In this document: positions 1-64,000 of the stretch, piece by piece
Layout: the number at the start of each line of letters is the position of its first letter
Position numbering within the stretch: the first letter of the stretch is position 1
Assembly (NCBI RefSeq): GCF_022919715.1
Contig: NZ_CP095042.1
Coordinates: 4,030,001-4,094,000 of the forward strand
Reading direction: 5' to 3'
DNA: 64,000 nt
Source of the DNA: Agromyces sp. H17E-10
GTDB lineage: Bacteria > Actinomycetota > Actinomycetes > Actinomycetales > Microbacteriaceae
Made by a program: the position numbers and the translations under genes
The notes under the pieces: generated by a model
Told to the model about the DNA's origin: nothing
Database searches by the model: none
What the model saw: the letters and a program-made list of their open reading frames with translations, nothing else

Positions 1-971
1 CGACCGTGGTCTTCCTGCCACGCCACGGCAACGAGTTCACGGTGGAGATGCTGAGCGAGACCGCGCTCACCTATGTGGCCTGCTCGCTCGTGTTCCAGAT
101 CCTCGCCTGTGTCGGCGTGTCCCGCATCGACAAGCCCGAGAACTTCGCGCACCTCGAAGTCGACCGCGCGAAGGCGGACGTCTCGATGCGCGACATGTGG
201 AACCTGCTGACGAAGAACGGGCCGTTCCAGCGCTACCTCATCAGCGGCGCCTCCGACAAGCTCGCCCAGGTGGTGAAGTCGCAGGCCGTGATCGGCACGC
301 TCATGTGGGGCATCCTGCTCGGCAACATGCAGCTCGGCTCGGTGCTCGGGCTCATCGCGATCCTCCCGGGCATCGTGTTCGCGATCTGGGGCGCGCGCTA
401 CACCGGCAAGCACGGATCGAAGGCCGCGACCGTCACGTGGACCTGGATCTGCGTGATCCTCGCCGCGGTGCTGACCGTGTTCTGCCTGGTCGTCGACATG
501 GGCTCCATCCTGGGCAACCTCGCTCTCACGATCGGGTTCTTCCTCGTCTACCTGCTGCTGAACGGCGCGTCGATGGTGGTCACCGTCGCTTCCGGCGCGA
601 TGCGAGCGGACGTCATCGACTACGAGCTCGACCGCTCGGGCAAGTTCCTGCCGGCCACGGTCACTGCGACCTACAGCATCGTCGATCAGATCGTCTCGTC
701 GCTCGGCGCGACGCTCGCGCTCGGCGCCGTCGCGCTGATCGGCTTCACGACCGCGATGCCCCAGCCGACCGACCCTCCGTCGACGCCGATCCTGCTCATG
801 AGCCTGCTGCTCTTCTTCGGCCTGCCGATCCTCGGCTGGGTGTGCACGCTCATCGCGATGCGAGGCTACAAGCTCGATCGAACCGAGATGATCGAGGTGC
901 AGAAGCGCGTGGGCGCGCGCAAGGCCGCGCTGGACGCGGCCGAACCTGACACGGAGGGCGTTCTCGCCTGA
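1..971 (+). CDS. GPH-family sugar:cation symporter, 5'-truncated
   Basis: The C-terminal two thirds of an inner-membrane transporter of the glycoside-pentoside-hexuronide:cation symporter family, part of the MFS fold. The reading frame is open from the first base, so the true start lies outside the window. About 320 residues are visible, with roughly seven hydrophobic helices, a hydrophilic stretch near residues 35-75 of the visible part that fits the central cytoplasmic loop, and a charged C-terminal tail. A cluster of genes for glucuronate breakdown follows, so a glucuronide or hexuronate coupled to a cation is the likely substrate. This is inferred from context and the family name; the exact substrate cannot be read from sequence. 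Confidence 0.8.
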   Translation, partial: TVVFLPRHGNEFTVEMLSETALTYVACSLVFQILACVGVSRIDKPENFAHLEVDRAKADVSMRDMWNLLTKNGPFQRYLISGASDKLAQVVKSQAVIGTLMWGILLGNMQLGSVLGLIAILPGIVFAIWGARYTGKHGSKAATVTWTWICVILAAVLTVFCLVVDMGSILGNLALTIGFFLVYLLLNGASMVVTVASGAMRADVIDYELDRSGKFLPATVTATYSIVDQIVSSLGATLALGAVALIGFTTAMPQPTDPPSTPILLMSLLLFFGLPILGWVCTLIAMRGYKLDRTEMIEVQKRVGARKAALDAAEPDTEGVLA

Positions 972-987
972 CGTCGTGACGCTTCGA

Positions 988-1017
988 GGGCCGTGGATCC
1001 GACCGGGTCCGCGGCCC
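988..1017. terminator. Bidirectional hairpin between convergent genes
   Basis: Two arms of about 13 bases (988-1000 and 1005-1017) pair with one or two wobble or mismatched positions around a 4-base loop. The hairpin sits between the transporter stop and the end of the convergent AraC gene, so it can end transcription from both sides. There is no long T run on either strand. Confidence 0.55.
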
Positions 1018-1026
1018 TGGCGTGCG

Positions 1027-2241
1027 TCAGCCCGTGTGGGCGTCGCGGTAGGCGGTCGGGGTCATCCCGTACGCCTCGCGGAAGACCTTCACGAAATAGT
1101 TCGCGTCGTCGTACCCGACGAACAATGCAATGTCACGAACGTTCTGCGTGGTGGTGGCGAGCAGGCGGGCCGCACGTTCGGCGCGCTGCCTCGCCGTGTA
1201 GGCCGCGACCGTCATGCCGGTCGCGGCTTTGAACCGGCGTGCGAGCGTCGACACGGAGACCCCGAGGCGATCCGCGAGATCCGTGGTCGAGACCTGGCTG
1301 CTGAGGTGCAGGTCGATCTCATCGGCGACTTGCCGGACGAGCGGCGGAAAGCTTCGCTGACGGTGGCGGCGCACGTGCCGACAGAAGTCGGTGACCATCT
1401 GAGCCGTGAACGAAACCGACCGGCGCATGTCAGAGGAATGCCCGATCCGATGCAGCCGCTGCGCGTACTCCTGAGAGATCGCATCGATCGTCACAGGCGG
1501 CAGCCCACCGCGCTGCGCTGCCACGCGCGCCATGATCCGCAGGATGGTCGTCCCGAGGAACGGTGTGTTCAGGTAACTGATCGTCTGCGGCATCCGCCCC
1601 ATGCGATGCAATGCGGCAAGCGCACGCTCGGCGGAGCCGTCGGCGACGGCATCCATGAAGTCCCGCTCCAGCCGGTACCGCTCCTCGATCACCGTGACGG
1701 TCGCGGACTGCGGGGCATCGCCGGACCCCGGCGCGATCGTTCCGCCGTCGGCCTCGACCTCGCGGAGGCTGCCGAGCAGATCCTCGCTCCCGGCAGCACG
1801 CAGCAGCGCCGTGGCACCGCGGTAGACGTACTCCGCATCGACTATCGGGTATCTCGTGCGATACAGCTTGTACAGCGGCAGGTGGGCGCTCGGGATGCCG
1901 AGCCGGCTCATCGTCTCCTCGGCCATCCCGGGGTGCATCGGCTCGTGGGTGTAGGGACCGACGACGAGCAGGTGATCGTCCCAGCGCAGGAGGGTGATCG
2001 CCATGCCGAGTGGTTCGAGGAACTCGTGAACGATCTGCGGCTCCATCTCGCGCACGAACCCGCGCAGCACGGCTGCCGAGAACGCAGGCTGGAGCCGGGG
2101 ATCGAGGCAGTGCGCGGCTTCGAATGCGTCCAGGGCTGAGGGAATGTCGGTCGTGAGTTGGACCGGACAACTCAGCACCTCGGCCACCGTGGTGGCGATC
2201 GGTTCGAGCGCGGCATCGAGCGGTGCGGGTGTCGTCGCCAT
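1027..2241 (-). CDS. AraC-family transcriptional regulator
   Basis: A 404-residue DNA-binding regulator. The last ~100 residues carry the AraC/XylS double helix-turn-helix: the first HTH near VSTTDLADRLGVSVSTLARR, the second ending in the family signature VGYDDANYFVKVFREAYGMT. The first ~280 residues are an unrecognised ligand-binding region with no obvious cupin motif, possibly a sensory domain related to the PocR type. It is transcribed divergently from the GH2 gene across a 147-base gap and converges on the transporter, so it very likely controls the sugar-acid operon in response to a glucuronide or pathway intermediate. It starts at ATG 2241. Confidence 0.9.
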   Translation of the reverse strand: MATTPAPLDAALEPIATTVAEVLSCPVQLTTDIPSALDAFEAAHCLDPRLQPAFSAAVLRGFVREMEPQIVHEFLEPLGMAITLLRWDDHLLVVGPYTHEPMHPGMAEETMSRLGIPSAHLPLYKLYRTRYPIVDAEYVYRGATALLRAAGSEDLLGSLREVEADGGTIAPGSGDAPQSATVTVIEERYRLERDFMDAVADGSAERALAALHRMGRMPQTISYLNTPFLGTTILRIMARVAAQRGGLPPVTIDAISQEYAQRLHRIGHSSDMRRSVSFTAQMVTDFCRHVRRHRQRSFPPLVRQVADEIDLHLSSQVSTTDLADRLGVSVSTLARRFKAATGMTVAAYTARQRAERAARLLATTTQNVRDIALFVGYDDANYFVKVFREAYGMTPTAYRDAHTG

Positions 2242-2388
2242 CTGAGCCCTCTGTTCGTCGAGTACACGAGGTTGTGCCGAATCAGTACTGATCGTGCGTG
2301 ACCAGTTCTATCACTTCGGCGCGTCGGCTTCGTAGTTTGGTTGGGCCGGACCGGCTCGCGCCGGTGCACCAGGTCGAAGGAGACATGC

Positions 2389-4638
2389 ATGACACCCGCT
2401 GCCCCCCAACCCCGACGAGTCGTGACGATCCACGACGGTTGGGCGTTCGCACCCGTCGAGCTGCCCGGGTCCTCGAGCTGGGAGGACGTCGCTGCAGCAG
2501 GGGAGGCGGTCGTGCTGCCGCACACGTGGAACGCGATCGACGGTCAGGCGGGCGGGGAGTACCGGCGCGGACGATCGACGTACGCGAAGTACATCGAGCC
2601 GGAGCAGGGCGACGTCGAGACCTGGATCGAGTTCGCCGGCGTGAACTCGTCGGCCGAGGTGTACTTGGGCGGCCAGTTGCTCGCGCGTCATGACGGCGGA
2701 TACTCGACCTTCCGCGTGGATCTGACCGACGGCCTCGCGAGCGGCGAGCGCACGTTGCTCGTCGTCGTCGACAACCTCGCAAACGAGCACGTGTATCCGC
2801 AGCGCGCCGATTTCACGTTCTACGGAGGCATCTACCGCGGGGTGCGCCAGATCACGGTCGGTCGTGAACACTTCGACCTCGCCGCACACGGCGGCCCCGG
2901 CCTGACCATCGTGCCCGCGCTCCACGGCGACCGCGCCGAGGTTGCGCTGCACGTCGCCGTTACCACGTCGGGGACCGAGCGCACCGCCACGTCCGTGCGC
3001 TTCAGCGTCCAGGGCGAGTCCGCGACGACAGTGCCTCTGGATGGTGGCGAGGCGGACGCCATGATCCGGATCGAGCAGGTTCGGCGCTGGCACGGCCTGC
3101 GCGACCCGCACCTCTACACCGCGCGAGCCGAGCTGCTGGCCGGTGACACGGTGCTCGACGTGGTCGACCTGCGGTTCGGATGCCGCGAGTTCACGGTCGA
3201 CCCGGAGCGCGGCTTCCTCCTGAACGGCGAGGAGTACCCGCTCCGAGGCGTCTCGCGCCATCAGGACCGCGAGGGCGTCGGCAATGCGATCACCGAGGAG
3301 ATGCAGCACCAGGACCTCGCACTGCTGCGCGAACTGGGCGTCACGACGGTGCGGCTCGCGCACTACCAGCACGATCAGCTCTTCTACGACCTCTGCGACG
3401 AGACGGGCATCGTGGTGTGGGCGGAGATCCCGCAGATCACCGTCTTCCTGCCCGGTGCGGTCGAGAACGCCCGCGATCAACTCACGGAGCTCATCGTGCA
3501 GAACCGCCATCACGCGAGCATCGTCTGCTGGGGCCTGTCGAACGAGATCACGCTGGCAGGCTCCGGCGAGGACGTGATCGCCGCGCACCGCGAGCTGAAC
3601 GACCTCGCCCACGAGCTCGACGTCACTCGTCTGACCGCGATGGCGAACCTGTTCCTCCTCGAGACGGACCACCCGCTGGTCGGTCTCCCCGACGTCATGT
3701 CGTACAACCTCTACTTCGGCTGGTACGTCGGAGAGGTCGCCGACAACGACACCTGGCTCGACGATTTCCACGAGGCCCACCCCGGGACCGCGATCGGCCT
3801 CGCCGAGTACGGCGCCGACGCGAACCCGCAGTACCAGTCCGCCTCACCCGAGAAGGGCGACTACACCGAGGGATACCAGGCTCGCTATCACGAGCACATG
3901 CTCGCGATGATCGAGCGGCGCCCATGGCTGTGGGCGACGCACGTGTGGAACCTCGCGGACTTCGGCTCCGCCGGCCGCGACGAGGGCGGCACCGCAGGGC
4001 GCAACCAGAAGGGACTCGTGACCTTCGACCGGACGCTGAAGAAGGACGCGTTCTTCCTCTACAAGGCGGCCTGGTCGAGCGAGCCCTTCGTGCACGTCGC
4101 CGGGCGCCGCCGCGCGGAGCGGGCGGAGGAGGTCACCGAGGTCGTCGTCTACACCAACCGAAGTGAGGTCACCCTGCTGGTCGACGGCGTCCCGGTCGGC
4201 ACAGCCGAAGGCCGCCGGGCGTTCCGATTCAGCGTGCCGCTGACCGGCGAGCACGAGATCACCGCGCGATCGGGCGACCTCGCCGACACCATCACGCTGC
4301 GCAAGGTCGACGAGGCGCCCGCAGCGAGCGTGATGCCCACCACCGGCATCGCCAACTGGTTCGACGAGACCGACCTGCCGAGCCCTGCCGGATTCTTCTC
4401 GGTGCGCGACTCCCTCGGCGACATCAAGCAGTCCGAAGACGGAGCACGAGTCATCGCCTCGGTGATGGAGGCCGTGGCGACCAGCCGGGGCGAGGTCGGC
4501 CACGGCGTCGAGATCCCGCCGTCGATGCAGGCGATCATCGACCGCATGAGCGTCGAGAAGCTCATCAAGCAGGCAGGCGGCGTTCCCAGCGAGGCCGTCG
4601 CCGCCCTGAACGCCCGACTGAACCTCATCGCCAAGTGA
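2389..4638 (+). CDS. GH2 glycoside hydrolase, likely beta-glucuronidase
   Basis: A 749-residue family 2 glycosidase with the sugar-binding jelly roll, immunoglobulin-like domain and TIM barrel in order, plus a C-terminal extension. Start ATG 2389 is preferred because GAAGGAGA lies just upstream at 2376-2383; an upstream TTG has no such site. Acid/base Glu is E386 in WGLSNE and the nucleophile is E473 in LAEYGAD. An N-x-K motif (N539, K541 in GRNQKG) matches the one that binds the glucuronate carboxylate in beta-glucuronidases, but similar residues also occur in some GH2 galactosidases. The next genes degrade glucuronate, which favours a glucuronidase. No signal peptide is seen, so it should act in the cytoplasm on an imported glucuronide. 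The last ~45 residues are a small helical appendix. Confidence 0.85.
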   Translation: MTPAAPQPRRVVTIHDGWAFAPVELPGSSSWEDVAAAGEAVVLPHTWNAIDGQAGGEYRRGRSTYAKYIEPEQGDVETWIEFAGVNSSAEVYLGGQLLARHDGGYSTFRVDLTDGLASGERTLLVVVDNLANEHVYPQRADFTFYGGIYRGVRQITVGREHFDLAAHGGPGLTIVPALHGDRAEVALHVAVTTSGTERTATSVRFSVQGESATTVPLDGGEADAMIRIEQVRRWHGLRDPHLYTARAELLAGDTVLDVVDLRFGCREFTVDPERGFLLNGEEYPLRGVSRHQDREGVGNAITEEMQHQDLALLRELGVTTVRLAHYQHDQLFYDLCDETGIVVWAEIPQITVFLPGAVENARDQLTELIVQNRHHASIVCWGLSNEITLAGSGEDVIAAHRELNDLAHELDVTRLTAMANLFLLETDHPLVGLPDVMSYNLYFGWYVGEVADNDTWLDDFHEAHPGTAIGLAEYGADANPQYQSASPEKGDYTEGYQARYHEHMLAMIERRPWLWATHVWNLADFGSAGRDEGGTAGRNQKGLVTFDRTLKKDAFFLYKAAWSSEPFVHVAGRRRAERAEEVTEVVVYTNRSEVTLLVDGVPVGTAEGRRAFRFSVPLTGEHEITARSGDLADTITLRKVDEAPAASVMPTTGIANWFDETDLPSPAGFFSVRDSLGDIKQSEDGARVIASVMEAVATSRGEVGHGVEIPPSMQAIIDRMSVEKLIKQAGGVPSEAVAALNARLNLIAK

Positions 4639-6041
4639 TGTCGACCCCAGACACGTTCCACCGTGACCCGGCACGCCTGTTACCGGTCGATCCCACCGTG
4701 CGCGCGATCGCGCTCGACCTGTACGCGCGAGTCGCGGATGCCCCGATCATCTCCCCGCACGGGCACGTGCCACCGTCCCTGCTCGTGAACGACGAACCGT
4801 ACGCCGACCCGGTCGCGCTGCTGGTCACCGGCGACCACTACGTGACCCGGCTGCTGCACGCCGGCGGCGTCGACCTGGCCGACCTGGTCGTCGGCGAGGC
4901 CGGTCGCGATGCGCGAGCCGTGTGGCGCACGCTCGCCGCGCACTGGCACCGGTTCGCGGGCACCGCGTCGGGATACTGGATCGAGGAGGAGCTCGACGGG
5001 GTCTTCGGCATCACCACGCCGCTCGGCCCCGAAACGGCCGACGCGATCTTCGACGAGATCGTCACGGCGCTCGCGCGACCCGACTTCCGGCCCCGTGCCC
5101 TGTTCGAGCGGTTCGGCATCGAGCTCCTCGCGACGACGGACGACCCGCTCGACGACCTGGCCGAGCACGCCGCGCTCGCCTCATCGGGCCTCCGTGGCCG
5201 CGTCGTGCCGACGTTCCGGCCCGATCGGTACCTCGACCCCGATGCACCCGCGTTCGGTGATGATGTCGAGCGGCTGCTCGGCGCGACGGGGCGGCCGACC
5301 GACTTCGCCGGCTACCTCGGCGCGCTCGAGGAACGACGTGCGCACTTCATCGGGCACGGCGCGGTCTCGGCCGATCACGGCATCGAAGAGCCGTTCACCG
5401 TCGACCTCGACGCAGCCGAGGGGGCGCGCCTGTTCCGGGCCGTGCTCGCGGGCACCGCCGATGCCGCTGAACGTCGCGCATTCCGCGGCCACATGCTCGT
5501 CCAGATGGCGCGCATGAGCGTCGACGACGGGCTCGTCATGACGATCCACCCGGGCGTCCTCCGCAACCACTCGACGACGACGCACGCACGGTTCGGCCCC
5601 GACACCGGGCACGACATCCCCGTCGCCATCGAGTTCACCCGCGGCATCCGGCCCCTGCTGGAGCGCTTCGGCCTCGAGCGCGACTTCCACCTCGTGCTGT
5701 TCGCGATCGACGAGACGACCTACTCGCGCGAACTCGCGCCGCTCGCCGGGTTCTACCCGAGCGTCTACCTGGGCGCCCCGTGGTGGTTCCTCGACGCACC
5801 CGACGCGATCGCCCGCCACCGCGCGGCCGTGACCGAGACGGCCGGCTTCTACCGCAGCAGCGGCTTCATCGACGACACGCGCGCGTTCCTGTCGATCCCG
5901 GCACGACACGACACGGCGCGCCGGGTGGACGCCGGGTTCCTCGCGCGCCTCGTGGCGGAGGGCCGAGTGCGCCTGCCTGCCGCTGAACGGGTCATGGACG
6001 ACCTCGTCGGCGACATCCCGCGGGCGGTGTTCAAACTGTGA
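4638..6041 (+). CDS. uxaC: Glucuronate isomerase
   Basis: A 467-residue uronate isomerase that interconverts D-glucuronate and D-fructuronate in the cytoplasm. Family features seen are the metal-binding SPHGHVPP motif near residue 36, an (E/D)LLATTDDP stretch in the middle and full family length. The start codon overlaps the GH2 stop in TGATG; a GTG one codon earlier (4635) is the other option. It is the second gene of the sugar-acid operon and is translationally coupled on both sides. It supplies fructuronate to the reductase encoded next. Confidence 0.93.
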   Translation: MSTPDTFHRDPARLLPVDPTVRAIALDLYARVADAPIISPHGHVPPSLLVNDEPYADPVALLVTGDHYVTRLLHAGGVDLADLVVGEAGRDARAVWRTLAAHWHRFAGTASGYWIEEELDGVFGITTPLGPETADAIFDEIVTALARPDFRPRALFERFGIELLATTDDPLDDLAEHAALASSGLRGRVVPTFRPDRYLDPDAPAFGDDVERLLGATGRPTDFAGYLGALEERRAHFIGHGAVSADHGIEEPFTVDLDAAEGARLFRAVLAGTADAAERRAFRGHMLVQMARMSVDDGLVMTIHPGVLRNHSTTTHARFGPDTGHDIPVAIEFTRGIRPLLERFGLERDFHLVLFAIDETTYSRELAPLAGFYPSVYLGAPWWFLDAPDAIARHRAAVTETAGFYRSSGFIDDTRAFLSIPARHDTARRVDAGFLARLVAEGRVRLPAAERVMDDLVGDIPRAVFKL

Positions 6042-7459
6042 CCGACCTGACCTTGCTGACCCGCACGTCGGTCGCAGTCCCGACGCCGCCCGAGCGGATC
6101 GTGCACCTCGGCTTGGGAGCGTTCCACCGCGCGCATCAGGCCTGGTACACGGCACACGCGAGCGACGCCGACCAATGGGGGATCGTTGCGTTCACAGGCC
6201 GCAGCCGCGATCTCGTGGACCGTCTCGCGCAGCAGGACGGGCTCTACACCATCGTCGAGCGCGGCGCCGACGGCGATCGTTTCGAAGTCGTGCCGTCGAT
6301 CGTGCGCGTCGAGGCCGGCGACGATGTGCCGGCCTTCGTCACGGCAGTCGCGGCGCCGCAGACCGCGATCCTCACGCTCACCATCACCGAGGCCGGGTAT
6401 CGGCTCGCTGCCGACGGAACGGTGGACCTCGCCGACCCGGTCGTCGCATCCGATGTCGCCATGCTGCGGTCTGCGCTCGTACGGGAGGCATCCCTCGCCC
6501 CGGCCCGCGCCGCCGAGCCATCGTCTGCCCTCGGCCGTGTGCTGCTCGGGCTGGACGCGCGCCGCCGCGCGGGCGCCGGTCCGATCGCGCTCGTGCCGTG
6601 CGACAATCTGCCGAACAACGGCGGACTTCTCCGGCGCGCATTGGCCGACCTCGCTGGGCGAGTGTCCGACGAACTGGCCGCCTGGCTCTCTGCGAACGCG
6701 GCAGTCGTGTCCACCTCGGTGGACCGGATCACGCCGGCGATCGACGCAGTAATCGAGTCGGCCGCGATCGGCCGGGCGACCGGATGCCTGGACGCCGCGC
6801 CGGTCGTCACCGAGCCGTTCTCCGACTGGGTGCTGTCTGGAGAGTTCCCGGCCGGCCGGCCCGAATGGGAGGCCGCAGGCGCCCGGTTCGTCGACCACCT
6901 CGAACCATGGGAGCACCGCAAGCTCTGGATGCTGAACGGTGCGCACACCGTGCTCGCAACGCTCGGTCAGGCGCGCGGCCACGCGGTCGTGAGCACCGCG
7001 ATCGAGGACCCCGTGTGCCGAGCGGCCGTCGAGTCGCTGTGGGACGACGACGCCGCGCAGTTGCCCGACCTTGACCTCACCGCATACCGAGCGGCGCTTC
7101 TCACTCGATTCCGCAACCCGCGCATCGAGCACCGTCTCACGCAGATCGCCCTCGACTCGACCACGAAGGTTCGCTTGCGCATCGTGCCGGTCGCCCTCCG
7201 CGAACTCGCCGCCGGCCGAGCCGCTGGCGGATGCGCAGCCGCCATCGCCGCATGGATCCTCGGCGTCCGTTCGGGCACGGCAGCGTTGCCCGGCGGCATC
7301 GCCGCAGTCGCGGCGTCCGAGCCGCTCGAGGCGGCCGCGCGAGACGCCCTCCTCACCGCGCTCGACTCGGGGTTCACAGACCATCCGGGCTTCGCAGACC
7401 TCGTGGGTTCTGCGCTCGCCCGGCTCTCACCGGACAAGTCCTTAGTTCCATTGCACTGA
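6038..7459 (+). CDS. uxuB: Fructuronate reductase (mannitol dehydrogenase family)
   Basis: A 473-residue polyol/hexuronate dehydrogenase that should reduce D-fructuronate to D-mannonate with NADH. The N-terminal nucleotide-binding motif is [11 protein letters not shown], and the catalytic region is [10 protein letters not shown] with the conserved Lys-Asn-His set. Start GTG 6038 overlaps the uxaC stop by four bases (GTGA). Mannitol or altronate dehydrogenase activity would look the same at this level. Its place between glucuronate isomerase and mannonate dehydratase makes fructuronate reductase the clear choice. Confidence 0.88.
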
Positions 7460-7475
7460 ACCACGGAAGGCCCTC

Positions 7476-8714
7476 ATGATCATCGACAAGGCTGAAGTCA
7501 TCGTGACCAGCCCCGACCGGAACTTCGTCACGCTCAAGCTGACGACCGACGAGGGGCACACCGGCCTCGGTGACGCGACCCTCAACGGGCGCGAACTCGC
7601 CGTCGTCGCCTATCTGCAGGAGCACGTCGTGCCGCTGCTCATCGGCAGCGACGCGAGCCGCACCGAGGACACCTGGCAGTTCCTGTACCGCTCGGCGTAC
7701 TGGCGTCGCGGGCCAGTCACGATGGCCGCGATCGCAGCCGTCGACATGGCGCTGTGGGACATCAAGGGCAAGGCCGCAGACATGCCCGTCTACCAACTCC
7801 TCGGTGGTGCCTCCCGCAACGGGCTCATGGCCTACGGACACGCGTCGGGCAAGGAACTGCCCGAACTGTTCGACTCGATCCGGGCGCACCAGGAGCAGGG
7901 GTACAAGGCGATCCGCGTGCAGACCGGTGTGCCAACGCTGAAGGCGATCTACGGCATCGCGGCGCAAGGCGCCGATGTCGGCGACGCGACGGTGCGCTAC
8001 GACCACGAGCCTGCGCGGCGCGGCGCCAAGCCCGTGGAGGAGGACTGGGACACCCGCGCCTACTTGAACCACCTGCCCGGCGTGTTCGAGGCGGTCCGCA
8101 ATGAGTTCGGACCGGATCTGCCGTTGCTGCACGACGGGCACCACCGGATGACCCCCATCCAGGCTGCACGACTCGGCAAGGACCTCGAACCGTATGACCT
8201 GTTCTGGCTCGAGGACTGCACCCCGGCCGAGAACCAAGAAGCGCTGCGCCTCGTGCGCCAGCACACCACGACACCGCTCGCGATCGGCGAGATCTTCAAC
8301 ACCGTCTGGGACTTCAAGGACATCATTCGCGACCAGCTCATCGACTACGTGCGCGGCGCGGTCACGCACATGGGCGGCATCTCCCCGCTCAAGAAGACGC
8401 TCGACTACGCGGCGATGTATCAGGTCAAATCCGGCATGCACGGCCCGACCGACATCAGCCCGGTCGGTATGGCCGCAGCCATGCACCTGGGTCTGTCGAT
8501 CCACAACTTCGGCATCCAGGAGTACATGAAGCACGGGGCGAAGACCGATCAGGTGTTCGAGCAGTCCTTCACCTGGACGGATGGATACCTGCATCCCGGC
8601 GACCAACCCGGCCTCGGGGTCGAGCTGAACATCGACGAGGCTGGCAAGTACCCGTACGAGCAGGCCTACCTGCCCTACAACCGGCTCCTCGACGGAACGG
8701 TCCACGACTGGTGA
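7476..8714 (+). CDS. manD: D-mannonate dehydratase, enolase superfamily (ManD type)
   Basis: A 412-residue enolase-superfamily enzyme of the ManD/RspA group, predicted to dehydrate D-mannonate to 2-keto-3-deoxy-D-gluconate. Metal ligands are visible in order: Asp in LLHDGHHR, Glu in FWLEDCTP and Glu in AIGEIFN. The long loop with [20 protein letters not shown] is typical of ManD proteins. It replaces the unrelated UxuA enzyme used in E. coli. A 16-base gap separates it from uxuB, and its stop overlaps the next start. Some ManD-like proteins have weak activity or act on gluconate, so the assignment rests partly on the operon. Confidence 0.88.
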
Positions 8715-9310
8715 CCGAGATGACCGAACGAATCGGGGCGACCGGTGCTGACCCGGTTGCGCCTGTCCCGCCCGCGGCGATCGTCGTCATGGGGGTTGCC
8801 GGTGCCGGCAAGTCGACCCTCGCCGCAGCCCTCGCCGACCGGATCGACGGAGTGTTCATCGAGGCAGATGACCTGCACTCGCCAGAGGCGAAGGCTCAGA
8901 TGGCCGCCGGGATCCCACTCACCGATGACGACCGGTGGCCCTGGCTCGCCCGCGTAGCAGCTCGGGCGCACGACGAGCATGCCGAGGGACGCGCCATCGT
9001 GGTCTCCTGCTCTGCCCTCAAGCGGAGATATCGCGAGTTCCTCATTCGGGCCAGCGAGACAGACCTCGCGTTCGTGCACGTGCACGGCACCGAGGCCGAG
9101 CTCACCGAACGCATCACCAAGCGAACCGGTCATTTCATGCCCGCGTCGATGCTCGCCTCGCAACTCGAGGCGCTCGAACCGCTCGCAGCCGACGAGCGCG
9201 GCTTCGTCGTCCCCCACCACCTTCCTGTGACGGAAGCCGTGGAGGTTGCCCTCCGAAATGTTGCGGCCGCCGGTGCCGGCGGCTCCCAGTTAGAGAGGGA
9301 CCGTTCATGA
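8711..9310 (+). CDS. gntK: Gluconokinase-family sugar-acid kinase
   Basis: A 199-residue P-loop kinase with the Walker A motif GVAGAGKST near residue 30, the DDLH motif of gluconokinases that contacts the substrate, and normal GntK length. The family phosphorylates D-gluconate at O6. The operon makes 2-keto-3-deoxygluconate, whose usual kinase is an unrelated PfkB-type KdgK, and none is present here. Either this enzyme has been recruited to that substrate or a gluconate branch runs alongside. GTG 8711 overlaps the manD stop; the stop overlaps the following ATG. Confidence 0.85.
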
Positions 9311-10119
9311 ACGAGGGGCTCGACAGCGCGCACGAGGCACCCGGACTCGCACGCGGCATGCGTGCGCTCGTGACCGGAGCGAGCTCCGGGATCGGGGCCG
9401 AACTCGCCGTGCAGCTCGCCGAACGCGGGCTGGACCTGGTCCTCGTCGCCCGCCGTGGGGACCGCCTCCTCGAAGTCGCCGAACGCATCCGCAGAACTGC
9501 GTCGGTCGACGTGACGGTCATCCTGATGGACCTGAGTGAACCGGATGCGGCGGAGCGGCTTCATACGAGAACTCACGGCCTTCGCATACACGTGCTCGTC
9601 AACAACGCCGGAATCGGCACCGACGCCGACGTGATCGAAACCGAAGCGGAGCGTCTCGACGAATTGTTGCGCCTGAATGTGCTCGCACTCACAGGACTGT
9701 CCCGCCGCTACGGCGCCGACATGGTCACGAACGGCAGCGGCATCGTCGTCAACATCTCGAGCGTCGCCGCAGCGATCCCCACTCCGCACATGGCCGTATA
9801 TTCAGCGAGCAAGACGTATGTCTACAGCTTTACCTACGCGCTCGACGTCGAGCTCAGGGGAACCGGTGTCCGCGCCATCACTGTCATGCCAGGCACGACG
9901 CGCACCGAGTTCGGCGCCCATGGTGGTCGAATCCCCGGCCCCGACAGGATGCACGCCGCTCCCGCCGATGTCGTCGCGACCATTCTGCGCGCACTCGACA
10001 CGCCGGAACCCCCGAGCGTCATCGTGCCAGGCACGGCGAACGCGGTCACAGCTGCGCTGCTTCCTCGGCTGCCACGGGGGCTCGCCGTGCCGCTTGTCGC
10101 CCGAGCCATGCGAGCCTGA
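9307..10119 (+). CDS. Short-chain dehydrogenase/reductase
   Basis: A 270-residue classical SDR. The Rossmann motif VTGASSGIGAEL, the NNAGIG structural motif and the catalytic Ser...Tyr-x-x-x-Lys (ISSVAAAIP, then YSASK) are all present. Start ATG 9307 overlaps the kinase stop as ATGA. It is the last gene of the sugar-acid operon, so a sugar acid (for example a keto-gluconate) is possible. However, the sequence most resembles general SDRs acting on acyl or hydroxy compounds (DltE/YqjQ-like), so the substrate is unknown. It ends only 14 bases before the convergent conjugation operon. Confidence 0.82.
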   Translation: MNEGLDSAHEAPGLARGMRALVTGASSGIGAELAVQLAERGLDLVLVARRGDRLLEVAERIRRTASVDVTVILMDLSEPDAAERLHTRTHGLRIHVLVNNAGIGTDADVIETEAERLDELLRLNVLALTGLSRRYGADMVTNGSGIVVNISSVAAAIPTPHMAVYSASKTYVYSFTYALDVELRGTGVRAITVMPGTTRTEFGAHGGRIPGPDRMHAAPADVVATILRALDTPEPPSVIVPGTANAVTAALLPRLPRGLAVPLVARAMRA

Positions 10120-10133
10120 TCTCCCGCGCCGCT

Positions 10134-10757
10134 TCAACGGTCGTTTGGGCGGCGACAACCTGTCTGAGGATCGGATGACTGTCCGTCGGCCGCACGCCGC
10201 CGCTCGATATCCGTGATGACGAATTCAACGAAGTCGGCGTCACGGTCCGCGATAGAGACGTCGTCAATGGCCTCGGCCGGCGCCTCACCCGGCCACGCGG
10301 TTTGGCGGGTGGGGCGGTCGCGGTCGAGGCGGGTTCCGGAAGTGGCGACCCAATCGTGGAGGCGGTTGCGAGCGTCGGCGAAGTCGCGATGCCAGCCGAA
10401 TGGTGCGGAGCCGTGCTGGTCTGGGTCGTACGCACTGAGCCAGTGAAGGTGCAGGGCCGAAAGCTCCCACACGAGTTCGGGATGGCGGTGCCAGAACGGC
10501 GGGATGATCGACGCCGGGAGACCGTAGGTGCGGCGGAGCCAGTTGACCCAGCGGTTCAGCTCGATCCATTCGGTCTCGGCTTGTTCCGCGGTGAGCAGGT
10601 TCCAGTTGACGGGATGCGGCGGCTCGGCGATCAGCGGTTCGGTGGCGCCGTCGAAGGCATGGTCGTCGAAGAGGGCCTCGTTGAAGGTGCGTCCGCCGAA
10701 CAGGGGCTCCTGGTCGGCGGACGCGGCGCCACGCGATGCGTCGACCACGTCGATCAC
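10134..10757 (-). CDS. DUF4913-like protein, end of conjugation operon
   Basis: A 207-residue protein of unknown function. Its middle third is Trp-rich with an even helical pattern (WIELNRWVNWLRRTYGL, then WHRHPELVWELSALHLHWL), the look of the DUF4913 family that accompanies actinobacterial integrative elements. The DUF assignment is from memory and not searched. Its ATG overlaps the ssb stop by four bases, so it is co-translated with SSB and is the most distal gene of the minus-strand operon. Confidence 0.62.
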   Translation of the reverse strand: MIDVVDASRGAASADQEPLFGGRTFNEALFDDHAFDGATEPLIAEPPHPVNWNLLTAEQAETEWIELNRWVNWLRRTYGLPASIIPPFWHRHPELVWELSALHLHWLSAYDPDQHGSAPFGWHRDFADARNRLHDWVATSGTRLDRDRPTRQTAWPGEAPAEAIDDVSIADRDADFVEFVITDIERRRAADGQSSDPQTGCRRPNDR

Positions 10758-11242
10758 AATCCGAGGACGGCGTTTCCGAAGGCTGTCGGCCCGCCGTTCT
10801 CGTGGGTTCGCGGCTGATCGCCCTCCGCCACGAGGGTGTCAGGGGCCTTGGTCGTGGCATCCGCCTGAATCACTGCAGTGTGCCGATGGGAGCGATCGAC
10901 TTCGTACTCGGTGCGGGCGAGGTCATGACCGAGCTTCTTCGCGACGAACTCTTCTCGGTCGACGATCTCGCCGTCGTGTTCGACCTGGAAGGTGCGGACG
11001 TAGCCTTCGGCGACGAAGCTGTCGCCCTTCGCGAACCGGGCCATTGCTCGGTCGGCAGTGGCGCGGTAGGCGACGAGGTCGTGGAACGTGGGTGCGAGTT
11101 CGGTGAAGGTGCCGTCGTCTTCGCGGCGGAACCTGGGTTGGCCGATGCGTGCGTAGAAGCGAGTCTCGCCGCGCTCGGTGACCGACTGCCGGGGCTCGGT
11201 CGCGATGAAGCCCGAGATCGATTGCTGAGTGTGCAGAGCCAT
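10754..11242 (-). CDS. ssb: Single-stranded DNA-binding protein
   Basis: A 162-residue SSB with the OB-fold in its first ~110 residues and a disordered acidic or polar tail. It lacks the classical DDDIPF tip. Mobile-element SSBs protect the transferred single strand or help replication in the new host. An AGGAAGG site lies about nine bases upstream of ATG 11242. It overlaps the DUF4913 gene and follows the coupling-protein gene after about 100 bases. Confidence 0.8.
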   Translation of the reverse strand: MALHTQQSISGFIATEPRQSVTERGETRFYARIGQPRFRREDDGTFTELAPTFHDLVAYRATADRAMARFAKGDSFVAEGYVRTFQVEHDGEIVDREEFVAKKLGHDLARTEYEVDRSHRHTAVIQADATTKAPDTLVAEGDQPRTHENGGPTAFGNAVLGL

Positions 11243-11340
11243 GGGACTGTGCCTTCCTGTGCCGGGCGGATCGTCGATCCGCGCTCACCAAGAGGTGCGC
11301 TCAGCGCTCCGCCGCGGCATCCACACCGCTCGATGCAGCC

Positions 11341-13167
11341 TCACTCGACGGGATCGGTCGCCTCGTCGGCTTCCGGTTCGGATGCCGCTGCCGGCGTCGG
11401 TGCGCGGAGTAGCGCTTCGACGTCGACACGCCCTGCCCGGACCGCCTTCCCGTCGGTCCGCCGGGTCCAAGCGCGGAGGCGCGCAATGATGGGCGGGGCC
11501 GAGCGGAGCAGGACGAGGCCGGTGCCGAAAGGGAGCATGCGGATCGCGTCGGGTGGCATCGTCGCCACGCGGCGAACCGAGCGCTGCGCGGAGCGTGACC
11601 CGCGGTCGCCGATGGTGGTCGAGTCGGTTCGGTCGTCGCGGTCGCCGATCAGGGTGGAGAGATCCTGCAGGTCTTTCGAGTTGGATGCTCCGCCGAGGAC
11701 GATCTTGACGATCGAGGCATCCCAGATCGTGCTGGCTGCGCTGTCGGACCACTTGGTTCTGGCTTGGGCGAGGGATTGCAGCACCGGCATCGTCGTGATG
11801 CCGGTGCCACCGCCTTCGGCCATGAGGCTGGGGAGTGAGGGGAGCGGGGCGAGGTTGCCGATCTCGTCGAGGGCGAGCAGTAGGGGAGGATCGAGGCGGG
11901 CGCCGGGGCTGCGGGCGGCGATCTGGCGGGCTGTTTCGATGACGTCTTCGAGGAACGCGGCGACGAGCGACGCGGCGTTGTTCGCGCCTGCACTGGTGGC
12001 GAGCAGGTAGAGGGTGCCGTTGCTCCTGAGGAACGCCTCGGGGTGGAATTCCTCTTGGTCGCTGGGGGAGACGGCGTCGAGCACGCGCGGGTCGGCGAGG
12101 GCGGCGAGCGAGAGGGAGACGCCCTGCCAGATCGAGTCACGGGTGCGCGGGTCCGCTTCGAGCATCGCCTGCAATGAGTCGCCCCATCCGACCGCGGCGG
12201 CCGGGTGGGCGGTGAGGATCGCGACAGCATCGGCTGCAGCCGCGGGGTCGAGAGTCCAGCGAAACAGTTCGACGGGCGTCCGATGGTCGAGGGCGGCAGC
12301 ATGGAGGAGTGCTTGGAGGGCGACGCGGGTCTTGGCCTCCCAGAAGCTGCCGCTCTCGACTCCACCTGCGGCGAGACCGGTGCCGGCGGCCAAACCGGTC
12401 GCGCGGATCATCGCCGTGAGCGGGTCGTCGCAGCCGCGAATGGGCGACCACCGAAGCCCTGCCGGGATGCCTGGAGCGAGGTGCTGCGGGTCGAATACGG
12501 CGACCGGCCCCTGCTGCGCTCGCGCGCGCAAAGTGGTCGTGAGGTTGTCAGGGCGAGTCGAGGTCGTCACGACAGGGCCGGGAGCATCCAGGATCGCGTT
12601 GATGACGATGTGCGCGCCCTTGCCGGAGCGCGGCGGGCCGATGACGAGGATCGAGTCCTCGACCGACGCCCACACCTCGACGCCCCGCGAGCTGCCGAGT
12701 CGATAGCCGACATCAGCGGGGGTCGCACCCGTCAATGACGGGCGGAGATGCCGGGCGCGCCGCATGAGCGCAGCGTGCGATGCAGCATCGGCGATCTCGG
12801 ACCGTGTGGCGATTCCCGGGTACCGAAACGGGTCGATTCGGTGGGCATGCGTTGATGTGTGGAACGCGCGCCCGAGCAAGAGCACGGCCGCCGCGACGGC
12901 CGACACGAGCAGTCCGGCAGCAACCCAGTAGGCGACCGGATGCAGGCTCGGGGTGCCGAGCGCACTGCCGGGTTCGCCGGGCCGGAAGAGAACGGCGAGG
13001 CCGGACCCGGGGCCACTGGTTGGTTGCGTGACGCCAGTGGCCCATGCCGCGACGCTTCCAGCGCCTCGGAGCACGAGCGCGAGTCCAGCACCACCGACCA
13101 GCACGAACATGCCGAGGTTGGTGAGCTCGTCGCCGAGTCCCGCCGTGCTGTGTCGTTGGGTGCTCAT
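11341..13167 (-). CDS. TraG/VirD4-type coupling ATPase
   Basis: A 608-residue inner-membrane ATPase that links the relaxosome to the secretion channel. Two N-terminal membrane segments (about residues 20-60 and 85-110) precede Walker A VIGPPRSGKGAHIV and Walker B LLLALDEIGNLAPLPSL, followed by the GTGITTMPVLQS motif of the TraM-recognition part. The start was moved to ATG 13167, which fits four bases after the dprA stop; the open frame continues further upstream inside dprA. Neighbouring VirB4-like, SCO6880 and VirB6-like genes confirm the context. Confidence 0.88.
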   Translation of the reverse strand: MSTQRHSTAGLGDELTNLGMFVLVGGAGLALVLRGAGSVAAWATGVTQPTSGPGSGLAVLFRPGEPGSALGTPSLHPVAYWVAAGLLVSAVAAAVLLLGRAFHTSTHAHRIDPFRYPGIATRSEIADAASHAALMRRARHLRPSLTGATPADVGYRLGSSRGVEVWASVEDSILVIGPPRSGKGAHIVINAILDAPGPVVTTSTRPDNLTTTLRARAQQGPVAVFDPQHLAPGIPAGLRWSPIRGCDDPLTAMIRATGLAAGTGLAAGGVESGSFWEAKTRVALQALLHAAALDHRTPVELFRWTLDPAAAADAVAILTAHPAAAVGWGDSLQAMLEADPRTRDSIWQGVSLSLAALADPRVLDAVSPSDQEEFHPEAFLRSNGTLYLLATSAGANNAASLVAAFLEDVIETARQIAARSPGARLDPPLLLALDEIGNLAPLPSLPSLMAEGGGTGITTMPVLQSLAQARTKWSDSAASTIWDASIVKIVLGGASNSKDLQDLSTLIGDRDDRTDSTTIGDRGSRSAQRSVRRVATMPPDAIRMLPFGTGLVLLRSAPPIIARLRAWTRRTDGKAVRAGRVDVEALLRAPTPAAASEPEADEATDPVE

Positions 13168-13171
13168 CCGT

Positions 13172-14161
13172 CTAGCGACCGATTCCGGTGCCGACGAGGC
13201 GACTGCGGCGAGCGTGTGAGTAGGCGAACGGCCGGCCGGCCGCATATCTGGCGGCGGGGTCGGTCAGTTCGATGATGTCGGCGGCGTTGACGACGAGGCT
13301 GGCGATGCCGTCCTGGATCAGCCGATGCGCTCCGGCGCTCGCGACCGAGGTGAGCGGCCCAGGGACGGCACCGACCGGACGGCCGAGCGCGTGCGCGAAC
13401 CCAGCGATGTGCAGCGAGGTCGAGCGTCGACCGGCCTCGACGACGATCGTCGCGCTGCCCAGCACGGCGACGAGCCGGCCTCGCTGCAAGAACCGCCATT
13501 TCGTCGGCGCAGTGCCCGGCGGGAGTTCGCTGAGCAGAAGACCCCCTGCGTCGGTGACGTGGGCGAAGAAGTCGTGGTGGCCGCTGGGGTAGGGCAGATC
13601 GAGTCCACCCGCGAGGACGGCAATCGCGTGCCCGGGAGCGATGTCGGTCGCGCTGCGGAGTGCGGCAGCGTCGATCCCGTACGCGCCTCCTGTGACGATC
13701 ACCTTCCCGCGGCCGGCCAGGTCGGCTGCGATGTCTGCCGCCATCCGATCGCCGTATGAGGTCGAGGCCCGCGCTCCGGTCATTGCGACTCGCTGTTCCA
13801 GCGGGACGTTCAGCGGTGCAATGTCGCCTCGTATCCAGATTGCGAGGGGTTCGCTCGGTCCGAGCTGGCTCAGCTCGGCGGGCCAGCGCTGGTCGCCGGG
13901 AGTGATCATGCGCAGTTCGTGCTGCTCCATTCGGCGCTGGATTCGTTCGTTCTCGCCAGGCGTGACCCGGGAAGCGAGCCGTCGACGCCAGAGCTCGCCC
14001 TCAGCCGGGTCGATGTCGGACGGAAGGGCGGTGCGTGAATCCACGAGCGCGAGGGCCTCGGAGGCGCCGAGGCGTTTGACGAGGGTGCCGGTGATGATGT
14101 CGGCCGGTTCGGATGCGGCGGCGAGCGTCATCCTCGCGTCACGTTCGTCGTCTGTGGTCAC
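13172..14161 (-). CDS. dprA: DprA/Smf-type DNA-processing protein
   Basis: A 329-residue DprA homologue. The Rossmann core is seen in VTGGAYGIDAAALRSA, AVLAGGLDLPYPSGH and ATIVVEAGRRSTSLHIA. DprA loads RecA on incoming single-stranded DNA in transformation; the role in a conjugative operon is unproven, and handling the entering strand is the natural guess. Start GTG 14161 is chosen over an upstream ATG because AGGAGG sits about seven bases before it. The usual DprA G-S-R-x(3)-Y motif reads TGARASTSYG here, a minor change. Confidence 0.85.
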   Translation of the reverse strand: MTTDDERDARMTLAAASEPADIITGTLVKRLGASEALALVDSRTALPSDIDPAEGELWRRRLASRVTPGENERIQRRMEQHELRMITPGDQRWPAELSQLGPSEPLAIWIRGDIAPLNVPLEQRVAMTGARASTSYGDRMAADIAADLAGRGKVIVTGGAYGIDAAALRSATDIAPGHAIAVLAGGLDLPYPSGHHDFFAHVTDAGGLLLSELPPGTAPTKWRFLQRGRLVAVLGSATIVVEAGRRSTSLHIAGFAHALGRPVGAVPGPLTSVASAGAHRLIQDGIASLVVNAADIIELTDPAARYAAGRPFAYSHARRSRLVGTGIGR

Positions 14162-14221
14162 GGGGCCTCCTCGGTTGAACGGAAGGTGCACCCGCGTCGC
14201 CGTCGGCACGCGGCACCCCGA

Positions 14222-15712
14222 TCACCGTGTAGCGCCCGCCATCATGCGGGCCGTGGTGTCGAACACTGTCAGCTCTTCGGGGTGGAGCTGGTGCTGTACC
14301 ACGAAGCTGCGGTCTTTCACGCGCCAGAGCCCTTGCCCGGTGCCGAGGGTTGGGAGGAGCTTCTGCTCGGTGCTGGAGAGCCCCAGCGCCGTCGCGGTCG
14401 CGCCGAGTTGGTCGGGTTCCTGCCGGTAGACGATGCGGGTTTCGGCGTTCGCGAGCAGGGATGACGCGAGCGCGCGCATCGCGGAGCCGGAATCGCCGAC
14501 GTTGTCGAGGTCGGAGAGCTTGTGGAAGATCAGCATGTTCGCGATGCCGAAGTGCCGGGCGAGGCGCCACTGAGCGTCCATACGACGCAGCAGCGCCGGG
14601 TAGGCCATGAGTCGCCAGGCCTCGTCGTAAACCACCCAGCGCTGCCCGCCATCGGGATCGGAGAGTGCTGACTCCATCCACGCTGACGAGCAGGTCATCA
14701 GCACCGAGATCAGGGTCGAATTCTCGGCCACCCGTGAGAGGTCGAGCGAGACCATCGGCAGTGACGGGTCGAATCGAACCGTTGACGGCCCGTCGAAGAG
14801 GCCGGCGAGGTCACCCGCGACGAGGCGGCGGAGCGCATGGCCGACGAGACGTCCGTCTTCGCCCAAGCGGCGGTCGGGGTCGGTGGTGATGCTCGGGTCG
14901 AGGATGCGGTCGACGACCATCGGCAGGATCGGCACGTCGGCGCTGCGCACGGCGTCGTTGAGCGCGAGGTCGATGGCGGTGTGCTCGAGCGGGGAGAGCG
15001 GGCGATCGAGCACGGTCTCGGCGAGCGCACCGATGAGCTCACGGCGGCGTGCGGCGAGCTGGGCGGCCCACTCAGCGTCGGATGCATTGCTCGGCCTGTG
15101 CCCCTCATCGAGCGGGTTCAGCCGATTTCGGAGGCCGTGGCCGAGGATGATCGCCTTGCCGCCGACGGCCTCGGCCACGACGGAGTGCTCTCCCTTCGGG
15201 TCACCAGGCACGTACACGCGCCGACCGAACGGCAGCGACCGCGTGTAGAGCGACTTCGCGAGCGACGACTTGCCCGAGCCGACGATGCCAGCCAGCACGA
15301 CGTTCGGGGCGGTGATCATGCCCTGCTGGTAGAGCACCCACGGGTCGTACACGAATGATCCACCCGAGTAGAGGTCCTGACCGACGAAGACGCCCGCTGA
15401 GCCGAGCCCGCCCTCGGCGAGGAACGGGTAGTGGCCTGCGAGGGTCGCTGAGGTGTCCTGATGCTTCGGCAGCTTCAACCGGCCCGGGGTACGGAGGGCG
15501 GCGGGGCCAAGCTCGCCGGATCGTGGCAGGTAGGCGGCTGCACGGGCGGCCGCACGTTCGGCCTCGAATTGTTCACGCCTCGTGCCGGCAGCCGATTTGC
15601 GGGCGTCGTGTTCGATCCTGGATGCTGCGCGCTTGCGTGCCCGCCGGAGACGGTGTGGCTCGTTGCGGGGGTTGATCAGCGGCGACGTGTGTAGACGCTC
15701 GCCGACGATCAC
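14222..15712 (-). CDS. VirB4/TraC-like conjugation ATPase
   Basis: A 496-residue ATPase of the type IV secretion machine. After a basic N-terminal stretch of ~70 residues it has Walker A LAGIVGSGKSSLAKS and Walker B RWVVYDEAWRLMA, with a HKLSDL sensor-like motif later. It lacks the long N-terminal half of VirB4; the separately encoded SCO6880 protein upstream may supply that part. Its start overlaps the stop of the preceding small gene. It powers channel assembly or substrate transfer at the cytoplasmic membrane. Confidence 0.85.
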   Translation of the reverse strand: MIVGERLHTSPLINPRNEPHRLRRARKRAASRIEHDARKSAAGTRREQFEAERAAARAAAYLPRSGELGPAALRTPGRLKLPKHQDTSATLAGHYPFLAEGGLGSAGVFVGQDLYSGGSFVYDPWVLYQQGMITAPNVVLAGIVGSGKSSLAKSLYTRSLPFGRRVYVPGDPKGEHSVVAEAVGGKAIILGHGLRNRLNPLDEGHRPSNASDAEWAAQLAARRRELIGALAETVLDRPLSPLEHTAIDLALNDAVRSADVPILPMVVDRILDPSITTDPDRRLGEDGRLVGHALRRLVAGDLAGLFDGPSTVRFDPSLPMVSLDLSRVAENSTLISVLMTCSSAWMESALSDPDGGQRWVVYDEAWRLMAYPALLRRMDAQWRLARHFGIANMLIFHKLSDLDNVGDSGSAMRALASSLLANAETRIVYRQEPDQLGATATALGLSSTEQKLLPTLGTGQGLWRVKDRSFVVQHQLHPEELTVFDTTARMMAGATR

Positions 15713-16152
15713 AATGCCACCCCATGCCCCATCCGCGAGCCTCGCGCCGCCGAGGACGTGGGTGCGCGTGATTCGCCGGCAATCGACCGCGTCGGCCGTT
15801 CGAACGCGAGCAGCGCTCCTCCGCCCGGCGCCGGCTCAGGTTGAGGCTGCGCCTCGTATCGGCGCAGGAGCGAGACGTATCCGTACTTCTCGCTGTACGT
15901 CAGCGCATAAGGCGACCCGAACGGTTCGATCGTGTGGTCGGTGCTTCCGGCGGGCACGGTGTCGTACACGTAGCCGTTCGCGAGGGCAGCCTCGACGCTT
16001 TCGTCGCCCAGGTCGCGCTCGCTGAGGCGATAGATCGCGGAGATCGGGCCTTCCTCATCGATGAGTTCGAGGAACTCCTCGGCATCCTCACCCTGCAGGA
16101 AGGCGATGCTGATCCACCGCGTCGACGCCTCATCGCGTTCGAAGACATGCAT
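15709..16152 (-). CDS. Unknown protein of the conjugation operon
   Basis: A 147-residue acidic protein with no recognised domain. The start at ATG 16152 is supported by GGAG six bases upstream; a longer frame to 16206 has no such signal. The C-terminal third is Pro/Ala/Arg-rich and likely disordered. The stop overlaps the VirB4-like start, so the two are co-translated. It lies directly beside the pentapeptide/AbiV insertion and so now has its own upstream region instead of being read straight from the SCO6880 gene. Confidence 0.6.
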   Translation of the reverse strand: MHVFERDEASTRWISIAFLQGEDAEEFLELIDEEGPISAIYRLSERDLGDESVEAALANGYVYDTVPAGSTDHTIEPFGSPYALTYSEKYGYVSLLRRYEAQPQPEPAPGGGALLAFERPTRSIAGESRAPTSSAARGSRMGHGVAL

Positions 16153-16194
16153 GAACAGCTCCAATCTGGATGCTTCGCATGAAAGGTGTGCAAG

Positions 16195-16208
16195 GCGTGT
16201 CCACACGC
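16195..16208. promoter_or_regulatory. Inverted repeat between divergent genes
   Basis: GCGTGT and ACACGC form a perfect 6-base inverted repeat with a 2-base spacer. It lies in the ~100-base gap between the small operon gene and the pentapeptide-repeat gene, where promoters for both must be. It could be a regulator site; nothing ties it to a specific protein. Confidence 0.3.
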
Positions 16209-16254
16209 TAGGAACTTGAGACGATACTGGAGAACCATGGTGTCCGGCGTGTGA

Positions 16255-17103
16255 GTGAACGGAGAACGCTTGTTCGAGATCGTGGATTCCGAGAACTACA
16301 CGATGTATCGCTCCGAGCGTGCATCGACATTACGTGAGGCGGTCATTGACGCCGTAAATGACCGCAGGTCGCTGGCGGGGGCTGCGCTGGTGAATGCAGA
16401 CCTTTCCGGGCTGGATCTGTCGGGGGTCGATCTTGCAGGCGCAATGTTCTGGGGGAGCGACCTATCTCGAACAGCCTTGTCTCGAGCGAATCTTTCGGGC
16501 ACTTTCATGACCAAGCTTGTGCTCGACAACATGACGCGCGATCAGATCGAGCAGGCTGAGGCGGCTCTTCGAACAAGATTGCCGAGTGTGTTGTCCCCGA
16601 CCGATCTCTCGCATGCCCGATTGGACGGGGCCAACCTGAACGGTGCCCACATCGAAGGCGTGAACCTGTCAGGCGCGACGATATCGGGCGTAGATATTCG
16701 CCTGGGTAGGCCGGTCGCCAATTTGTATGGCATCGATTTCTCTGGTTGTGACCTTTCGGGCATGGATTTCCGTGGCGCAAACATGGGCGAGGCGAGATTC
16801 GTTGGCGCCAACCTCGCGGGTGCGAACCTTCACGACGTCTTTCTTGCAGGCGCGAACTTCTCGGACGCAGTCCTCATAGACGCAGACTTGAGCTACGCGT
16901 ACTTTGCTCGGGCGAACGAACTTGGTGAGGACCTTCAGCCTGCCACCTTCAATGGGGCAAATCTGAGCGGCGCGAATCTGAGTGGTGCGAAGCTCGCTGG
17001 CGCGACCTTTAGGAATGCGAATCTCGCAGGGGCGAATTTCTCCGATGCCGATCTGGCTGGGGCGGACACCCACATGACGAAAGGGCTGCCACGATTGGGT
17101 TGA
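16255..17103 (+). CDS. Pentapeptide-repeat protein
   Basis: A 282-residue protein whose residues ~40-275 are mostly A(D/N)LSG-type five-residue repeats (ADLSGLDLSGVDLAGAMF and similar runs), which fold as a right-handed beta-helix. A non-repeat helical break falls near residues 85-115 (DNMTRDQIEQAEAALRTRL). The function is not known; some family members protect DNA gyrase, others are defence or toxin-related. Start GTG 16255 is the open-frame start, but TTG 16270 has a better placed GGAG. It is oriented against the conjugation operon, AT-richer than its neighbours and paired with an AbiV gene, so it looks like recently acquired cargo. Confidence 0.85.
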   Translation: MNGERLFEIVDSENYTMYRSERASTLREAVIDAVNDRRSLAGAALVNADLSGLDLSGVDLAGAMFWGSDLSRTALSRANLSGTFMTKLVLDNMTRDQIEQAEAALRTRLPSVLSPTDLSHARLDGANLNGAHIEGVNLSGATISGVDIRLGRPVANLYGIDFSGCDLSGMDFRGANMGEARFVGANLAGANLHDVFLAGANFSDAVLIDADLSYAYFARANELGEDLQPATFNGANLSGANLSGAKLAGATFRNANLAGANFSDADLAGADTHMTKGLPRLG

Positions 17104-17198
17104 TCCGCCCTTGGAAGGCGTGACTTCCTTCGGTGACGCGCACGCGGAGGCGTGGGTGGATGCGCTCGGCGCCGATTGCGTTACTCGCCAGACATCGG

Positions 17199-17873
17199 TT
17201 AGGGCTTCTTGAAGAGGTTGGCTCTGTTCGAAGGCCCGAACATAACCGCAGCCTCCTCGACCATCGCCGCGAGCTCTTCCTCAGAAAGCATAAGTGTGGA
17301 GAGATTGCGAAGGCCAGGTATGTGCTGGCTGCCCACAGGGGAAGCGGCTTGGAGCCGTTCTGAATGAACTCTCTCCATGGTCGCGGCCAGCTTCGCCGGA
17401 GTTGTCCTTGAGGTAAATTGCTCGCATCGCTCAAGCTGACGACTAACCAATCCATGCGCCGCGTCTACTGCATCTGCACCGACGAAATCGTGGGGAGCTT
17501 GAACTCGACCGTCTCTGAAATCCACGTAGGTCGCGTCCAGCCGGCGGAGATGAAAGTCTTTGCGGCTGGGAGGCTCGTCGACGTCGAACGGATCGAGCGA
17601 CCAATCGATGAACAGGGTATTCCCGAGCTTCTCCTCGTGGGCGCGAAACCGCCTCCAGAACTTCTTCCAGTCTGCATCCGATGCATCTCTGGTTGGAAAG
17701 GCAACAACGAGAATGTGCTTGCCGATCTCGTCGGCGGCGAGTCCAAGCAGAATGTATGCGCTTGTGAATCGTTCTGCTGCGCGTAGTCGTTCTGCGTCTT
17801 CGAAAAGGGTCCGGGCGTTTGAAAGCGCCGCAAATCCGAGGTTGGCGAGTTGCGCGAACGATAGGCGGAGCAC
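17199..17873 (-). CDS. AbiV-family abortive-infection HEPN protein
   Basis: A 224-residue protein matching the AbiV pattern: an N-terminal helix with LSNARTLFEDAERL, then AYILLGLAADEIGKH, then FWRRFRAHEEKL and a YVDF segment. R74-x4-H79 in the third block fits the HEPN Rx4-6H nuclease motif. AbiV in lactococci blocks phage development by interfering with translation; this protein is assigned by motif pattern only. Start is GTG 17873 with no strong ribosome site. It sits between the SCO6880 gene and the pentapeptide gene and is probably phage-defence cargo. Confidence 0.75.
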   Translation of the reverse strand: MLRLSFAQLANLGFAALSNARTLFEDAERLRAAERFTSAYILLGLAADEIGKHILVVAFPTRDASDADWKKFWRRFRAHEEKLGNTLFIDWSLDPFDVDEPPSRKDFHLRRLDATYVDFRDGRVQAPHDFVGADAVDAAHGLVSRQLERCEQFTSRTTPAKLAATMERVHSERLQAASPVGSQHIPGLRNLSTLMLSEEELAAMVEEAAVMFGPSNRANLFKKP

Positions 17874-17894
17874 GTCGGCGATGATACCTGCTGA

Positions 17895-19355
17895 CTAAAG
17901 GCAGCGGCACAGAGGCAGCGCCGCCGCCGTGAAGGCTTGCGCTTGCTGTGCGACGAGTCGCCGCACCTCGCATGACGCTTGAATCGCAGCTTGTTCGATC
18001 GTGGCTATCGCTGCGTCGAGCTCGTCGGCGGTTGACGCCGTCACCGAGATGAGCCCGGTAACGCGGAGCACCCCGTGACCAGCGGTGAGATCGGCTTCCT
18101 GTTGGAGCACGTCGCCGTACTCTGCCGTGGCGGAGGCATCCTCGATCTGGCCGATTCGGCGGCGTTGATGGGCGTCGCTGACGAGCTCGGTCTTCTTCTT
18201 TCGGAGGTCGCGCGCGGCCTTGTCCGCGCTGACGGGGAGATAGTGCAAGCTGAGCGTGCGGAGGATGCCGTTCGTGTAGACGAGCGGGGCGAGGAAGCCG
18301 GGATAGACCTGCGACCGGGGCCATTCACTGATCCAGAGGACGGCATGGAACGCCGTGTCGGTGCGGAGCCGGTCCCAGGACTCGATGACTGCGACGGGGC
18401 CGGCGGCGGCGAGATCGCGGCCAATCGTCGGATGCCGCTCGAGCTCGACCCCGACGACCGGGTCGTAGGCGGTTCGGAGCGTTGTGGCGAGGTCGTCAGC
18501 GGTGAGCCAGCCGCCGACCGCGAGATCTGCGGCGCGGAGCGCACTCGTGAGGGCTGCCATTTCCTGACGGAGCACTGCGGCGGCGCCGCGCATGCCGCCG
18601 CCGTTCGACCGCACCTGCCGGGCCGCAGCGGTCAGGTCGAGTGCGAGGCTTATCGTGGTCGCATGGCGCTCGCCGGCGGGTCCGGCGCGTTCAATGAGTT
18701 CGCGATAGGTCCCGGCGGCCCACGAATCGTCTTCGAGGCCGTGTTGCTCCCACCACTCGGCAAGCCCGGTGCCGGAGTCAGGCAGCGTGCGTTCGTTGAC
18801 CTGAATGCGTGCGATTCGTCCAGAGCGGCATGCGCCGGCGAGCACGCGCCCCCACGCCTGGACTCGGCGGTGTTGTTCGCCTGGATCAATGAGCGCGAAC
18901 GCTGGGTGGGAGATCGCAACGATCGCGGTCAGGGTCTGCTGATGAGGGTCGTGGATCATCACGGCGCCGGACTCTGGGTCGCGCCATTCGCGGAGGGGGG
19001 CTGCATCGCCGGGCAGCGCGAGGGTTCCGACGGGACGCGGTCGCATGATGCGGCGCCGGTAAGTGAGCTGGCCTCGCATGACGCGTAGCGTCCATTTGGT
19101 CGTGACGGGCACCCATTCGACGATCTTGCGTCCGCCGACAGGGACTGCTGCGGTCAGCGCGGCGGTGGCCCAGATCGGTGTGGTCCATGCGACTCCGTCG
19201 GCGCCCGCCGAGTACAGCGCGGTCGCGATCGTGAGCAGAGCTACTGTCAGCGCGACCAACTGTGGCGTTGACAGGCCGAGCAGGATGCCGCGTCGAGTCA
19301 GCCGCGAGAATTGCACGGTGGCGAGCCGGTAGTCATGTTGTGTTTCTAGCTTCAC
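17895..19355 (-). CDS. SCO6880-family conjugation protein
   Basis: A 486-residue protein with two N-terminal membrane helices (about residues 25-65) and a soluble remainder, as in the SCO6880 family of actinobacterial conjugation clusters. The layout resembles a fused VirB3/PrgI segment plus the N-terminal half of VirB4, complementing the short ATPase downstream. Its ATG lies three bases after the VirB6-like stop. It ends in LPLCRCL just before the AbiV insertion, so the 3' end may mark the insertion edge. Confidence 0.8.
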   Translation of the reverse strand: MKLETQHDYRLATVQFSRLTRRGILLGLSTPQLVALTVALLTIATALYSAGADGVAWTTPIWATAALTAAVPVGGRKIVEWVPVTTKWTLRVMRGQLTYRRRIMRPRPVGTLALPGDAAPLREWRDPESGAVMIHDPHQQTLTAIVAISHPAFALIDPGEQHRRVQAWGRVLAGACRSGRIARIQVNERTLPDSGTGLAEWWEQHGLEDDSWAAGTYRELIERAGPAGERHATTISLALDLTAAARQVRSNGGGMRGAAAVLRQEMAALTSALRAADLAVGGWLTADDLATTLRTAYDPVVGVELERHPTIGRDLAAAGPVAVIESWDRLRTDTAFHAVLWISEWPRSQVYPGFLAPLVYTNGILRTLSLHYLPVSADKAARDLRKKKTELVSDAHQRRRIGQIEDASATAEYGDVLQQEADLTAGHGVLRVTGLISVTASTADELDAAIATIEQAAIQASCEVRRLVAQQAQAFTAAALPLCRCL

Positions 19356-19358
19356 CGG

Positions 19359-20738
19359 TCAGCCATCCTTTCGTGGATTCGGTGGCACCGCGGGCGGCCC
19401 ATTCGTCCGAGTCGCTGGAGGGGACACCGTCGGCGGTCGGACGGTGTCGCCTGCGGCGCCGAAATGCGAATCGGCCGATTGTGCGACAGCCTTTCCAACG
19501 CTCGGACCGGCCTTCGCGGCTGCGCCGACGACCTGCGCGCCGGCAACGGCGGCAATGCCCATCGGTCCCGCAGCCGCGCCCGCACCTGCAGCGCCGCGCC
19601 CAGCAGCGCCGGATGAACTGGCGGCGGTACCGCCCGACGTCCCCGCCTTCGATGCTGAGCCAGATCCTCCCGCCGAGCCCGTCGGGGTTCCCGCTCGGCC
19701 GCCGGCGTGGCCCGCGGTTGCGCCGGTCGGGGCCGGATTCCCGGCCGCGGCATCCTTGGTGCTTCCTCCGCCGTCGAGGATCTTCTTCGCACCGTCGACC
19801 CCGTGCCCACCGGGCACCGGCACTGGCCGGTTCAAAGCGGACTTCGCCTCCTGCTCGCTCGACATGGCGTGGTACATGTCGACACCGATGAAATTGAGGA
19901 ACTTGTAGGTGATGTAGGGGGCGAATGCGGCGACGAACATCAGCACGATTCCCGCGATCGGGTCGCTGATCGAGGCGAGGTCGGCATCGATCGGTGCCGC
20001 AACCTGCGCGATCGCGACGAGGAAGATCACGACCAGGACGAGCTTGGACAAGATGAGCGCCGCGACGAACGCGATCCATTTGCCGAGCCATCCCTTCGTG
20101 ACCTCCCAGGTCGCCCCGGCCAGAGCGATCGGGCCGAACACGAGCGCGACCAGCAGCAGCGCCTTGCGGATGAGCAGCGAGAACCACACGATCGCAGCGG
20201 CGCTGATCGCGAGGGCGGACAGGAAGATCGTGACGATCGCGCCGATGCCGGGGCCTGCGATGTTGACTGTCACGAGACCTCCGGCGAGGAGAGCGATGCG
20301 GTCGCCCATGCCTTCCATCGTGTTGCCCGTTGCCTGCACAATGCCGATCGAGAGTTGGTCGGTGATCTCTAGCAGCAAGGCAGTGAGGCTGACGATGACG
20401 AATGAGCCGAGGATCGACTTGGCGAGACCTACGCCGGCGCGGGGGATTGCAGTCGGGTCGCGGTGGATGAGTCCGGTGATGAGCTGGAGGAAGAAGAACA
20501 GCAGGGTGACGAACACGGCGACGCCGAAGAGGACGTTGAAGACGTCGAGGTAGCTCGGTTCGGTGACATCGACGAGTGTCGTGGTGTCGAACGCGGTCCA
20601 GACGGCTTCGAACATCCATGCCGCTGCTGAGCCCATCGCCGAGGCGAGCCAGTCGAAGGGGGCTGTGACGAGTGACGCGGTGCCCTCACCGACCGTCGTG
20701 CAGACCTCGGCGATGACTGGGATGTCGCAGACGCTCAT
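19359..20738 (-). CDS. VirB6/TrbL-like conjugation channel protein
   Basis: A 459-residue polytopic membrane protein with about six to seven hydrophobic helices in residues 60-320, then a long Gly/Ala/Pro/Ser-rich tail of ~140 residues likely to be disordered. This is the typical actinobacterial TrbL/VirB6 arrangement. It forms part of the inner-membrane channel. An N-terminal hydrophobic segment with Cys (SVCDIPVIAEVC) may be a signal or amphipathic stretch. It lies between the DUF6112 pilin-like gene and the SCO6880 gene. Confidence 0.8.
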   Translation of the reverse strand: MSVCDIPVIAEVCTTVGEGTASLVTAPFDWLASAMGSAAAWMFEAVWTAFDTTTLVDVTEPSYLDVFNVLFGVAVFVTLLFFFLQLITGLIHRDPTAIPRAGVGLAKSILGSFVIVSLTALLLEITDQLSIGIVQATGNTMEGMGDRIALLAGGLVTVNIAGPGIGAIVTIFLSALAISAAAIVWFSLLIRKALLLVALVFGPIALAGATWEVTKGWLGKWIAFVAALILSKLVLVVIFLVAIAQVAAPIDADLASISDPIAGIVLMFVAAFAPYITYKFLNFIGVDMYHAMSSEQEAKSALNRPVPVPGGHGVDGAKKILDGGGSTKDAAAGNPAPTGATAGHAGGRAGTPTGSAGGSGSASKAGTSGGTAASSSGAAGRGAAGAGAAAGPMGIAAVAGAQVVGAAAKAGPSVGKAVAQSADSHFGAAGDTVRPPTVSPPATRTNGPPAVPPNPRKDG

Positions 20739-20765
20739 CGTGCAGCCCTGAACGGGGTGGCGCTC

Positions 20766-21035
20766 TCAGACGGATTGGCCGACGTTCCAGAAGAAGTTGG
20801 TGAGCGTCACTGACGCGCCGCAGACGACGGCGGCACCGCATGCGATGAGGACGCCGGTCTTTCCCCTCGATGCGAGGTGGGGATTCGACGAGTTCGCGCC
20901 GAATCCCCAGACGATCGCGGCGATGATCAGCGCGAGCACGGCCAAGATGAGGCCGATAGTCATGACAGCACCGACGATGGTGCGCAGTTGGTCGATGCCG
21001 GGTAGGCCGGTCCCGTTGGGGTCGATGTCGATCAT
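20766..21035 (-). CDS. DUF6112-type small membrane protein (pilin-like), copy 1
   Basis: An 89-residue protein with two strong hydrophobic helices (about residues 20-48 and 60-82) joined by a short basic loop. The size and topology are those of VirB2-type pilins. It resembles the other small protein at 34086-34352 in length, topology and the IACGAA motif of the second helix. The two copies now flank the peptide-use cassette. It starts at ATG 21035. Confidence 0.7.
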   Translation of the reverse strand: MIDIDPNGTGLPGIDQLRTIVGAVMTIGLILAVLALIIAAIVWGFGANSSNPHLASRGKTGVLIACGAAVVCGASVTLTNFFWNVGQSV

Positions 21036-21166
21036 GTTCCACTCCTCAGCCGATCGAACGGTCGACTGGGAGGTGCGCGTGGTGGCCCCGTTCGCGCGAG
21101 CAAGGAGGGCTACGGATCAGCAGGCCGGTTCGCTTGCTCGGCCGCTCGACCGCGACCAAGTCGGCC

Positions 21167-21532
21167 CTATCGCGCAGGTTCGGACGTATGCCAGATGTCG
21201 TAGATACTGATGATGCGGTGGAGCCGGTCGAGGAGGAGCTGTGGCTGGATCACATCGACTGTGAACTCCATTCTCAGGTGAGTGCCGCGTGTCTCGAGGG
21301 CCGCTTTGGCGAGGAGGTGGCCGCGCTGGGCGAGCACCTGCAGGAGACGCTGAACACCAGTGAGATCTTGCGCGGTCAGTGCAATGTGCATCCGCGTCAG
21401 CCCAGCCGGGGCACCCAGGTTTGCCGACGCGCGCTCAGACGGAGAATCGAGGGACAGACCTGGTGCCCGCCGGAGGTCGGCCCGCTCTCCGATTGATCCT
21501 TCAGATGCTCGAGGATGCTCCCGAGTCCCCAT
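21167..21532 (-). CDS. Small ACT-like domain protein
   Basis: A protein of 121 residues, or 74 if it begins at the internal ATG 21391. Residues 47-121 look like an ACT domain: a beta-alpha-beta pattern with LTAQDLTGVQRLLQVLAQRG, then a LRMEFTVDV strand and an LDRLHRI helix. ACT domains usually bind amino acids and regulate enzymes. AGGAG almost touches the upstream ATG, so neither start is convincing. It is the distal gene of a minus-strand group with the M14 peptidase and the lipoprotein, which suggests a link to peptide or amino-acid use. The domain call is by eye. Confidence 0.45.
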   Translation of the reverse strand: MGTREHPRASEGSIGERADLRRAPGLSLDSPSERASANLGAPAGLTRMHIALTAQDLTGVQRLLQVLAQRGHLLAKAALETRGTHLRMEFTVDVIQPQLLLDRLHRIISIYDIWHTSEPAR

Positions 21533-21568
21533 CTCCTAAGCTCCTTGCCTTCCTTAGTGCGTGGTCGT

Positions 21569-22843
21569 CTATCCTCGTGCCCGGATGGCATCCGCGCACG
21601 TGAGAGTAATGCCGACGTGGGCGGCGACTGCTCGGTCGAGGCCGCAGAACTCGCCGCCTTCTGCAGCGAGAGACCAACGGCGGAGGGCGGCACGTGCTTG
21701 GCCGAGTACGTGGGATTCCGCCTTGGAGATGCGGTGAGGCGAGTGCGCGACGGCCGCCACAACGTGACCCGCCAAGCGGAGCCGTTCGAGGTCGCGGAGG
21801 CGTTTGACCGATGACACTTCGGCGAAGGTCATGCGGTGATCCTCATCGGTCATCGGGTGCCACGGATGCTCGAGGTTCTTGGTGCCAGCAGCGATGGCGG
21901 CCCACCGGGTGGAGTGCCGGTCGACTTCGTGGTCGAGTGTGCTGAGCCACCCGGCGTACTCCTCGCGCAGTTCGGTGCGTTCGAGCTCCATCTCGTCGTA
22001 GAGCCGGCCCGCGGTGATGTGCGTGAGCCGAGTATCGGTGACCTGCGGTGCGATCCACAGCGGGGGTTCGACGATCACGCCGAAGGTGCCGTACTTGCCC
22101 GCGTAGTCGGTGCTGCTGATCATGGCTCCACCGTCAAGCAGCGGCTCGGCGAGAAATATTCCGGGCGCGAGCGTATCGGCGGGGGCCTCGGCAAAGCCGC
22201 AGTCGACGGGGAGGCCGGTGAGTCGGCTTGTCTGCTCGAATCCGGCGGCGATGGGGACGTCATCATGCGTCGCATAGGCGTAGAGCCCGCCAGCCTCGTT
22301 GTTGTGCATCGACACGAGAAGCTCCGGGCGCACTTCGTCGATGAGCGCCATGACGGCGCGCGAGCCGGGGGTGGGCGCAAGCCCGGGTTCGTTCAGATCG
22401 GCGCGGTGGAATGTCCACTCGAAGTCGACGTCGATTGGTGGGCGGTAGATGCCGGCCGAGTAGGTCTCGCGTGTGAACGGGCCGTAGAACCATGACTCGT
22501 TCAGTGCGGTGCCGTCCGGATCGGCGCAGGGGAGGACGTGCCAGGTGAAGCCGAGCTGACCCCGCATTCGTGGGTTTCGGCAGAGTAGCTCCACCAACTG
22601 GAGGGCGCCGAGGCTGCCGGTCGGCTCGTTGGGGTGCGGCATGCCGATTACGACCGCTTGACGAGCACCCGTTCCGAGGCGCAATCGTCGCAGGGGGTTT
22701 CCGTCGGCGGTGAACCCGATGGTGTCCACTGCGATCACGCCTGGGAAGGCGCCCGCCAACTCGTCGATCCTTGCGAGGATCTGTCGGAACGTGGGAAATC
22801 TGGATTCCGGTGTGAGCGAGGCGAGCGCCTTCGTCAGGTCCAT
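21569..22843 (-). CDS. M14-family zinc carboxypeptidase-like protein
   Basis: A 424-residue cytoplasmic protein with M14 hallmarks: the first zinc pair in MPHPNEPTG (H-x-x-E), a third ligand in SMHNNEAGG, and a candidate catalytic Glu in FGVIVEPPLW. M14 enzymes cut C-terminal amino acids from peptides or act on related amides. No signal peptide is visible, so it should act on imported peptides. It follows the ABC lipoprotein gene by 20 bases and is likely co-transcribed. The region past ~residue 330 is helical and family-specific. The preferred C-terminal residue cannot be read. Confidence 0.8.
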   Translation of the reverse strand: MDLTKALASLTPESRFPTFRQILARIDELAGAFPGVIAVDTIGFTADGNPLRRLRLGTGARQAVVIGMPHPNEPTGSLGALQLVELLCRNPRMRGQLGFTWHVLPCADPDGTALNESWFYGPFTRETYSAGIYRPPIDVDFEWTFHRADLNEPGLAPTPGSRAVMALIDEVRPELLVSMHNNEAGGLYAYATHDDVPIAAGFEQTSRLTGLPVDCGFAEAPADTLAPGIFLAEPLLDGGAMISSTDYAGKYGTFGVIVEPPLWIAPQVTDTRLTHITAGRLYDEMELERTELREEYAGWLSTLDHEVDRHSTRWAAIAAGTKNLEHPWHPMTDEDHRMTFAEVSSVKRLRDLERLRLAGHVVAAVAHSPHRISKAESHVLGQARAALRRWSLAAEGGEFCGLDRAVAAHVGITLTCADAIRARG

Positions 22844-22863
22844 CGTGTGTGGTTCTCCGTTGC

Positions 22864-24525
22864 TTATCGGCCGCCGAGGAAGGCCAGCCAGGGGGTGTAC
22901 AGGGCCGCGGGGAACGCTGCCGTCATACCGCCGAGGCGGTTGTTCAGGAAGACGCTCTGCAGCGGGTAGGAAACCGGGATCCAGACGAGATCCTCGGTGA
23001 TCGTCGCTTGTGCTTTCACCGTCAGCTCGGCGCGGGCGTCGTCATCGGCGGTGCCACGTGCTTCCTCGAGTAGCGCGGCAACCTCGGGGTTGTCGTAGCT
23101 GTTGAAGTTCGAGGCGCCATCGGGAACTCCGAGCTGCATGTACAGCTCGGTTGGGTCCGGGATGTCGGAGAAGTAGTCGGAGATGAACGCGTCGACCTTG
23201 GCGCGGGCGTCCGGGTCTGAGAACAGTGCGTTCGACTCGGCACCGGGTAGGGCGCGCAATTCGATGTCGAACCCTGCATCCTTGGCGTTGCTCTGGATGC
23301 TCTCGCCGATGGTCACGTACTGGGGGAAGTCCGCCGGCACGGCCAGCACGATCTTGGGGTTCGGGTTGCCGGCTTCCTTCAGGAGCGCCTTGGCACCTTC
23401 GATGTCGCGGGCGGGGTCGCTGAACTCGTCGTAGGCGGTCTGGTAGATCTCCTTGCTGTATCCCCAGGCTCCCGGCGGGACGATGGTGCGCAGCGGCTCG
23501 CTGAGACCCGCCCAGACGGTGGTGAGCAGTCCCTGATAGTCGATGGACTTGGCGAGGGCCTGACGGATCTTCGGGTCGGCTAGTGGGCTTGCGCTGTCAG
23601 CGCTCAGATCAGTCGGGATGATCACGAACTGCCTGGTCGAGGGGCCGGCGTACATCTCCCCGTTCGGTGCGTTGAGCAGCTGCGGGAGGCTGGTGCTCGC
23701 GATGTCCATCGATCCGTCGATGTCGCCGTTGACGAGCGCGGAGGTGATCGTGGCGTCCTCGGTGAGGAATGTGAACTTCGCGGACTTGGTCCGGAGCGGC
23801 TGCTGACCGATCTTCCACCAGTTCGGGTTCGCCTCGAGGGTGATGCTGTCGCCGGGGGTCCAGTTCGCCAGCGTGTACGGGCCGGTGCACATCACGCCAC
23901 CTGTCGGCGTGCCATACGTTTCGCCGGCCTCTTCTGCGAAGGCCTTCTGGATGACCTGGCCTACGGGGGTGACGAGCATTCGGTAGAAGACGGCGTCCGG
24001 CTGCGACATGTCGATCTTCACGGTCGATGCGTCGACGGCGGTCACCGATTCGACACGCTCGGCGAAGTAGCCCCAGTAGGAGCCGGCTTCGGGGTCACGG
24101 ATGCGATTGAGGCTGTAGACCACATCGTCAGAAGTCATCGGCGTGCCGTCGGTGAAGGTGACGCCGTCGCGGAGGTGCACGACGTACTCGGTCGGGGAAG
24201 GCTGGTCGATCGAGCTCGCGAGACCGGGCTGGATGTCACCGGTGTCGGTCATCGTCAGCAGGCTTTCGCAGAGGTTCGCGCTCACCTGCAGATCTGAGCC
24301 GGAGAAGGCCTTGACCGGATCGAGTGTTGCGGGCTCGCCGCCGCTGAGGTTCCAGGTGACGAGGTCGACGTCCGTAGTCGCGGGCGGGGCAGCGGTCGGC
24401 AGGTCGAGTCCATCCGTCGTGCCGTTCGTCTCGTGCGGTTTGCCCGTGCAACCGGCGAGCATGATGCCGGCCGTGAGGAGGGCAGCGGCCGTGGCGGCGG
24501 ACCGACGCCAGGTGATGTTCGTCAT
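22864..24525 (-). CDS. Peptide/nickel-type ABC transporter substrate-binding lipoprotein
   Basis: A 553-residue family-5 solute-binding protein. The lipobox LAGC lies near residue 26 after a hydrophobic signal, so the mature protein is a membrane-anchored lipoprotein. The body has the SBP-bac-5 pattern (LCESLLTM, VVHLRDGVTFTDGTPMTSDD). Start ATG 24525 is preferred, with AAGGGTG upstream; the open frame runs 63 bases further without support. It is divergent from the TetR gene and the permease and ATPase genes that complete the transporter. The ligand is probably a short peptide. Confidence 0.9.
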   Translation of the reverse strand: MTNITWRRSAATAAALLTAGIMLAGCTGKPHETNGTTDGLDLPTAAPPATTDVDLVTWNLSGGEPATLDPVKAFSGSDLQVSANLCESLLTMTDTGDIQPGLASSIDQPSPTEYVVHLRDGVTFTDGTPMTSDDVVYSLNRIRDPEAGSYWGYFAERVESVTAVDASTVKIDMSQPDAVFYRMLVTPVGQVIQKAFAEEAGETYGTPTGGVMCTGPYTLANWTPGDSITLEANPNWWKIGQQPLRTKSAKFTFLTEDATITSALVNGDIDGSMDIASTSLPQLLNAPNGEMYAGPSTRQFVIIPTDLSADSASPLADPKIRQALAKSIDYQGLLTTVWAGLSEPLRTIVPPGAWGYSKEIYQTAYDEFSDPARDIEGAKALLKEAGNPNPKIVLAVPADFPQYVTIGESIQSNAKDAGFDIELRALPGAESNALFSDPDARAKVDAFISDYFSDIPDPTELYMQLGVPDGASNFNSYDNPEVAALLEEARGTADDDARAELTVKAQATITEDLVWIPVSYPLQSVFLNNRLGGMTAAFPAALYTPWLAFLGGR

Positions 24526-24584
24526 TGAGCACCCTTCGAAGTGGGGGATGGCCAGCTCCTCGTGGGTGGCCGAGTTGAACAATT

Positions 24585-24620
24585 GCACAAGTTGGAGTTG
24601 AGCACAAGCTCAACTTGTGC
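24585..24620. promoter_or_regulatory. Nested palindromes, likely TetR-protein operator
   Basis: GCACAAGTTG (24585-24594) is matched exactly by CAACTTGTGC (24611-24620). Within this, GTTGAGC (24597-24603) is matched by GCTCAAC (24608-24614) around ACAA. These sit in the 108-base gap between the divergent lipoprotein and TetR-type genes, 13 bases before the latter's start. The position is typical for an operator that represses both directions. Confidence 0.65.
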
Positions 24621-24633
24621 GAAGGTGACCGTC

Positions 24634-25251
24634 ATGACTTCAACTGCAATGTCGCGGGGAGAGCTCAGACGTTCGAGCATCCTGGACGCCACCCTGCGCG
24701 TGATCGCGCTCGAAGGTGTACGCGCCGTCACCCACCGTCGGGTGGCGACTGAGGCCGGCGCGTCCGTCGGCCTGATTACCTACCACTTCAGTTCCACCGA
24801 TGCGCTGATCTCGGCAACGCTCGACGCCCTGGCGGCTGATGAGGCCGAGCAGATGACGCAGCTCCGGGACCGGATCCTCACAGTCCCTGGAGATGTCGAA
24901 GCGCTCACCGAGATGCTCGTCGCCGAGGTTGCGGAACGCGCCGGAGCACGCCGGGACCGCGCGATCGCGGGATACGCCCTCACACTCGAGATCCCGCGCT
25001 TGACGATCGACCGACTCTTGTTCGATGCCTGGGAAACCGCCGCAGAAGACGCCTACGCGGCACTGCTCGAGGCACTCGGGCGGGACCCGGAGCGACCGAT
25101 GGTCGAGTTCTTGGAGTCCACGATGGACGGTCTGTTCCTGTTCGCGACGATCTCCCGCGAACCGGAAACCGTCAGTGTGGCCGCCCGTGCCGGGCTAAGC
25201 CAATTGCTCCGGTCACTCGTCCCTGCTGACGCCGCCGCGCCGTTGGGATGA
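24634..25251 (+). CDS. TetR-family regulator of the peptide cassette
   Basis: A 205-residue regulator with the TetR N-terminal helix-turn-helix at residues ~15-60 (ILDATLRVIALEGVRAVTHR, then GASVGLITYHF) and a helical ligand-binding domain behind. Start ATG 24634 follows the palindromic region; the open frame reaches further upstream through the operator, which is unlikely to be coding. It ends four bases before the permease gene, so it is the first gene of the plus-strand transporter operon and can repress itself and the divergent lipoprotein gene. Confidence 0.88.
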   Translation: MTSTAMSRGELRRSSILDATLRVIALEGVRAVTHRRVATEAGASVGLITYHFSSTDALISATLDALAADEAEQMTQLRDRILTVPGDVEALTEMLVAEVAERAGARRDRAIAGYALTLEIPRLTIDRLLFDAWETAAEDAYAALLEALGRDPERPMVEFLESTMDGLFLFATISREPETVSVAARAGLSQLLRSLVPADAAAPLG

Positions 25252-25255
25252 ACCG

Positions 25256-26203
25256 GTGAAGCAGTTCCTGACACGAAGGCTCGTCATCTGCGCAGCCACC
25301 ATCGCCGGCGCCAGCTTCCTGATCTTTGCCGGCCTCTACCTCGCGCCCGGTGATCCGATCAGTTTCCTCATCGGAGGTCGCCCCTCCACCCCCGAGATGC
25401 GTGAAGCGCTCGCTGATCAATACCACCTCAACGACCCCTTCTTCCAGCGGTACTTGCAGTGGCTCGGCGACGCGTTCGCCGGAGATTTCGGCGAATCGAT
25501 TGTGCGACGCCGCCCCGTCACTGAACTCATCGCGACCAGCCTGCCGACCACGATCCTGCTCGTGCTGATGACGTTGCTGCTTGTCGTGCTGATCGGAGTG
25601 CTGCTCGGTGGGATCGCCGCCTTCAGGCGCGGCCCGATCGATGACGGCATCCTCTCCGCGATGACCGTTTCCCTGGCCACCCCCGTGTTCGTCTCCGCCA
25701 TCCTGCTCATCTCGGTGTTCGCCGTCGGTCTCGGCTGGTTCCCCGTTTTCGGACCAGGCACCGACTTCCTCGACCGACTCCATCACTTGGTCCTTCCGGC
25801 AATCGCGTTGACCATCGCTTGGTGGCCAGTCATCGGCGAGACCGCGCGCGCATCGATGCGTGAAGAGCACGGGCGCGAGCACGTCGAGACCGCCCGGTCC
25901 CGCGGACTTTCCCCCTCCCACATCGTCCGGAAGCACGTGTTCCGCAACTCCGCCATCCCGATCAGCACCGTTGTCGGGCTTTCCTTCGCCGGGCTCGTCG
26001 CCGGTACCGCCATCGTCGAGAGCGCCTTCCAGCTGAACGGGCTGGGCAGCCTGCTCATCACCTCGGTGACCGGCCGCGACTTTCCCGTCGCCCAGGCGGT
26101 CGCCCTCATCCTCGTCACGGTCTTTGCGGTCACGAACGTCATCGTCGACCTCCTCTACGCCGCACTCGACCCGCGCGTTCGCACCTCTTGGAGGACAGCT
26201 TGA
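25256..26203 (+). CDS. Oligopeptide ABC transporter permease, DppB-like
   Basis: A 315-residue inner-membrane permease with six predicted helices and the binding-protein-dependent loop with ETARASMREEHGREHVETAR (EAA-type), which docks the ATPase. The N-terminal region LAPGDPISFLIGGRPS is typical of the DppB branch. Start GTG 25256 lies four bases after the TetR stop. The stop overlaps the DppC-like start. Confidence 0.9.
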   Translation: MKQFLTRRLVICAATIAGASFLIFAGLYLAPGDPISFLIGGRPSTPEMREALADQYHLNDPFFQRYLQWLGDAFAGDFGESIVRRRPVTELIATSLPTTILLVLMTLLLVVLIGVLLGGIAAFRRGPIDDGILSAMTVSLATPVFVSAILLISVFAVGLGWFPVFGPGTDFLDRLHHLVLPAIALTIAWWPVIGETARASMREEHGREHVETARSRGLSPSHIVRKHVFRNSAIPISTVVGLSFAGLVAGTAIVESAFQLNGLGSLLITSVTGRDFPVAQAVALILVTVFAVTNVIVDLLYAALDPRVRTSWRTA

Positions 26204-27072
26204 CCGCCGCCATCGTCGCGCAACTCGACCCGCCGGGAGCGGGCCGAAAGATCCGCCTCATCCCCGGACTCGATTTCATCGGGCATGTCGCACTGCTGCT
26301 GGTGCTCGTCTTCGCCTTCCTCGCCGCCTTCGGACCGCTCATCGCACCGCATGACCCGAACGCAGTCGACCTCTCCCGCTCGTACTGGGGCCCGGACGCC
26401 GAACACCCGCTCGGCTACGACCAACAGGGACGTGACATCTTCTCCCGTCTGCTGTACGGCGCACGGTCGAGCTTCCTCGGCCCGCTCATCATCGTCGTCG
26501 TGGCCACGACGCTCGGCATGACCCTCGCGCTCATCGGCGCGTGGCGAAAGGGCTGGATCGATGCAGCTCTTGCCGGGATCCTCGACTCCTCGCTGGCGTT
26601 CCCCGGCCTCCTGCTCGCCGTCATGGTCGTCGCCATCGTCGGTCCCGGCATCCAAGCGACCGTCATCGCACTCGCGATCGCCTACACCCCGTACATGGCA
26701 CGCATCGTCCGGTCCGCGGCTCTCGCCGAGATCAACAAGGACTACGTCGCCGCCGCGAAGGTGCAGGGATTCTCAGGCCTAGTGATCTGCGTCCGCCACG
26801 TGATCCCGAACATCCTCCCCATCGTGCTCGGTCAAGCCGTGCTCACCGTGGCCTGGGCGACCGTCGACATCGCCGGCCTCTCCTTCCTCGGCCTCGGCAT
26901 CCAACCGCCGGCCGCCGACTGGGGCATCATGCTCGCAAACGGTCAGACCGGGGTCCTGCAGGGCTACCCGACCGAGGCTCTCGCCGCCGGCCTCAGCCTC
27001 GTCATCGCGATCTGCTCATTCAGCCTGCTCGGCGAACGCATCACCCGGCGCGGGGAGGTGCTCGCAGCATGA
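26200..27072 (+). CDS. Oligopeptide ABC transporter permease, DppC-like
   Basis: A 290-residue permease with an N-terminal helix (residues ~25-45), the HPLGYDQQGRDIFSRLLYGA motif of DppC proteins and an EAA loop (AALAEINKDYVAAAKVQG). The start is placed at TTG 26200, which overlaps the DppB stop and has GGAGG five bases upstream; TTG 26188 would lie before that site. The stop overlaps the next gene as ATGA. Confidence 0.9.
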   Translation: MTAAIVAQLDPPGAGRKIRLIPGLDFIGHVALLLVLVFAFLAAFGPLIAPHDPNAVDLSRSYWGPDAEHPLGYDQQGRDIFSRLLYGARSSFLGPLIIVVVATTLGMTLALIGAWRKGWIDAALAGILDSSLAFPGLLLAVMVVAIVGPGIQATVIALAIAYTPYMARIVRSAALAEINKDYVAAAKVQGFSGLVICVRHVIPNILPIVLGQAVLTVAWATVDIAGLSFLGLGIQPPAADWGIMLANGQTGVLQGYPTEALAAGLSLVIAICSFSLLGERITRRGEVLAA

Positions 27073-28058
27073 GTCTGCTCACCATCGAAGACCTCCGCGT
27101 CAGCCTCCCCGTCGGGAAAGAACGACGAGTCGTGCTCCGCGGAATCGACCTCGAACTCGACGCCGGCCAGTCACTGGCCATCGTCGGCGAATCCGGCTCC
27201 GGGAAGTCGATGACCGCCCGCGCCATCGCACGGCTCCTTCCCCGCGGAGCGAAGGTCGACGGATCAATCAGGTTCGACGGTCAAGAAGTCCTGACACTGA
27301 AAGATGCAGCCCTTCGGCGATATCAGTCGACGCAGATGGCGGTCATCTTCCAAGACCCCCGCGTCCATCTCAATCCCGTCCGCACCATCGGCGACTTCCT
27401 CACCGAAGGCCTCGTGAAGACCCGCGGCTTCACCAAACGTGCCGCCGAACGCAAAGTCATCAGCCTGCTCGACGAGGTCGGCATCCCCGACGGCGAACGA
27501 CGGCTCCGGCAGTACCCGCACGAGCTCTCCGGCGGGCTGCTGCAGCGGGTGATGATCGCCTCCGCGCTCGCCTGCGAGCCACGGATCCTCCTCGCGGACG
27601 AGCCGACGACCGCCCTCGATGTTTCCACCCAGTCCGACGTCATGGCGATCATCGACGAGCTCTGCAAAGAGCGCGGGATGGCGCTCGTGTTCATCACTCA
27701 CGATCTCGAGCTCGCCTCCGCGATCTGCGATCGCACCGCCGTCATGTACGCCGGCCAGGTCATCGAGATCCGGGGGAGTGACGAACTCGTAAACGCCCCG
27801 AGGCATCCCTACTCAGCCGGGCTGCTCGGTGCGAAGCCCGAAATCGCCTCGACCGTCTCCCGCCTTCAGGCGATCCCGGGCCGCCCCCGGGCCGCCTTCG
27901 AAGTGCACCGCGGATGCGCGTTCGCCGACCGGTGCGCATTCGTCGAGCCCGAGTGCCTCAATACCGATCCGCCACTCGAGATCGACCGCAGTGGCGCGGT
28001 GCGCTGCCTGCTCGCCGACGAACTCCAGCTCAACCCGATGGAAGGCGTACTTCGATGA
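27069..28058 (+). CDS. Oligopeptide ABC transporter ATPase, DppD-like
   Basis: A 329-residue ATPase with Walker A GESGSGKSMTAR, the signature LSGGLLQRV and Walker B ILLADEPTTALD, then the oligopeptide-transporter C-terminal domain with Cys-rich CAFADRCAFVEPEC, which in this family can hold a metal cluster. It is coupled to both neighbours by ATGA overlaps. The complete set DppB-C-D-F plus the lipoprotein makes a whole importer. Confidence 0.92.
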   Translation: MSLLTIEDLRVSLPVGKERRVVLRGIDLELDAGQSLAIVGESGSGKSMTARAIARLLPRGAKVDGSIRFDGQEVLTLKDAALRRYQSTQMAVIFQDPRVHLNPVRTIGDFLTEGLVKTRGFTKRAAERKVISLLDEVGIPDGERRLRQYPHELSGGLLQRVMIASALACEPRILLADEPTTALDVSTQSDVMAIIDELCKERGMALVFITHDLELASAICDRTAVMYAGQVIEIRGSDELVNAPRHPYSAGLLGAKPEIASTVSRLQAIPGRPRAAFEVHRGCAFADRCAFVEPECLNTDPPLEIDRSGAVRCLLADELQLNPMEGVLR

Positions 28059-28900
28059 CCTCAACAACCCCGATCGTCGAAGTTGCCGGCTTGCAGAAGA
28101 AGTTCGGCCACACCCTTGCCGTCGACGACGTGAGCTTCACCCTCGACCCCGGCGGATCCTTGGGGATCGTCGGTGAATCCGGATCTGGCAAGACCACCGT
28201 TGCCAAGATGCTGATCGGCCTGGAGGCTCCGACCGCCGGGACGATCCGGGTGTGCGGACGCGTTCGGGAGAGCCACGCCGGGCTCGCTGAGCGGCGACGT
28301 CGCGCACGCGAGCTGCAGATCGTCTTCCAGGACCCGTACTCGACGCTCGACCCCCGCCAAACTGTGGAGTCTTGCATCGAGGAGGTGCTGAGACTCCATC
28401 GGCCGGAGCTCGGAAAGCAGGCGCGGCTCGCGCGCGTGAACGAGCTCGCAGACCTGGTCGGCTTCGACGAACGCCAACGCCGTGCACTCCCACGCAGGCT
28501 CTCCGGCGGACAACGCCAACGCGTGTCCATCGCACGAGCTTTGGCCGTCGAGCCGAGCGTCATGATCCTCGACGAGTCCGTCTCTGCGCTGGACGTCTCC
28601 ATCCAGGCCCAGATCCTGAACCTACTGGCCGACATCCGCGCCGAAACGTCAATCGCGTACATCCTCATCAGCCACGACCTTGCCGTCGTGCGGCACCTCA
28701 CGGAGACCTGTGTGGTCATGCGGAAGGGACAGATCGTCGAATCCGGCCTGACCCCCACAGTTCTGGACAATCCCCAAGCCGCCTACACGCAGTTGCTGCG
28801 CAACAGCGTGCCTGGCCCGGGCTGGCGGCCAACCCGCCGAGTTCCTTCCGTTGCCCCTGACGCGCAACGGGCACGCGAAGCAGAAATGGCGGTAGCGTGA
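28055..28900 (+). CDS. Oligopeptide ABC transporter ATPase, DppF-like
   Basis: A 281-residue ATPase with Walker A GESGSGKTTVAK, signature LSGGQRQRVSIARAL and Walker B VMILDESVSALD. The C-terminal oligopeptide extension is short. It pairs with the DppD-like subunit to drive peptide uptake. ATG 28055 overlaps the previous stop and its own stop overlaps the MFS start. Confidence 0.92.
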   Translation: MTSTTPIVEVAGLQKKFGHTLAVDDVSFTLDPGGSLGIVGESGSGKTTVAKMLIGLEAPTAGTIRVCGRVRESHAGLAERRRRARELQIVFQDPYSTLDPRQTVESCIEEVLRLHRPELGKQARLARVNELADLVGFDERQRRALPRRLSGGQRQRVSIARALAVEPSVMILDESVSALDVSIQAQILNLLADIRAETSIAYILISHDLAVVRHLTETCVVMRKGQIVESGLTPTVLDNPQAAYTQLLRNSVPGPGWRPTRRVPSVAPDAQRAREAEMAVA

Positions 28901-30342
28901 CCACCTCGACCGGGCGGAACTCCACCGAGCACACGACCGCGACCAGCGAGGGCGCGCACCAGACCCCTGCCCCGGCTGAGCGCAGGACCCTGACGCTCAT
29001 CACCTTGTCATTGATCGCGCTCGCCTGGCCCTTCCTCGCCGGCCTCATCCTGCCGACGATGCCGTTGCTGCAGACGGAACTGGGCGTCGACCCGTTGACC
29101 ATCGCTTCTGCCTTGACCGCCTCCACCCTGGCCGCAGTGGTCGTGACGCCGCTCGCCGGACGCATCGCAGACCTCTACGGAGCCCGACCCACGATGCTCG
29201 TGATCCTCGGCATCTCGATCCTCGGCGGATACCTGTCGGGCGCTGCGACGGCGTTCCCGGTGTTCCTGATCGGTCAAGTTCTGATCGGATGCGGATTCAC
29301 CCTCGTTCCCGTCGCGTTCGTCGTGCTCCGCGCGACCTTCGACGCGAACCGGATGAAGCTGGCGTCCGGCGTGATGGTGGCGATGCTCGCAGCCGGTGAA
29401 GGCTTCGGAACGCTGCTTGGCGGACCCATCGCGCTGTCGTTCTCACGAGCCGCGATGTTCGCGATCCCCACCGGCCTGCTTGCCCTCGCCGCCATCCTCC
29501 TCTGGCTCTGCCGCATCGGGAACACGGAGCGCGAACACCGCGGCCGCGTGCCGTGGACCGGGGCGATCCTGCTCGGCATCGGACTGTTGGCGACCTTCGC
29601 CGGGCTGAACTTCGGCCTGGACGTCGGATGGCTCGAACCCTCGACCCTCCTACTCCTCTTCGCCGGGGTAGTGTTCCTCGTCGGATGGTTCATCAGCGAT
29701 CACCGTTCCAGAAACCCGTTGGTGGAAGTGGGGCTCCTCCGCGAGCGCGGAGTGTGGGCGCCGATGCTCGCAAGCGTCATCGAAGGGGCAACGATGGCGG
29801 CGACCTCGTTCCTCATACTTCAACGGATCGCCCTCCCAGAGGACACCGGGTACGGCCTCGGAGCCCACGTCGGCCAGACCGGCCTCTTCCTCATCGGCGG
29901 ATCCATCGCCGCAATCGTGGCCGCGCCCCTCGCCGGACGCCTCGCCGCGCGATTCGGGACCGCCCTGATCGCCATCTCCGGGAGCGTGCTGCTCATTCTC
30001 GGCTCGCTCTTCCTCGCGTTCAACACGACGGCCGTCGGGACTGTCATGGGCCTGGTCACGGTGAGCATCGGCTCCGCGACGATCTCGTCCACGGCGTACG
30101 CGGCGACCGCGCTCGCAGTGCCCTTCCACGAGGTCGGCATCGCCACCGCGCTGGTCTCCCTTTCACGCACCCTCGGCCTCGCAGTCGGAACCCAGCTCGG
30201 CGCCGCCGCGCTGGCGAACCCCGATCTCCCTGCCGCAGCGTTCATCATCGGCCTGCTCATCACCGCAGGTCTCGGATTCATCGGGATCCTGGCCGGCAGC
30301 TTCTTCCCACGCGACCGAGACGCCCTCCCCGCCACTCGATAG
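28897..30342 (+). CDS. MFS drug/proton antiporter, DHA2-like
   Basis: A 481-residue transporter with about 14 hydrophobic helices after a 30-residue polar N-terminus, the loop motif GRIADLYGARPT (motif A) and AGRLAARFG in the second half, as in the DHA2 exporters. It may export a toxic peptide product, an amino acid or an amine formed by the cassette, or be a simple drug pump. GTG 28897 overlaps the DppF stop, so it belongs to the same operon. Confidence 0.85.
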   Translation: MTTSTGRNSTEHTTATSEGAHQTPAPAERRTLTLITLSLIALAWPFLAGLILPTMPLLQTELGVDPLTIASALTASTLAAVVVTPLAGRIADLYGARPTMLVILGISILGGYLSGAATAFPVFLIGQVLIGCGFTLVPVAFVVLRATFDANRMKLASGVMVAMLAAGEGFGTLLGGPIALSFSRAAMFAIPTGLLALAAILLWLCRIGNTEREHRGRVPWTGAILLGIGLLATFAGLNFGLDVGWLEPSTLLLLFAGVVFLVGWFISDHRSRNPLVEVGLLRERGVWAPMLASVIEGATMAATSFLILQRIALPEDTGYGLGAHVGQTGLFLIGGSIAAIVAAPLAGRLAARFGTALIAISGSVLLILGSLFLAFNTTAVGTVMGLVTVSIGSATISSTAYAATALAVPFHEVGIATALVSLSRTLGLAVGTQLGAAALANPDLPAAAFIIGLLITAGLGFIGILAGSFFPRDRDALPATR

Positions 30343-30415
30343 CCCGCCCGAACCCATTCGCCGCACCCGGCGAGCTTCACCGCGCCCAAAAGGCGCCGCA
30401 CCGCAAGGAGAACAC

Positions 30416-32992
30416 ATGCCCGGAGAGAACCTCACCCGCCTGGAAGCCGAGGAGCGCGCCGCGCTCATCCAGGTCCACGACTACAGCGTCGTCCTCGACG
30501 TCACGACGGGCCCCGAGGTGTTCCGTTCGACCACAACAGTGCGGTTCGACGCGGTTCAGCAGGGAGCCTCGACGTTCATCGACGCGATCACCGCGGCCGT
30601 GCACTCGGTCACCCTCAACGGCGTCTCCCTCGACCCCACCAGCGTGAGCGACGGGACGCGGATTCAGCTGCCCAACCTTCAGACCGCCAACACGCTGGTC
30701 GTGGTGTCGGACGGTCGCTACATGCACTCCGGCGAGGGCCTGCACCGCTTCGTCGATCCCGCCGACGGCGAGGTGTACCTCTACACCCAGTTCGAGGTGC
30801 CCGACGCTCGCCGCGTCTTCGCCGTGTTCGAGCAGCCCGACCTGAAAGCCGCATTCACCTTCACCATCACCGTGCCCGCGCACTGGCAGGTCGTCTCCAA
30901 CGAGCCGACCGCTGCACTCGGAGTGGCCGAGCCAACGCACGATGGGCAGGACCGCGCGACCTGGTCATTCAAACCGACCCCCCGCATCTCGAGCTACATC
31001 ACGGCCCTCGTCGCGGGCCCGTACGACGTCGTGCGCGACGAGCTCACGTCGAGCGACGGCCGCGTCATCCCGCTCGGCGTGTTCAGCCGGAAGAGCCTGT
31101 CGCAGTACCTCGACGCCGACTACATCTTCGAGAAGACGAAGCAGGGCTTCGCCTACTTCGAGCAGAAGTTCGACGTGCCCTACCCGTTCACGAAGTACGA
31201 CCAGCTCTTCGTGCCCGAGTACAACGCGGGCGCGATGGAGAACGCCGGCTGCGTGACCTTCACCGAGGTCTACGTCTTCCGCTCCAAGGTGACCGACGCC
31301 ATCAAGGAGCGTCGCGTCGTCACGATCCTGCACGAGCTCGCGCACATGTGGTTCGGCGACCTCGTCACCATGAAGTGGTGGAACGACCTGTGGCTGAACG
31401 AGTCGTTCGCCGAGTGGGCGTCGACCATCGCGACCGCGGCGGCCACGGAATGGCACGAAGCCTGGACCACCTTCGCGGCAAGCGAAAAGGGTTGGGCGTA
31501 CCGCCAGGACCAGCTGCCCTCGACGCACCCCATCGTCGCCGAGATCCGCGACCTCGAAGACGTGCTCGTCAACTTCGACGGCATCACCTACGCCAAGGGC
31601 GGCTCGGTGCTGAAGCAGCTCGCCGCCTGGGTCGGCATCGACGCGTTCTTCACGGGCGTCTCGGCCTACTTCAAGAAGCACGCATGGGGCAACACGACCC
31701 TCGCCGACCTCCTCGCCGAGCTCGAGGTCGCCTCGGGCCGCGACCTGTCGGGCTGGTCGAAACTGTGGCTCGAGACCGCCGGCGTCAACACCCTGCGCCC
31801 CGAGATCGCCACGGATGACTCGGGCACGATCACCTCGTTCGCGGTGCTCCAGTCGGCCCACCCCGACTACCCGACGATCCGCCCGCACCGCCTCGCGATC
31901 GGCTTCTACAACCTGCGTGACGGCAAGCTCGTGCGCGAGCACCGCGTCGAGCTCGACGTCGACGGCGAACGCACCGACGTGGCCGAGCTGGTCGGCCTCG
32001 CACGCCCCGACCTCGTGCTGCTCAACGACGACGACCTCGCCTACGCGAAGATCCGCCTCGACGAAGCGTCCCAGCAGGTCGCGATCGAGAACCTCTCGAA
32101 GATCGAGGACCCGCTCGCCCGCGCCCTCGTCTGGTCGAGCGTGTGGGACGCCACCCGCGACGCCGAGACCAGCGCGAGCGACTACCTCGACCTCGTGCTC
32201 GGCAACATCGCCGCCGAAACCGAATCGAACACCATCCGCATCGTGCTCGCCAACGCCCAACTCGCCGCCAGCCTCTACACCGCCCCGGAGCGTCAGGCAT
32301 CGACCCGACGCGAACTCGCGGACAAGCTATGGGAATGGGCGAACGGAGCCGAACCCGGTAGCGACGCCCAGTTCCAGTTCGTCAAGTACTTTGCCGCACT
32401 AGCGGAAGCTGGCAGCCACGTCGACGAACTCGCTGCGCTCTTCGCGGGCGAGCGCAAGCTCGAGGGCCTCGACATCGACACCGACCTCGGCTGGGAGCTG
32501 CTCATCGCGCTCGTCGCCGCAGGCCGCGCCGGCGACGCCGAGATCGACGCCCGACTCGCCACCGACAAGACCGCGACCGGCCAGGAGTCGGCCGCCCACG
32601 CCCGCGCCGCCATGCCGACGGCAGAGGGCAAGCAGCGTGCCTGGGACTCGATCGTCGTCGCCGACACCGCGACGAACTCGGTCGTGCGCACCACCGCAGC
32701 CGGCTTCGTCCGCTCCGACGACCAGTCGCTGCTCGCACCGTTCGTCGAATGCTACTTCGCCATGATCGGCGAGGTCTGGAAGACCCGCAGCTACGCCATC
32801 GCCGAGAAGCTCGTCGAGCTCCTCTACCCGGCGACCCTCGCGAACCGCGCCCTCGTCGACGCGAGCCACGCCTGGCTCGACCAGAACGCCGACGCCGCAC
32901 CCGCGCTGCGCCGACTCGTCGTCGAGAACGTCGCCGGCGTCGAGCGCGGCCTCGCCGCCCAGCAGCGCGACGACAGTACCAACGGCCGCTAA
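30416..32992 (+). CDS. pepN: Aminopeptidase N (M1 family)
   Basis: An 858-residue M1 aminopeptidase. The GAMEN substrate-anchoring motif is near residue 272, and the zinc site HELAH-x18-E is near residues 305-328. The C-terminal ERAP1-like helical domain is present, and the length is normal for the actinobacterial enzyme. It removes N-terminal residues from peptides in the cytoplasm. AAGGAG lies about six bases before ATG 30416. Actinobacteria normally have a chromosomal pepN, so this is probably a second copy in a peptide-import operon. Codon use is very GC3-rich with little sign of decay. Confidence 0.94.
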   Translation: MPGENLTRLEAEERAALIQVHDYSVVLDVTTGPEVFRSTTTVRFDAVQQGASTFIDAITAAVHSVTLNGVSLDPTSVSDGTRIQLPNLQTANTLVVVSDGRYMHSGEGLHRFVDPADGEVYLYTQFEVPDARRVFAVFEQPDLKAAFTFTITVPAHWQVVSNEPTAALGVAEPTHDGQDRATWSFKPTPRISSYITALVAGPYDVVRDELTSSDGRVIPLGVFSRKSLSQYLDADYIFEKTKQGFAYFEQKFDVPYPFTKYDQLFVPEYNAGAMENAGCVTFTEVYVFRSKVTDAIKERRVVTILHELAHMWFGDLVTMKWWNDLWLNESFAEWASTIATAAATEWHEAWTTFAASEKGWAYRQDQLPSTHPIVAEIRDLEDVLVNFDGITYAKGGSVLKQLAAWVGIDAFFTGVSAYFKKHAWGNTTLADLLAELEVASGRDLSGWSKLWLETAGVNTLRPEIATDDSGTITSFAVLQSAHPDYPTIRPHRLAIGFYNLRDGKLVREHRVELDVDGERTDVAELVGLARPDLVLLNDDDLAYAKIRLDEASQQVAIENLSKIEDPLARALVWSSVWDATRDAETSASDYLDLVLGNIAAETESNTIRIVLANAQLAASLYTAPERQASTRRELADKLWEWANGAEPGSDAQFQFVKYFAALAEAGSHVDELAALFAGERKLEGLDIDTDLGWELLIALVAAGRAGDAEIDARLATDKTATGQESAAHARAAMPTAEGKQRAWDSIVVADTATNSVVRTTAAGFVRSDDQSLLAPFVECYFAMIGEVWKTRSYAIAEKLVELLYPATLANRALVDASHAWLDQNADAAPALRRLVVENVAGVERGLAAQQRDDSTNGR

Positions 32993-33024
32993 CGCAATCC
33001 GAACTCACGAACAGAGAGCATCCG

Positions 33025-33993
33025 ATGAGCAACGAGCACATCCCAGTCGGCCAAAGCGACGAAGCCGGAATGCCGCGCTACGCGGGCATTGCCACCTTCG
33101 CCCTCCTCCCTCACATCGAATCCGTTCCGCACGCGGACATCGCCGTCCTCGGCATCCCGTTCGACGGCGGGACGAGCTTCCGCCCGGGTGCTCGCTTCGG
33201 GCCGAGTCACATCCGCGAAGCCTCCCGCCAGCTGCATCCGTACCACCAGACCCACGATGTCCACCCGTTCGCCGTCCATCAGGTCGTCGATGCCGGTGAC
33301 CTCGGGGTGTCGCCGTACTCCATCGCCTCCGCCGTCTCGACCATCGAGCGCGCCGCGAATGAGTTCGGTGAGCAGGGCACCCGCCTGGTCGCACTCGGCG
33401 GCGACCACACCATCGCGTTGCCGCTCCTGCGCGCTGTCGCCAAGCAGCACGGACCGGTGGCAGTGATCCACTTCGACGCTCACCTGGACACGTGGGACAC
33501 CCTCCACCGCGCGCCGATCTGGCACGGATCGCCGTTCCGCCGCGCTGCCGAGGAAGGCATCCTCGACCAAAGTCGATGCCTGCATGTGGGCCTTCGCGGT
33601 GGAGTCTACGACCGCGTCGAACTCGAGGACGACAAGGTCCTCGGCTTCCAGGTCATCCGCGCCGACGACTACCAAGAACACGGTGTAAAGGTCATCATCG
33701 ACCGGATTCGCGCACGCGTCGCCGGAGGCCCCGTCTACCTCTCCATCGACATCGACGTGCTCGACCCGGCCCACGCCCCCGCGACCGGCACGCCCGAGGT
33801 CGCCGGCCTCACGACAAGGGAGCTCTTCGCCACCATCCGGGGACTCACCGGGATCGGCATCATCGGCGCCGACATCGTCGAGGTCGCGCCCGCCTACGAC
33901 CACGCCCAACTCACAGGTCTCGCTGCGGCCCATACCGTCTGGGAGGTGCTCTCGGTCATGGCCTTCGACGCGAAGCACGGGATCGAAGACTGA
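33025..33993 (+). CDS. Agmatinase/ureohydrolase family enzyme
   Basis: A 322-residue arginase-superfamily enzyme. The Mn ligands are all seen: His in LGGDHTIALP, the HFDAHLDTWD motif and SIDIDVLDPAHAPATGTPE. The family splits guanidino compounds (agmatine, guanidinobutyrate, guanidinopropionate, arginine) to urea and an amine. The layout is closest to agmatinases. It is 32 bases after pepN and is the last gene of the cassette, suggesting that the imported peptides carry an arginine-derived or other guanidino group. The exact substrate is unknown. Confidence 0.88.
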   Translation: MSNEHIPVGQSDEAGMPRYAGIATFALLPHIESVPHADIAVLGIPFDGGTSFRPGARFGPSHIREASRQLHPYHQTHDVHPFAVHQVVDAGDLGVSPYSIASAVSTIERAANEFGEQGTRLVALGGDHTIALPLLRAVAKQHGPVAVIHFDAHLDTWDTLHRAPIWHGSPFRRAAEEGILDQSRCLHVGLRGGVYDRVELEDDKVLGFQVIRADDYQEHGVKVIIDRIRARVAGGPVYLSIDIDVLDPAHAPATGTPEVAGLTTRELFATIRGLTGIGIIGADIVEVAPAYDHAQLTGLAAAHTVWEVLSVMAFDAKHGIED

Positions 33994-34019
33994 TCGCGAT
34001 CACTCGTGCGAGACGCGAA

Positions 34020-34052
34020 TGGTGCGCCAATGCCTTCCTGGCAGGCGCGCCA
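34020..34052. terminator. Imperfect hairpin between convergent genes
   Basis: TGGTGCGCC..TGCC pairs with GGCAGGCGCGCCA, with a two-base bulge and one wobble pair, between the ends of the ureohydrolase gene and the convergent DUF6112 gene. No T tract follows, so it is only a plausible terminator and the edge of the inserted cassette. Confidence 0.35.
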
Positions 34053-34085
34053 CGGGACTTCATCCCCGTTCGGGTCGATGGTGCA

Positions 34086-34352
34086 TCAGAGCGTCGCACC
34101 CACGCTAAGGAGGAAGTTCGCCCACGCCACGCCGACTCCGGCGAGGGCGGCCGCGCCACAGGCAATCCAAAGGCCGAGGCGTGCGCGGGTGGCCGTTTGG
34201 AAGTGCCCGTTTGCGGCGGCGATCGCCCACGTGACCGCACTCACGATGATCATGAGCACAGCGAAGATGAGCACGTAGGTCATGAGCGCGCCGATGACGC
34301 TGCGGAACTCGGCGGCGGCGCCCACGGCGCCGAAGTCGGGGAAGACGTCCAT
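34086..34352 (-). CDS. DUF6112-type small membrane protein (pilin-like), copy 2
   Basis: An 88-residue protein with two hydrophobic helices (about residues 20-45 and 60-84), related to the small protein at 20766-21035 (both carry IACGAA in the second helix). Start ATG 34352 is one base after the M23 gene stop (34354 is that gene's last base), so it is co-transcribed with it. The conjugation operon is interrupted by the peptide cassette right after this gene. Confidence 0.7.
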   Translation of the reverse strand: MDVFPDFGAVGAAAEFRSVIGALMTYVLIFAVLMIIVSAVTWAIAAANGHFQTATRARLGLWIACGAAALAGVGVAWANFLLSVGATL

Positions 34353-34353
34353 C

Positions 34354-35523
34354 TCAGCGGATCCCCTCGGGGCGGCATCCGGCGAGATTGACGGCGGCGT
34401 CGCCGACGGCGGCCGCACCATGTTCGGTGAGCCAGGCGAGGGCGTCGACTGCGGGATGGTCCTGTCCACCGGGGTGGATCTCGAGATGCAGGTGCGGGCC
34501 GGTCGACTTGCCGGCTGAGCCCACGTCGCCGATGTGCTGTCCGGCGGCGACGCTGTCGCCGGCGGTGACATGGATGCCGGTGTCGTACATGTGCGCGTAG
34601 TACGACGCGACCCTCTGACCGCCGATGGTGTGCTCGAGGATGATGAGCCCGCCGTAGGTTCCGCGGTCGCCTGCGAACACGACCCGACCGTCGGCGATCG
34701 CGAGGATCGGCGTTCCGGAAGGTGCGGCGAGGTCACTGCCCGCATGGAACCGATACTCGCCCGTGTACGGGTCGACGCGGGGCCCGAAACTGTCGGTGTT
34801 CGTATAGGTGCCTTCCGGGAGGGGGAATACGACTCGCGTCGTCTCGGGGACGCGGGGGAGTCCGCCGTGCGCATCACCGGCCGACCGCGTATCGGTGAGT
34901 GCGGCGAGGATCCGTTCGGCGACCGGCTCGTACTCGCGATACCGGTCGGGAAAAGCGCTGACCTCGACGGCTTGCGCAGCCGCACCGCGTTCGAGCTGCT
35001 GCCAACCGGCGATATCGAGCAGCCCCTGCGGCGAGCCACCGTTGGGCCCCGACGCTCCACCGAAGAAGGCGCGGGCCTGGTACCTCGGGTCCATGAGTTC
35101 GGCCACCGTGCCCCATCCCGAGGCCGGGCGCATCTGGAACAGTCCGAGCGAGTCGTGGTCGGATCCGTCACCGTCGTTCGGGAAGCCGATCGATTCGGGG
35201 TAGACGCCGGAGTTCGCGAGGATCCTGAGGCCCGATTCTGTGAGGGCGGCCATCAGTGCGATGATGACGCCGTCCCGCCCGACGCCCGCGGTCTGCGAGC
35301 CGATGGTCGTGATCGTGCCCGCGTGGGTCAACTGCCGGCGATTCAGCGTGAGCGTCTCGCCACTGCGCGTGCGGGCAGTGAGCGAGTCGGGGATGTCGCT
35401 GACGATGAGCGACCCGGATTCGCACGAGCGAGCTGCCGGGTTGACCAGCACAGCCACGCTCACCAGTCCAGCGGGCGGCCCGAGGAAGGTGATGAGGAGC
35501 ACGATGGCGAGGATCTTCTTCAC
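34354..35523 (-). CDS. Secreted lytic enzyme: transglycosylase-like plus M23 peptidase
   Basis: A 389-residue protein with an N-terminal hydrophobic signal or anchor (KKILAIVLLITFLGPP), a transglycosylase-like segment around residues 80-200 (ALTESGLRILANSG, then SLGLFQMRP) and a C-terminal M23 endopeptidase domain with its zinc motifs HAGSDLAAP and HLHLEI. It should open the peptidoglycan for the conjugation channel, like VirB1-type enzymes. Start is GTG 35523, with GAGGA upstream. It lies between the VirB8-like and DUF6112 genes. Confidence 0.87.
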   Translation of the reverse strand: MKKILAIVLLITFLGPPAGLVSVAVLVNPAARSCESGSLIVSDIPDSLTARTRSGETLTLNRRQLTHAGTITTIGSQTAGVGRDGVIIALMAALTESGLRILANSGVYPESIGFPNDGDGSDHDSLGLFQMRPASGWGTVAELMDPRYQARAFFGGASGPNGGSPQGLLDIAGWQQLERGAAAQAVEVSAFPDRYREYEPVAERILAALTDTRSAGDAHGGLPRVPETTRVVFPLPEGTYTNTDSFGPRVDPYTGEYRFHAGSDLAAPSGTPILAIADGRVVFAGDRGTYGGLIILEHTIGGQRVASYYAHMYDTGIHVTAGDSVAAGQHIGDVGSAGKSTGPHLHLEIHPGGQDHPAVDALAWLTEHGAAAVGDAAVNLAGCRPEGIR

Positions 35524-35532
35524 CGGGGATCC

Positions 35533-36183
35533 TCAATGGAGTGGCGCATCGGGTCGTGAGAGTCGCAGCAGCCGACAGTGCTCATCGGTTGGGCAATCGA
35601 CGAAGACCGTGAATGACACCGCGCGCGAACTCTCGACGGGGTCACGATTCCAGGTGCCATGCCGTTGTGCGGTGCCGGTCACGGTGAACGCGACGGCCGT
35701 CTTCGACAACTGCCCGCGCGTTGCCTGCGCGCGGGCTGTGTTCCAGGCATCCGGAATCTCGATGGTGTTGATGTCGAGTTTCTGCCGGGTGCTGTAGGCC
35801 CGCAATTGGTCCCAGGTGGTTGGATTCGGCAGGTACGCGCGGACGTCGGCCGCGACGCCGGCCGCCTCCTCGGGGTCGGCGACGTCGACGAGGCGCTGCG
35901 CCCACTCCCCGGGGCCATCGGACGAGCGTGTATCCCAGTCGAAGAGCGCTCGGGCGACGGCGCGGACGAAGCGCTCGGGATCCGGGGTCCCGGCCACCGA
36001 CCGAGGTGAGGAGATCGGGGTCGGCTGATCCTGGGAACTGTCGGCTATGGGTCGCGACTCATGATCGGCAGCGGTCGCTGTCCCGCGGAGTAGTCCGTAC
36101 ATGCCGACGCAGATCAACCCGAGCAGCAGGCAACCGCCCGCCACGATGGCGATGATCAGTCGGCGTCGATGGGCGAATGGCAC
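35533..36183 (-). CDS. VirB8/TcpC-like conjugation protein
   Basis: A 216-residue protein with a short basic cytoplasmic end, one membrane helix (residues ~9-31) and an extracytoplasmic domain of ~150 residues. This is the topology of VirB8/TcpC subunits. No strict motif can be pointed to, so the call comes from size, topology and place next to the lytic enzyme. Start GTG 36183 has GGAGG eight bases upstream. Confidence 0.55.
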   Translation of the reverse strand: MPFAHRRRLIIAIVAGGCLLLGLICVGMYGLLRGTATAADHESRPIADSSQDQPTPISSPRSVAGTPDPERFVRAVARALFDWDTRSSDGPGEWAQRLVDVADPEEAAGVAADVRAYLPNPTTWDQLRAYSTRQKLDINTIEIPDAWNTARAQATRGQLSKTAVAFTVTGTAQRHGTWNRDPVESSRAVSFTVFVDCPTDEHCRLLRLSRPDAPLH

Positions 36184-36240
36184 GGCTGGTTCCTCCGAAG
36201 CATCCCGATGAGCAAGGTCATGGGACAGGTGCGCGCGTCG

Positions 36241-37218
36241 TCAGCGGGCGATCGCCTGCGTCTGGCTTCGGAGCCCGCGAAGCGCAGCAGCGAATTCGAC
36301 CGTCCCCGCGATCGTCGCTTCGAACTCGTCGCTCTGCTCGTCGGTGAGCTCCGCCGCGATCTCGTCGACGTCGAAGCGCAGCCACCAGTCCTTCAGGTCA
36401 GCCCATTGGAGCACGAATGCCCGCACCGGCAGCTTCACGGTCTCGCCGCCGACGCGCTGTGTGGGTCGGGCGCGTCGCTTCGATCGTGCATCTGCTTTCA
36501 CCCGGGCAAGCGCTTCCTTCGCGAGCTGTTCCAGTTCCGGGGGAGTGGCCGACCCGTCGACGGCATGCAGATGCGCGGTCACGGCTCGGAGTGCTGGCTT
36601 GACCGGCGCACCGCCGTCGATGGCGACGAGCGCGCGAGCTGCGTCGGCTCGGAGTTCCTCCGTCGCATGCTCGTCGTCCACGATCTGCTGCAGTCGACCG
36701 ATGCGCTCGTGGGTGTCGTAGGAGCGTTGTCCGGTGACCATCAAGGCGGCCTGCGATCGAGTGTCGCCGAGGCCTCGTCGGAGCGGTGCCGCGTCCGACG
36801 CGGCACCGCTCTGGTGGACACCGCCGATTCCGAATCGGCCGGTCGCCTGCCGCCGTTGTGCGTCCTCGCTGAGCAGCGCCTTGACCTCGCGATACAGCGC
36901 CGCTGCTTCGGTAGGTGCGAGCGACTTGTGCATGGCGTTGTCGTCCTGCTCGGCAAGCAGCCGGGCGAGTTCATCCGAAATGCCGGATCGCACCCACACA
37001 CTCACCTGTCGATGCCCGAGCCGCCGCAAGGCCGCAAGCCGCCGTGCCCCGCACACGAGATCGCCGTCTGGCGTCACCGTGATCGGCTGCAGCAGCCCCT
37101 GCCGCTCGATCGAGGCGGCGAGGGCCTCGATATCGCCGAGGTCCCGACGATGGCGCACACCGACGCGGATCGAGTCGATGGCCCGATCGAGCTCGATGTG
37201 CCCATGTCCGCTGGTCAC
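36241..37218 (-). CDS. ParB-like nuclease-domain protein
   Basis: A 325-residue protein. Residues ~8-90 form a ParB/Srx-like domain (IDSIRVGVRHRRDLGDIEAL, then QPITVTPDGDLVCGARRLAAL). A KorB/ParB-like helical region follows, with a degenerate HTH. It may take part in element partition, regulation or nicking. Start GTG 37218 overlaps the preceding stop (GTGA). No ParA partner is seen in the window. Confidence 0.75.
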   Translation of the reverse strand: MTSGHGHIELDRAIDSIRVGVRHRRDLGDIEALAASIERQGLLQPITVTPDGDLVCGARRLAALRRLGHRQVSVWVRSGISDELARLLAEQDDNAMHKSLAPTEAAALYREVKALLSEDAQRRQATGRFGIGGVHQSGAASDAAPLRRGLGDTRSQAALMVTGQRSYDTHERIGRLQQIVDDEHATEELRADAARALVAIDGGAPVKPALRAVTAHLHAVDGSATPPELEQLAKEALARVKADARSKRRARPTQRVGGETVKLPVRAFVLQWADLKDWWLRFDVDEIAAELTDEQSDEFEATIAGTVEFAAALRGLRSQTQAIAR

Positions 37219-38051
37219 GTCGCCGCCCGCGGGGTGTTGACGACCACGTCGGTGATGAGGTCGTCGTCGTGCAGAAGGGCGCGGAGCGGCTCCCCGATGA
37301 GCAGCCGCAGCAGGATGCCGCGACCCGCAACGGTGTGCTGATGCATCGGGTCGCAGCATCCCAAGAGCGCCTTGAGCATGGCGTGCCAGGCGTGCTGCGG
37401 CAGGTCGAGTTGCGCGCGGGCCGCGTAGTCGCGACGCAACGACTCGTATGCAGACGCTCGGGATGGGGCATCCGCGAGCCGCCCGCACACATACTCGACG
37501 CCGGTGCGCGCGCGGTCGCCGGGCCAGCCGAGCAGGGTGAACAGCGTGACCGCGTCGGCGATGGCGGCCTGCACGTCTTCGCGGGGTGCGGAGCCTGCGT
37601 CGAGCACGGCGTCGGCCGGCTCGGTGCGGAACGCCGGGTGGTATTCGGGCAGTTCGTGCTCCCGGTCGCTGAACCGTTCGGCATCGTGGAAGGCTGAGAC
37701 CTTTGCTCGTCGTGCCTGGTGCACGGAGCACAGCAAGCCCTGTGCGCGCTCTTCGGCGATGCACGTGACCTGTACGGCACGAGTGACGAGCGCCCATGGG
37801 TCATCCGCTCGCAGCGTCGCGGGCGCCCGCATCGCATCAAATGCGGCCGACGCGGCCTCCCACGGGTCGAGGTGGTGCTTGCGGGCGAGCGCCGAGTACT
37901 TCTGGGCGGCGTACTGCAGCAGGGCGGATGCCTCGGGGTCGGTGCGCCACGCAGCGCCGTCGGCTTCCTGCAGGCGCTTGAGGAGTCTTCGCAGACCTTC
38001 TGGCCCTCGGAAGGCTTCTGTCTCACGTTCGAGCGTCGAGCTCCACTCCAT
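37215..38051 (-). CDS. Unknown helical protein of the conjugation operon
   Basis: A 278-residue protein without a sure family. Start ATG 38051 is chosen because AGGAGG lies seven bases before it; the frame continues to 38105. Residues ~40-115 recall the region-2 helices of sigma factors (ALARKHHLDPWEAASAAFDA, then DPWALVTRAVQVTCIAEERA), but no region 4 is evident. This likeness is weak inference. It ends inside the ParB-like start. Confidence 0.6.
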   Translation of the reverse strand: MEWSSTLERETEAFRGPEGLRRLLKRLQEADGAAWRTDPEASALLQYAAQKYSALARKHHLDPWEAASAAFDAMRAPATLRADDPWALVTRAVQVTCIAEERAQGLLCSVHQARRAKVSAFHDAERFSDREHELPEYHPAFRTEPADAVLDAGSAPREDVQAAIADAVTLFTLLGWPGDRARTGVEYVCGRLADAPSRASAYESLRRDYAARAQLDLPQHAWHAMLKALLGCCDPMHQHTVAGRGILLRLLIGEPLRALLHDDDLITDVVVNTPRAAT

Positions 38052-38108
38052 GGCGGCACCTCCTGTCGGATCGGTGCGTGTTGCCGCGGTCAGCAGGATG
38101 CTCATGAT

Positions 38109-38519
38109 TCACCGCCGTCCGAGTCCTGGGCGGGTGAACCGGGTGCGCTCCTGCGTCCGTCCGAATTCGGAGAGGGGCGGCAGTTTCGCTGCCCGCTCGC
38201 GAATGGCGCGCCTGGTCGTTGCGGGTGCGCGGCGGAGTCGCCGTGCGAGCTCGGCTTCGAGGTCGAGACCACGGCCGGCGATTCGCCCCGTGCCCGTGTT
38301 CAGGAGATCGGACGCGCGGACCCACACGATTCCGGGCTGATTGGCACCACCGATTGGGTCGACCGTGGCTTCTGGGTTGCTCTCGTATGACCGCGTTCGT
38401 GCAGCGAGCGCAGCGCGAATGCGGTGGCCGACGTCGTCGGTCTCGGATTCCGCGTGCGAGCCTCTGGGCCGCCGATCATCCCAGGGGCGGCGGTTCTGCT
38501 CGAAGTCGTCCTCATCCAT
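38109..38519 (-). CDS. Small unknown protein of the conjugation operon
   Basis: A 136-residue, strongly basic and acidic mixed protein, likely largely disordered, with one predicted helical block (residues ~85-115, LEAELARRLRRAPATTRRAI). Its start overlaps the DUF2637 gene end by eight bases. No known domain is recognised. The conserved position next to DUF2637 suggests a role in transfer. Confidence 0.55.
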   Translation of the reverse strand: MDEDDFEQNRRPWDDRRPRGSHAESETDDVGHRIRAALAARTRSYESNPEATVDPIGGANQPGIVWVRASDLLNTGTGRIAGRGLDLEAELARRLRRAPATTRRAIRERAAKLPPLSEFGRTQERTRFTRPGLGRR

Positions 38520-39198
38520 CGTTCGCGCCCTCCCTCACAGTGGGGTTTTGCGAGGTAGGTGCGCCGACGTGTTCGCGGAGCCATCGGCCGATGGTCGAGG
38601 GATGCACGCCGAGCTGACGGGCGATCGCCGAGTTCGACCAGCCGAGTGCTCGCAGAGAGGACGCGTCCTCGCGAGGGGCGAGGACGGTCGTGGGCTTCTT
38701 CGGGATACTCGTTGCCGCCGAGACTCGAGCAGTCGATTTCGAGGCAGCCGGTGCTGCCGCCGTCGCGGGGGCCGTGGCTCGTGGGGTACGCATGAGGATC
38801 GAGGTCAGGTGGGTAATCGCGAGCAGCACGAGGGGCGGCACCGATGCGACGCACGCGGCGAGCGCGAGCGGCACCTCGGTGGTCTCGGCGACGACGGCAT
38901 GGATGGCGTTTGCCGCGACAGAGATCGCTGCGCCGGCCACGAGGAGCATCCACGGGTACCACGCCGCGCGGGAGCTGGCGAGAGCGACGACAGCGACGGT
39001 CGCGACCACGATGATGCCGTCGATGATCAGCGGCCAGATCCATGCTTGGTCGGTCGCGACTCCGGAGCGGCGAGCGAGGTCGCTGAGCGATGTGAACGAG
39101 AGCCAGAACGCGCCCGCTGCGATGAAGATGGTGCCGATGATCGCTGTGATCATGGCGAGGCGCACGCCGTCAGGGCGATGGGCGGTCAGCGCAGGCAT
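38512..39198 (-). CDS. DUF2637 membrane protein with C-terminal HTH
   Basis: A 228-residue protein. Four hydrophobic helices in residues ~10-130 match DUF2637 proteins of Streptomyces plasmids, linked with spread in mycelia (Spd proteins). After an Ala/Pro linker the last ~55 residues hold a helix-turn-helix (GWSNSAIARQLGVHPSTIGR) like that of Sin3/resolvase-type DNA-binding proteins. A membrane anchor joined to a DNA-binding tail could tether the element's DNA. AGGTGAGG precedes ATG 39198. Confidence 0.78.
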   Translation of the reverse strand: MPALTAHRPDGVRLAMITAIIGTIFIAAGAFWLSFTSLSDLARRSGVATDQAWIWPLIIDGIIVVATVAVVALASSRAAWYPWMLLVAGAAISVAANAIHAVVAETTEVPLALAACVASVPPLVLLAITHLTSILMRTPRATAPATAAAPAASKSTARVSAATSIPKKPTTVLAPREDASSLRALGWSNSAIARQLGVHPSTIGRWLREHVGAPTSQNPTVREGANDG

Positions 39199-40076
39199 GG
39201 TGCCTCACCTGCTCGTCGGGAGGTCTGCCCAGGATCGCGCCAGTGGTCTGCTGACGCCCGCGGCAGAGCGGCACGACGAACTGCAGATCGGATCGTGACG
39301 GCGATCTCCCGGTCGGAGAGTCCGGAACTCGCTGCCGCATCACCCAGGGCCCTCATGATTCCGTCGGGCGATTGGCCGGCCTCAGCGAGTCGGCAAGAAG
39401 CCCAGAAGAGCCCGTGGTTGCGCTCACCTTCCTGCAGCAGGCTCACCCAGGCGGCGAGGCGGGCAAGGTCTGCCGGTTCGCTCGGTGTCGACCAGTTCGT
39501 CGGTTCAGGCCGAGGATCGATCAGCTCACGGAGTGCCGAGGCGTCGACCGGATGCTGCGGGGAGGAGTTGATCGCGCAGACGCGATAGCTGGTCCGTCTG
39601 GTGCCGTTCACGAGTGTTGATGGCGGTACGACGACGTACCCACCATCGCCGCGAAAGTCGATGTGCGCGCTGGCCGACTGCCAACAGCGTTGCGGTCGAC
39701 GCGGCTCGGCGGGGAAGTAGATGTGCAGCCCACCCGATGGGGTCCGAACGCGAATCGCGTCACCGTCGACAAGGCCGGCTGCCTGTGCTGCCTCGAGTGC
39801 GGGGAGCCCAGAGCCGGTGTCGGTGATATCGACGTCGACGACATCGAATCCGGAAGTCGGCCCGGTCGGCATCGAGAGGTTCGCTGCCGGCCACTGCGAC
39901 CACCACACCCGGACGATCTCGAGATCGGAGGTCGCATCGTGGAAGCCGGCCGACGTCAGTGGCCGCTTGCCGTCAGGCAGGCAGGGGAACACCGGCACCC
40001 CCGCTTCCGCGAATTTCAGCGCCGCATCACGAGGGCTGAGCGATGCTACGGCGAGCATCACTTCTGCGATGTTCAT
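39186..40076 (-). CDS. Bifunctional DNA primase/polymerase
   Basis: A 296-residue prim-pol protein. The N-terminal domain carries GVPVFPCLPDGKRPLT, the catalytic DVVDVDI motif, the RTPSGGLHIYF motif and FRGDGGYVVVPPS. The C-terminal ~90 residues are helical and resemble the tail of element-borne primases. It would prime replication of the transferred strand. ATG 40076 overlaps the ArdC-like stop (ATGA). It ends inside the first codons of the DUF2637 gene. Confidence 0.85.
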   Translation of the reverse strand: MNIAEVMLAVASLSPRDAALKFAEAGVPVFPCLPDGKRPLTSAGFHDATSDLEIVRVWWSQWPAANLSMPTGPTSGFDVVDVDITDTGSGLPALEAAQAAGLVDGDAIRVRTPSGGLHIYFPAEPRRPQRCWQSASAHIDFRGDGGYVVVPPSTLVNGTRRTSYRVCAINSSPQHPVDASALRELIDPRPEPTNWSTPSEPADLARLAAWVSLLQEGERNHGLFWASCRLAEAGQSPDGIMRALGDAAASSGLSDREIAVTIRSAVRRAALPRASADHWRDPGQTSRRAGEAPCLR

Positions 40077-41149
40077 GCGAGCCGCCTCGACTGGATGCGC
40101 TCGAGCGTGCGACTCCGCGGCGCTGTCCGCGCCACCGACGAAGCCGAAGCGCGGGAGGGCGCGCGGGTGAGTCCGGGCGGGTCGCCGCCATTGAACTTCG
40201 TAGTCGGGAGCACGTCGAGAATGTCGCGGGCGGCGCGGCGGACGCGCTCGCCCGTGGCCTGTACGACTTCGACCGGGGTCTTGTCGGGGACAGTCGACGC
40301 CCACCCGGAGACGTACGGGATTGTGTAGTCGGTCGTGTCCATCCCGTGCGCGGCACCGATCATGAGTGCCACCGACTCGGCCTCCACCTCGCCGATGCCA
40401 CGATGAGGTGGCAACTCGGCGTTCTCGGTGGTGTCGTGGAGGCGGACGTGCGCGAGTTCGTGGGCGAGCGTCTTCACCTGCGCGGCTGCGTCGAGGTCGC
40501 CTCGGACGACGACCGTGCGCTTCACGAAGTCGGTGATCCCGTTCGCACCGCCGATTGCCGTGGCATCCATCACCGTCGTGAGCTCGAAACCGGCGGCGCG
40601 GATGAGCATCGCGAGGGCGGCTTCGAGGCCGGGTGGGGCCTCGCCCCGGAGGAGCTGCGGGACCGGCCGCACCGGGATCGGCCGGCCGTCGGTTTGCGAG
40701 ACGTCCCAGACGTAGGCGGGGCGAACGCCGGTCAGCTTCGGCCGAACGACTTCGCCAGGCCTTGGACGTTCGCCATTTCTGAGACGTCGCCACGACGTGA
40801 CATCGGTCGGATCGGCGGAGGCGAAGCGGGCAGTTCGCGGTGCGAGGATCGCGTACCCGTGCTGGCCCGCGAGCACGCGCCGGCCGAGCGTCTGCCACTG
40901 TTTGAAGCCGGCGAGGTACGTGGGCATCGGCTCGGGCACCGTGCCGCGCTCGAAGGCAGCGAGGTGCTGAGCCTGGATCAGCAGCATGTTGCCGAATGAC
41001 CGGGTGCGGAAGCGTGCTGCGAACTCCAACGACTGCTTCCAACTGTCACCGGTGACGAGGGCTTCGACAGCGGCTGTCAGGCGTTCATGGAGTTCAGCGA
41101 GCTTGGCTTCGTGGTCAGGTCGCGATTCTGGATTCCTGGGCACGTCCAT
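40073..41149 (-). CDS. ArdC-like ssDNA-binding/antirestriction protein
   Basis: A 358-residue protein with an ArdC-type N-terminal ssDNA-binding domain (residues ~10-130; ARFRTRSFGNMLLIQAQH) and a metalloprotease-like motif HELAHVRLH near residue 235. ArdC proteins shield incoming DNA from the recipient's restriction enzymes. Start ATG 41149 is preferred, with AAAGGTG upstream; the frame runs to 41311 without support. It is the first gene of the minus-strand operon and its promoter carries the repressor sites at 41314-41395. Confidence 0.82.
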   Translation of the reverse strand: MDVPRNPESRPDHEAKLAELHERLTAAVEALVTGDSWKQSLEFAARFRTRSFGNMLLIQAQHLAAFERGTVPEPMPTYLAGFKQWQTLGRRVLAGQHGYAILAPRTARFASADPTDVTSWRRLRNGERPRPGEVVRPKLTGVRPAYVWDVSQTDGRPIPVRPVPQLLRGEAPPGLEAALAMLIRAAGFELTTVMDATAIGGANGITDFVKRTVVVRGDLDAAAQVKTLAHELAHVRLHDTTENAELPPHRGIGEVEAESVALMIGAAHGMDTTDYTIPYVSGWASTVPDKTPVEVVQATGERVRRAARDILDVLPTTKFNGGDPPGLTRAPSRASASSVARTAPRSRTLERIQSRRLA

Positions 41150-41313
41150 CACCTTTCGCAAGCGCCGGCCGCTCGAGCTGGGCGGCTGACACAGAGGTGT
41201 GTCGGCTGCGCACGAGGCATTCTCGGGCGCAACTGAGAACCGGCGCCGCCACCCCGCTTGGCGAGCGCGATTGGCGGTACCGCGCATGTTCAGCACCGGC
41301 TCGTCGGCCATTG

Positions 41314-41327
41314 TTGAGCATGCTCAA
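41314..41327. promoter_or_regulatory. Palindromic operator 1
   Basis: The 14-base perfect palindrome TTGAGCATGCTCAA. It lies just downstream of the predicted minus-strand start point, where a bound repressor would block ArdC-operon transcription. It is the best copy of a motif repeated three times in this gap. Confidence 0.7.
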
Positions 41328-41344
41328 TCGATGGATTCGAGGTC

Positions 41345-41373
41345 TTTATAGCACTCGGTTTGAGCATGCGCAA
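41345..41373 (-). promoter_or_regulatory. Promoter of the ArdC/conjugation operon
   Basis: On the minus strand, TTGCGC (41373-41368) is separated by 17 bases from TATAAA (41350-41345). Operator 2 covers the -35 element. It would drive the long minus-strand transfer operon starting with the ArdC-like gene. Confidence 0.6.
41360..41373. promoter_or_regulatory. Palindromic operator 2
   Basis: TTGAGCATGCGCAA, one base different from the perfect copy. It overlaps the -35 box of the minus-strand promoter. Confidence 0.65.
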
Positions 41374-41376
41374 CCC

Positions 41377-41405
41377 TTGCGTTGGGCATGCTCAATTGCT
41401 AGGGT
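41377..41405 (+). promoter_or_regulatory. Promoter of the XRE regulator operon
   Basis: TTGCGT (41377-41382) is followed after 17 bases by TAGGGT (41400-41405). Operator 3 fills the spacer. It should start the XRE-ImmA-7TM-hydrolase transcript. Confidence 0.55.
41382..41395. promoter_or_regulatory. Palindromic operator 3
   Basis: TTGGGCATGCTCAA, one base off the perfect palindrome, located between the -35 and -10 boxes of the plus-strand promoter. A further half site, TTGCTCAA, follows at about 41411-41418. Confidence 0.65.
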
Positions 41406-41477
41406 GAGTTTTGCTCAATACGAGCGGGAGGTGACGCTCAGCCCTGCCTGACCCGAGGGGGAGAGGGACTGAATCAC

Positions 41478-41900
41478 ATGACCGAATACGACACGACTGC
41501 GGCAGCCGAAGACCTGGCGAAGCGCCTCCGGCTGCTCATCGATGTCGCTGCAGCCGAGACCGGCACGGAGCCGACCTACACGCAGATCGCCCAGTTCCTT
41601 GGCGAACGCGGTATCAAACTCTCGCGCTCGCGCTGGACCTACATGGTCAACGGTCATCGCGCCGTGCAAGACCGACGACTCCTCGAGGGGTTGGCGGCGT
41701 TCTTCGATGTTGAGCCTGAGTTTCTCGCCGGGGTGAGTGGTGCGGCGACGCCCGAGCGCGTGAGTGCTCAGCTCGACCTCGTGCGAGCGATGCGAGCCGC
41801 GCGCGTCAAGGCATACGCAGCTCGTGCGTTGGGCGACATCTCGCCCAACGCACTCAACGCGATCAGCAGGTACCTCGATGAGGAGATCGCGCATACGTGA
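41478..41900 (+). CDS. XRE-type HTH regulator
   Basis: A 140-residue regulator with an XRE/Cro-like helix-turn-helix in residues ~30-90 (TYTQIAQFLGERGIKLSRSR, then a second repeat-like helix at LLEGLAAFFDVEPEFLAG) and a helical C-terminal part. It is divergent from the transfer operon and lies next to the three palindromes, so it most likely represses both directions. Paired with an ImmA-type protease, it recalls ImmR of ICEBs1, whose repressor is cut to switch on transfer. The pairing here is inferred from order. Confidence 0.85.
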   Translation: MTEYDTTAAAEDLAKRLRLLIDVAAAETGTEPTYTQIAQFLGERGIKLSRSRWTYMVNGHRAVQDRRLLEGLAAFFDVEPEFLAGVSGAATPERVSAQLDLVRAMRAARVKAYAARALGDISPNALNAISRYLDEEIAHT

Positions 41901-41962
41901 ACCGGCGACGCGTCAGCGTCAAGGGTTACGAGCCGTAGACGTCCGAAGGGGAGGACGAAGCC

Positions 41963-42427
41963 GTGAACAGCGAAGGCGCAGTGTCGGCGACACTACCGGG
42001 GCTCGAGCTCGGCACGTCGTTCACGTTCAACGAGTTGATCGGCGCGATCGAGCGGCTGCGCGAGACCGCGATCCACATCGTTGAGATCCCCGAGCTGGGG
42101 GATGAGGCCGGCCTTTGTGCGCTGCTGGTCGAACGCGCGGGCGAAGATCTCATCTTCCACGCGCCGACCGAGTCGGCGCTGCACCGACAGCAATTCGTTC
42201 TGCACGAGTGCGCCCATCTCATCCTCGGGCACATCGACAGCGAAGACGCCGGCGCCCCCGACTTCTTGCTGCCCGACATCCCGCGTGAGACTCGACAACG
42301 GTTGCTTCGGCGTCAGAATCTCGACGACCCGGTCGAGATCGAGGCCGAATACCTCGCCGACCGGCTCGCAGCAGCGATTCGCTCGTCGGCTACGCACGAC
42401 ACTCGGTTCGTGGAGATCTTCGGGTGA
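41963..42427 (+). CDS. ImmA/IrrE-type metalloprotease
   Basis: A 154-residue zinc protease with HECAH (H81, E82, H85) in LHECAHLILGH and a downstream Glu in EIEAEYLADRLAAAI, the ImmA/IrrE layout. Start GTG 41963 has GGGGAGG about nine bases upstream. Such enzymes cleave a partner XRE repressor to derepress an element or stress genes. It is 62 bases after the XRE gene, and its stop overlaps the next start as GTGA. Confidence 0.85.
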   Translation: MNSEGAVSATLPGLELGTSFTFNELIGAIERLRETAIHIVEIPELGDEAGLCALLVERAGEDLIFHAPTESALHRQQFVLHECAHLILGHIDSEDAGAPDFLLPDIPRETRQRLLRRQNLDDPVEIEAEYLADRLAAAIRSSATHDTRFVEIFG

Positions 42428-43416
42428 CTGCGATCCTCGTTGCGGGTTTGATGTGGCTCCTCGTCGCGAGCTTGCTCATCCTGCGCCGAGGTCGAGTCGA
42501 GCGCGCGATCACGTGGGCGTCGCTGACGATCGCGATCGCGATGACGCTCAACATCGACGCGGTGTACGTCGAGCTCGACCGTCTTGCCAGTGGCACGAAC
42601 TTCGTCACGCTCGTCGCCGATCTCGCGCTCATGACTGGCGTGTTTCTCCTCGGCCGAGGCGTGATGAAAGCCGCGGACGAACCTCCCCGGGCGGTGCGCA
42701 CGGCGCTGAGCCGTGTGACGTATGTTGCCGCGGCGGCGGCTACGGCCGGCACGTTCTTCGTGATCGATCGAGACGCGACGACGACGAACTTCATGATCGA
42801 CTTCGGAGCCCAACCGGCGGCCATGGTCTACTCGATGGCGCTGTTCACGTACTACGCGGTCGTGCTCGCAGCGATGGCCACTGTCGCGATTCGGCAGGTC
42901 CGCGTCAGCCGTGGCATCCTCGTTGCGCCACCGATTCTGCTCATCATCGGATGCGCGTTCGGTATCGCTCTGACGGTCGACGTGATCCTGATGGATCTTG
43001 CGCACTTCGCCGGTCGTCCAGAGCTCATGGCTTCAGCCGCGACGCCCTACAGCACGCTGTACCTGTTGACCTTCGTGTTCTTGTGCGGCGGCTTCGCGAG
43101 TCAACCGGCCGCGCGCGCCTTCCGGGCGCGTGCCCGGGCCCGCGCAACTCAAACGCTGACTCGCGAGCTTGCTCCCATCTGGCATGCAGCTTCGGCGGTG
43201 CATCCCGGGATCAGCCAGCGTCCGGATGCCGCGTTCGACGCCACCGATCCCGAAGCGTTGCTGCATCGCCAGGTCGTCGAGGTCCGCGACGCGATGATCG
43301 ACACACGCGTTGCGTTCTCGATCAGTGACGCGGATCGTCAGGTGCTCGAGCGGGCGGAGCGGCATCTCGTCGGCGAGGATTCGAAGTTGCCGCAGCGGAC
43401 GCGGGTGACGGCATGA
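42424..43416 (+). CDS. MAB_1171c-family 7TM membrane protein
   Basis: A 330-residue protein. About seven hydrophobic helices span residues 1-240 (AILVAGLMWLLVASLLIL at the start). A cytoplasmic C-terminal domain of ~90 residues (LAPIWHAASAVHPGISQ, then VVEVRDAMIDTRVAFSISD) follows. This matches the MAB_1171c group, often called a putative transporter without proof. Its fixed place after XRE and ImmA genes suggests it senses or exports a signal. It is co-translated with both neighbours (GTGA and ATGA overlaps). Confidence 0.72.
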   Translation: MTAILVAGLMWLLVASLLILRRGRVERAITWASLTIAIAMTLNIDAVYVELDRLASGTNFVTLVADLALMTGVFLLGRGVMKAADEPPRAVRTALSRVTYVAAAAATAGTFFVIDRDATTTNFMIDFGAQPAAMVYSMALFTYYAVVLAAMATVAIRQVRVSRGILVAPPILLIIGCAFGIALTVDVILMDLAHFAGRPELMASAATPYSTLYLLTFVFLCGGFASQPAARAFRARARARATQTLTRELAPIWHAASAVHPGISQRPDAAFDATDPEALLHRQVVEVRDAMIDTRVAFSISDADRQVLERAERHLVGEDSKLPQRTRVTA

Positions 43417-44654
43417 GGGCCCGACGGGTCGTTGGCGGCGTCATCGCCGGCGGCGTTGTTGTCTCCGCGGCACTCGGAGGGCTCGGATACGTCATCGCCA
43501 GACGAGTTACTGCGCCGGTCGGTCCGCGCCGATTCGATCTCGTCGTGCGTGGGGTCGATGTCTCAGAAGAGCGAGTCATCGTCATCCTCACCCGGACCGC
43601 GCAGACCGCGACGCCCGGCCTGTTCAACCTGATCCTCGAGAACGGCACGTGGGTCAAGCTCAGCGAGAAGGTGCTCGACGTCAGCGCCGAGCTCGTCGGC
43701 CGCGAGGTCGTGGGTGACGTGGATCCCGAGGCGCTCACAGTCGGCACCCGGGCCTCGTGGAGTGGCATGTACTTCAAGACGCCCGCTGATGCCGGCTTTG
43801 ACGCCATCGATGTCGAGGTGTCAACGGAGTTTGGTTCCGCGCCGGCATGGCTAATCCCGCCGACAGACGTTTCCCAGGACATCTGGGCAGTCCACATCCA
43901 CGGGCTCGGAAGTCATCGGGCTGGGACATTGCGCGGCGTGCAGGTCGCGGCAGACGCTGGACTGACCTCGCTTGTCGTCACCTACCGCAATGATGGTGAA
44001 GGTCCGAGCGTTGGAAGTGCTCGCTCCACACTCGGAGCAACAGAGACGGACGACGTCGAAGCAGCCGTGCGCTACGCCATCGACCACGGTGCAGGAAGGG
44101 TGGTCCTGTTCGGATGGTCGATGGGCGGAACGATCGCGCTGGAACTCGCTGTGCGGTCGGCCCTTCGCGATCGAGTGGCCGGCCTTGTACTCGAGTCGCC
44201 GGTGCTCGACTGGGTTGAGACGATCAAGGCGAATTGCGGACGGGCCGGACTGCCAAAGAGCGCGGGCGCCCTGGCAGTGCCATGGTTGGATTCGTCACTC
44301 CTCGCACACTGTGCCGGTCTCACCGCACCAATTGGATTAAAAAGCGTCGCCTCCGTTGAGCGAGCTCGCACGCTACAGATTCCCGCCATTGTGCTGCACG
44401 GTGCCCGGGATACCTCGGTATCCGTCGATCTCGTCGCGCAGTTGGCGCACTCACATTCGACCATTCGAACTGAAGAGTTCGATGCTGATCACACAATGAC
44501 ATGGAACGTCGAACCCGACCGCTGGCGAACCCGCGTCGGAGGGCTGCTCGCCCAAGTGTCGCGTCATAAGCGCCAATCGATTGACCCTGCGCGGACAGGT
44601 TCACCCCGGCCCTGTAGGCGACCCGGCGAGATGCGGGACGACGGGATCGGTTGA
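43413..44654 (+). CDS. Membrane-anchored alpha/beta hydrolase
   Basis: A 413-residue protein with an N-terminal membrane helix (residues ~5-30). It has a linker or beta-rich region to about residue 140 and an alpha/beta-hydrolase domain. The nucleophile is Ser236 in GWSMGG, the Asp is in HGARDTSVS and the His in DADHTMTW. HIHGLGSHRAG forms the oxyanion region. It would face the outside if the helix is a signal anchor. The substrate is unknown. It closes the XRE-ImmA-7TM operon. Confidence 0.82.
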   Translation: MRARRVVGGVIAGGVVVSAALGGLGYVIARRVTAPVGPRRFDLVVRGVDVSEERVIVILTRTAQTATPGLFNLILENGTWVKLSEKVLDVSAELVGREVVGDVDPEALTVGTRASWSGMYFKTPADAGFDAIDVEVSTEFGSAPAWLIPPTDVSQDIWAVHIHGLGSHRAGTLRGVQVAADAGLTSLVVTYRNDGEGPSVGSARSTLGATETDDVEAAVRYAIDHGAGRVVLFGWSMGGTIALELAVRSALRDRVAGLVLESPVLDWVETIKANCGRAGLPKSAGALAVPWLDSSLLAHCAGLTAPIGLKSVASVERARTLQIPAIVLHGARDTSVSVDLVAQLAHSHSTIRTEEFDADHTMTWNVEPDRWRTRVGGLLAQVSRHKRQSIDPARTGSPRPCRRPGEMRDDGIG

Positions 44655-45078
44655 TCCAGTCGTGTGTCAACGTGCCCGGGACGCGTTCGAGGCTGTTCCG
44701 GCCTCACGATGCGCACTGCGTAACGTTAGAATCTCGCGGGCGTCGAACCGGAGCGAATTCGAGGCCGCGCCATTGCGAGGTGCCGCGCGAGTGACCAGCT
44801 AGGACGTGCACGTGGCCTCCTGCCACGTGCGGCGACCGTCGGGCCAGCAGGCGAATACTGAGCCGCGCGGGCGGGCTCCCGCATCGACCGGCACCTTGGT
44901 GCCGGCTGTGCGTTTTTCGACTCGCCGATCCCGCTCCGCCTTATTGATGCGTGGTTCCGATAACGGATGCATACCGATGCGCCGGTTTTGTACGAAAGGT
45001 AGGGGTGTTGACGTTTATGTTCATTCCCGCGGTTCCATTCCCGGGCCGGTATCAATGCTGTGGCCTCTGGAGGAAGCC
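44655..45078. other. Intergenic region with hairpins and RHS upstream sequence
   Basis: No gene is seen in these 424 bases; a longer frame reading into the RHS gene from 44806 lacks support. It contains an inverted repeat (44808-44830: GCACGTGGC, 5-base loop, GCCACGTGC), a terminator at 44888-44920, and AT-richer sequence before the RHS start. TTGACG at 45008 could be a -35 box, but no good -10 box follows it. Confidence 0.55.
44888..44920 (+). terminator. Terminator of the XRE-hydrolase operon
   Basis: An exact 8-base inverted repeat, CCGGCACC and GGTGCCGG, with a TT loop centre, followed by a TTTTT run seven bases later. It separates the hydrolase gene from the RHS gene. Confidence 0.7.
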
Positions 45079-48000
45079 GTGCGCCTTCGGAATCGTTTTA
45101 TGCTGGTCTCGTCACTGGTCTGCGCGCTCATCGTTGGCGTGGTGACGCCGGCGGGCGCTGAGGAGACCACTGAGCCGGAGCTCGCGACTGTCGAGGAGGT
45201 CCTTGACCTCCCGATGGAACAGTCCGCGGAGCCGGCAAAGGCCCCGGCTCCTGTTGTACCCGCCGGTGACACCCCGGCAGAATTGCCCGAGGCGGCCGAG
45301 GCCAGCGCTGTCGAGGCGGAAGAGCCGTTCCAGTTGGATCCCGAAGCGCCGCTGCCACCTGAGTCGGACATCGTTGATCGGGGAGAATTCGAGACGACCT
45401 ACGACCTCGGCGACGGGGTGAGCATGGTGGATCTCTCGCAGGAGCCGCAGAACATCAAGATCGACGGCGAGTGGGAGACCATCCAAACCGCGGTTGACGG
45501 GACGGGATTCTGGTCGTTCCTCGGGTTCGGCGGCGGTGAGGTTGCGAAGCACCCGTTGCGCCCCGAGTTCGCCGAGACTGCGAGTGACGACGGCATCTTG
45601 CGTCTCTCGAAGGATGGCTACGACATCGCATTCACACTTGTGGACGCTGGCGGCTCGAAGCTCGTGCGAGATCTGAATCCGTGGTCTGGGGAGCGATCGC
45701 GGGTTGTCTACGGGGACGTGTTCCCAAACACCGATCTCGTGTTCGATGTTCGCACCGGCGGGGTGAAGGACCTGTTCCAGCTGAAGGAAGCGCCCGGGTC
45801 GGATGGTCGCGTTTCGTGGGAATGGTCGATCGATACAGACGGGCTCGACATGGTCGAGCTCGAGGACGGCACGATCGAACTGCGGGACTCGGAAGACACG
45901 CCCGTGTTTGTGATTCCGGCTCCCATGATGTGGGACTCCGCCGGTGAAGTCGGCGAGCAGGACCAACCCAATGCAACTCAGGACGTGCAGGCAGCGGTCG
46001 TCGAGGATGGCGATCGCTGGCGCCTCACGTTGAAGGCCGACCGCGACTGGCTCAACGACGATGCTCGCGTCTATCCCGTGACTGTGGACCCCGAGGGCAC
46101 CTACGGGTCGAACGATGTCAAGAGCATCAAGTCGAACGGCCAGACGAACTCGTTCTACGGAGTCCAGGTCGGCAACACCAACGAAACAGGGATCTGGCGG
46201 ACCTGGGCAGACATTGATTACGAGGGTCTGTTCGGCAAGCAGGTGCTCGACGTCGTGATGGACTTCGACCTCCTTTCATCTGACTCCACGACAACAACTC
46301 GGACGAACTATGTCCATGTGGGTACCTCGCTGACGTATGGCGGCTATGGGGCCGTCTTGGGGCCCTTCGTCGGCGGTACCGGATATGCGTACGCAAACGA
46401 TAGTCGTCTGTCAAAGCAGATCTCGGACTGGGTAAATGCTCGCGCTACGGGGAAGTACGTTGCGATGCGCGGCGAAGAGATCAACGGCTACACCTACAAG
46501 CGTTACGCATCACTGCACACACGCGTGGCATACAAGAGCTTCCCGACGCCGGGATCGCCTTCTTCGCCCGCGAATGGCGCGTTGGTGGACTTGACGCCGA
46601 CGCTGAAGTCGACGGGGGCGACGTCGGCGGCTGGGTATCAGGTGTCGTGGCGATTCATTGTGGGAACGTCGTCGGCGGTGTGGGACACGCGGGTGTGGGA
46701 CTCGGGATGGGTCGGTTCGACCGGGATCGGCACCTCCGAGGCGACCGTCCCGGTGAATGAGCTCGAGCCTGGGAAGAAGTACTACTGGAAGGTCGACATC
46801 CACGACACCGCTGACGGGCACTTGGGAACGTCGACAGTAGATAGTTCGTCGGTGTGGTCGTTCACGACGAACAAGCCGGGCATGCCGGCTGAATCGACCG
46901 CGTCCCCGGTCGAGGGCGCGAAGCTCGCGACGTTGACCCCGACGCTGACGACGGGGCGAGTGACGAACGGGGCTGGCCAGCAGGTGCAGTACAAGTTCCA
47001 GGTGACGTCGGGTTCGGATGGCAAGTCCGGTCTCGTCGCGTCGTCGGGGTGGTTGGCTGCGCCGTCGGACGGGTCGAACCCGAAGTGGGTGCCACCGGCA
47101 GGCACGCTGCAGGACGGCGGCAAGTACTACTGGACGGTGCTGACGAAGGACAGCATCGAGGAGTACGGCCCGGTGTGGACGAACGCCTTCCAGATCGATC
47201 TACGGGTCGGTGCGCCAGGGCCGGCGCCGGTCGATCAGGCCGGGCCGGTGAGCGTGAATCTCGGCAACGGCAACCTGAATCTCTCGTTCGCTTCGCCCAT
47301 GGTGTCGACCGCGGGCGGCCCGATGGGGTTGACCTTCAACTACACGCCCGCACGCGATGACCGCGGTCTGAACGCTGCGTACTACGACGCAACACCCGCG
47401 TCGGGAGTCACGTTCGATCCACAGATCGGGTCGCGTAAACCGGTGCTGATCCGCACCGATCCAATGGTGAGTTTCAAGTGGGCAGCTGAGCCTGCACCAT
47501 CAGTTCCCGCGAACGACTTCATCGTGAAGTGGACCGGATTCATCAAGCCACCCGCTGCGGGTACATACACGTTCGGTATGGTCCGCGACAACGGCGCAAA
47601 GCTGCTGATCGACGGCAAGACAGTCATCGACAAGTACACCGACACCTGGACGTCAGGGGCGATCGAGTGGGCTCCGGCGTCGACCGTGATGACCGCGGGC
47701 GCGGTCCCGTTCGACCTGCAGTACTTCGATCACACGGGTGGAGCGGCCGCGCAGCTTTGGGCTCGCGACGAAGCGACCGACAAGGAGTTCATCGTCCCGG
47801 CTGATTGGTTCACCCGGTCGGTGCCGACGCTGCCGCAGGGGTGGGAGGCCTCGGCGCCCGTTGCGGGGTCTGGTTCGACCTACGTGACTGTGCGGGCGAC
47901 CGATACCACGCTGGTGTTCACTGACCGCTCCGGTGGAGTGCACACGTACACGAAGGCGTCGAAGGGCGGCTACACCGCCCCGACCGGCGAGTACGGGGTC

Positions 48001-51000
48001 GCGAGCCTGGACACGAAGGGCAACGTCACCCTGACTGATTCCGATGGGGTCGTCTACGTGTTCAACGCGGCCGGCAAGCTGCAGGAGACCGCCGATCCGC
48101 TGGATGGGAAGAAGCCCGCGACACCGAAGATCACCTACCGGTCCAACGGCAGCCCCGACCGGATTTCGGACCGGTTGTCGTCGGACGATGCCGCGACGCC
48201 CAAGTACTCGCGCGAGGTGCGATTCGCATACGGTTCCGACACACTCGCAGCTGTGGGGCTGCCGGGTGTCGGTCCTGCGTGCCCGGTGCCATCGGGCACG
48301 TCGTACGCGGCGCCGGACCCGGAGAAGCTGTGCCGGATCATCTACCCGGGCTCGACCGGACAAGACGACACCACCCAACTGTTCTACGACTCATCTGACC
48401 GGCTGGTCGCGATAATGGACCCGGGCGCTGAGACGACGCACTTGCAGTACGACTCGAAGCGGCGCGTGGTCGGCGTCCGCGGCCCGTTGGAGGTCGACTG
48501 GCTGACCGATTCCGGCACCGCTCCGTCCGACGCGAATCGAACCACGATCGCGTACGACGCAGCGGGCAAGGTCGCGAGTGTCGCGCTCGCGGCGCCCGAC
48601 GGAGTCACGCTCGCGAACCGGCCGATCAAGCGATACACGTACGGCAGCGGTACGAGCTACGTCGATGTCGACGCGCTAGCGGTGCCAACGGATTCGGTCT
48701 CGAACGGGCACGCCCGCACGGTCACGTTCGACTCCGCCCTGCGCCAGACGTCCGATCGAAGCGCGCTCGGGCTCACGGGCACCACGGTGTGGAACGACAA
48801 GGACCAGCAGTTGTCGTCGACCGACCCGCAGGGGCGGATGAGCACCACCCTGTACGACTGGGCCGACCGCCCGACTGACACCTACGGGCCTGCGCCGGCG
48901 GCATGTTTCGACGCGAGCCGTAAGCCGATTGCGACGTGCGCGATCACGCCTGCCCACTCGTCAACGAGGTACGACGAGGGATTGACAGGGCTCCAGGGCG
49001 CCTATTTCGACAACGCGACCCTGTCCGGTGTCCCTGACGTGTTCGCTGCCGGGGTCGGCGGCGCCGGTGGGGCGATCGACAAGAACTGGGCGGCCGCTGC
49101 AGCTCAGACTGGGCTGCCGATCGACAAGTGGTCGGTGCGGCTGACCGGGGTGCTCACCTTCCCCGCGGCCGGTACCTACAAGTTTGAGACGTACGCGGAT
49201 GACGCGACCCAGATCTGGCTCAACGATGTCCTGGCGCTTGACAATTGGCAGACCGGTGCTCTCCGGTCGACCGAGGTGAACATCACCGCGACTGCGGGCG
49301 AACGCAAACGCATCCGCCTGCAATACATGGACGACACGGGCGACGCACGCCTCGTTCTGAAATGGACGCCGCCGGGCCAGACCACGTCCGTCACGATCCC
49401 GGGAGCAAGCCTGTCGCCGGGCTACGATCTCGCAACGTCGACAACGACCGATGACAGCGTCGCGGCCGCGACCGGTCTGCCGACCGATTCCGCACCTTCG
49501 ATCACGACGACAACGAAGTATGGCAGCACGCCCTGGCTCGGACTCCCGACGGAGTCGACCGTCGACCCGGCCGGTCTCAAGCTCACGACACGCACCGGGT
49601 ACGAAGCGGAGGGCGACGGGTACCTCCGTCGGACCAGCCGCATGCTCCCAGCCGGCGTCGCTGCTGGCGCAACCGTCGCAGAGGCCGGCACCACCTACGC
49701 GTACTACGGGGACAAGGAGACCCTCGGTCAGGCGTTCAACACGAGCGATGCGATCTGCGGGGTTGCCGCGGCAACACCTCAGTACGGTGCCCTCCGCAAG
49801 TCCACCCCGCCGGCGTCGGTGGACGGCACGAGGGTCGTCACCGAGTTCGTGTACGACCTGTTCGGACGCGCGGTCGGTTCGAAACGCAGCGGCGACGACA
49901 GCTGGTCGTGCACGAAATTCGACGCACGCGGCCGAACAGTCGAGGTCAAGACGCCCGCGTATGGTGATGAAGCGGCGCGCACTGCGACGTTCGCGTTCGC
50001 CGTCGGCGGCAATCCGCTCGTCACTCGCGCGGAAGACTCCGCGGGCCAGCTCACGACGACCAGTGACCTTCTCGGCCAAGTCACCGCGTACGTCGACGTG
50101 TGGGGCACGACCACGCAAGTCACCTACAACCGTCTCGGGCAAGCAACGAAGACCCTCGTGACACCTCCCGTCGGGCCGGCGACGACGACCGAGGCTACGT
50201 ATGACCTCGATGGCCAGGCTGAGACCGTCAAGGTGAACGGAGTGCAGGTTGCCGACCCCAGCTATGTGGCGGGTCAGCTGGCGGGCGTTGCGTATGGCAA
50301 TGGAAGTTCGCTCACGAGCATTCAACGCGATCATGTGGGCTCGGTGTCGTCGACGACCTGGCAGTTCTCGGGCGGGCAATCGTCGGTAACAGACACGGTC
50401 GTGCGTTCGCAGTCGGGCCGGGTTGTCGCGAACACACTCAGCGATGGCAGCTCACAGTACGTCTCGCAGTACCGTTTCGATACCGCCGGCAGACTCGTGA
50501 AGGCAACGCTTCCGGGCCGCACGCTCGAGTACGGGTTCGCCGCCACAGGTGGGTGCGGCGTGAACACGCTTGCCGGGCTGAACGACAACCGCACAAGCAA
50601 GACCGAGACGCCAGACGGCGCCGCGCCGGTCACCACGACATACTGCTACGACCAGACCGACCGGCTGACCTCCTCGAGCGTCACAGGTGCGCCCGCCGGT
50701 CCTGGCCTGTCGCCCATCGGCGCCGGACTTGCCGCGTCCTCCCTCGGGTACGACGCGCACGGTAACACGACGAGTTTGGCCGACCAGGAGCTCGGATATG
50801 ACGCCGCCGACCGGCACACCACGACAGCGTTGGATGACGGTACTCAGGTGGAGTACCTGCGGGACGTCACCGGCCGTATCGTGCAGCGCACCGAGTCCAC
50901 AACCACCGGGGACCCGGTGATCGTTCGATACGGCCACTCCGGTGGTGGCGACGCGCCATCTCTCATCCTCGACGCGGCTGGGGCGCTGCTGCAGTCGGTG

Positions 51001-51912
51001 CACGCCCTCCCGGGCGGCGTCGCGATGAGTATCACCGCCGATGGGCAGTCATGGTCGTACCCGAACCTGCATGGTGACATCACCGTCACCGCCGACCAAG
51101 CCGGTCTGCGCGTGGCCGCGGTACTGAGGTACGACCCCTTCGGTGGGCCGATCGATCCGGCCTCCGGGCAGGCAGGCACCGTAGTCGGGGATGATTCGGG
51201 GCTCGACACGCTCCCTGGTTCGGCAGACTGGGGTTGGCTCGGTACCAACCGCAAGCTCACCGAACACGCCGGGTCGATCATGACGATCGAGATGGGCGCC
51301 CGCCAGTACATCCCCGCACTCGGCCGGTTCCTCGAAGTCGACCCGGTCGAAGGCGGCGTCACCAATAATTACGACTACCCTGCTGACCCCATCAACGGTA
51401 CGGACCTTAGCGGGACGCGGTTGGATTGCGGCAATGCGTGCTACTTCAGGGGGAAGGCTGTGACCGCACGAACAACTGGCGGATACAACTATTCAAAGAG
51501 CTACACCGTACAGTTTGGAGATCGGCACACGTATTCGTCGAGTCGTGCAGCCTTCAAGCACTTCAAGTCGAATCTGTCCTCCATCTTCCCGCTGTCAGGG
51601 CTTCCCAACAATCCGAAGCCTGGCCAGAAGATTAGCCTCGGTGTGATGGGCGTGTTCTCGAATCCGGCGAAGGTGGTCGCCGTTGGTCCGACGTCACTGA
51701 GTCTCGCTTCCCTGCCAGGTCATGCGGAGGGTGCGGGAAACGTGATTACCTTCTCACTCAGCGACGGCGGCAGTAAGTTGAATGTAGATGCAGTCGGGCC
51801 AAACGGAGGATGGAACCCGATTCCCGATTTGCTCTGGCCGATCCTTGCGTCACGCACGTGCACCGCATTCAACCCGGATATGCCATCACGCTGGTGCGGC
51901 ACTCGGTACTGA
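45079..51912 (+). CDS. Secreted RHS-repeat polymorphic toxin with two PA14 domains
   Basis: A 2277-residue protein. Start GTG 45079 has GGAGG five bases upstream and gives a signal peptide (basic start, hydrophobic core, PAGA cut near residue 27). In order: acidic Pro/Ala region, a beta-rich DNRLRE-like domain (~300-480), fibronectin-like repeats (~490-720), PA14 domain 1 (~760-905), YD/RHS repeats, PA14 domain 2 (~1305-1437), more RHS repeats, and the conserved RHS core ending [20 protein letters not shown] with DLSGT (to ~2111). The last ~166 residues are a distinct tip with four Cys and no known family, presumably the toxin. RHS shells enclose such toxins and release them by self-cleavage. 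The membrane protein next door is the likely immunity partner. Confidence 0.9.
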
Positions 51913-51923
51913 GGATGGAGCCA

Positions 51924-52550
51924 ATGACCGATAAGTTTGCTGAAGCGGGCTCCGAAGACAGCAGAAGCGTGACACGCGACATCGTGCCGTCCGTGGCGAT
52001 TGCCATCGGCGCAATGATCTGGGCTTCGCTCTTCTATGTGGCTGCCGGGATCTTCGTGTCGCCCTTCGAGGGAAGCGCGGGAGCTGCGCCGCGTGGCGTT
52101 GGGCTGGGTTTCTATCTGCCGACGTTGATCCTCGCTCGAATCTCGATTGAACGATGGCCAGCGCGTATGTTGCCACCAACGCTCCAATTGGCGACAGTGC
52201 TCTATTTCGAGGTGAGTCTGGGAAGATCCTTCACCTTGACGACCGCCGTAGCCGCCGCCGTCGTCCTCGGTTTCAGTGCGCTGGTACTAACGCCGTTCGG
52301 CAGGAGAATTGACATCCCGTCACTTTGGGCGGCCGCATTGCTTACAGCGACAGGACTCCTGATGAGTCTTGTCTTGAAGATCTACTTCGACGCTGTCGTC
52401 TGGGGCATCTGCGCAATTATCGTTGCGATCCAGTTCGCGCGCCGTCGTCCACGCGGAGATCGGCCGCGACTTGTTCAAGCGGTGTTCGCGGTGCTGGCTG
52501 TCGTCGGCGGATACATCGGGATACTGCTACCGGTATTCAGCAACCGATGA
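51924..52550 (+). CDS. Membrane protein, candidate immunity to the RHS toxin
   Basis: A 208-residue protein with six to seven hydrophobic helices (first at about residues 18-45, SVAIAIGAMIWASLFYVAAG) and short loops. It begins 11 bases after the RHS stop; ATG 51924 and ATG 51915 both fit, with a GGAG-like site before the first. Position right after the toxin tip is the standard place for an immunity gene, and a membrane protein suggests the toxin acts at or across the membrane. No family recognised. Confidence 0.7.
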   Translation: MTDKFAEAGSEDSRSVTRDIVPSVAIAIGAMIWASLFYVAAGIFVSPFEGSAGAAPRGVGLGFYLPTLILARISIERWPARMLPPTLQLATVLYFEVSLGRSFTLTTAVAAAVVLGFSALVLTPFGRRIDIPSLWAAALLTATGLLMSLVLKIYFDAVVWGICAIIVAIQFARRRPRGDRPRLVQAVFAVLAVVGGYIGILLPVFSNR

Positions 52551-52633
52551 TCCACATTTGGAAGATCGGGACGGCACTACGCGACAGCGCGAACGCCCTT
52601 CGCGACGCACTGGAGCCAGCTAACACTGCGTAG
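52547..52633 (+). CDS. 28-residue ORF coupled to the immunity gene
   Basis: ATG 52547 overlaps the immunity stop as ATGA. It encodes MIHIWKIGTALRDSANALRD followed by eight more residues, which would form an amphipathic helix. The overlap is the only strong evidence; it could be chance. Confidence 0.3.
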   Translation: MIHIWKIGTALRDSANALRDALEPANTA

Positions 52634-52636
52634 CGG

Positions 52637-52771
52637 TTACGCGCCTGCGGCGGCGCACATCGCGTCCTGAGCGGCGGCAAGTACGAGCGGTTCGTTGGCC
52701 TCAGATTTCGAGTCGAGTCGGTCACACCCGGACTGGATCGCGTTGGTGTCGAGCGTGCAGCGCATAGTCAT
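52637..52771 (-). CDS. Small Cys-containing ORF
   Basis: 44 residues (MTMRCTLDTNAIQSGCDRLD, then a helix-like Ala-rich end). Its ATG lies directly after the TGA of the next minus-strand frame (TGAATG), which suggests coupled translation. No ribosome site or family is known. Confidence 0.3.
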   Translation of the reverse strand: MTMRCTLDTNAIQSGCDRLDSKSEANEPLVLAAAQDAMCAAAGA

Positions 52772-52939
52772 TCATCGGGTGCGGCGCCGGGCCTTGACAC
52801 ACGCGGGGGCGCCGTAGTCGCAACCAAGTCTTGCCGTGTACGCGTCGCCCCGCTGGACGAGCAATGCTGACAGCGCTTCGAACGTGACACGGCACGTACC
52901 GTTGCCATGCCACGCCTCTTGCAGATCGAGGGCGCGCAC
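52772..52939 (-). CDS. Small ORF divergent from the relaxase gene
   Basis: About 55 residues from GTG 52939, or 84 from ATG 53026, which would overlap the relaxase start. It contains several Cys (GTCRVTFEAL, CDYGAPACV) and a basic tail. It is separated by ~30 bases from the relaxase start if the GTG is used, leaving room for divergent promoters or the nic site. The function is unknown. Confidence 0.3.
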   Translation of the reverse strand: MRALDLQEAWHGNGTCRVTFEALSALLVQRGDAYTARLGCDYGAPACVKARRRTR

Positions 52940-52967
52940 CTTGTCGGCGTGATTGGGGGTGGCGCGG

Positions 52968-55900
52968 GTGACGGTGTCGATGCGGGTGATGAGCGCCGGG
53001 GACGGGTTCCGGTATCTGCTTCGCACGGTCGTGGCCGACGATGGTGAGCGGTCGCTTGCGACGCCGTTGACGCGGTACTACGAGGCGAAAGGCACGCCGC
53101 CAGGGAGGTGGATGGGCGGCGGTGTTGGCGGGCTTGCCGGCGGTGTGCTCTCGGCCGGCGACGCGGTCACCGAGGAGCAGCTTCAGTTGCTGATCGGCCT
53201 CGGCCGTGATCCGGTCACCGGTGATTCGCTCGGGCGTTCGTTCCCGCAGTATGAAAGCGGCAGCAAGCGTGCGGTGGCGGGGTTCGACTTCACGTTCTCG
53301 GTGCCGAAGTCGGCGAGCGTGCTGTGGGGTGTGGCGGATGCGACCACGCAGGAGATCATCGTGCGGGCGCACCACGGAGCAGTTGCGGAGGTGGTGGCGT
53401 TCATGGAGCGCGAGGTCGCCGCGACACGCACCGGGGTCGCGGCCAGTGACGGGGCGGTCGCGCAGGTCGACGTGACGGGGTTGGTTGCGACGGTGTTCGA
53501 TCATTTCGATAGCCGTGCGGGGGATCCGCACCTGCATACGCATGTGGTGGTGAGCAACAAGGTGCAGACCGTGCTTGACGGCAGGTGGCGCTCGCTTGAT
53601 GGGCGTCCGTTGCACGCTGCGGTCGTCGCACTCTCGGAGCTGCACGAGGCGCTGTTCCAGGATGCGCTCACGCGTGCGGTCGGTGTCGAGTGGGAGCAGC
53701 GCGACCGTGGCCGTGATCGCAACCCAACGTGGTCGATTGCATCGGTGCCTGAACCACTGATCGCGGAGTTCTCGACGCGTTCACGCCACATCGACGCGGC
53801 GACCGATCGCCTGATCGCCGCCTACGTCGAAGCGCACGGCCACCGCCCAAGTCGGGCGACGATCATGAGGCTTCGCGCGCAGACGACGCTGTCGACGCGG
53901 CCTGAGAAGCAGGTGCGTTCCCTCTCTGAGCTCACCCATGGCTGGCGGGAGCGCGCAACCGCTGTTCTCGGGCAGGATGCCACGGCATGGGCGCGTGTTG
54001 CGTCCGCCGACGTTGCACCGCTGGTGTTGCACGCCGAGGATGTGCCGCTCGATGTCGTTGCAACGCTCGGCGGGCGGGTATTGCGTGTGGTGTGTGAGAA
54101 GCGTGCAACCTGGCGGCACTGGAACCTCGTAGCCGAGGCTGCACGCCAGACGATGCAGTACCGGTTCGTGACGACTTACGATCGCGAGGCACTCATCGGG
54201 CTCGTCGTCGACGCGGCCGAGCGTGCGTCGTTGCGGATCACACCACCCGAGCTCGCGACGAGCCCGGCCGTGTTCCAACGCGATGACGGCACGAGCGTGT
54301 TTCGCCCGAAGCACTCGACCGTCTACACCTCGGAGGTGTTGCTCGACGCCGAGGCACACCTCCGCGAATGTGCCGCGACCACGACCGGCCCGACTATCCA
54401 GTCGGCGATCGTGCGCGAGGTCGCCCGACGAAGGCTCCGAGGTGGCGCCCGCCTCGGTGCTGATCAGGCGGCCGCGTTGGAAGCGATCGTCGGTTCGGGT
54501 CGCGTCGTGGATGTACTGGTCGGACCGGCCGGCGCTGGCAAGTCGACGGTGATGGGCGCGCTTCGCCGCGCCTGGGAGAGCGAGTACGGTCGCGGCTCCG
54601 TGATAGGTCTCGCCCCGTCGGCGGCGGCCGCGCACGTGCTCGCCGTAGATCTCGGCATCGCGACCGAGAACCTCGCGAAGTGGTGGCAGAACCACCTCAT
54701 CCACGGCGACGCATTCCATGCCGGCCAGCTCGTGATCGTGGACGAAGCCTCCCTTGCGGGCACGCTTGCGCTCGACCGCGTGAGCGCCCTCGCCGCGCGG
54801 GCGGGGGCGAAGGTGCTGCTCGTCGGGGACTACGCGCAGTTGCAATCCGTGGACGCGGGCGGCGTATTCGCGATGCTCGTGCACGATCGCCCCGACCCAC
54901 CCGAGCTCGTGGACGTGCACCGGTTCGTCAACGGCTGGGAGAAGACCGCATCGCTCGGGCTGCGACGTGGCGACGTGGCATCCATCGACCGGTACCTCGC
55001 ACACGACCGGGTACGGGAGGGTGAGAGTGAGGTGATGGCGGATGCCGCCTACGAGGGCTGGCGCGCCGACGCCCGCGCGGGCCGGGTGAGTGTGCTGATC
55101 AGCGACTCGAACGACGCGGTCGCGGCGCTGAACGAACGGGCCCGCACCGATGCGATCCTCGACGGCCGCGTCGACGCCCTGCACGAGGTCGCCCTGCACG
55201 ACGGCACCCGCGCCGGGGTGGGCGACACGATCATCACCCGCCGCAACGACCGGCGTTTGCGTGCCGGCCGGGGATGGGTGCGCAACGGCGACCGCTGGAC
55301 CATCCTCGCCGTGCACCGGTACGGTGCGCTCGAGGTCCGCCGGCACGGGTATCGGTGGGGGAGCAGTACCTTGCTGCCCGCCGAGTACGTGATCGAGCAC
55401 GTCGAGCTCGGGTACGCCGTGACCGCCCACCGCGCCCAGGGCCTGACGACCGATACCGCGCACGTGGTCGTCGCGCGTGGCATGACCCGCGAGAACTTCT
55501 ACGTCGCGATGACCCGCGGACGCGAAGCGAATACCGCCTATGTTGCCCTCGACCGGCCGGATGTCGCCCACACCGGTATTCGACCCCGAGACGACGCCGA
55601 CGCAACCGCCGAGTCGGTGCTGACCGGCGTGCTCCAGCACGTCGGAGCAGAGCTCTCCGCGCACGAGATGCTCGCGGCCGAGCAGGAGGCGTGGGGCTCG
55701 ATTGCGCAGCTCGCCGCGGAATACGAGACCATCGCCGCCGCCGCCCAGCGCGACCGTTGGGTCGCAGCCGTGGGCGACTGCGGGCTCACCGCCGAACAGG
55801 CGGACACCGCCATCAACTCGGACGCGTTCGGCCCACTCGGGGCCGAACTCCGACGGGCTGAGGCACACGGCGCGGGCGTCGCGCTATTGCTGCGACGCGT

Positions 55901-56429
55901 GGCCGGCGAGCGCGGGTTCGATGATGCGGCCGACATCGCTGCGGTCCTGCGCGCACGGGTCGCGCGCGCCCTGATGCAGGATGCTGCAGCCGGACGTGCA
56001 GCGCATACGCGACGCTTCGTCGCGGGACTGCTGCCGGTCGCGAGCGGCCCGATGGACGCCGCGTCCGAGCGTGCTCTACGCGAGCGGGTCAGCCTCATCG
56101 AGGCGCGAGCAACGGCGTTGGCCAAGCACGCCGACGCGGCGGCGGAGCCGTGGTTGCGTGCGCTCGGCACCGCGCCAACCGGCGCAGCCTCGGCCACGTG
56201 GTGGCGCTGCGCGGCCACCGTCGCTGCGTACCGCGACCGCTACCGGATCGTCGGCGGCCGACCGCTCGGCATCGGGCAACCAACATCCGACGCCCAGAAG
56301 GCGGATGCTGCGCGCGCCCGGGCCGCGCTCGAAGCTGCCCGGCGCATCGCGGATCAGGAGATCAACCCGTCACTGGCTTATGGGCCGAACGTCACGCCCG
56401 GTCTTTCGGATGTCGGTCTTCGGGTCTAA
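52968..56429 (+). CDS. TrwC/MobF-type relaxase-helicase
   Basis: A 1153-residue relaxase. The N-terminal nicking domain starts MTVSMRVMSAG, with candidate Tyr residues at 16 and 37/38 and the HUH metal motif HLHTH at residues 188-192. A RecD-like helicase follows with Walker A VGPAGAGKST near residue 518, LVIVDEASLA, and LVGDYAQLQSVDAGG. It nicks the origin of transfer and unwinds the strand for export. GTG 52968 gives the usual MobF N-terminus; TTG 52953 is an alternative. The transfer origin should lie in or near 52551-52967. Confidence 0.93.
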   Translation: MTVSMRVMSAGDGFRYLLRTVVADDGERSLATPLTRYYEAKGTPPGRWMGGGVGGLAGGVLSAGDAVTEEQLQLLIGLGRDPVTGDSLGRSFPQYESGSKRAVAGFDFTFSVPKSASVLWGVADATTQEIIVRAHHGAVAEVVAFMEREVAATRTGVAASDGAVAQVDVTGLVATVFDHFDSRAGDPHLHTHVVVSNKVQTVLDGRWRSLDGRPLHAAVVALSELHEALFQDALTRAVGVEWEQRDRGRDRNPTWSIASVPEPLIAEFSTRSRHIDAATDRLIAAYVEAHGHRPSRATIMRLRAQTTLSTRPEKQVRSLSELTHGWRERATAVLGQDATAWARVASADVAPLVLHAEDVPLDVVATLGGRVLRVVCEKRATWRHWNLVAEAARQTMQYRFVTTYDREALIGLVVDAAERASLRITPPELATSPAVFQRDDGTSVFRPKHSTVYTSEVLLDAEAHLRECAATTTGPTIQSAIVREVARRRLRGGARLGADQAAALEAIVGSGRVVDVLVGPAGAGKSTVMGALRRAWESEYGRGSVIGLAPSAAAAHVLAVDLGIATENLAKWWQNHLIHGDAFHAGQLVIVDEASLAGTLALDRVSALAARAGAKVLLVGDYAQLQSVDAGGVFAMLVHDRPDPPELVDVHRFVNGWEKTASLGLRRGDVASIDRYLAHDRVREGESEVMADAAYEGWRADARAGRVSVLISDSNDAVAALNERARTDAILDGRVDALHEVALHDGTRAGVGDTIITRRNDRRLRAGRGWVRNGDRWTILAVHRYGALEVRRHGYRWGSSTLLPAEYVIEHVELGYAVTAHRAQGLTTDTAHVVVARGMTRENFYVAMTRGREANTAYVALDRPDVAHTGIRPRDDADATAESVLTGVLQHVGAELSAHEMLAAEQEAWGSIAQLAAEYETIAAAAQRDRWVAAVGDCGLTAEQADTAINSDAFGPLGAELRRAEAHGAGVALLLRRVAGERGFDDAADIAAVLRARVARALMQDAAAGRAAHTRRFVAGLLPVASGPMDAASERALRERVSLIEARATALAKHADAAAEPWLRALGTAPTGAASATWWRCAATVAAYRDRYRIVGGRPLGIGQPTSDAQKADAARARAALEAARRIADQEINPSLAYGPNVTPGLSDVGLRV

Positions 56430-56561
56430 AGTGCAGGTCGAGCAGCATTCAATATGTTCGCCGTCGTTCGACACGAAGGCACGACGTCTGACAGGCCGTC
56501 TCTCCTGGTTCTCGCTGCTGACGGATCGGAGAGCAGCCGCATGTTCGCAATCGTCTTCGCC

Positions 56562-56918
56562 ATGACTATCCGCACGGCGACGTTCTTTCGTCGATTCATG
56601 CCGACTAGCATCCTGCTCGATGCTGTTCATAAGCGTCGCGGCCTGAAGTGGGGTGTGCCGGCGATGCTGCTCGCGGTACCGTATCTGCTCGCCGCGGTCG
56701 CGTTCACCGGGCTGACTGAGCACGGCGGGTGGTACAGCTTGCTCGCGCTCCTCTGCGTGTGGAACGCGTTCAAGTTTCTCGTTGCAGGTCCCGTCACCTT
56801 CGTCCGCCTTCTGCGAGTGCGGGCACGCGAGGCGCGTGCCCGTCAGATTCTCGCAATGCTCGAACTCGAGACTGAGGAGCAGGACACAACGAGGGTCGAG
56901 CCGGCGCTTCAGGGCTGA
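56562..56918 (+). CDS. Small membrane protein downstream of relaxase
   Basis: A 118-residue protein beginning MTIRTATFFRRFMPTSILLD, with two hydrophobic helices (about residues 30-55 and 60-85) and a basic then acidic tail. Small proteins of this kind sit after TrwC genes in actinobacterial elements, sometimes wrongly named sulfate permease. ATG 56541 and 56454 also fit the frame; 56562 gives the shortest sensible start. Role unknown, perhaps transfer. Confidence 0.55.
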   Translation: MTIRTATFFRRFMPTSILLDAVHKRRGLKWGVPAMLLAVPYLLAAVAFTGLTEHGGWYSLLALLCVWNAFKFLVAGPVTFVRLLRVRAREARARQILAMLELETEEQDTTRVEPALQG

Positions 56919-57007
56919 AGGCGCGGTCGAGCGGCACGGCGCCGTCGGCGCACCTCCTTCTCACGGCAGGCTTGTCACGTACGAGCGTGCCGACAGGGAG
57001 GCCCCGC

Positions 57008-57274
57008 ATGGCGATTTCGCAAGAACAGTTTGACGACCTGCTCGGCCGTACCGCGCTGGCTTCGCTGTTCTACCTTCCGGAGGTGACCGTTGAGGACGGC
57101 GCGTACCGGTTGCAGGACGATGTCGAGTATTGCCTGCAGCCGGTCGATGGTTTGCCCGCTACCGACATGGAGCGCCTGCGGGAGTCGATCGGGCGAGCAA
57201 TCGCGGATCCGACCTCATTCAGGTCTGATTTGCTCGCGCTTGTCGCGGAACTGGCGCCGCCGCCGAACGAGTAG
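57008..57274 (+). CDS. Small unknown protein
   Basis: An 88-residue acidic protein of mixed helix and strand. AGGGAGG lies about six bases before ATG 57008, which makes it a convincing gene. It is three bases from the next gene, so the two are likely co-transcribed. No family recognised. Confidence 0.65.
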   Translation: MAISQEQFDDLLGRTALASLFYLPEVTVEDGAYRLQDDVEYCLQPVDGLPATDMERLRESIGRAIADPTSFRSDLLALVAELAPPPNE

Positions 57275-57277
57275 GCG

Positions 57278-58597
57278 ATGATGACGCGTTCAGCCGACAA
57301 GGATGCCTCGCCGCAGTCAGAGCCGGATGCTCGCGTCTCCGCGCGAGATGATGCAGCTCGCGATCGGAAGCGCGAGCGCGATCGGCGGTACCGGCTCGCC
57401 CACCCCGAAGAGCATGCCGCCCAGCGCCGCAGGTGGGTTGAGGCGAACCGCGAACGAATCCGCGCATCGAACCGTCGATGGCGCGACGAGCACCTCGAGC
57501 ACGCGCGCAAGCAGAACCGTGAGTCGATGCGCCGCTCCACTGCCCGAAAGCGGCGCGACGCCGAGAGCCGGGCGAAGACCAAGGAACGAGCACGGCGATG
57601 GCGAGAGAAGCATCCCGATCGCATTCGGGCCTATCAGCGAGATTGGGCTGCGGCGAACCGAGACAAGGTACGCGAGTACGCCAGCCGGTACTACGACACG
57701 CACCGCGACGAGGTGAACGCCAAGATGACCGCTCGTCGTGACGCAGACCCGGTCGGCACGAAGGCCAGGAATCAGGCGTGGGCTGCCGCGCACAAGGAGC
57801 GGCGCGCTGAGCTGCAGCGTGCTCGCCGCGCCAACCCCGAGATCTACGCGGCTGAGCTCGAGGCGAGCGCCGCTGCGCGCCGACTCAAGCGCGCGCTCGC
57901 CCGCGCGGGTCTGCCGCCCAAGAGCGTGCATCCAGCGACGGCGGCTGAGCGTCGAGCGAATGAACGCGCTGCCGACGCATACTTCGCCGACCCGGCGCTG
58001 CCGGAGCATGTGCGTCAGGTGAGCGTCTTTGTTGAGTCGCTCACCGGGCACATGTTGAAACACCATGCGCGGATGCGCGAATTCGCCGAGTCCTACGTCG
58101 CAACACGCGAACGGATGGGGCTGCCCGATGCGCAGGCTGATGACGTGACGTGGGCACGGGCAGTCGAGGTCGTGCTCGATCAGGGGCCGAGGGTCGAACT
58201 GCTCACGAGTCGGGATGTCGCGGCGGCGGTGCGGAGTGCGAAGGTGGCGTTGCGACAATTGGAGCGGAAGCAACAATACGACCAGCTTGTGCGGGCCGTC
58301 ACGATGCTCGTGAAGCGGGATCGGTCGAGGCTCGCTGCGGATGCGGCGATTGAGAGTCACGCTCGGCGCCGACGTGGGAGACCACCACTCACTCGAGATG
58401 AGCTCCTGATCCGGATAGCGCTCCAGGAAGTAGTCGATCGGACGCCGACGAACCTGCTGAGCGCTGGAGATGTCCGGAAATTGCTTGATCGCGGATCAAC
58501 GGAGATCAGGGGGATCCTCGAGTCTGAGCTGAGTCTGGCTTCGGCACGGCAATTGCGAGTCGAGACCATTATCGCGCCGCCCGGGCTGACCGGTTGA
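57278..58597 (+). CDS. Basic protein with Trp/Tyr-Asn repeat, likely DNA-binding
   Basis: A 439-residue, very Arg-rich protein. Residues ~30-165 consist of about eight copies of a 14-18 residue repeat (RRWVEANRERIRASNRRW style, with YRLAHPEEHA, YYDTHRDEVN), like the repeats in some HNH-endonuclease-associated proteins. The rest is helical with a possible HTH at the end (GRPPLTRDELLIRIALQEVV). It follows the relaxase genes and probably binds DNA near the transfer origin or helps the relaxosome; this is inference. No nuclease residues are evident. Confidence 0.6.
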   Translation: MMTRSADKDASPQSEPDARVSARDDAARDRKRERDRRYRLAHPEEHAAQRRRWVEANRERIRASNRRWRDEHLEHARKQNRESMRRSTARKRRDAESRAKTKERARRWREKHPDRIRAYQRDWAAANRDKVREYASRYYDTHRDEVNAKMTARRDADPVGTKARNQAWAAAHKERRAELQRARRANPEIYAAELEASAAARRLKRALARAGLPPKSVHPATAAERRANERAADAYFADPALPEHVRQVSVFVESLTGHMLKHHARMREFAESYVATRERMGLPDAQADDVTWARAVEVVLDQGPRVELLTSRDVAAAVRSAKVALRQLERKQQYDQLVRAVTMLVKRDRSRLAADAAIESHARRRRGRPPLTRDELLIRIALQEVVDRTPTNLLSAGDVRKLLDRGSTEIRGILESELSLASARQLRVETIIAPPGLTG

Positions 58598-58639
58598 ACA
58601 CCGCCGCGATGGCGTCGAGGGCCCCGGTTAGGCGCGCGA

Positions 58640-59368
58640 CTAAATTGCGTCGGCCTCGCCCTCGAAATCATCGCCAGACGACGGAGCCAGGAACGTTCTA
58701 ACTGGCGCGGCCACGACCGGGATCACGTGTGAGTCGGGATAACTCGCGCGCCGAGAGTCGACGTCCCATTCCTCCATCGCGATTGGCGCGATCTGCGGAA
58801 GCACGCCCTCAGCCCAGAGCGCCACGATTTCGCCCTTTGTGTTAAGTTCGGTGACGAGCAGGCCCTTGGCCGACTCGATTTCGACAAGCAGTCGCGCCTT
58901 CACAGCCTTGACGAGATCGTGGAAGAGTCGAATCACCTCAGCTGAGAACGAGAAGTGAACCGTCATTGCTAGGGCCTCGGTTGCCCACACCTTTCCAGTC
59001 GTCTCATCCCGTTCAAGGCTCACGACGGCGTACGAAGGCGTAAGGGTGCTTTCCGAGTGGGCGACCGTGCTGTTGCGGAGCCTCTTCAGGGTACGGTGCG
59101 CGTCTGCGTACCCGTCCGGCACGGCGATTATCGTGTCGAGGTTCGGCCGGACATTCGAACGCGAGAAGCACCGAACGTACGCGATTGTCGCGTCCGAGAC
59201 CAGCCGCCGCGCGAGGTTCTGTTCCGAGCTCTCATTCGACTCGATCATGTGGAGCGCGATGCTGAATCCATAAAGGGCATCCGTGAGATCAGCGTTGAAG
59301 CCGGCTAGCAGGGCAAGCCGGACAGCCGCTGGGGAATTGGGAGCGATGACCTGCTTGAACTGTGCCAT
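58640..59368 (-). CDS. HEPN-domain protein, possible defence RNase
   Basis: A 242-residue protein. Residues 98-104 (RNSTVAH) give the Rx5H form of the HEPN catalytic motif, in the usual place at the start of a helix after a helical domain. It is distantly like AbiU2-type proteins. The C-terminal half is not recognised. It lies beside an Mrr-like fusion gene in the att-proximal cargo. No antitoxin-like partner is directly adjacent. The start ATG 59368 has no clear ribosome site. Confidence 0.5.
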   Translation of the reverse strand: MAQFKQVIAPNSPAAVRLALLAGFNADLTDALYGFSIALHMIESNESSEQNLARRLVSDATIAYVRCFSRSNVRPNLDTIIAVPDGYADAHRTLKRLRNSTVAHSESTLTPSYAVVSLERDETTGKVWATEALAMTVHFSFSAEVIRLFHDLVKAVKARLLVEIESAKGLLVTELNTKGEIVALWAEGVLPQIAPIAMEEWDVDSRRASYPDSHVIPVVAAPVRTFLAPSSGDDFEGEADAI

Positions 59369-59555
59369 GAGGTCAACGCTATTGGTTGTCCGCAGTGTGA
59401 ATCGCCGGTCAGTTTGTCACTGACTGCGAGTCGGCTCGGCCGTGAAGTGTCAGCATTTGGTCAGGTGTCCCGGCGTCCGTGCTTGGCCACATCGGCCCAT
59501 CATGCAATGCGCTCACTTCGAGACGATCGCTCCACGGTGCGACAGTATTGGCTTG

Positions 59556-61277
59556 TCAGCTTGCGATGGATTCCGCACCTGACTCGTCACGGAGCTCCGG
59601 ATGCTCCTTCAGCCCCTCGATGCCCCATGGTTCGAGCTCGATTGCACTGTCGGGGTTGTCTGGTCTCGGTCGGTAGACACGGATGCCAGCATTCTCAATG
59701 GGCTCGATATCGATGCGGCGCCCCCTGCCGACCCCGGCCTTCAGCGCCGCGAGGTGCGCTGCGCTGTCTGGGACGTGGGCCGCCGGCATGTACGCGAAGA
59801 GCTCACCAATCACTACTGTCTCGCCGAACAGCTCGTGCTCGTAATCCGCTTGAGACGCGAGTATCGCGCCTCCAGACGTGAGCAGATTCTCCATGCCCTC
59901 GGACAGAGTGCCTTCAAGGGTGAAGTTCAGTCCGCTGACGCCGGGCATCAACATGCACCGACCTTCGAGTACGGCGCGCAAGACTCGCGCCCAGATCCGC
60001 TCATGGCTGTCTTCCAAGGATGACGGGAAGCTGAACCGCGCGCCGGTCTCGCGTTCGATCACCGCGAGATCATCGAGGAGTTCTTTGACGAACTGGCTGA
60101 TCTCAATGCCGCCGGGCCTGCTGATCGTCATGTCAATCTTGTGCCCGCCGATCTCCATGGCGATCTGGCCGGCATCGTTGAATGCTTCAAGGAATGCGAT
60201 CGCGTTTCGGACGTCGGTGATGCCGTTGCCGGGGGGCGCGAAATCGATGTTCACCGTGATATCGCCCTCGAGTGCAAAGCTCAATGTCCACGTCATCGTG
60301 AGGCCGCCGGTAAGGGTCATCCGCACGATGCCGCCGTCAGTTCCGGCCGTTGACCAGATCGTCGTCCCCGAAATTGAACGCGCCGGGCCAGGGGTTCGCG
60401 GGCGAACGCGAATCCTCGTGGGGTCGCTGCGATCAGATCGTGTTGCGTGAACCTCGAGTATGCCGCCGTCGCTTGAGCTTGCGAACCAATCTGGGCCCAC
60501 CTTCTGGAACTTCTTGATGACGTCGGCTGGCAGGACGACTGGGGTGAACGACCCGTAGGCGAGCATCCGCTGCCAGTCCGCGCGGAGTTCTTGGCGATCA
60601 GTGAAGTCCGCTTCGAAGTTGATCGCAAGCGGTTCGTGGTCAGGAGCATCGGGTCGCCGAGCGTAGATCGTTTCCATGATCGCGCCACCATCGACGGAGA
60701 AGTTCATGCCCCAGAAAGCGCTGCGCGCGTTCGCCTTCTCCGACAGTCGCCGGACTTCGTCCATGAGGGCGTGCGAATCGGCCAGTGCGGCGCTGTCGCG
60801 CGCTACTACCTTGAGTGCCTCCCTATGGGCGTTTCTCTCGATCCGGTCGGCTACGTCGGGGTCGTCGGTGAGCATACTGTTGAGCGCGGTTTCGCCGATG
60901 TACTCGATCCGCACCTTGTGCGTGTTCGAGATGGTTGTAACCCACTTGCGCTCGGATACCGAGATGTTGCGGGGGATGACGAGTGCCCAGACGGGTGGCT
61001 CCTCCTTCATCGCTGCGTTGAAGGACTTCTTGATCTGCGGCTTCCTAGACTTTCCCCACGCACCGGAGAATCCCTCGGGGAAGTGTTTCAGCTGGTAGAT
61101 CTTCACCAGCTGATTCGTCTTCTTCACGCGGACGTCGATGTCGATGCCGCCGTCGCCGCCGCGGCCGTCAACTGGGGTCGCCACGAGCTCAGGGTGGTTC
61201 CGCTGATACATGCGAAGAATCAGAAGCTCGACCAACTTTTCGAACTCGTCTCGATCGAGCTTCAGCACATCAACCAC
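59556..61277 (-). CDS. Mrr-like nuclease fused to a large unknown domain
   Basis: A 573-residue protein. Residues ~10-130 form an Mrr-type restriction endonuclease core: FEKLVELLI helix, GGDGGIDID with the catalytic Asp (D46) and IYQLKHF with Q62-x-K64, the (D)...QxK variant of PD-(D/E)xK. The remaining ~430 residues are beta-rich and match no family I know. Fusions of this nuclease fold to sensor domains are common in anti-phage systems. GTG 61277 has GGAG about eight bases upstream. It sits close to the element end with the HEPN gene. Confidence 0.7.
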   Translation of the reverse strand: MVDVLKLDRDEFEKLVELLILRMYQRNHPELVATPVDGRGGDGGIDIDVRVKKTNQLVKIYQLKHFPEGFSGAWGKSRKPQIKKSFNAAMKEEPPVWALVIPRNISVSERKWVTTISNTHKVRIEYIGETALNSMLTDDPDVADRIERNAHREALKVVARDSAALADSHALMDEVRRLSEKANARSAFWGMNFSVDGGAIMETIYARRPDAPDHEPLAINFEADFTDRQELRADWQRMLAYGSFTPVVLPADVIKKFQKVGPDWFASSSDGGILEVHATRSDRSDPTRIRVRPRTPGPARSISGTTIWSTAGTDGGIVRMTLTGGLTMTWTLSFALEGDITVNIDFAPPGNGITDVRNAIAFLEAFNDAGQIAMEIGGHKIDMTISRPGGIEISQFVKELLDDLAVIERETGARFSFPSSLEDSHERIWARVLRAVLEGRCMLMPGVSGLNFTLEGTLSEGMENLLTSGGAILASQADYEHELFGETVVIGELFAYMPAAHVPDSAAHLAALKAGVGRGRRIDIEPIENAGIRVYRPRPDNPDSAIELEPWGIEGLKEHPELRDESGAESIAS

Positions 61278-61802
61278 TTCGAGCTCCTACGGGTCCAGGA
61301 ATCTGATCCCACGTTATGCGTACACGCCGACACGCCAGGAGAAGACTCGCGAGTGGGCTCGATCGAAAGAGAGCGCACTCAGCTGAAAAGGCGACCGGTC
61401 CCGCAGGCACTTCGCGCGGGCTTAGCCCGGGTGCTCTGGTGTGTGCTGCTCGGCAATGTTGCGTGGTTTCCGCCGCGGACCCTCGCGTCAGGCAGAGGTA
61501 CGCACCCCGCCCCCGGAGGTCACGGCTGGTGCGGTCCGGGCGACTGCTGGGTCCCGGCCGAGACATACCCGGGCCCAACCGACGCGACTGGCGAACTGAA
61601 CGGCAGCCAATGGAGGCGCGCGTCGCCCCTGGAGGCAGCCGGGGTTTCGCGATTGGACTGATGGTCGCGGAGAGATGGTCCATGGACGGAGCACACCGTC
61701 GGACTCTCGCCACGCTGTCGGATTGGCCTGGTCAGGCTAGGGTTTCTCCGTCCCGTGACGGGCAACTGAAGGTCGCCTGAATCATGCCTACCCTCATCCA
61801 AG
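61278..61802. other. Long intergenic stretch
   Basis: No convincing gene in 525 bases; open frames here lack ribosome sites and family features. It includes the promoter of the nuclease-fusion gene at its left end. Short imperfect inverted repeats near 61430 and 61550 are seen but not convincing. Confidence 0.4.
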
Positions 61803-62318
61803 TCAGCTTCGTCGCGCACAGCGCGAAGGAACTCGCACGCTTCCAGAACGGCAGAACCAGGTGGTGTTCGCCCGGCGCCGCGATGGCCCGCGGGCGATCG
61901 GTTCAGGTGGCCTAACCCATTGGCGCGTGCTTGGGCAGCGACGATGCCCGGGAGAGACTCGCTTCGCGATCAGGGTGTGTAATCGTCGTGGATTCCGACG
62001 CGGGCTGAGCTCGATCCTCCCGCCCGGCAGCAGCCAATAATGCAGGCGCCGCGCTGATGCCCTCTTCTGCTCTATCGCCACGCGCCAGCACTTGGCGCCA
62101 TCGGCGGGCACGACCGGGGGATCGCCGCCGCTAGGTCCGGTGCGAAGTTCGTGCAAGTCGAGGCTCTGCACTTCGTGCGCTCGCCCGATCAGTACGTACA
62201 CCGCCGCCCGCATCGTCTTGTCGAGCTGCCCGTCGTCGAGGATCTGGAGCGAATCCGCAAACGCCGGTCTCAAGAGGTACCCGTCCCGCAATTGATACAC
62301 GCTCTTCTCTCCGGCCAT
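61803..62318 (-). pseudogene. Gene fragment of unknown family
   Basis: About 170 residues. The first ~105 look coding (GEKSVYQLRDGYLLRPAFAD, then HEVQSLDLHELRTGPSGG, KCWRVAIEQ); the last third turns into Arg/Pro-rich noise. Coding-like sequence also continues upstream of ATG 62318 (SWIRDEIWRAW) until a TAG near 62375. This suggests a frame broken at both ends. No known family. Confidence 0.35.
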
Positions 62319-62366
62319 TACTCGGTGCACCCACGCGCGCCAGATCTCGTCGCGGATCCAGGACTC

Positions 62367-62618
62367 CTAATCCGGCCAGAAATCTTGCCGACTCCGCGCA
62401 GACTCGAGGGTCGCCGTGGGCTTTGCCTCACGCGCTTCGCGGGCCTCACGCGTCAGTCGAGCAACCATCTTCTGCGAGGAGCGGGCCAAGCGTGCCGAAC
62501 TGCAGCAGACCTCCGCGGGCACCGCATCGGATGCAGAGGGGATTGCTGGAGGCGTCGTTGACCTCGTCTTTCCCGCGAGGCGGTACTCGCGCGCAGAGTA
62601 GATCCGCCGCGTGATCAT
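62367..62618 (-). CDS. Small unknown ORF near the element end
   Basis: 83 residues, Arg/Ala-rich, with GGAGG four bases before ATG 62618. It ends where the fragment downstream begins, so the two could be parts of one broken gene. Low complexity makes it uncertain. Confidence 0.3.
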   Translation of the reverse strand: MITRRIYSAREYRLAGKTRSTTPPAIPSASDAVPAEVCCSSARLARSSQKMVARLTREAREAREAKPTATLESARSRQDFWPD

Positions 62619-62973
62619 CTATCCTCCACTTTTCGATCCGAGACGCGTCCAGAACGCCCGAGACAGAACCGCGTCTTCTGTCTGTGTGGAAACACGACGT
62701 ACAAGAAGTGCTTGATCAGGTCCAAATCAGTCGAGATGCGGCGAGGGCAATCGTGAGTACCGATAGTCACCCGCTGGGAGCCATCGGGCACGGGATCAAT
62801 ACGGCTCGTCGGTGAGATCGAGTGGGGCCCTTTTGGGTCCGTTTTCAACCACAGGCACCTCCATGTAACGGCATCCATCGAACGCCCTCGGATCGCCCGC
62901 TGGGTCATCCTGGCCGTACAATTGCTGGTATCCACAACCAAACAGGTGCGCTCACGCCGACGCGCAGCACTGT
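62619..62973. other. Intergenic stretch before the attachment site
   Basis: No supported gene in 355 bases. A hairpin with GGGCCC and GGGTCC around TTTT (62825-62840), followed by GTTTT, may be a plus-strand terminator. Integrase and excisionase genes, often found at such an end, are absent. Confidence 0.45.
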
Positions 62974-63010
62974 CAGGGGGTCAGGGGTTCGAGTCCCCTC
63001 AGATCCACCA
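62974..63010 (+). other. tRNA 3' end without 5' half: putative attachment site
   Basis: A T-arm (62983-62999, AGGGG-TTCGAGT-CCCCT), an acceptor 3' strand (CAGATCC), discriminator A and CCA (63008-63010). Before it stands CAGGGGGTC as in the anticodon stem and variable loop of tRNA-Ala. No GGATCTG partner occurs at the expected place upstream, so only the 3' part of a tRNA gene is here. This is what an integrative element leaves at its distal end. The tRNA-Ala identity is from memory of actinobacterial tRNAs. Confidence 0.72.
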
Positions 63011-63013
63011 ACG

Positions 63014-63042
63014 AGCCCCGGTTCTCACAGAGGACCGGGGCT
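63014..63042. terminator. Terminator after the tRNA end
   Basis: AGCCCCGGT (63014-63022) pairs exactly with ACCGGGGCT (63034-63042) around an 11-base loop, followed by TTCTCGTTTC. It is the original terminator of the tRNA gene, showing that sequence to the right is the pre-insertion chromosome. Confidence 0.75.
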
Positions 63043-63374
63043 TTCTCGTTTCGTGCGACCGTGTGATCGCGCGATCGCGACCTTCGTCCCCTGGGGCTTC
63101 GGAACGCTCGTGATGTGCGTGATGATGTTCGAGGTCATCGCCCGCATTCGGGGCAAGCGTGCCACGTTCGGCATCCCGACGATCGGCGGACGGTACATCG
63201 GCGATGTTCGCGACGATGGGACTGCGCACGAGGTCGACCTCGCCGGTCGACGCCGGCGCAGGGGTCGGCGCAAGCGCGCCCGGTTGAAACTGCGCCGGAT
63301 CCCACGTCGTCGGCGGAGTCGGTCGCCCACGAGCCGTTCCGCGTCGGGTCTATCCGAGCAGTGTCTGCGCGGGC
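63043..63374. other. Chromosomal intergenic stretch
   Basis: No clear gene. A plus-strand frame with MFEVIARIRGKRATFGIPTI near 63127 might be a remnant or a small protein, but it runs into Arg-rich noise and lacks a ribosome site. Confidence 0.4.
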
Positions 63375-63393
63375 CTACCCGAGCAGTGTCTGC
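63351..63393. repeat. Tandem copy of the YdjM-like gene end
   Basis: An 18-base unit (63351-63368) recurs at 63376-63393 with one difference (period 25 bases). The second copy spans the stop codon and last residues of the YdjM-like gene, so the first is a duplicate of that gene end. Confidence 0.6.
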
Positions 63394-64000
63394 TCGATCC
63401 CGACGAGCCGCAGCGCCTCGAACCCGACGACGACCGTGCAGTAGAGCGTCAGCACCCCGCCCAACGTCTTCTCGCGCCAGGAGCCGGTGTCGCCGAGCAA
63501 CGGCAGTGCCACGAACCCGTTCGGCAGCCAGACGCGATTCACGACCGGCACCGAGCGTACGATCGACGGCGGCCGCGGCATCCACGGCCAGAGCAGGCCG
63601 GGCAGCCCGCCCGTGGTGAGCGCGTCACCCGCGAGATGGGCGACGAAGCCGACGGCGACGGCGACCGGGAACCACGCGAGCCCGCCGGGCACGACGCTGA
63701 CGAGTGCGAACGCGAGCGCGATGCCGGTGATCCAGGCGACGAGCCACGACCTGACGAATCCGCGCGCCTTGACGGCGAAGCACGTCAGGGCGGCGATGCC
63801 GGCGCCGACCCCGATCGCGACGGTTCCGGCGGCACCGACGTCGATCGTCGCGAACGTCAGTGCCCAGGCTGCGGCCGTGACGAGCAACGCCCCGAGCAGG
63901 GAGTGCGCCCCGTGCCGGTGGCCGCCCGAGATCGCCTCGACGGTGCGGGCGCCGAGGCGGCCGAGCACGGGCACCGACTGCGCGATCGTCGCGCTGTGGT
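63375..64000 (-). CDS. YdjM-like membrane-bound metal-dependent hydrolase, 5' part outside window
   Basis: An inner-membrane protein of the YdjM/LexA-binding family. The frame is open to the window edge, and the sequence HSATIAQSVPVLG upstream of a GTG at 63974 looks like the family's continuing N-terminal part, so the start lies beyond 64000. The HRHGAHS motif matches the family HRxxTHS. Four to five hydrophobic helices, a HLAGDALTTGG motif and the GFEALR end are seen. It is chromosomal flank and not element cargo. Confidence 0.82.
   Translation of the reverse strand, partial: HSATIAQSVPVLGRLGARTVEAISGGHRHGAHSLLGALLVTAAAWALTFATIDVGAAGTVAIGVGAGIAALTCFAVKARGFVRSWLVAWITGIALAFALVSVVPGGLAWFPVAVAVGFVAHLAGDALTTGGLPGLLWPWMPRPPSIVRSVPVVNRVWLPNGFVALPLLGDTGSWREKTLGGVLTLYCTVVVGFEALRLVGIEQTLLG

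Follow-up and report, generated by a model that had tools for sequence, protein, structure and literature searches.

The window analysed here, a stretch of 64 000 nucleotides from Agromyces sp. H17E-10, contains four consecutive forward-strand genes encoding an EspR-like XRE regulator, an ImmA/IrrE-like zinc metalloprotease, a 7TM protein and an α/β-hydrolase (Table 1). Open reading frames for all four were found where an earlier note on this DNA had placed such a unit. The note also described the genes as coupled where they touch and as ending at one terminator. Overlaps of 4 nt are present at two of the three junctions, ImmA/7TM (GTGA) and 7TM/hydrolase (ATGA), but the XRE and ImmA genes stand apart, separated by a gap of 62 nt. 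A motif scan found no terminator at the end of the unit; its hits did not exceed those in shuffled sequence (4 versus 2.6, s.d. 1.7), and its promoter and terminator results were near chance overall. A hairpin followed by five T residues ∼230 nt beyond the stop codon of the hydrolase gene is nevertheless a plausible terminator. Third-position GC is high in the XRE (0.76), ImmA (0.81) and 7TM (0.79) genes, and in the hydrolase gene it equals first-position GC (0.70) and is no higher.

The unit is located between ArdC, replication and transfer genes on one side and a TrwC relaxase on the other. Both a relaxase and a coupling protein are present in the window, as is expected of a conjugative element.

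Table 1. Features of the unit and its surroundings (positions within the window)
Feature	Position	Strand	Remarks
TraG/T4CP coupling protein	11341-13245		
Divergent ArdC-N + M78 gene	40073..41149	-	Presumed first gene of leftward operon; PF08401 E 8.7e-06, PF06114 E 7.1e-05; scanned from 41143
O1, candidate XRE operator	41314..41327		Perfect palindrome TTGAGCATGCTCAA; just downstream of candidate leftward promoter
PL, candidate -10	41345..41350	-	TATAAA, TGn extension 41353-41351; read by eye
O2, candidate operator	41360..41373		TTGAGCATGCGCAA; overlaps candidate PL -35
PL, candidate -35	41373-41368	-	TTGCGC; 17-nt spacer
PR, candidate promoter	41377..41405	+	-35 TTGCGT 41377-41382, 17-nt spacer, -10 TAGGGT 41400-41405
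O3, candidate operator	41382..41395		TTGGGCATGCTCAA; inside PR spacer
Fourth site, degenerate	about 41404-41417		
XRE, EspR-like DNA-binding protein	41478..41900	+	140 aa; presumed repressor
ImmA/IrrE-like zinc metalloprotease	41963..42427	+	154 aa; HECAH; GTG start
7TM protein with cytoplasmic tail	42424..43416	+	330 aa; DUF6545, MAB_1171c-like; GTG start
Alpha/beta hydrolase with N-terminal hydrophobic anchor	43413..44654	+	413 aa; GWSMG; triad S236-D333-H360
Hairpin	44808-44830		No T run; z -1.46
Possible terminator	44888..44917	+	Hairpin (44888-44905), then TTTTT (44913-44917); z -2.69
TrwC relaxase	52953-56429		293.6 bits

Recurrence of the gene set

The co-occurrence search that the earlier note had proposed was carried out. 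All four genes, near full length and in the same order, were found at 47 of 58 loci from named genomes, many of them closely related, which supports counting the 7TM and hydrolase genes as part of the set. Gene order and strand are identical in all 47 complete loci. The 4-nt overlap between ImmA and 7TM is likewise present in all 47 and that between 7TM and hydrolase in 37, start codons having been picked no more than 12 codons from where the profile starts. The other 11 loci comprise four cut by contig ends (L088, L092, L096 and L099), two that hold all four genes with an XRE too divergent for the profile (L097 and L098) and five in which a gene is broken or missing, possibly owing to draft errors (L057, L069, L075, L093 and L095). 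The set was also found at all 11 same-genus loci with a near-full-length 7TM gene, a sample that overlaps the 58 loci and probably shares several genomes with them. Recurrence in both samples excludes chance and rules out a one-off pile-up of genes.

Six plasmids were examined from 12 plasmid records with a 7TM relative. Five carry the four-gene set, including the nicotine plasmid pAO1, and in these the order is ImmA-7TM-hydrolase-XRE, with XRE moved to the end. A search for near-identical plasmid copies with one locus (L066) as the query gave no match. The 3.1-kb unit of a Leifsonia MAG is 100% identical to that of Microbacterium sp. BR1, and the units of Granulicoccus phenolivorans and Agromyces mediolanus are 99.9% identical; a taxonomy look-up places Microbacterium and Granulicoccus in separate orders. 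Such identity points to recent movement of the carrier elements across genera and orders. In nine pairs of relatives, dN/dS lies between 0 and 0.41 in 35 of 36 gene comparisons (the remaining one is undefined, with a dS of zero), and median identity is 0.78 for XRE, 0.66 for ImmA and 0.56 for both the 7TM protein and the hydrolase. As judged from these genomes, the four linked genes recur together on conjugative DNA elements in soil actinobacteria.

More distant 7TM relatives were viewed at 35 loci, those retrieved from a longer list of places, with the weak partial matches L017-L019 and L022-L024 left out. An ImmA-like gene adjoins the 7TM gene in 31 of these (downstream of it in one, L143), and an XRE gene is nearby in at least 23 within the 1.5-kb flanks that were viewed. 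A hydrolase is represented by one weak match in the 35. XRE-ImmA-7TM without a hydrolase is thus more widespread than the full set and is present at nearly all distant loci, so the core does not need the hydrolase. The gene after 7TM encodes a relative of PAP2-like membrane phosphatases at nine of the 35 loci; of eight that were scanned, seven have a Pfam PAP2 match with E ≤ 0.003, and one of these is above the cut-off. No ImmA-7TM fusion occurs among the 120 listed of 170 relatives, and an apparent 7TM-PAP2 fusion in L169 resolved into two overlapping frames, as the frame in question has no 7TM match. In two genomes an EspR copy adjoins an ImmA-7TM pair, with the copy in L163 scoring 228 bits against solved EspR; this linkage is not common in the family, being found in two of 61 genomes, both of one genus and including the genome of the query.

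The earlier note would have counted it as a refutation if the 7TM and hydrolase genes occurred mostly apart from XRE-ImmA. The 7TM gene does not, whereas for the hydrolase the picture is divided. Members of the wider hydrolase family are often found where the unit is absent, with matches in at least 57 of 296 genomes of the phylum when at most six candidates were scored per genome. Twelve of these places with hydrolase cousins were viewed and ten were recovered by ORF picking; they have conserved neighbours in Microbacteriaceae, and the neighbours of the 12 gave no functional clue. On the other hand, the ICE and plasmid copies of the hydrolase are set apart from the other copies by a branch with values of 94/97, just under the starred mark, in a tree of 39 chosen rows; L097 forms a long branch both there and in a second tree of 52 of 81 rows after thinning.

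The four proteins and the candidate operators

Positions 10-119 of the 140-residue XRE profile match four EspR chains (E 6.7e-06 to 1.1e-05), which are its best and sole natural significant relatives among solved structures; one engineered chain follows at 7e-4. XRE passes no Pfam cut-off, HTH_31 matching at E 0.019. Upstream of its gene are three TTGAGCATGCTCAA-type palindromes; no other site in the 4.25-Mb genome comes within one mismatch, and a reversed control pattern occurs at one place in the whole genome at the same threshold. At up to two mismatches, three sites were found in the window compared with 0.13 expected. Many relatives have a fourth site 22 bp on from O3, degenerate in the window, giving a spacing of about 46-22-22 bp. 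A perfect copy of the palindrome is present in 49 of the 58 loci, and the 905,698 bases of these loci hold 150 sites within one mismatch, every one of them 29-175 bp upstream of XRE. L045 and L095, whose XRE is ordinary, have no operator with at most one mismatch, and in L043 the sites are altered. Repeats in the divergent loci L097 and L098 gave no lead. Other palindromes centred on CATG (TTGAAACATGTTTCAG, GGAACATGTTCC and ATTAGACATGTCCAAT) score in five of the six plasmids; finding a single palindrome in a plasmid region, whatever its centre, is near chance (0.18-0.38 expected by shuffling). The TA and TG columns of PL are invariant in 19 aligned loci, and PR, which the motif scan missed, was read by eye from conserved alignment columns. 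By sequence, several candidate operators are placed between two divergent candidate promoters.

The XRE gene adjoins that of the HExxH metalloprotease on one strand. Glu82 and His85 of ImmA are present in all 57 members and His81 in 56, many rows being close relatives, and by these residues the protein is predicted to be competent for catalysis. The window ImmA has no Pfam match at E ≤ 1; M78 is matched at this threshold by nine of 12 near members (best E 0.0028) and 16 of 21 wider members (best E 1.6e-4), and one plasmid member carries the annotation ImmA/IrrE. No ImmA/IrrE structure was found with ImmA profiles among solved structures.

The 7TM protein gives six peaks in a hydrophobicity scan, and a seventh helix at about residues 94-115 was assigned by reading. 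It scores 24.8 bits against DUF6545 (PF20182), above the gathering cut-off of 24.4, and all 46 rows of a wide 7TM alignment match this family at E ≤ 1. Four of the 46 also match the Pfam sensor domain HisKA_7TM (best E 7e-05). Scores of 80.9 and 85.2 bits fall below the 100-bit cut-off of the NCBI MAB_1171c subfamily (NF042915), and the 7TM profile gave no useful match among solved structures.

A hydrophobic helix stands at the N terminus of the hydrolase, whose Ser-Asp-His triad is intact; the protein matches Pfam Hydrolase_4 with 37.4 bits. GxSxG and the triad are conserved in all 51 members, many of which are close relatives, and this conservation predicts a catalytically competent enzyme. 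The earlier note envisaged activity outside the cell, which the analysis does not support. Of 40 listed members, 34 carry more net positive charge behind the anchor helix than in front of it, four, including the window copy, carry equal charge and two carry less; by the positive-inside rule this ambiguous topology leans towards a cytoplasmic, membrane-tethered enzyme and away from an extracellular one.

A candidate switch for DNA transfer

The four genes are probably a switch that turns DNA transfer on and off and receives its input at the cell membrane. More specifically, we lean modestly towards a master switch of a conjugative element family that resembles ImmR/ImmA and receives a membrane input. 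The suggestion in the earlier note that the protease-repressor pair controls transfer is supported by the operator array, by the position between the ArdC/transfer genes and the relaxase and by recurrence on conjugative plasmids. Taking together the gene set, its order and overlaps, the operator array, the catalytic residues and the association with conjugation genes, both chromosomal and plasmid-borne, we infer the following scheme. The EspR-like XRE would bind the CATG-centred palindromes between the two divergent promoters, keeping the leftward ArdC/primase/transfer operon off and probably its own operon too. ImmA would act as an antirepressor protease that inactivates XRE. Synthesized in step with ImmA through the 4-nt overlap, the 7TM protein may hold or activate ImmA at the membrane on a signal, and the hydrolase may make, remove or modify a membrane-borne ligand read by the 7TM protein. 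The HisKA_7TM matches count in favour of such a switch, as do the recurrence of the set, the EspR homology, the dN/dS values and the ImmA-like neighbours of distant 7TM genes. Against it we count the lack of Pfam support for XRE and for the window ImmA, the failure of the ImmA profiles to recover an ImmA/IrrE structure, the distant loci that lack a hydrolase, the loci with missing or altered operators, the near-chance plasmid palindromes, the ambiguous topology of the hydrolase, the lack of an ImmA-7TM fusion among the 120 listed relatives and the absence of a tyrosine integrase (PF00589) from the window; no tRNA was found in the window either.

A narrower form of this switch, overlapping with it, would respond to membrane stress and not to other cells: the 7TM protein would sense the lipid or envelope state of the host and the hydrolase would reset it by breaking down the ligand. 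The PAP2-like neighbours fit this version, as does the knock-out of the family namesake in M. abscessus, which is reported to form about half the biofilm (PMC8707978). Most PAP2 matches are, however, below the Pfam cut-off and some copies, by reading, are without motif residues; sequence cannot tell this version from one of cell-cell sensing. We regard it as possible, if on the unlikely side. A bolder version, which is tentative and rather doubtful, is a self-contained conjugation switch driven by a lipid or ester. In it the hydrolase would make or destroy a membrane-borne ligand, the 7TM receptor would respond to this ligand by freeing ImmA, and ImmA would remove the EspR-like repressor, so that the element would sense surrounding carriers or recipients and open its transfer genes. 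Such a switch would mirror Rap/Phr control with a non-peptide signal received at the membrane and would be common to actinobacterial ICEs and pAO1-type plasmids, and EspR would represent a regulator that had escaped from a switch of this kind.

Another arrangement would leave XRE-ImmA as an ordinary ICE switch that is triggered by DNA damage, with the 7TM protein and hydrolase as envelope outputs (mating-pair, entry-exclusion or envelope-remodelling proteins) driven by the same promoter without feedback. The hydrolase as an element-borne cousin of a wider actinobacterial family, the plasmid order with XRE after the hydrolase and the faster divergence of the 7TM protein and hydrolase than of XRE and ImmA, as in exclusion or surface proteins, all suit such outputs. 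The 7TM gene beside an ImmA-like gene at so many distant loci, as seen within 1.5-kb flanks, fits a regulator better than an exclusion factor, and the invariant ImmA/7TM overlap also argues against this arrangement, which we judge unlikely. That the unit is a toxin-antitoxin or anti-phage module of the XRE-ImmA type riding conjugative elements by chance is highly improbable. ImmA weakly matches capP of the CBASS CapH/CapP type (E 0.013), but the four proteins have no other match to PADLOC profiles at E ≤ 1, and the ArdC/transfer operon is faced by an operator array that is alone in the genome. A toxin reading of the S. mutans pair was tested and not supported.

Comparison with known systems

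To our knowledge, what governs the timing of transfer in actinobacterial conjugative elements has been little described, and a limited literature search found no published account of a system with this set, in agreement with the earlier note. In ImmR/ImmA-type ICE switches, several operators lie between the divergent promoters of the regulator and the transfer operon, the protease cleaves the repressor and the input comes through RecA or Rap/Phr. The unit resembles ImmR/ImmA of ICEBs1 and TnSmu1 in that the gene of an HTH regulator lies next to that of an HExxH protease, the pair being carried by a conjugative element and facing a transfer operon. The default-off logic reported for ICEBs1 is proposed here, and the regulator is EspR-like rather than demonstrably related to ImmR. 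No Rap/Phr gene is among the four; the operon has the genes of the 7TM protein and the membrane hydrolase in its stead.

The 7TM protein belongs broadly to the MAB_1171c/DUF6545 family, although it lies outside the subfamily by its NCBI score. NCBI already names the family, as a 'putative transporter', and we found no demonstrated function; the unit offers one to test, together with a candidate membrane receptor, testable operators and a protease with its presumed substrate. A wider context is provided, too, for mycobacterial EspR, with which XRE shares homology over most of its chain. EspR reportedly represses its own gene, a repression loop has been proposed (PMC3315491), and TTTGC-type sites are reported. 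It is also reported to be nucleoid-associated with hundreds of sites, in contrast to the single genomic cluster of the XRE palindrome at up to one mismatch.

In BlaR1/MecR1-BlaI/MecI, a membrane sensor-protease causes the repressor to be lost. The likeness lies in membrane input, metalloprotease and repressor loss; BlaR1 combines sensor and protease in one chain, whereas the 7TM protein and ImmA are encoded by separate genes and may constitute a two-protein counterpart of BlaR1-BlaI.

The four-gene unit and its carrier element

An ORF reading of the window confirms the XRE, ImmA-like, 7TM and hydrolase genes that the earlier note had described. The ImmA-like/7TM and 7TM/hydrolase junctions are 4-nt overlaps; the XRE and ImmA-like genes lie 62 nt apart. 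With the ArdC-N, primase-polymerase and coupling-protein genes to its left and the TrwC gene to its right, the unit is placed between the replication/transfer genes of a conjugative element and its relaxase. Neither a tyrosine integrase nor a tRNA gene was found within the window.

Features of the window (positions in the window; unit genes on the forward strand)
Feature	Coordinates	Description
TraG/VirD4-type coupling protein		left of the ArdC-N, primase-polymerase, DUF2637 and M23 genes
M23 peptidase		leftward of unit
DUF2637 protein		leftward of unit
Primase-polymerase		leftward of unit; PF09250
ArdC-N gene		leftward of unit
O1 candidate operator	starts 41314	TTGAGCATGCTCAA
O2 candidate operator	starts 41360	TTGAGCATGCGCAA
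O3 candidate operator	starts 41382	TTGGGCATGCTCAA
XRE	41478-41900	unit gene
ImmA-like	41963-42427	unit gene
7TM	42424-43416	unit gene
Hydrolase	43413-44654	unit gene
Very long ORF	44806-51912	2368 aa; right of unit, before relaxase
TrwC relaxase	52953-56429	right of unit

The very long ORF contains repeats that, on reading, resemble the RHS/YD type; it looks like an insertion because the relaxase closely trails the hydrolase in several related loci (L043, L061 and L085). The Agromyces sp. H17E-10 genome is a single 4.25-Mb contig, in which the window occupies C1:4030001-4094000. A second, diverged TrwC relaxase (G000:C1:2829532-2830410), with a tyrosine integrase ∼9 kb away at 2839140, probably marks another conjugative element.

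The XRE profile matches four EspR chain sequences among solved structures (E ∼1e-5) and, at E < 0.001, a single engineered chain besides (7e-4). In the ImmA-like protein, E82, H85 and the downstream Glu/Asp are kept in 57/57 sequences and H81 in 56; Pfam M78 matches 16 of 21 wider relatives and does not match the window copy. The 7TM protein belongs to DUF6545 (46/46 relatives match). Its conservation, with segment limits of our own choice, is highest in helices 1, 2, 3 and 7 and the loop 116-131 and somewhat lower in the tail helix (276-318). The hydrolase triad is unvaried in 51/51 sequences. An extracellular location, as proposed earlier for this enzyme, is not borne out: net positive charge is greater after the anchor helix than before it in 34 of the 40 members listed, equal in four (including the window copy, with 3 and 3) and lower in two. 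Hydrolase cousins are widespread, occurring in at least 57 of 296 genomes of the phylum, with a second copy in the Agromyces sp. H17E-10 genome. In hydrolase trees, a branch with 94/97 support separates the element-borne enzymes (ICE and plasmid) from the others; for the ICE enzymes alone the values are 94/95.

Recurrence of the set

A same-genus search recovered all four genes, in order, at 11/11 fetched loci with a near-full-length 7TM gene; six loci outside the family, within the same order, have XRE- and ImmA-like genes and no hydrolase match. A scan of named genomes with the 7TM protein gave 58 loci (37 from Agromyces, Cryobacterium or Microbacterium), 47 of which contain all four genes near full length, invariably in the same order and strand. 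The ImmA/7TM overlap is exactly 4 nt in all 47; the 7TM/hydrolase spacing is -4 in 37, and the remaining ten have values between -43 and +37 nt. ArdC and DUF2637 relatives occur at 36 and 41 of the 58 loci, and at least one further relative of the window element's genes at 57 (a tally without the primase-polymerase). Ten loci (L062-L070 and L094) share units ∼97-100% identical in Leifsonia, Leucobacter, Microbacterium, Granulicoccus, Propionicicella, Sediminivirga, Agromyces and MAGs. Such near-identity in distant hosts shows that one element has spread broadly of late, and the 58 loci are therefore not independent.

Among nine pairs of relatives, dN/dS is 0-0.41 in 35/36 gene comparisons, with the hydrolase usually highest. 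Of the six gene pairs, 7TM and hydrolase have the best-correlated distances (r = 0.964), the remaining five giving 0.833-0.913; such tracking fits a working pair, and could instead reflect a shared rate.

A translated search with the 7TM protein found 12 plasmid records, nine typed conjugative. Gene order was examined in six (L173-L178), five of which carry ImmA-7TM-hydrolase-XRE on a single strand: NicSoilE8-2, a Citricoccus plasmid, pAAG24-152, an Arthrobacter sulfonylureivorans plasmid and pAO1 (three conjugative, one mobilizable, one non-mobilizable). The sixth, the non-mobilizable pYJN5-1, has XRE-ImmA-7TM and no hydrolase match. Retention of the set despite a changed gene order and carrier, at ∼29-32% 7TM identity, argues that the four genes function jointly. 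The nicotine-degradation plasmid pAO1 (L177, NZ_CP089294.1) has no entry for its 7TM and hydrolase in the portion of that record's gene table that was listed. A CATG-centred palindrome scored near the unit start in five plasmids (L173, L174, L176, L177 and L178) and was seen by eye, below threshold, in L175; shuffling predicts 0.18-0.38 palindromes of any centre per plasmid region.

Of 35 distant loci with a 7TM gene, 31 have an ImmA-like ORF adjoining it and 23 an EspR-like XRE inside the 1.5-kb flanks; the hydrolase gave one weak match. In nine (L003, L004, L005, L016, L148, L149, L150, L156 and L169), which are hydrolase-free triads, the gene after that for the 7TM protein encodes a small membrane protein resembling PAP2; Pfam PAP2 matched seven of eight scanned (E 1e-6 to 3e-3), one of the seven exceeding the Pfam cut-off. 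Thus, the XRE-ImmA-7TM triad is the core, and a membrane hydrolase of some kind recurs as a partner. Some PAP2-like copies apparently miss catalytic motif residues. At L163 and L164, in two genomes that share a genus, the XRE is by sequence EspR itself (228 bits to solved EspR for the L163 copy) and is convergent with the ImmA-like/7TM pair; a 7TM protein of this kind occurs in just 2/61 genomes of that family.

Candidate operators

In the whole window, the operator pattern occurs three times (≤2 mismatches), each time between the leftward ArdC-N gene and the rightward XRE gene, compared with 0.13 expected by shuffling. O1-O3 are the sole matches in the whole genome at ≤1 mismatch; the pattern reversed, used as a control, has a single match. 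A perfect copy is present at 49 of the 58 loci and one with ≤1 mismatch at 51; their 905,698 bases contain 150 sites at this threshold, every one of them 29-175 bp 5' of an XRE start. Nineteen chosen aligned loci have O1-, O2- and O3-like sites in common and often a fourth, spaced near 46, 22 and 22 bp. By eye, their invariant columns match two candidate promoters, one leftward with an extended -10 and one rightward with a -35/-10 pair. Since O2 covers the leftward candidate -35 and O3 lies within the rightward candidate spacer, the predicted placement is that of a repressor. Some loci speak against so simple a scheme. The sites are altered in L043, and no site with ≤1 mismatch is present in L045 or L095, although the XRE of both is ordinary. 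L097 and L098, whose XRE is divergent, do not have the TTGAGCATGC operators. In L098 another repeat, TTCCCATATGGGTAGCG and a variant at 22-bp spacing (∼6643-6683), is possibly an operator that changed along with its own XRE.

Proposed switch and known systems

That XRE keeps the leftward operon off by default, and that ImmA relieves this control, is the best-supported part of the proposed mechanism and is considered likely, by analogy with ICEBs1 (PMC6540685) and TnSmu1 (PMC10233336). That the 7TM protein governs ImmA is somewhat favoured, because the genes are paired and their overlap is fixed; that the hydrolase handles a ligand is a tentative suggestion. Among openly available papers, one mentions MAB_1171c or DUF6545; it reports that knock-out of MAB_1171c, the namesake of the 7TM family, lowered biofilm by ∼50% (PMC8707978). 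No description of the four-gene set was found among titles and abstract beginnings of the openly available papers listed. A paper on the sad cluster of Leucobacter GP and Microbacterium BR1 names TrwC relaxases, and the words ImmA and XRE are absent from its accessible portion (PMC6868719). We regard the four-gene unit as a variant among switches of the ImmR/ImmA kind and do not class it as the ImmR/ImmA system of ICEBs1, because its predicted input differs and cleavage of the repressor is putative.
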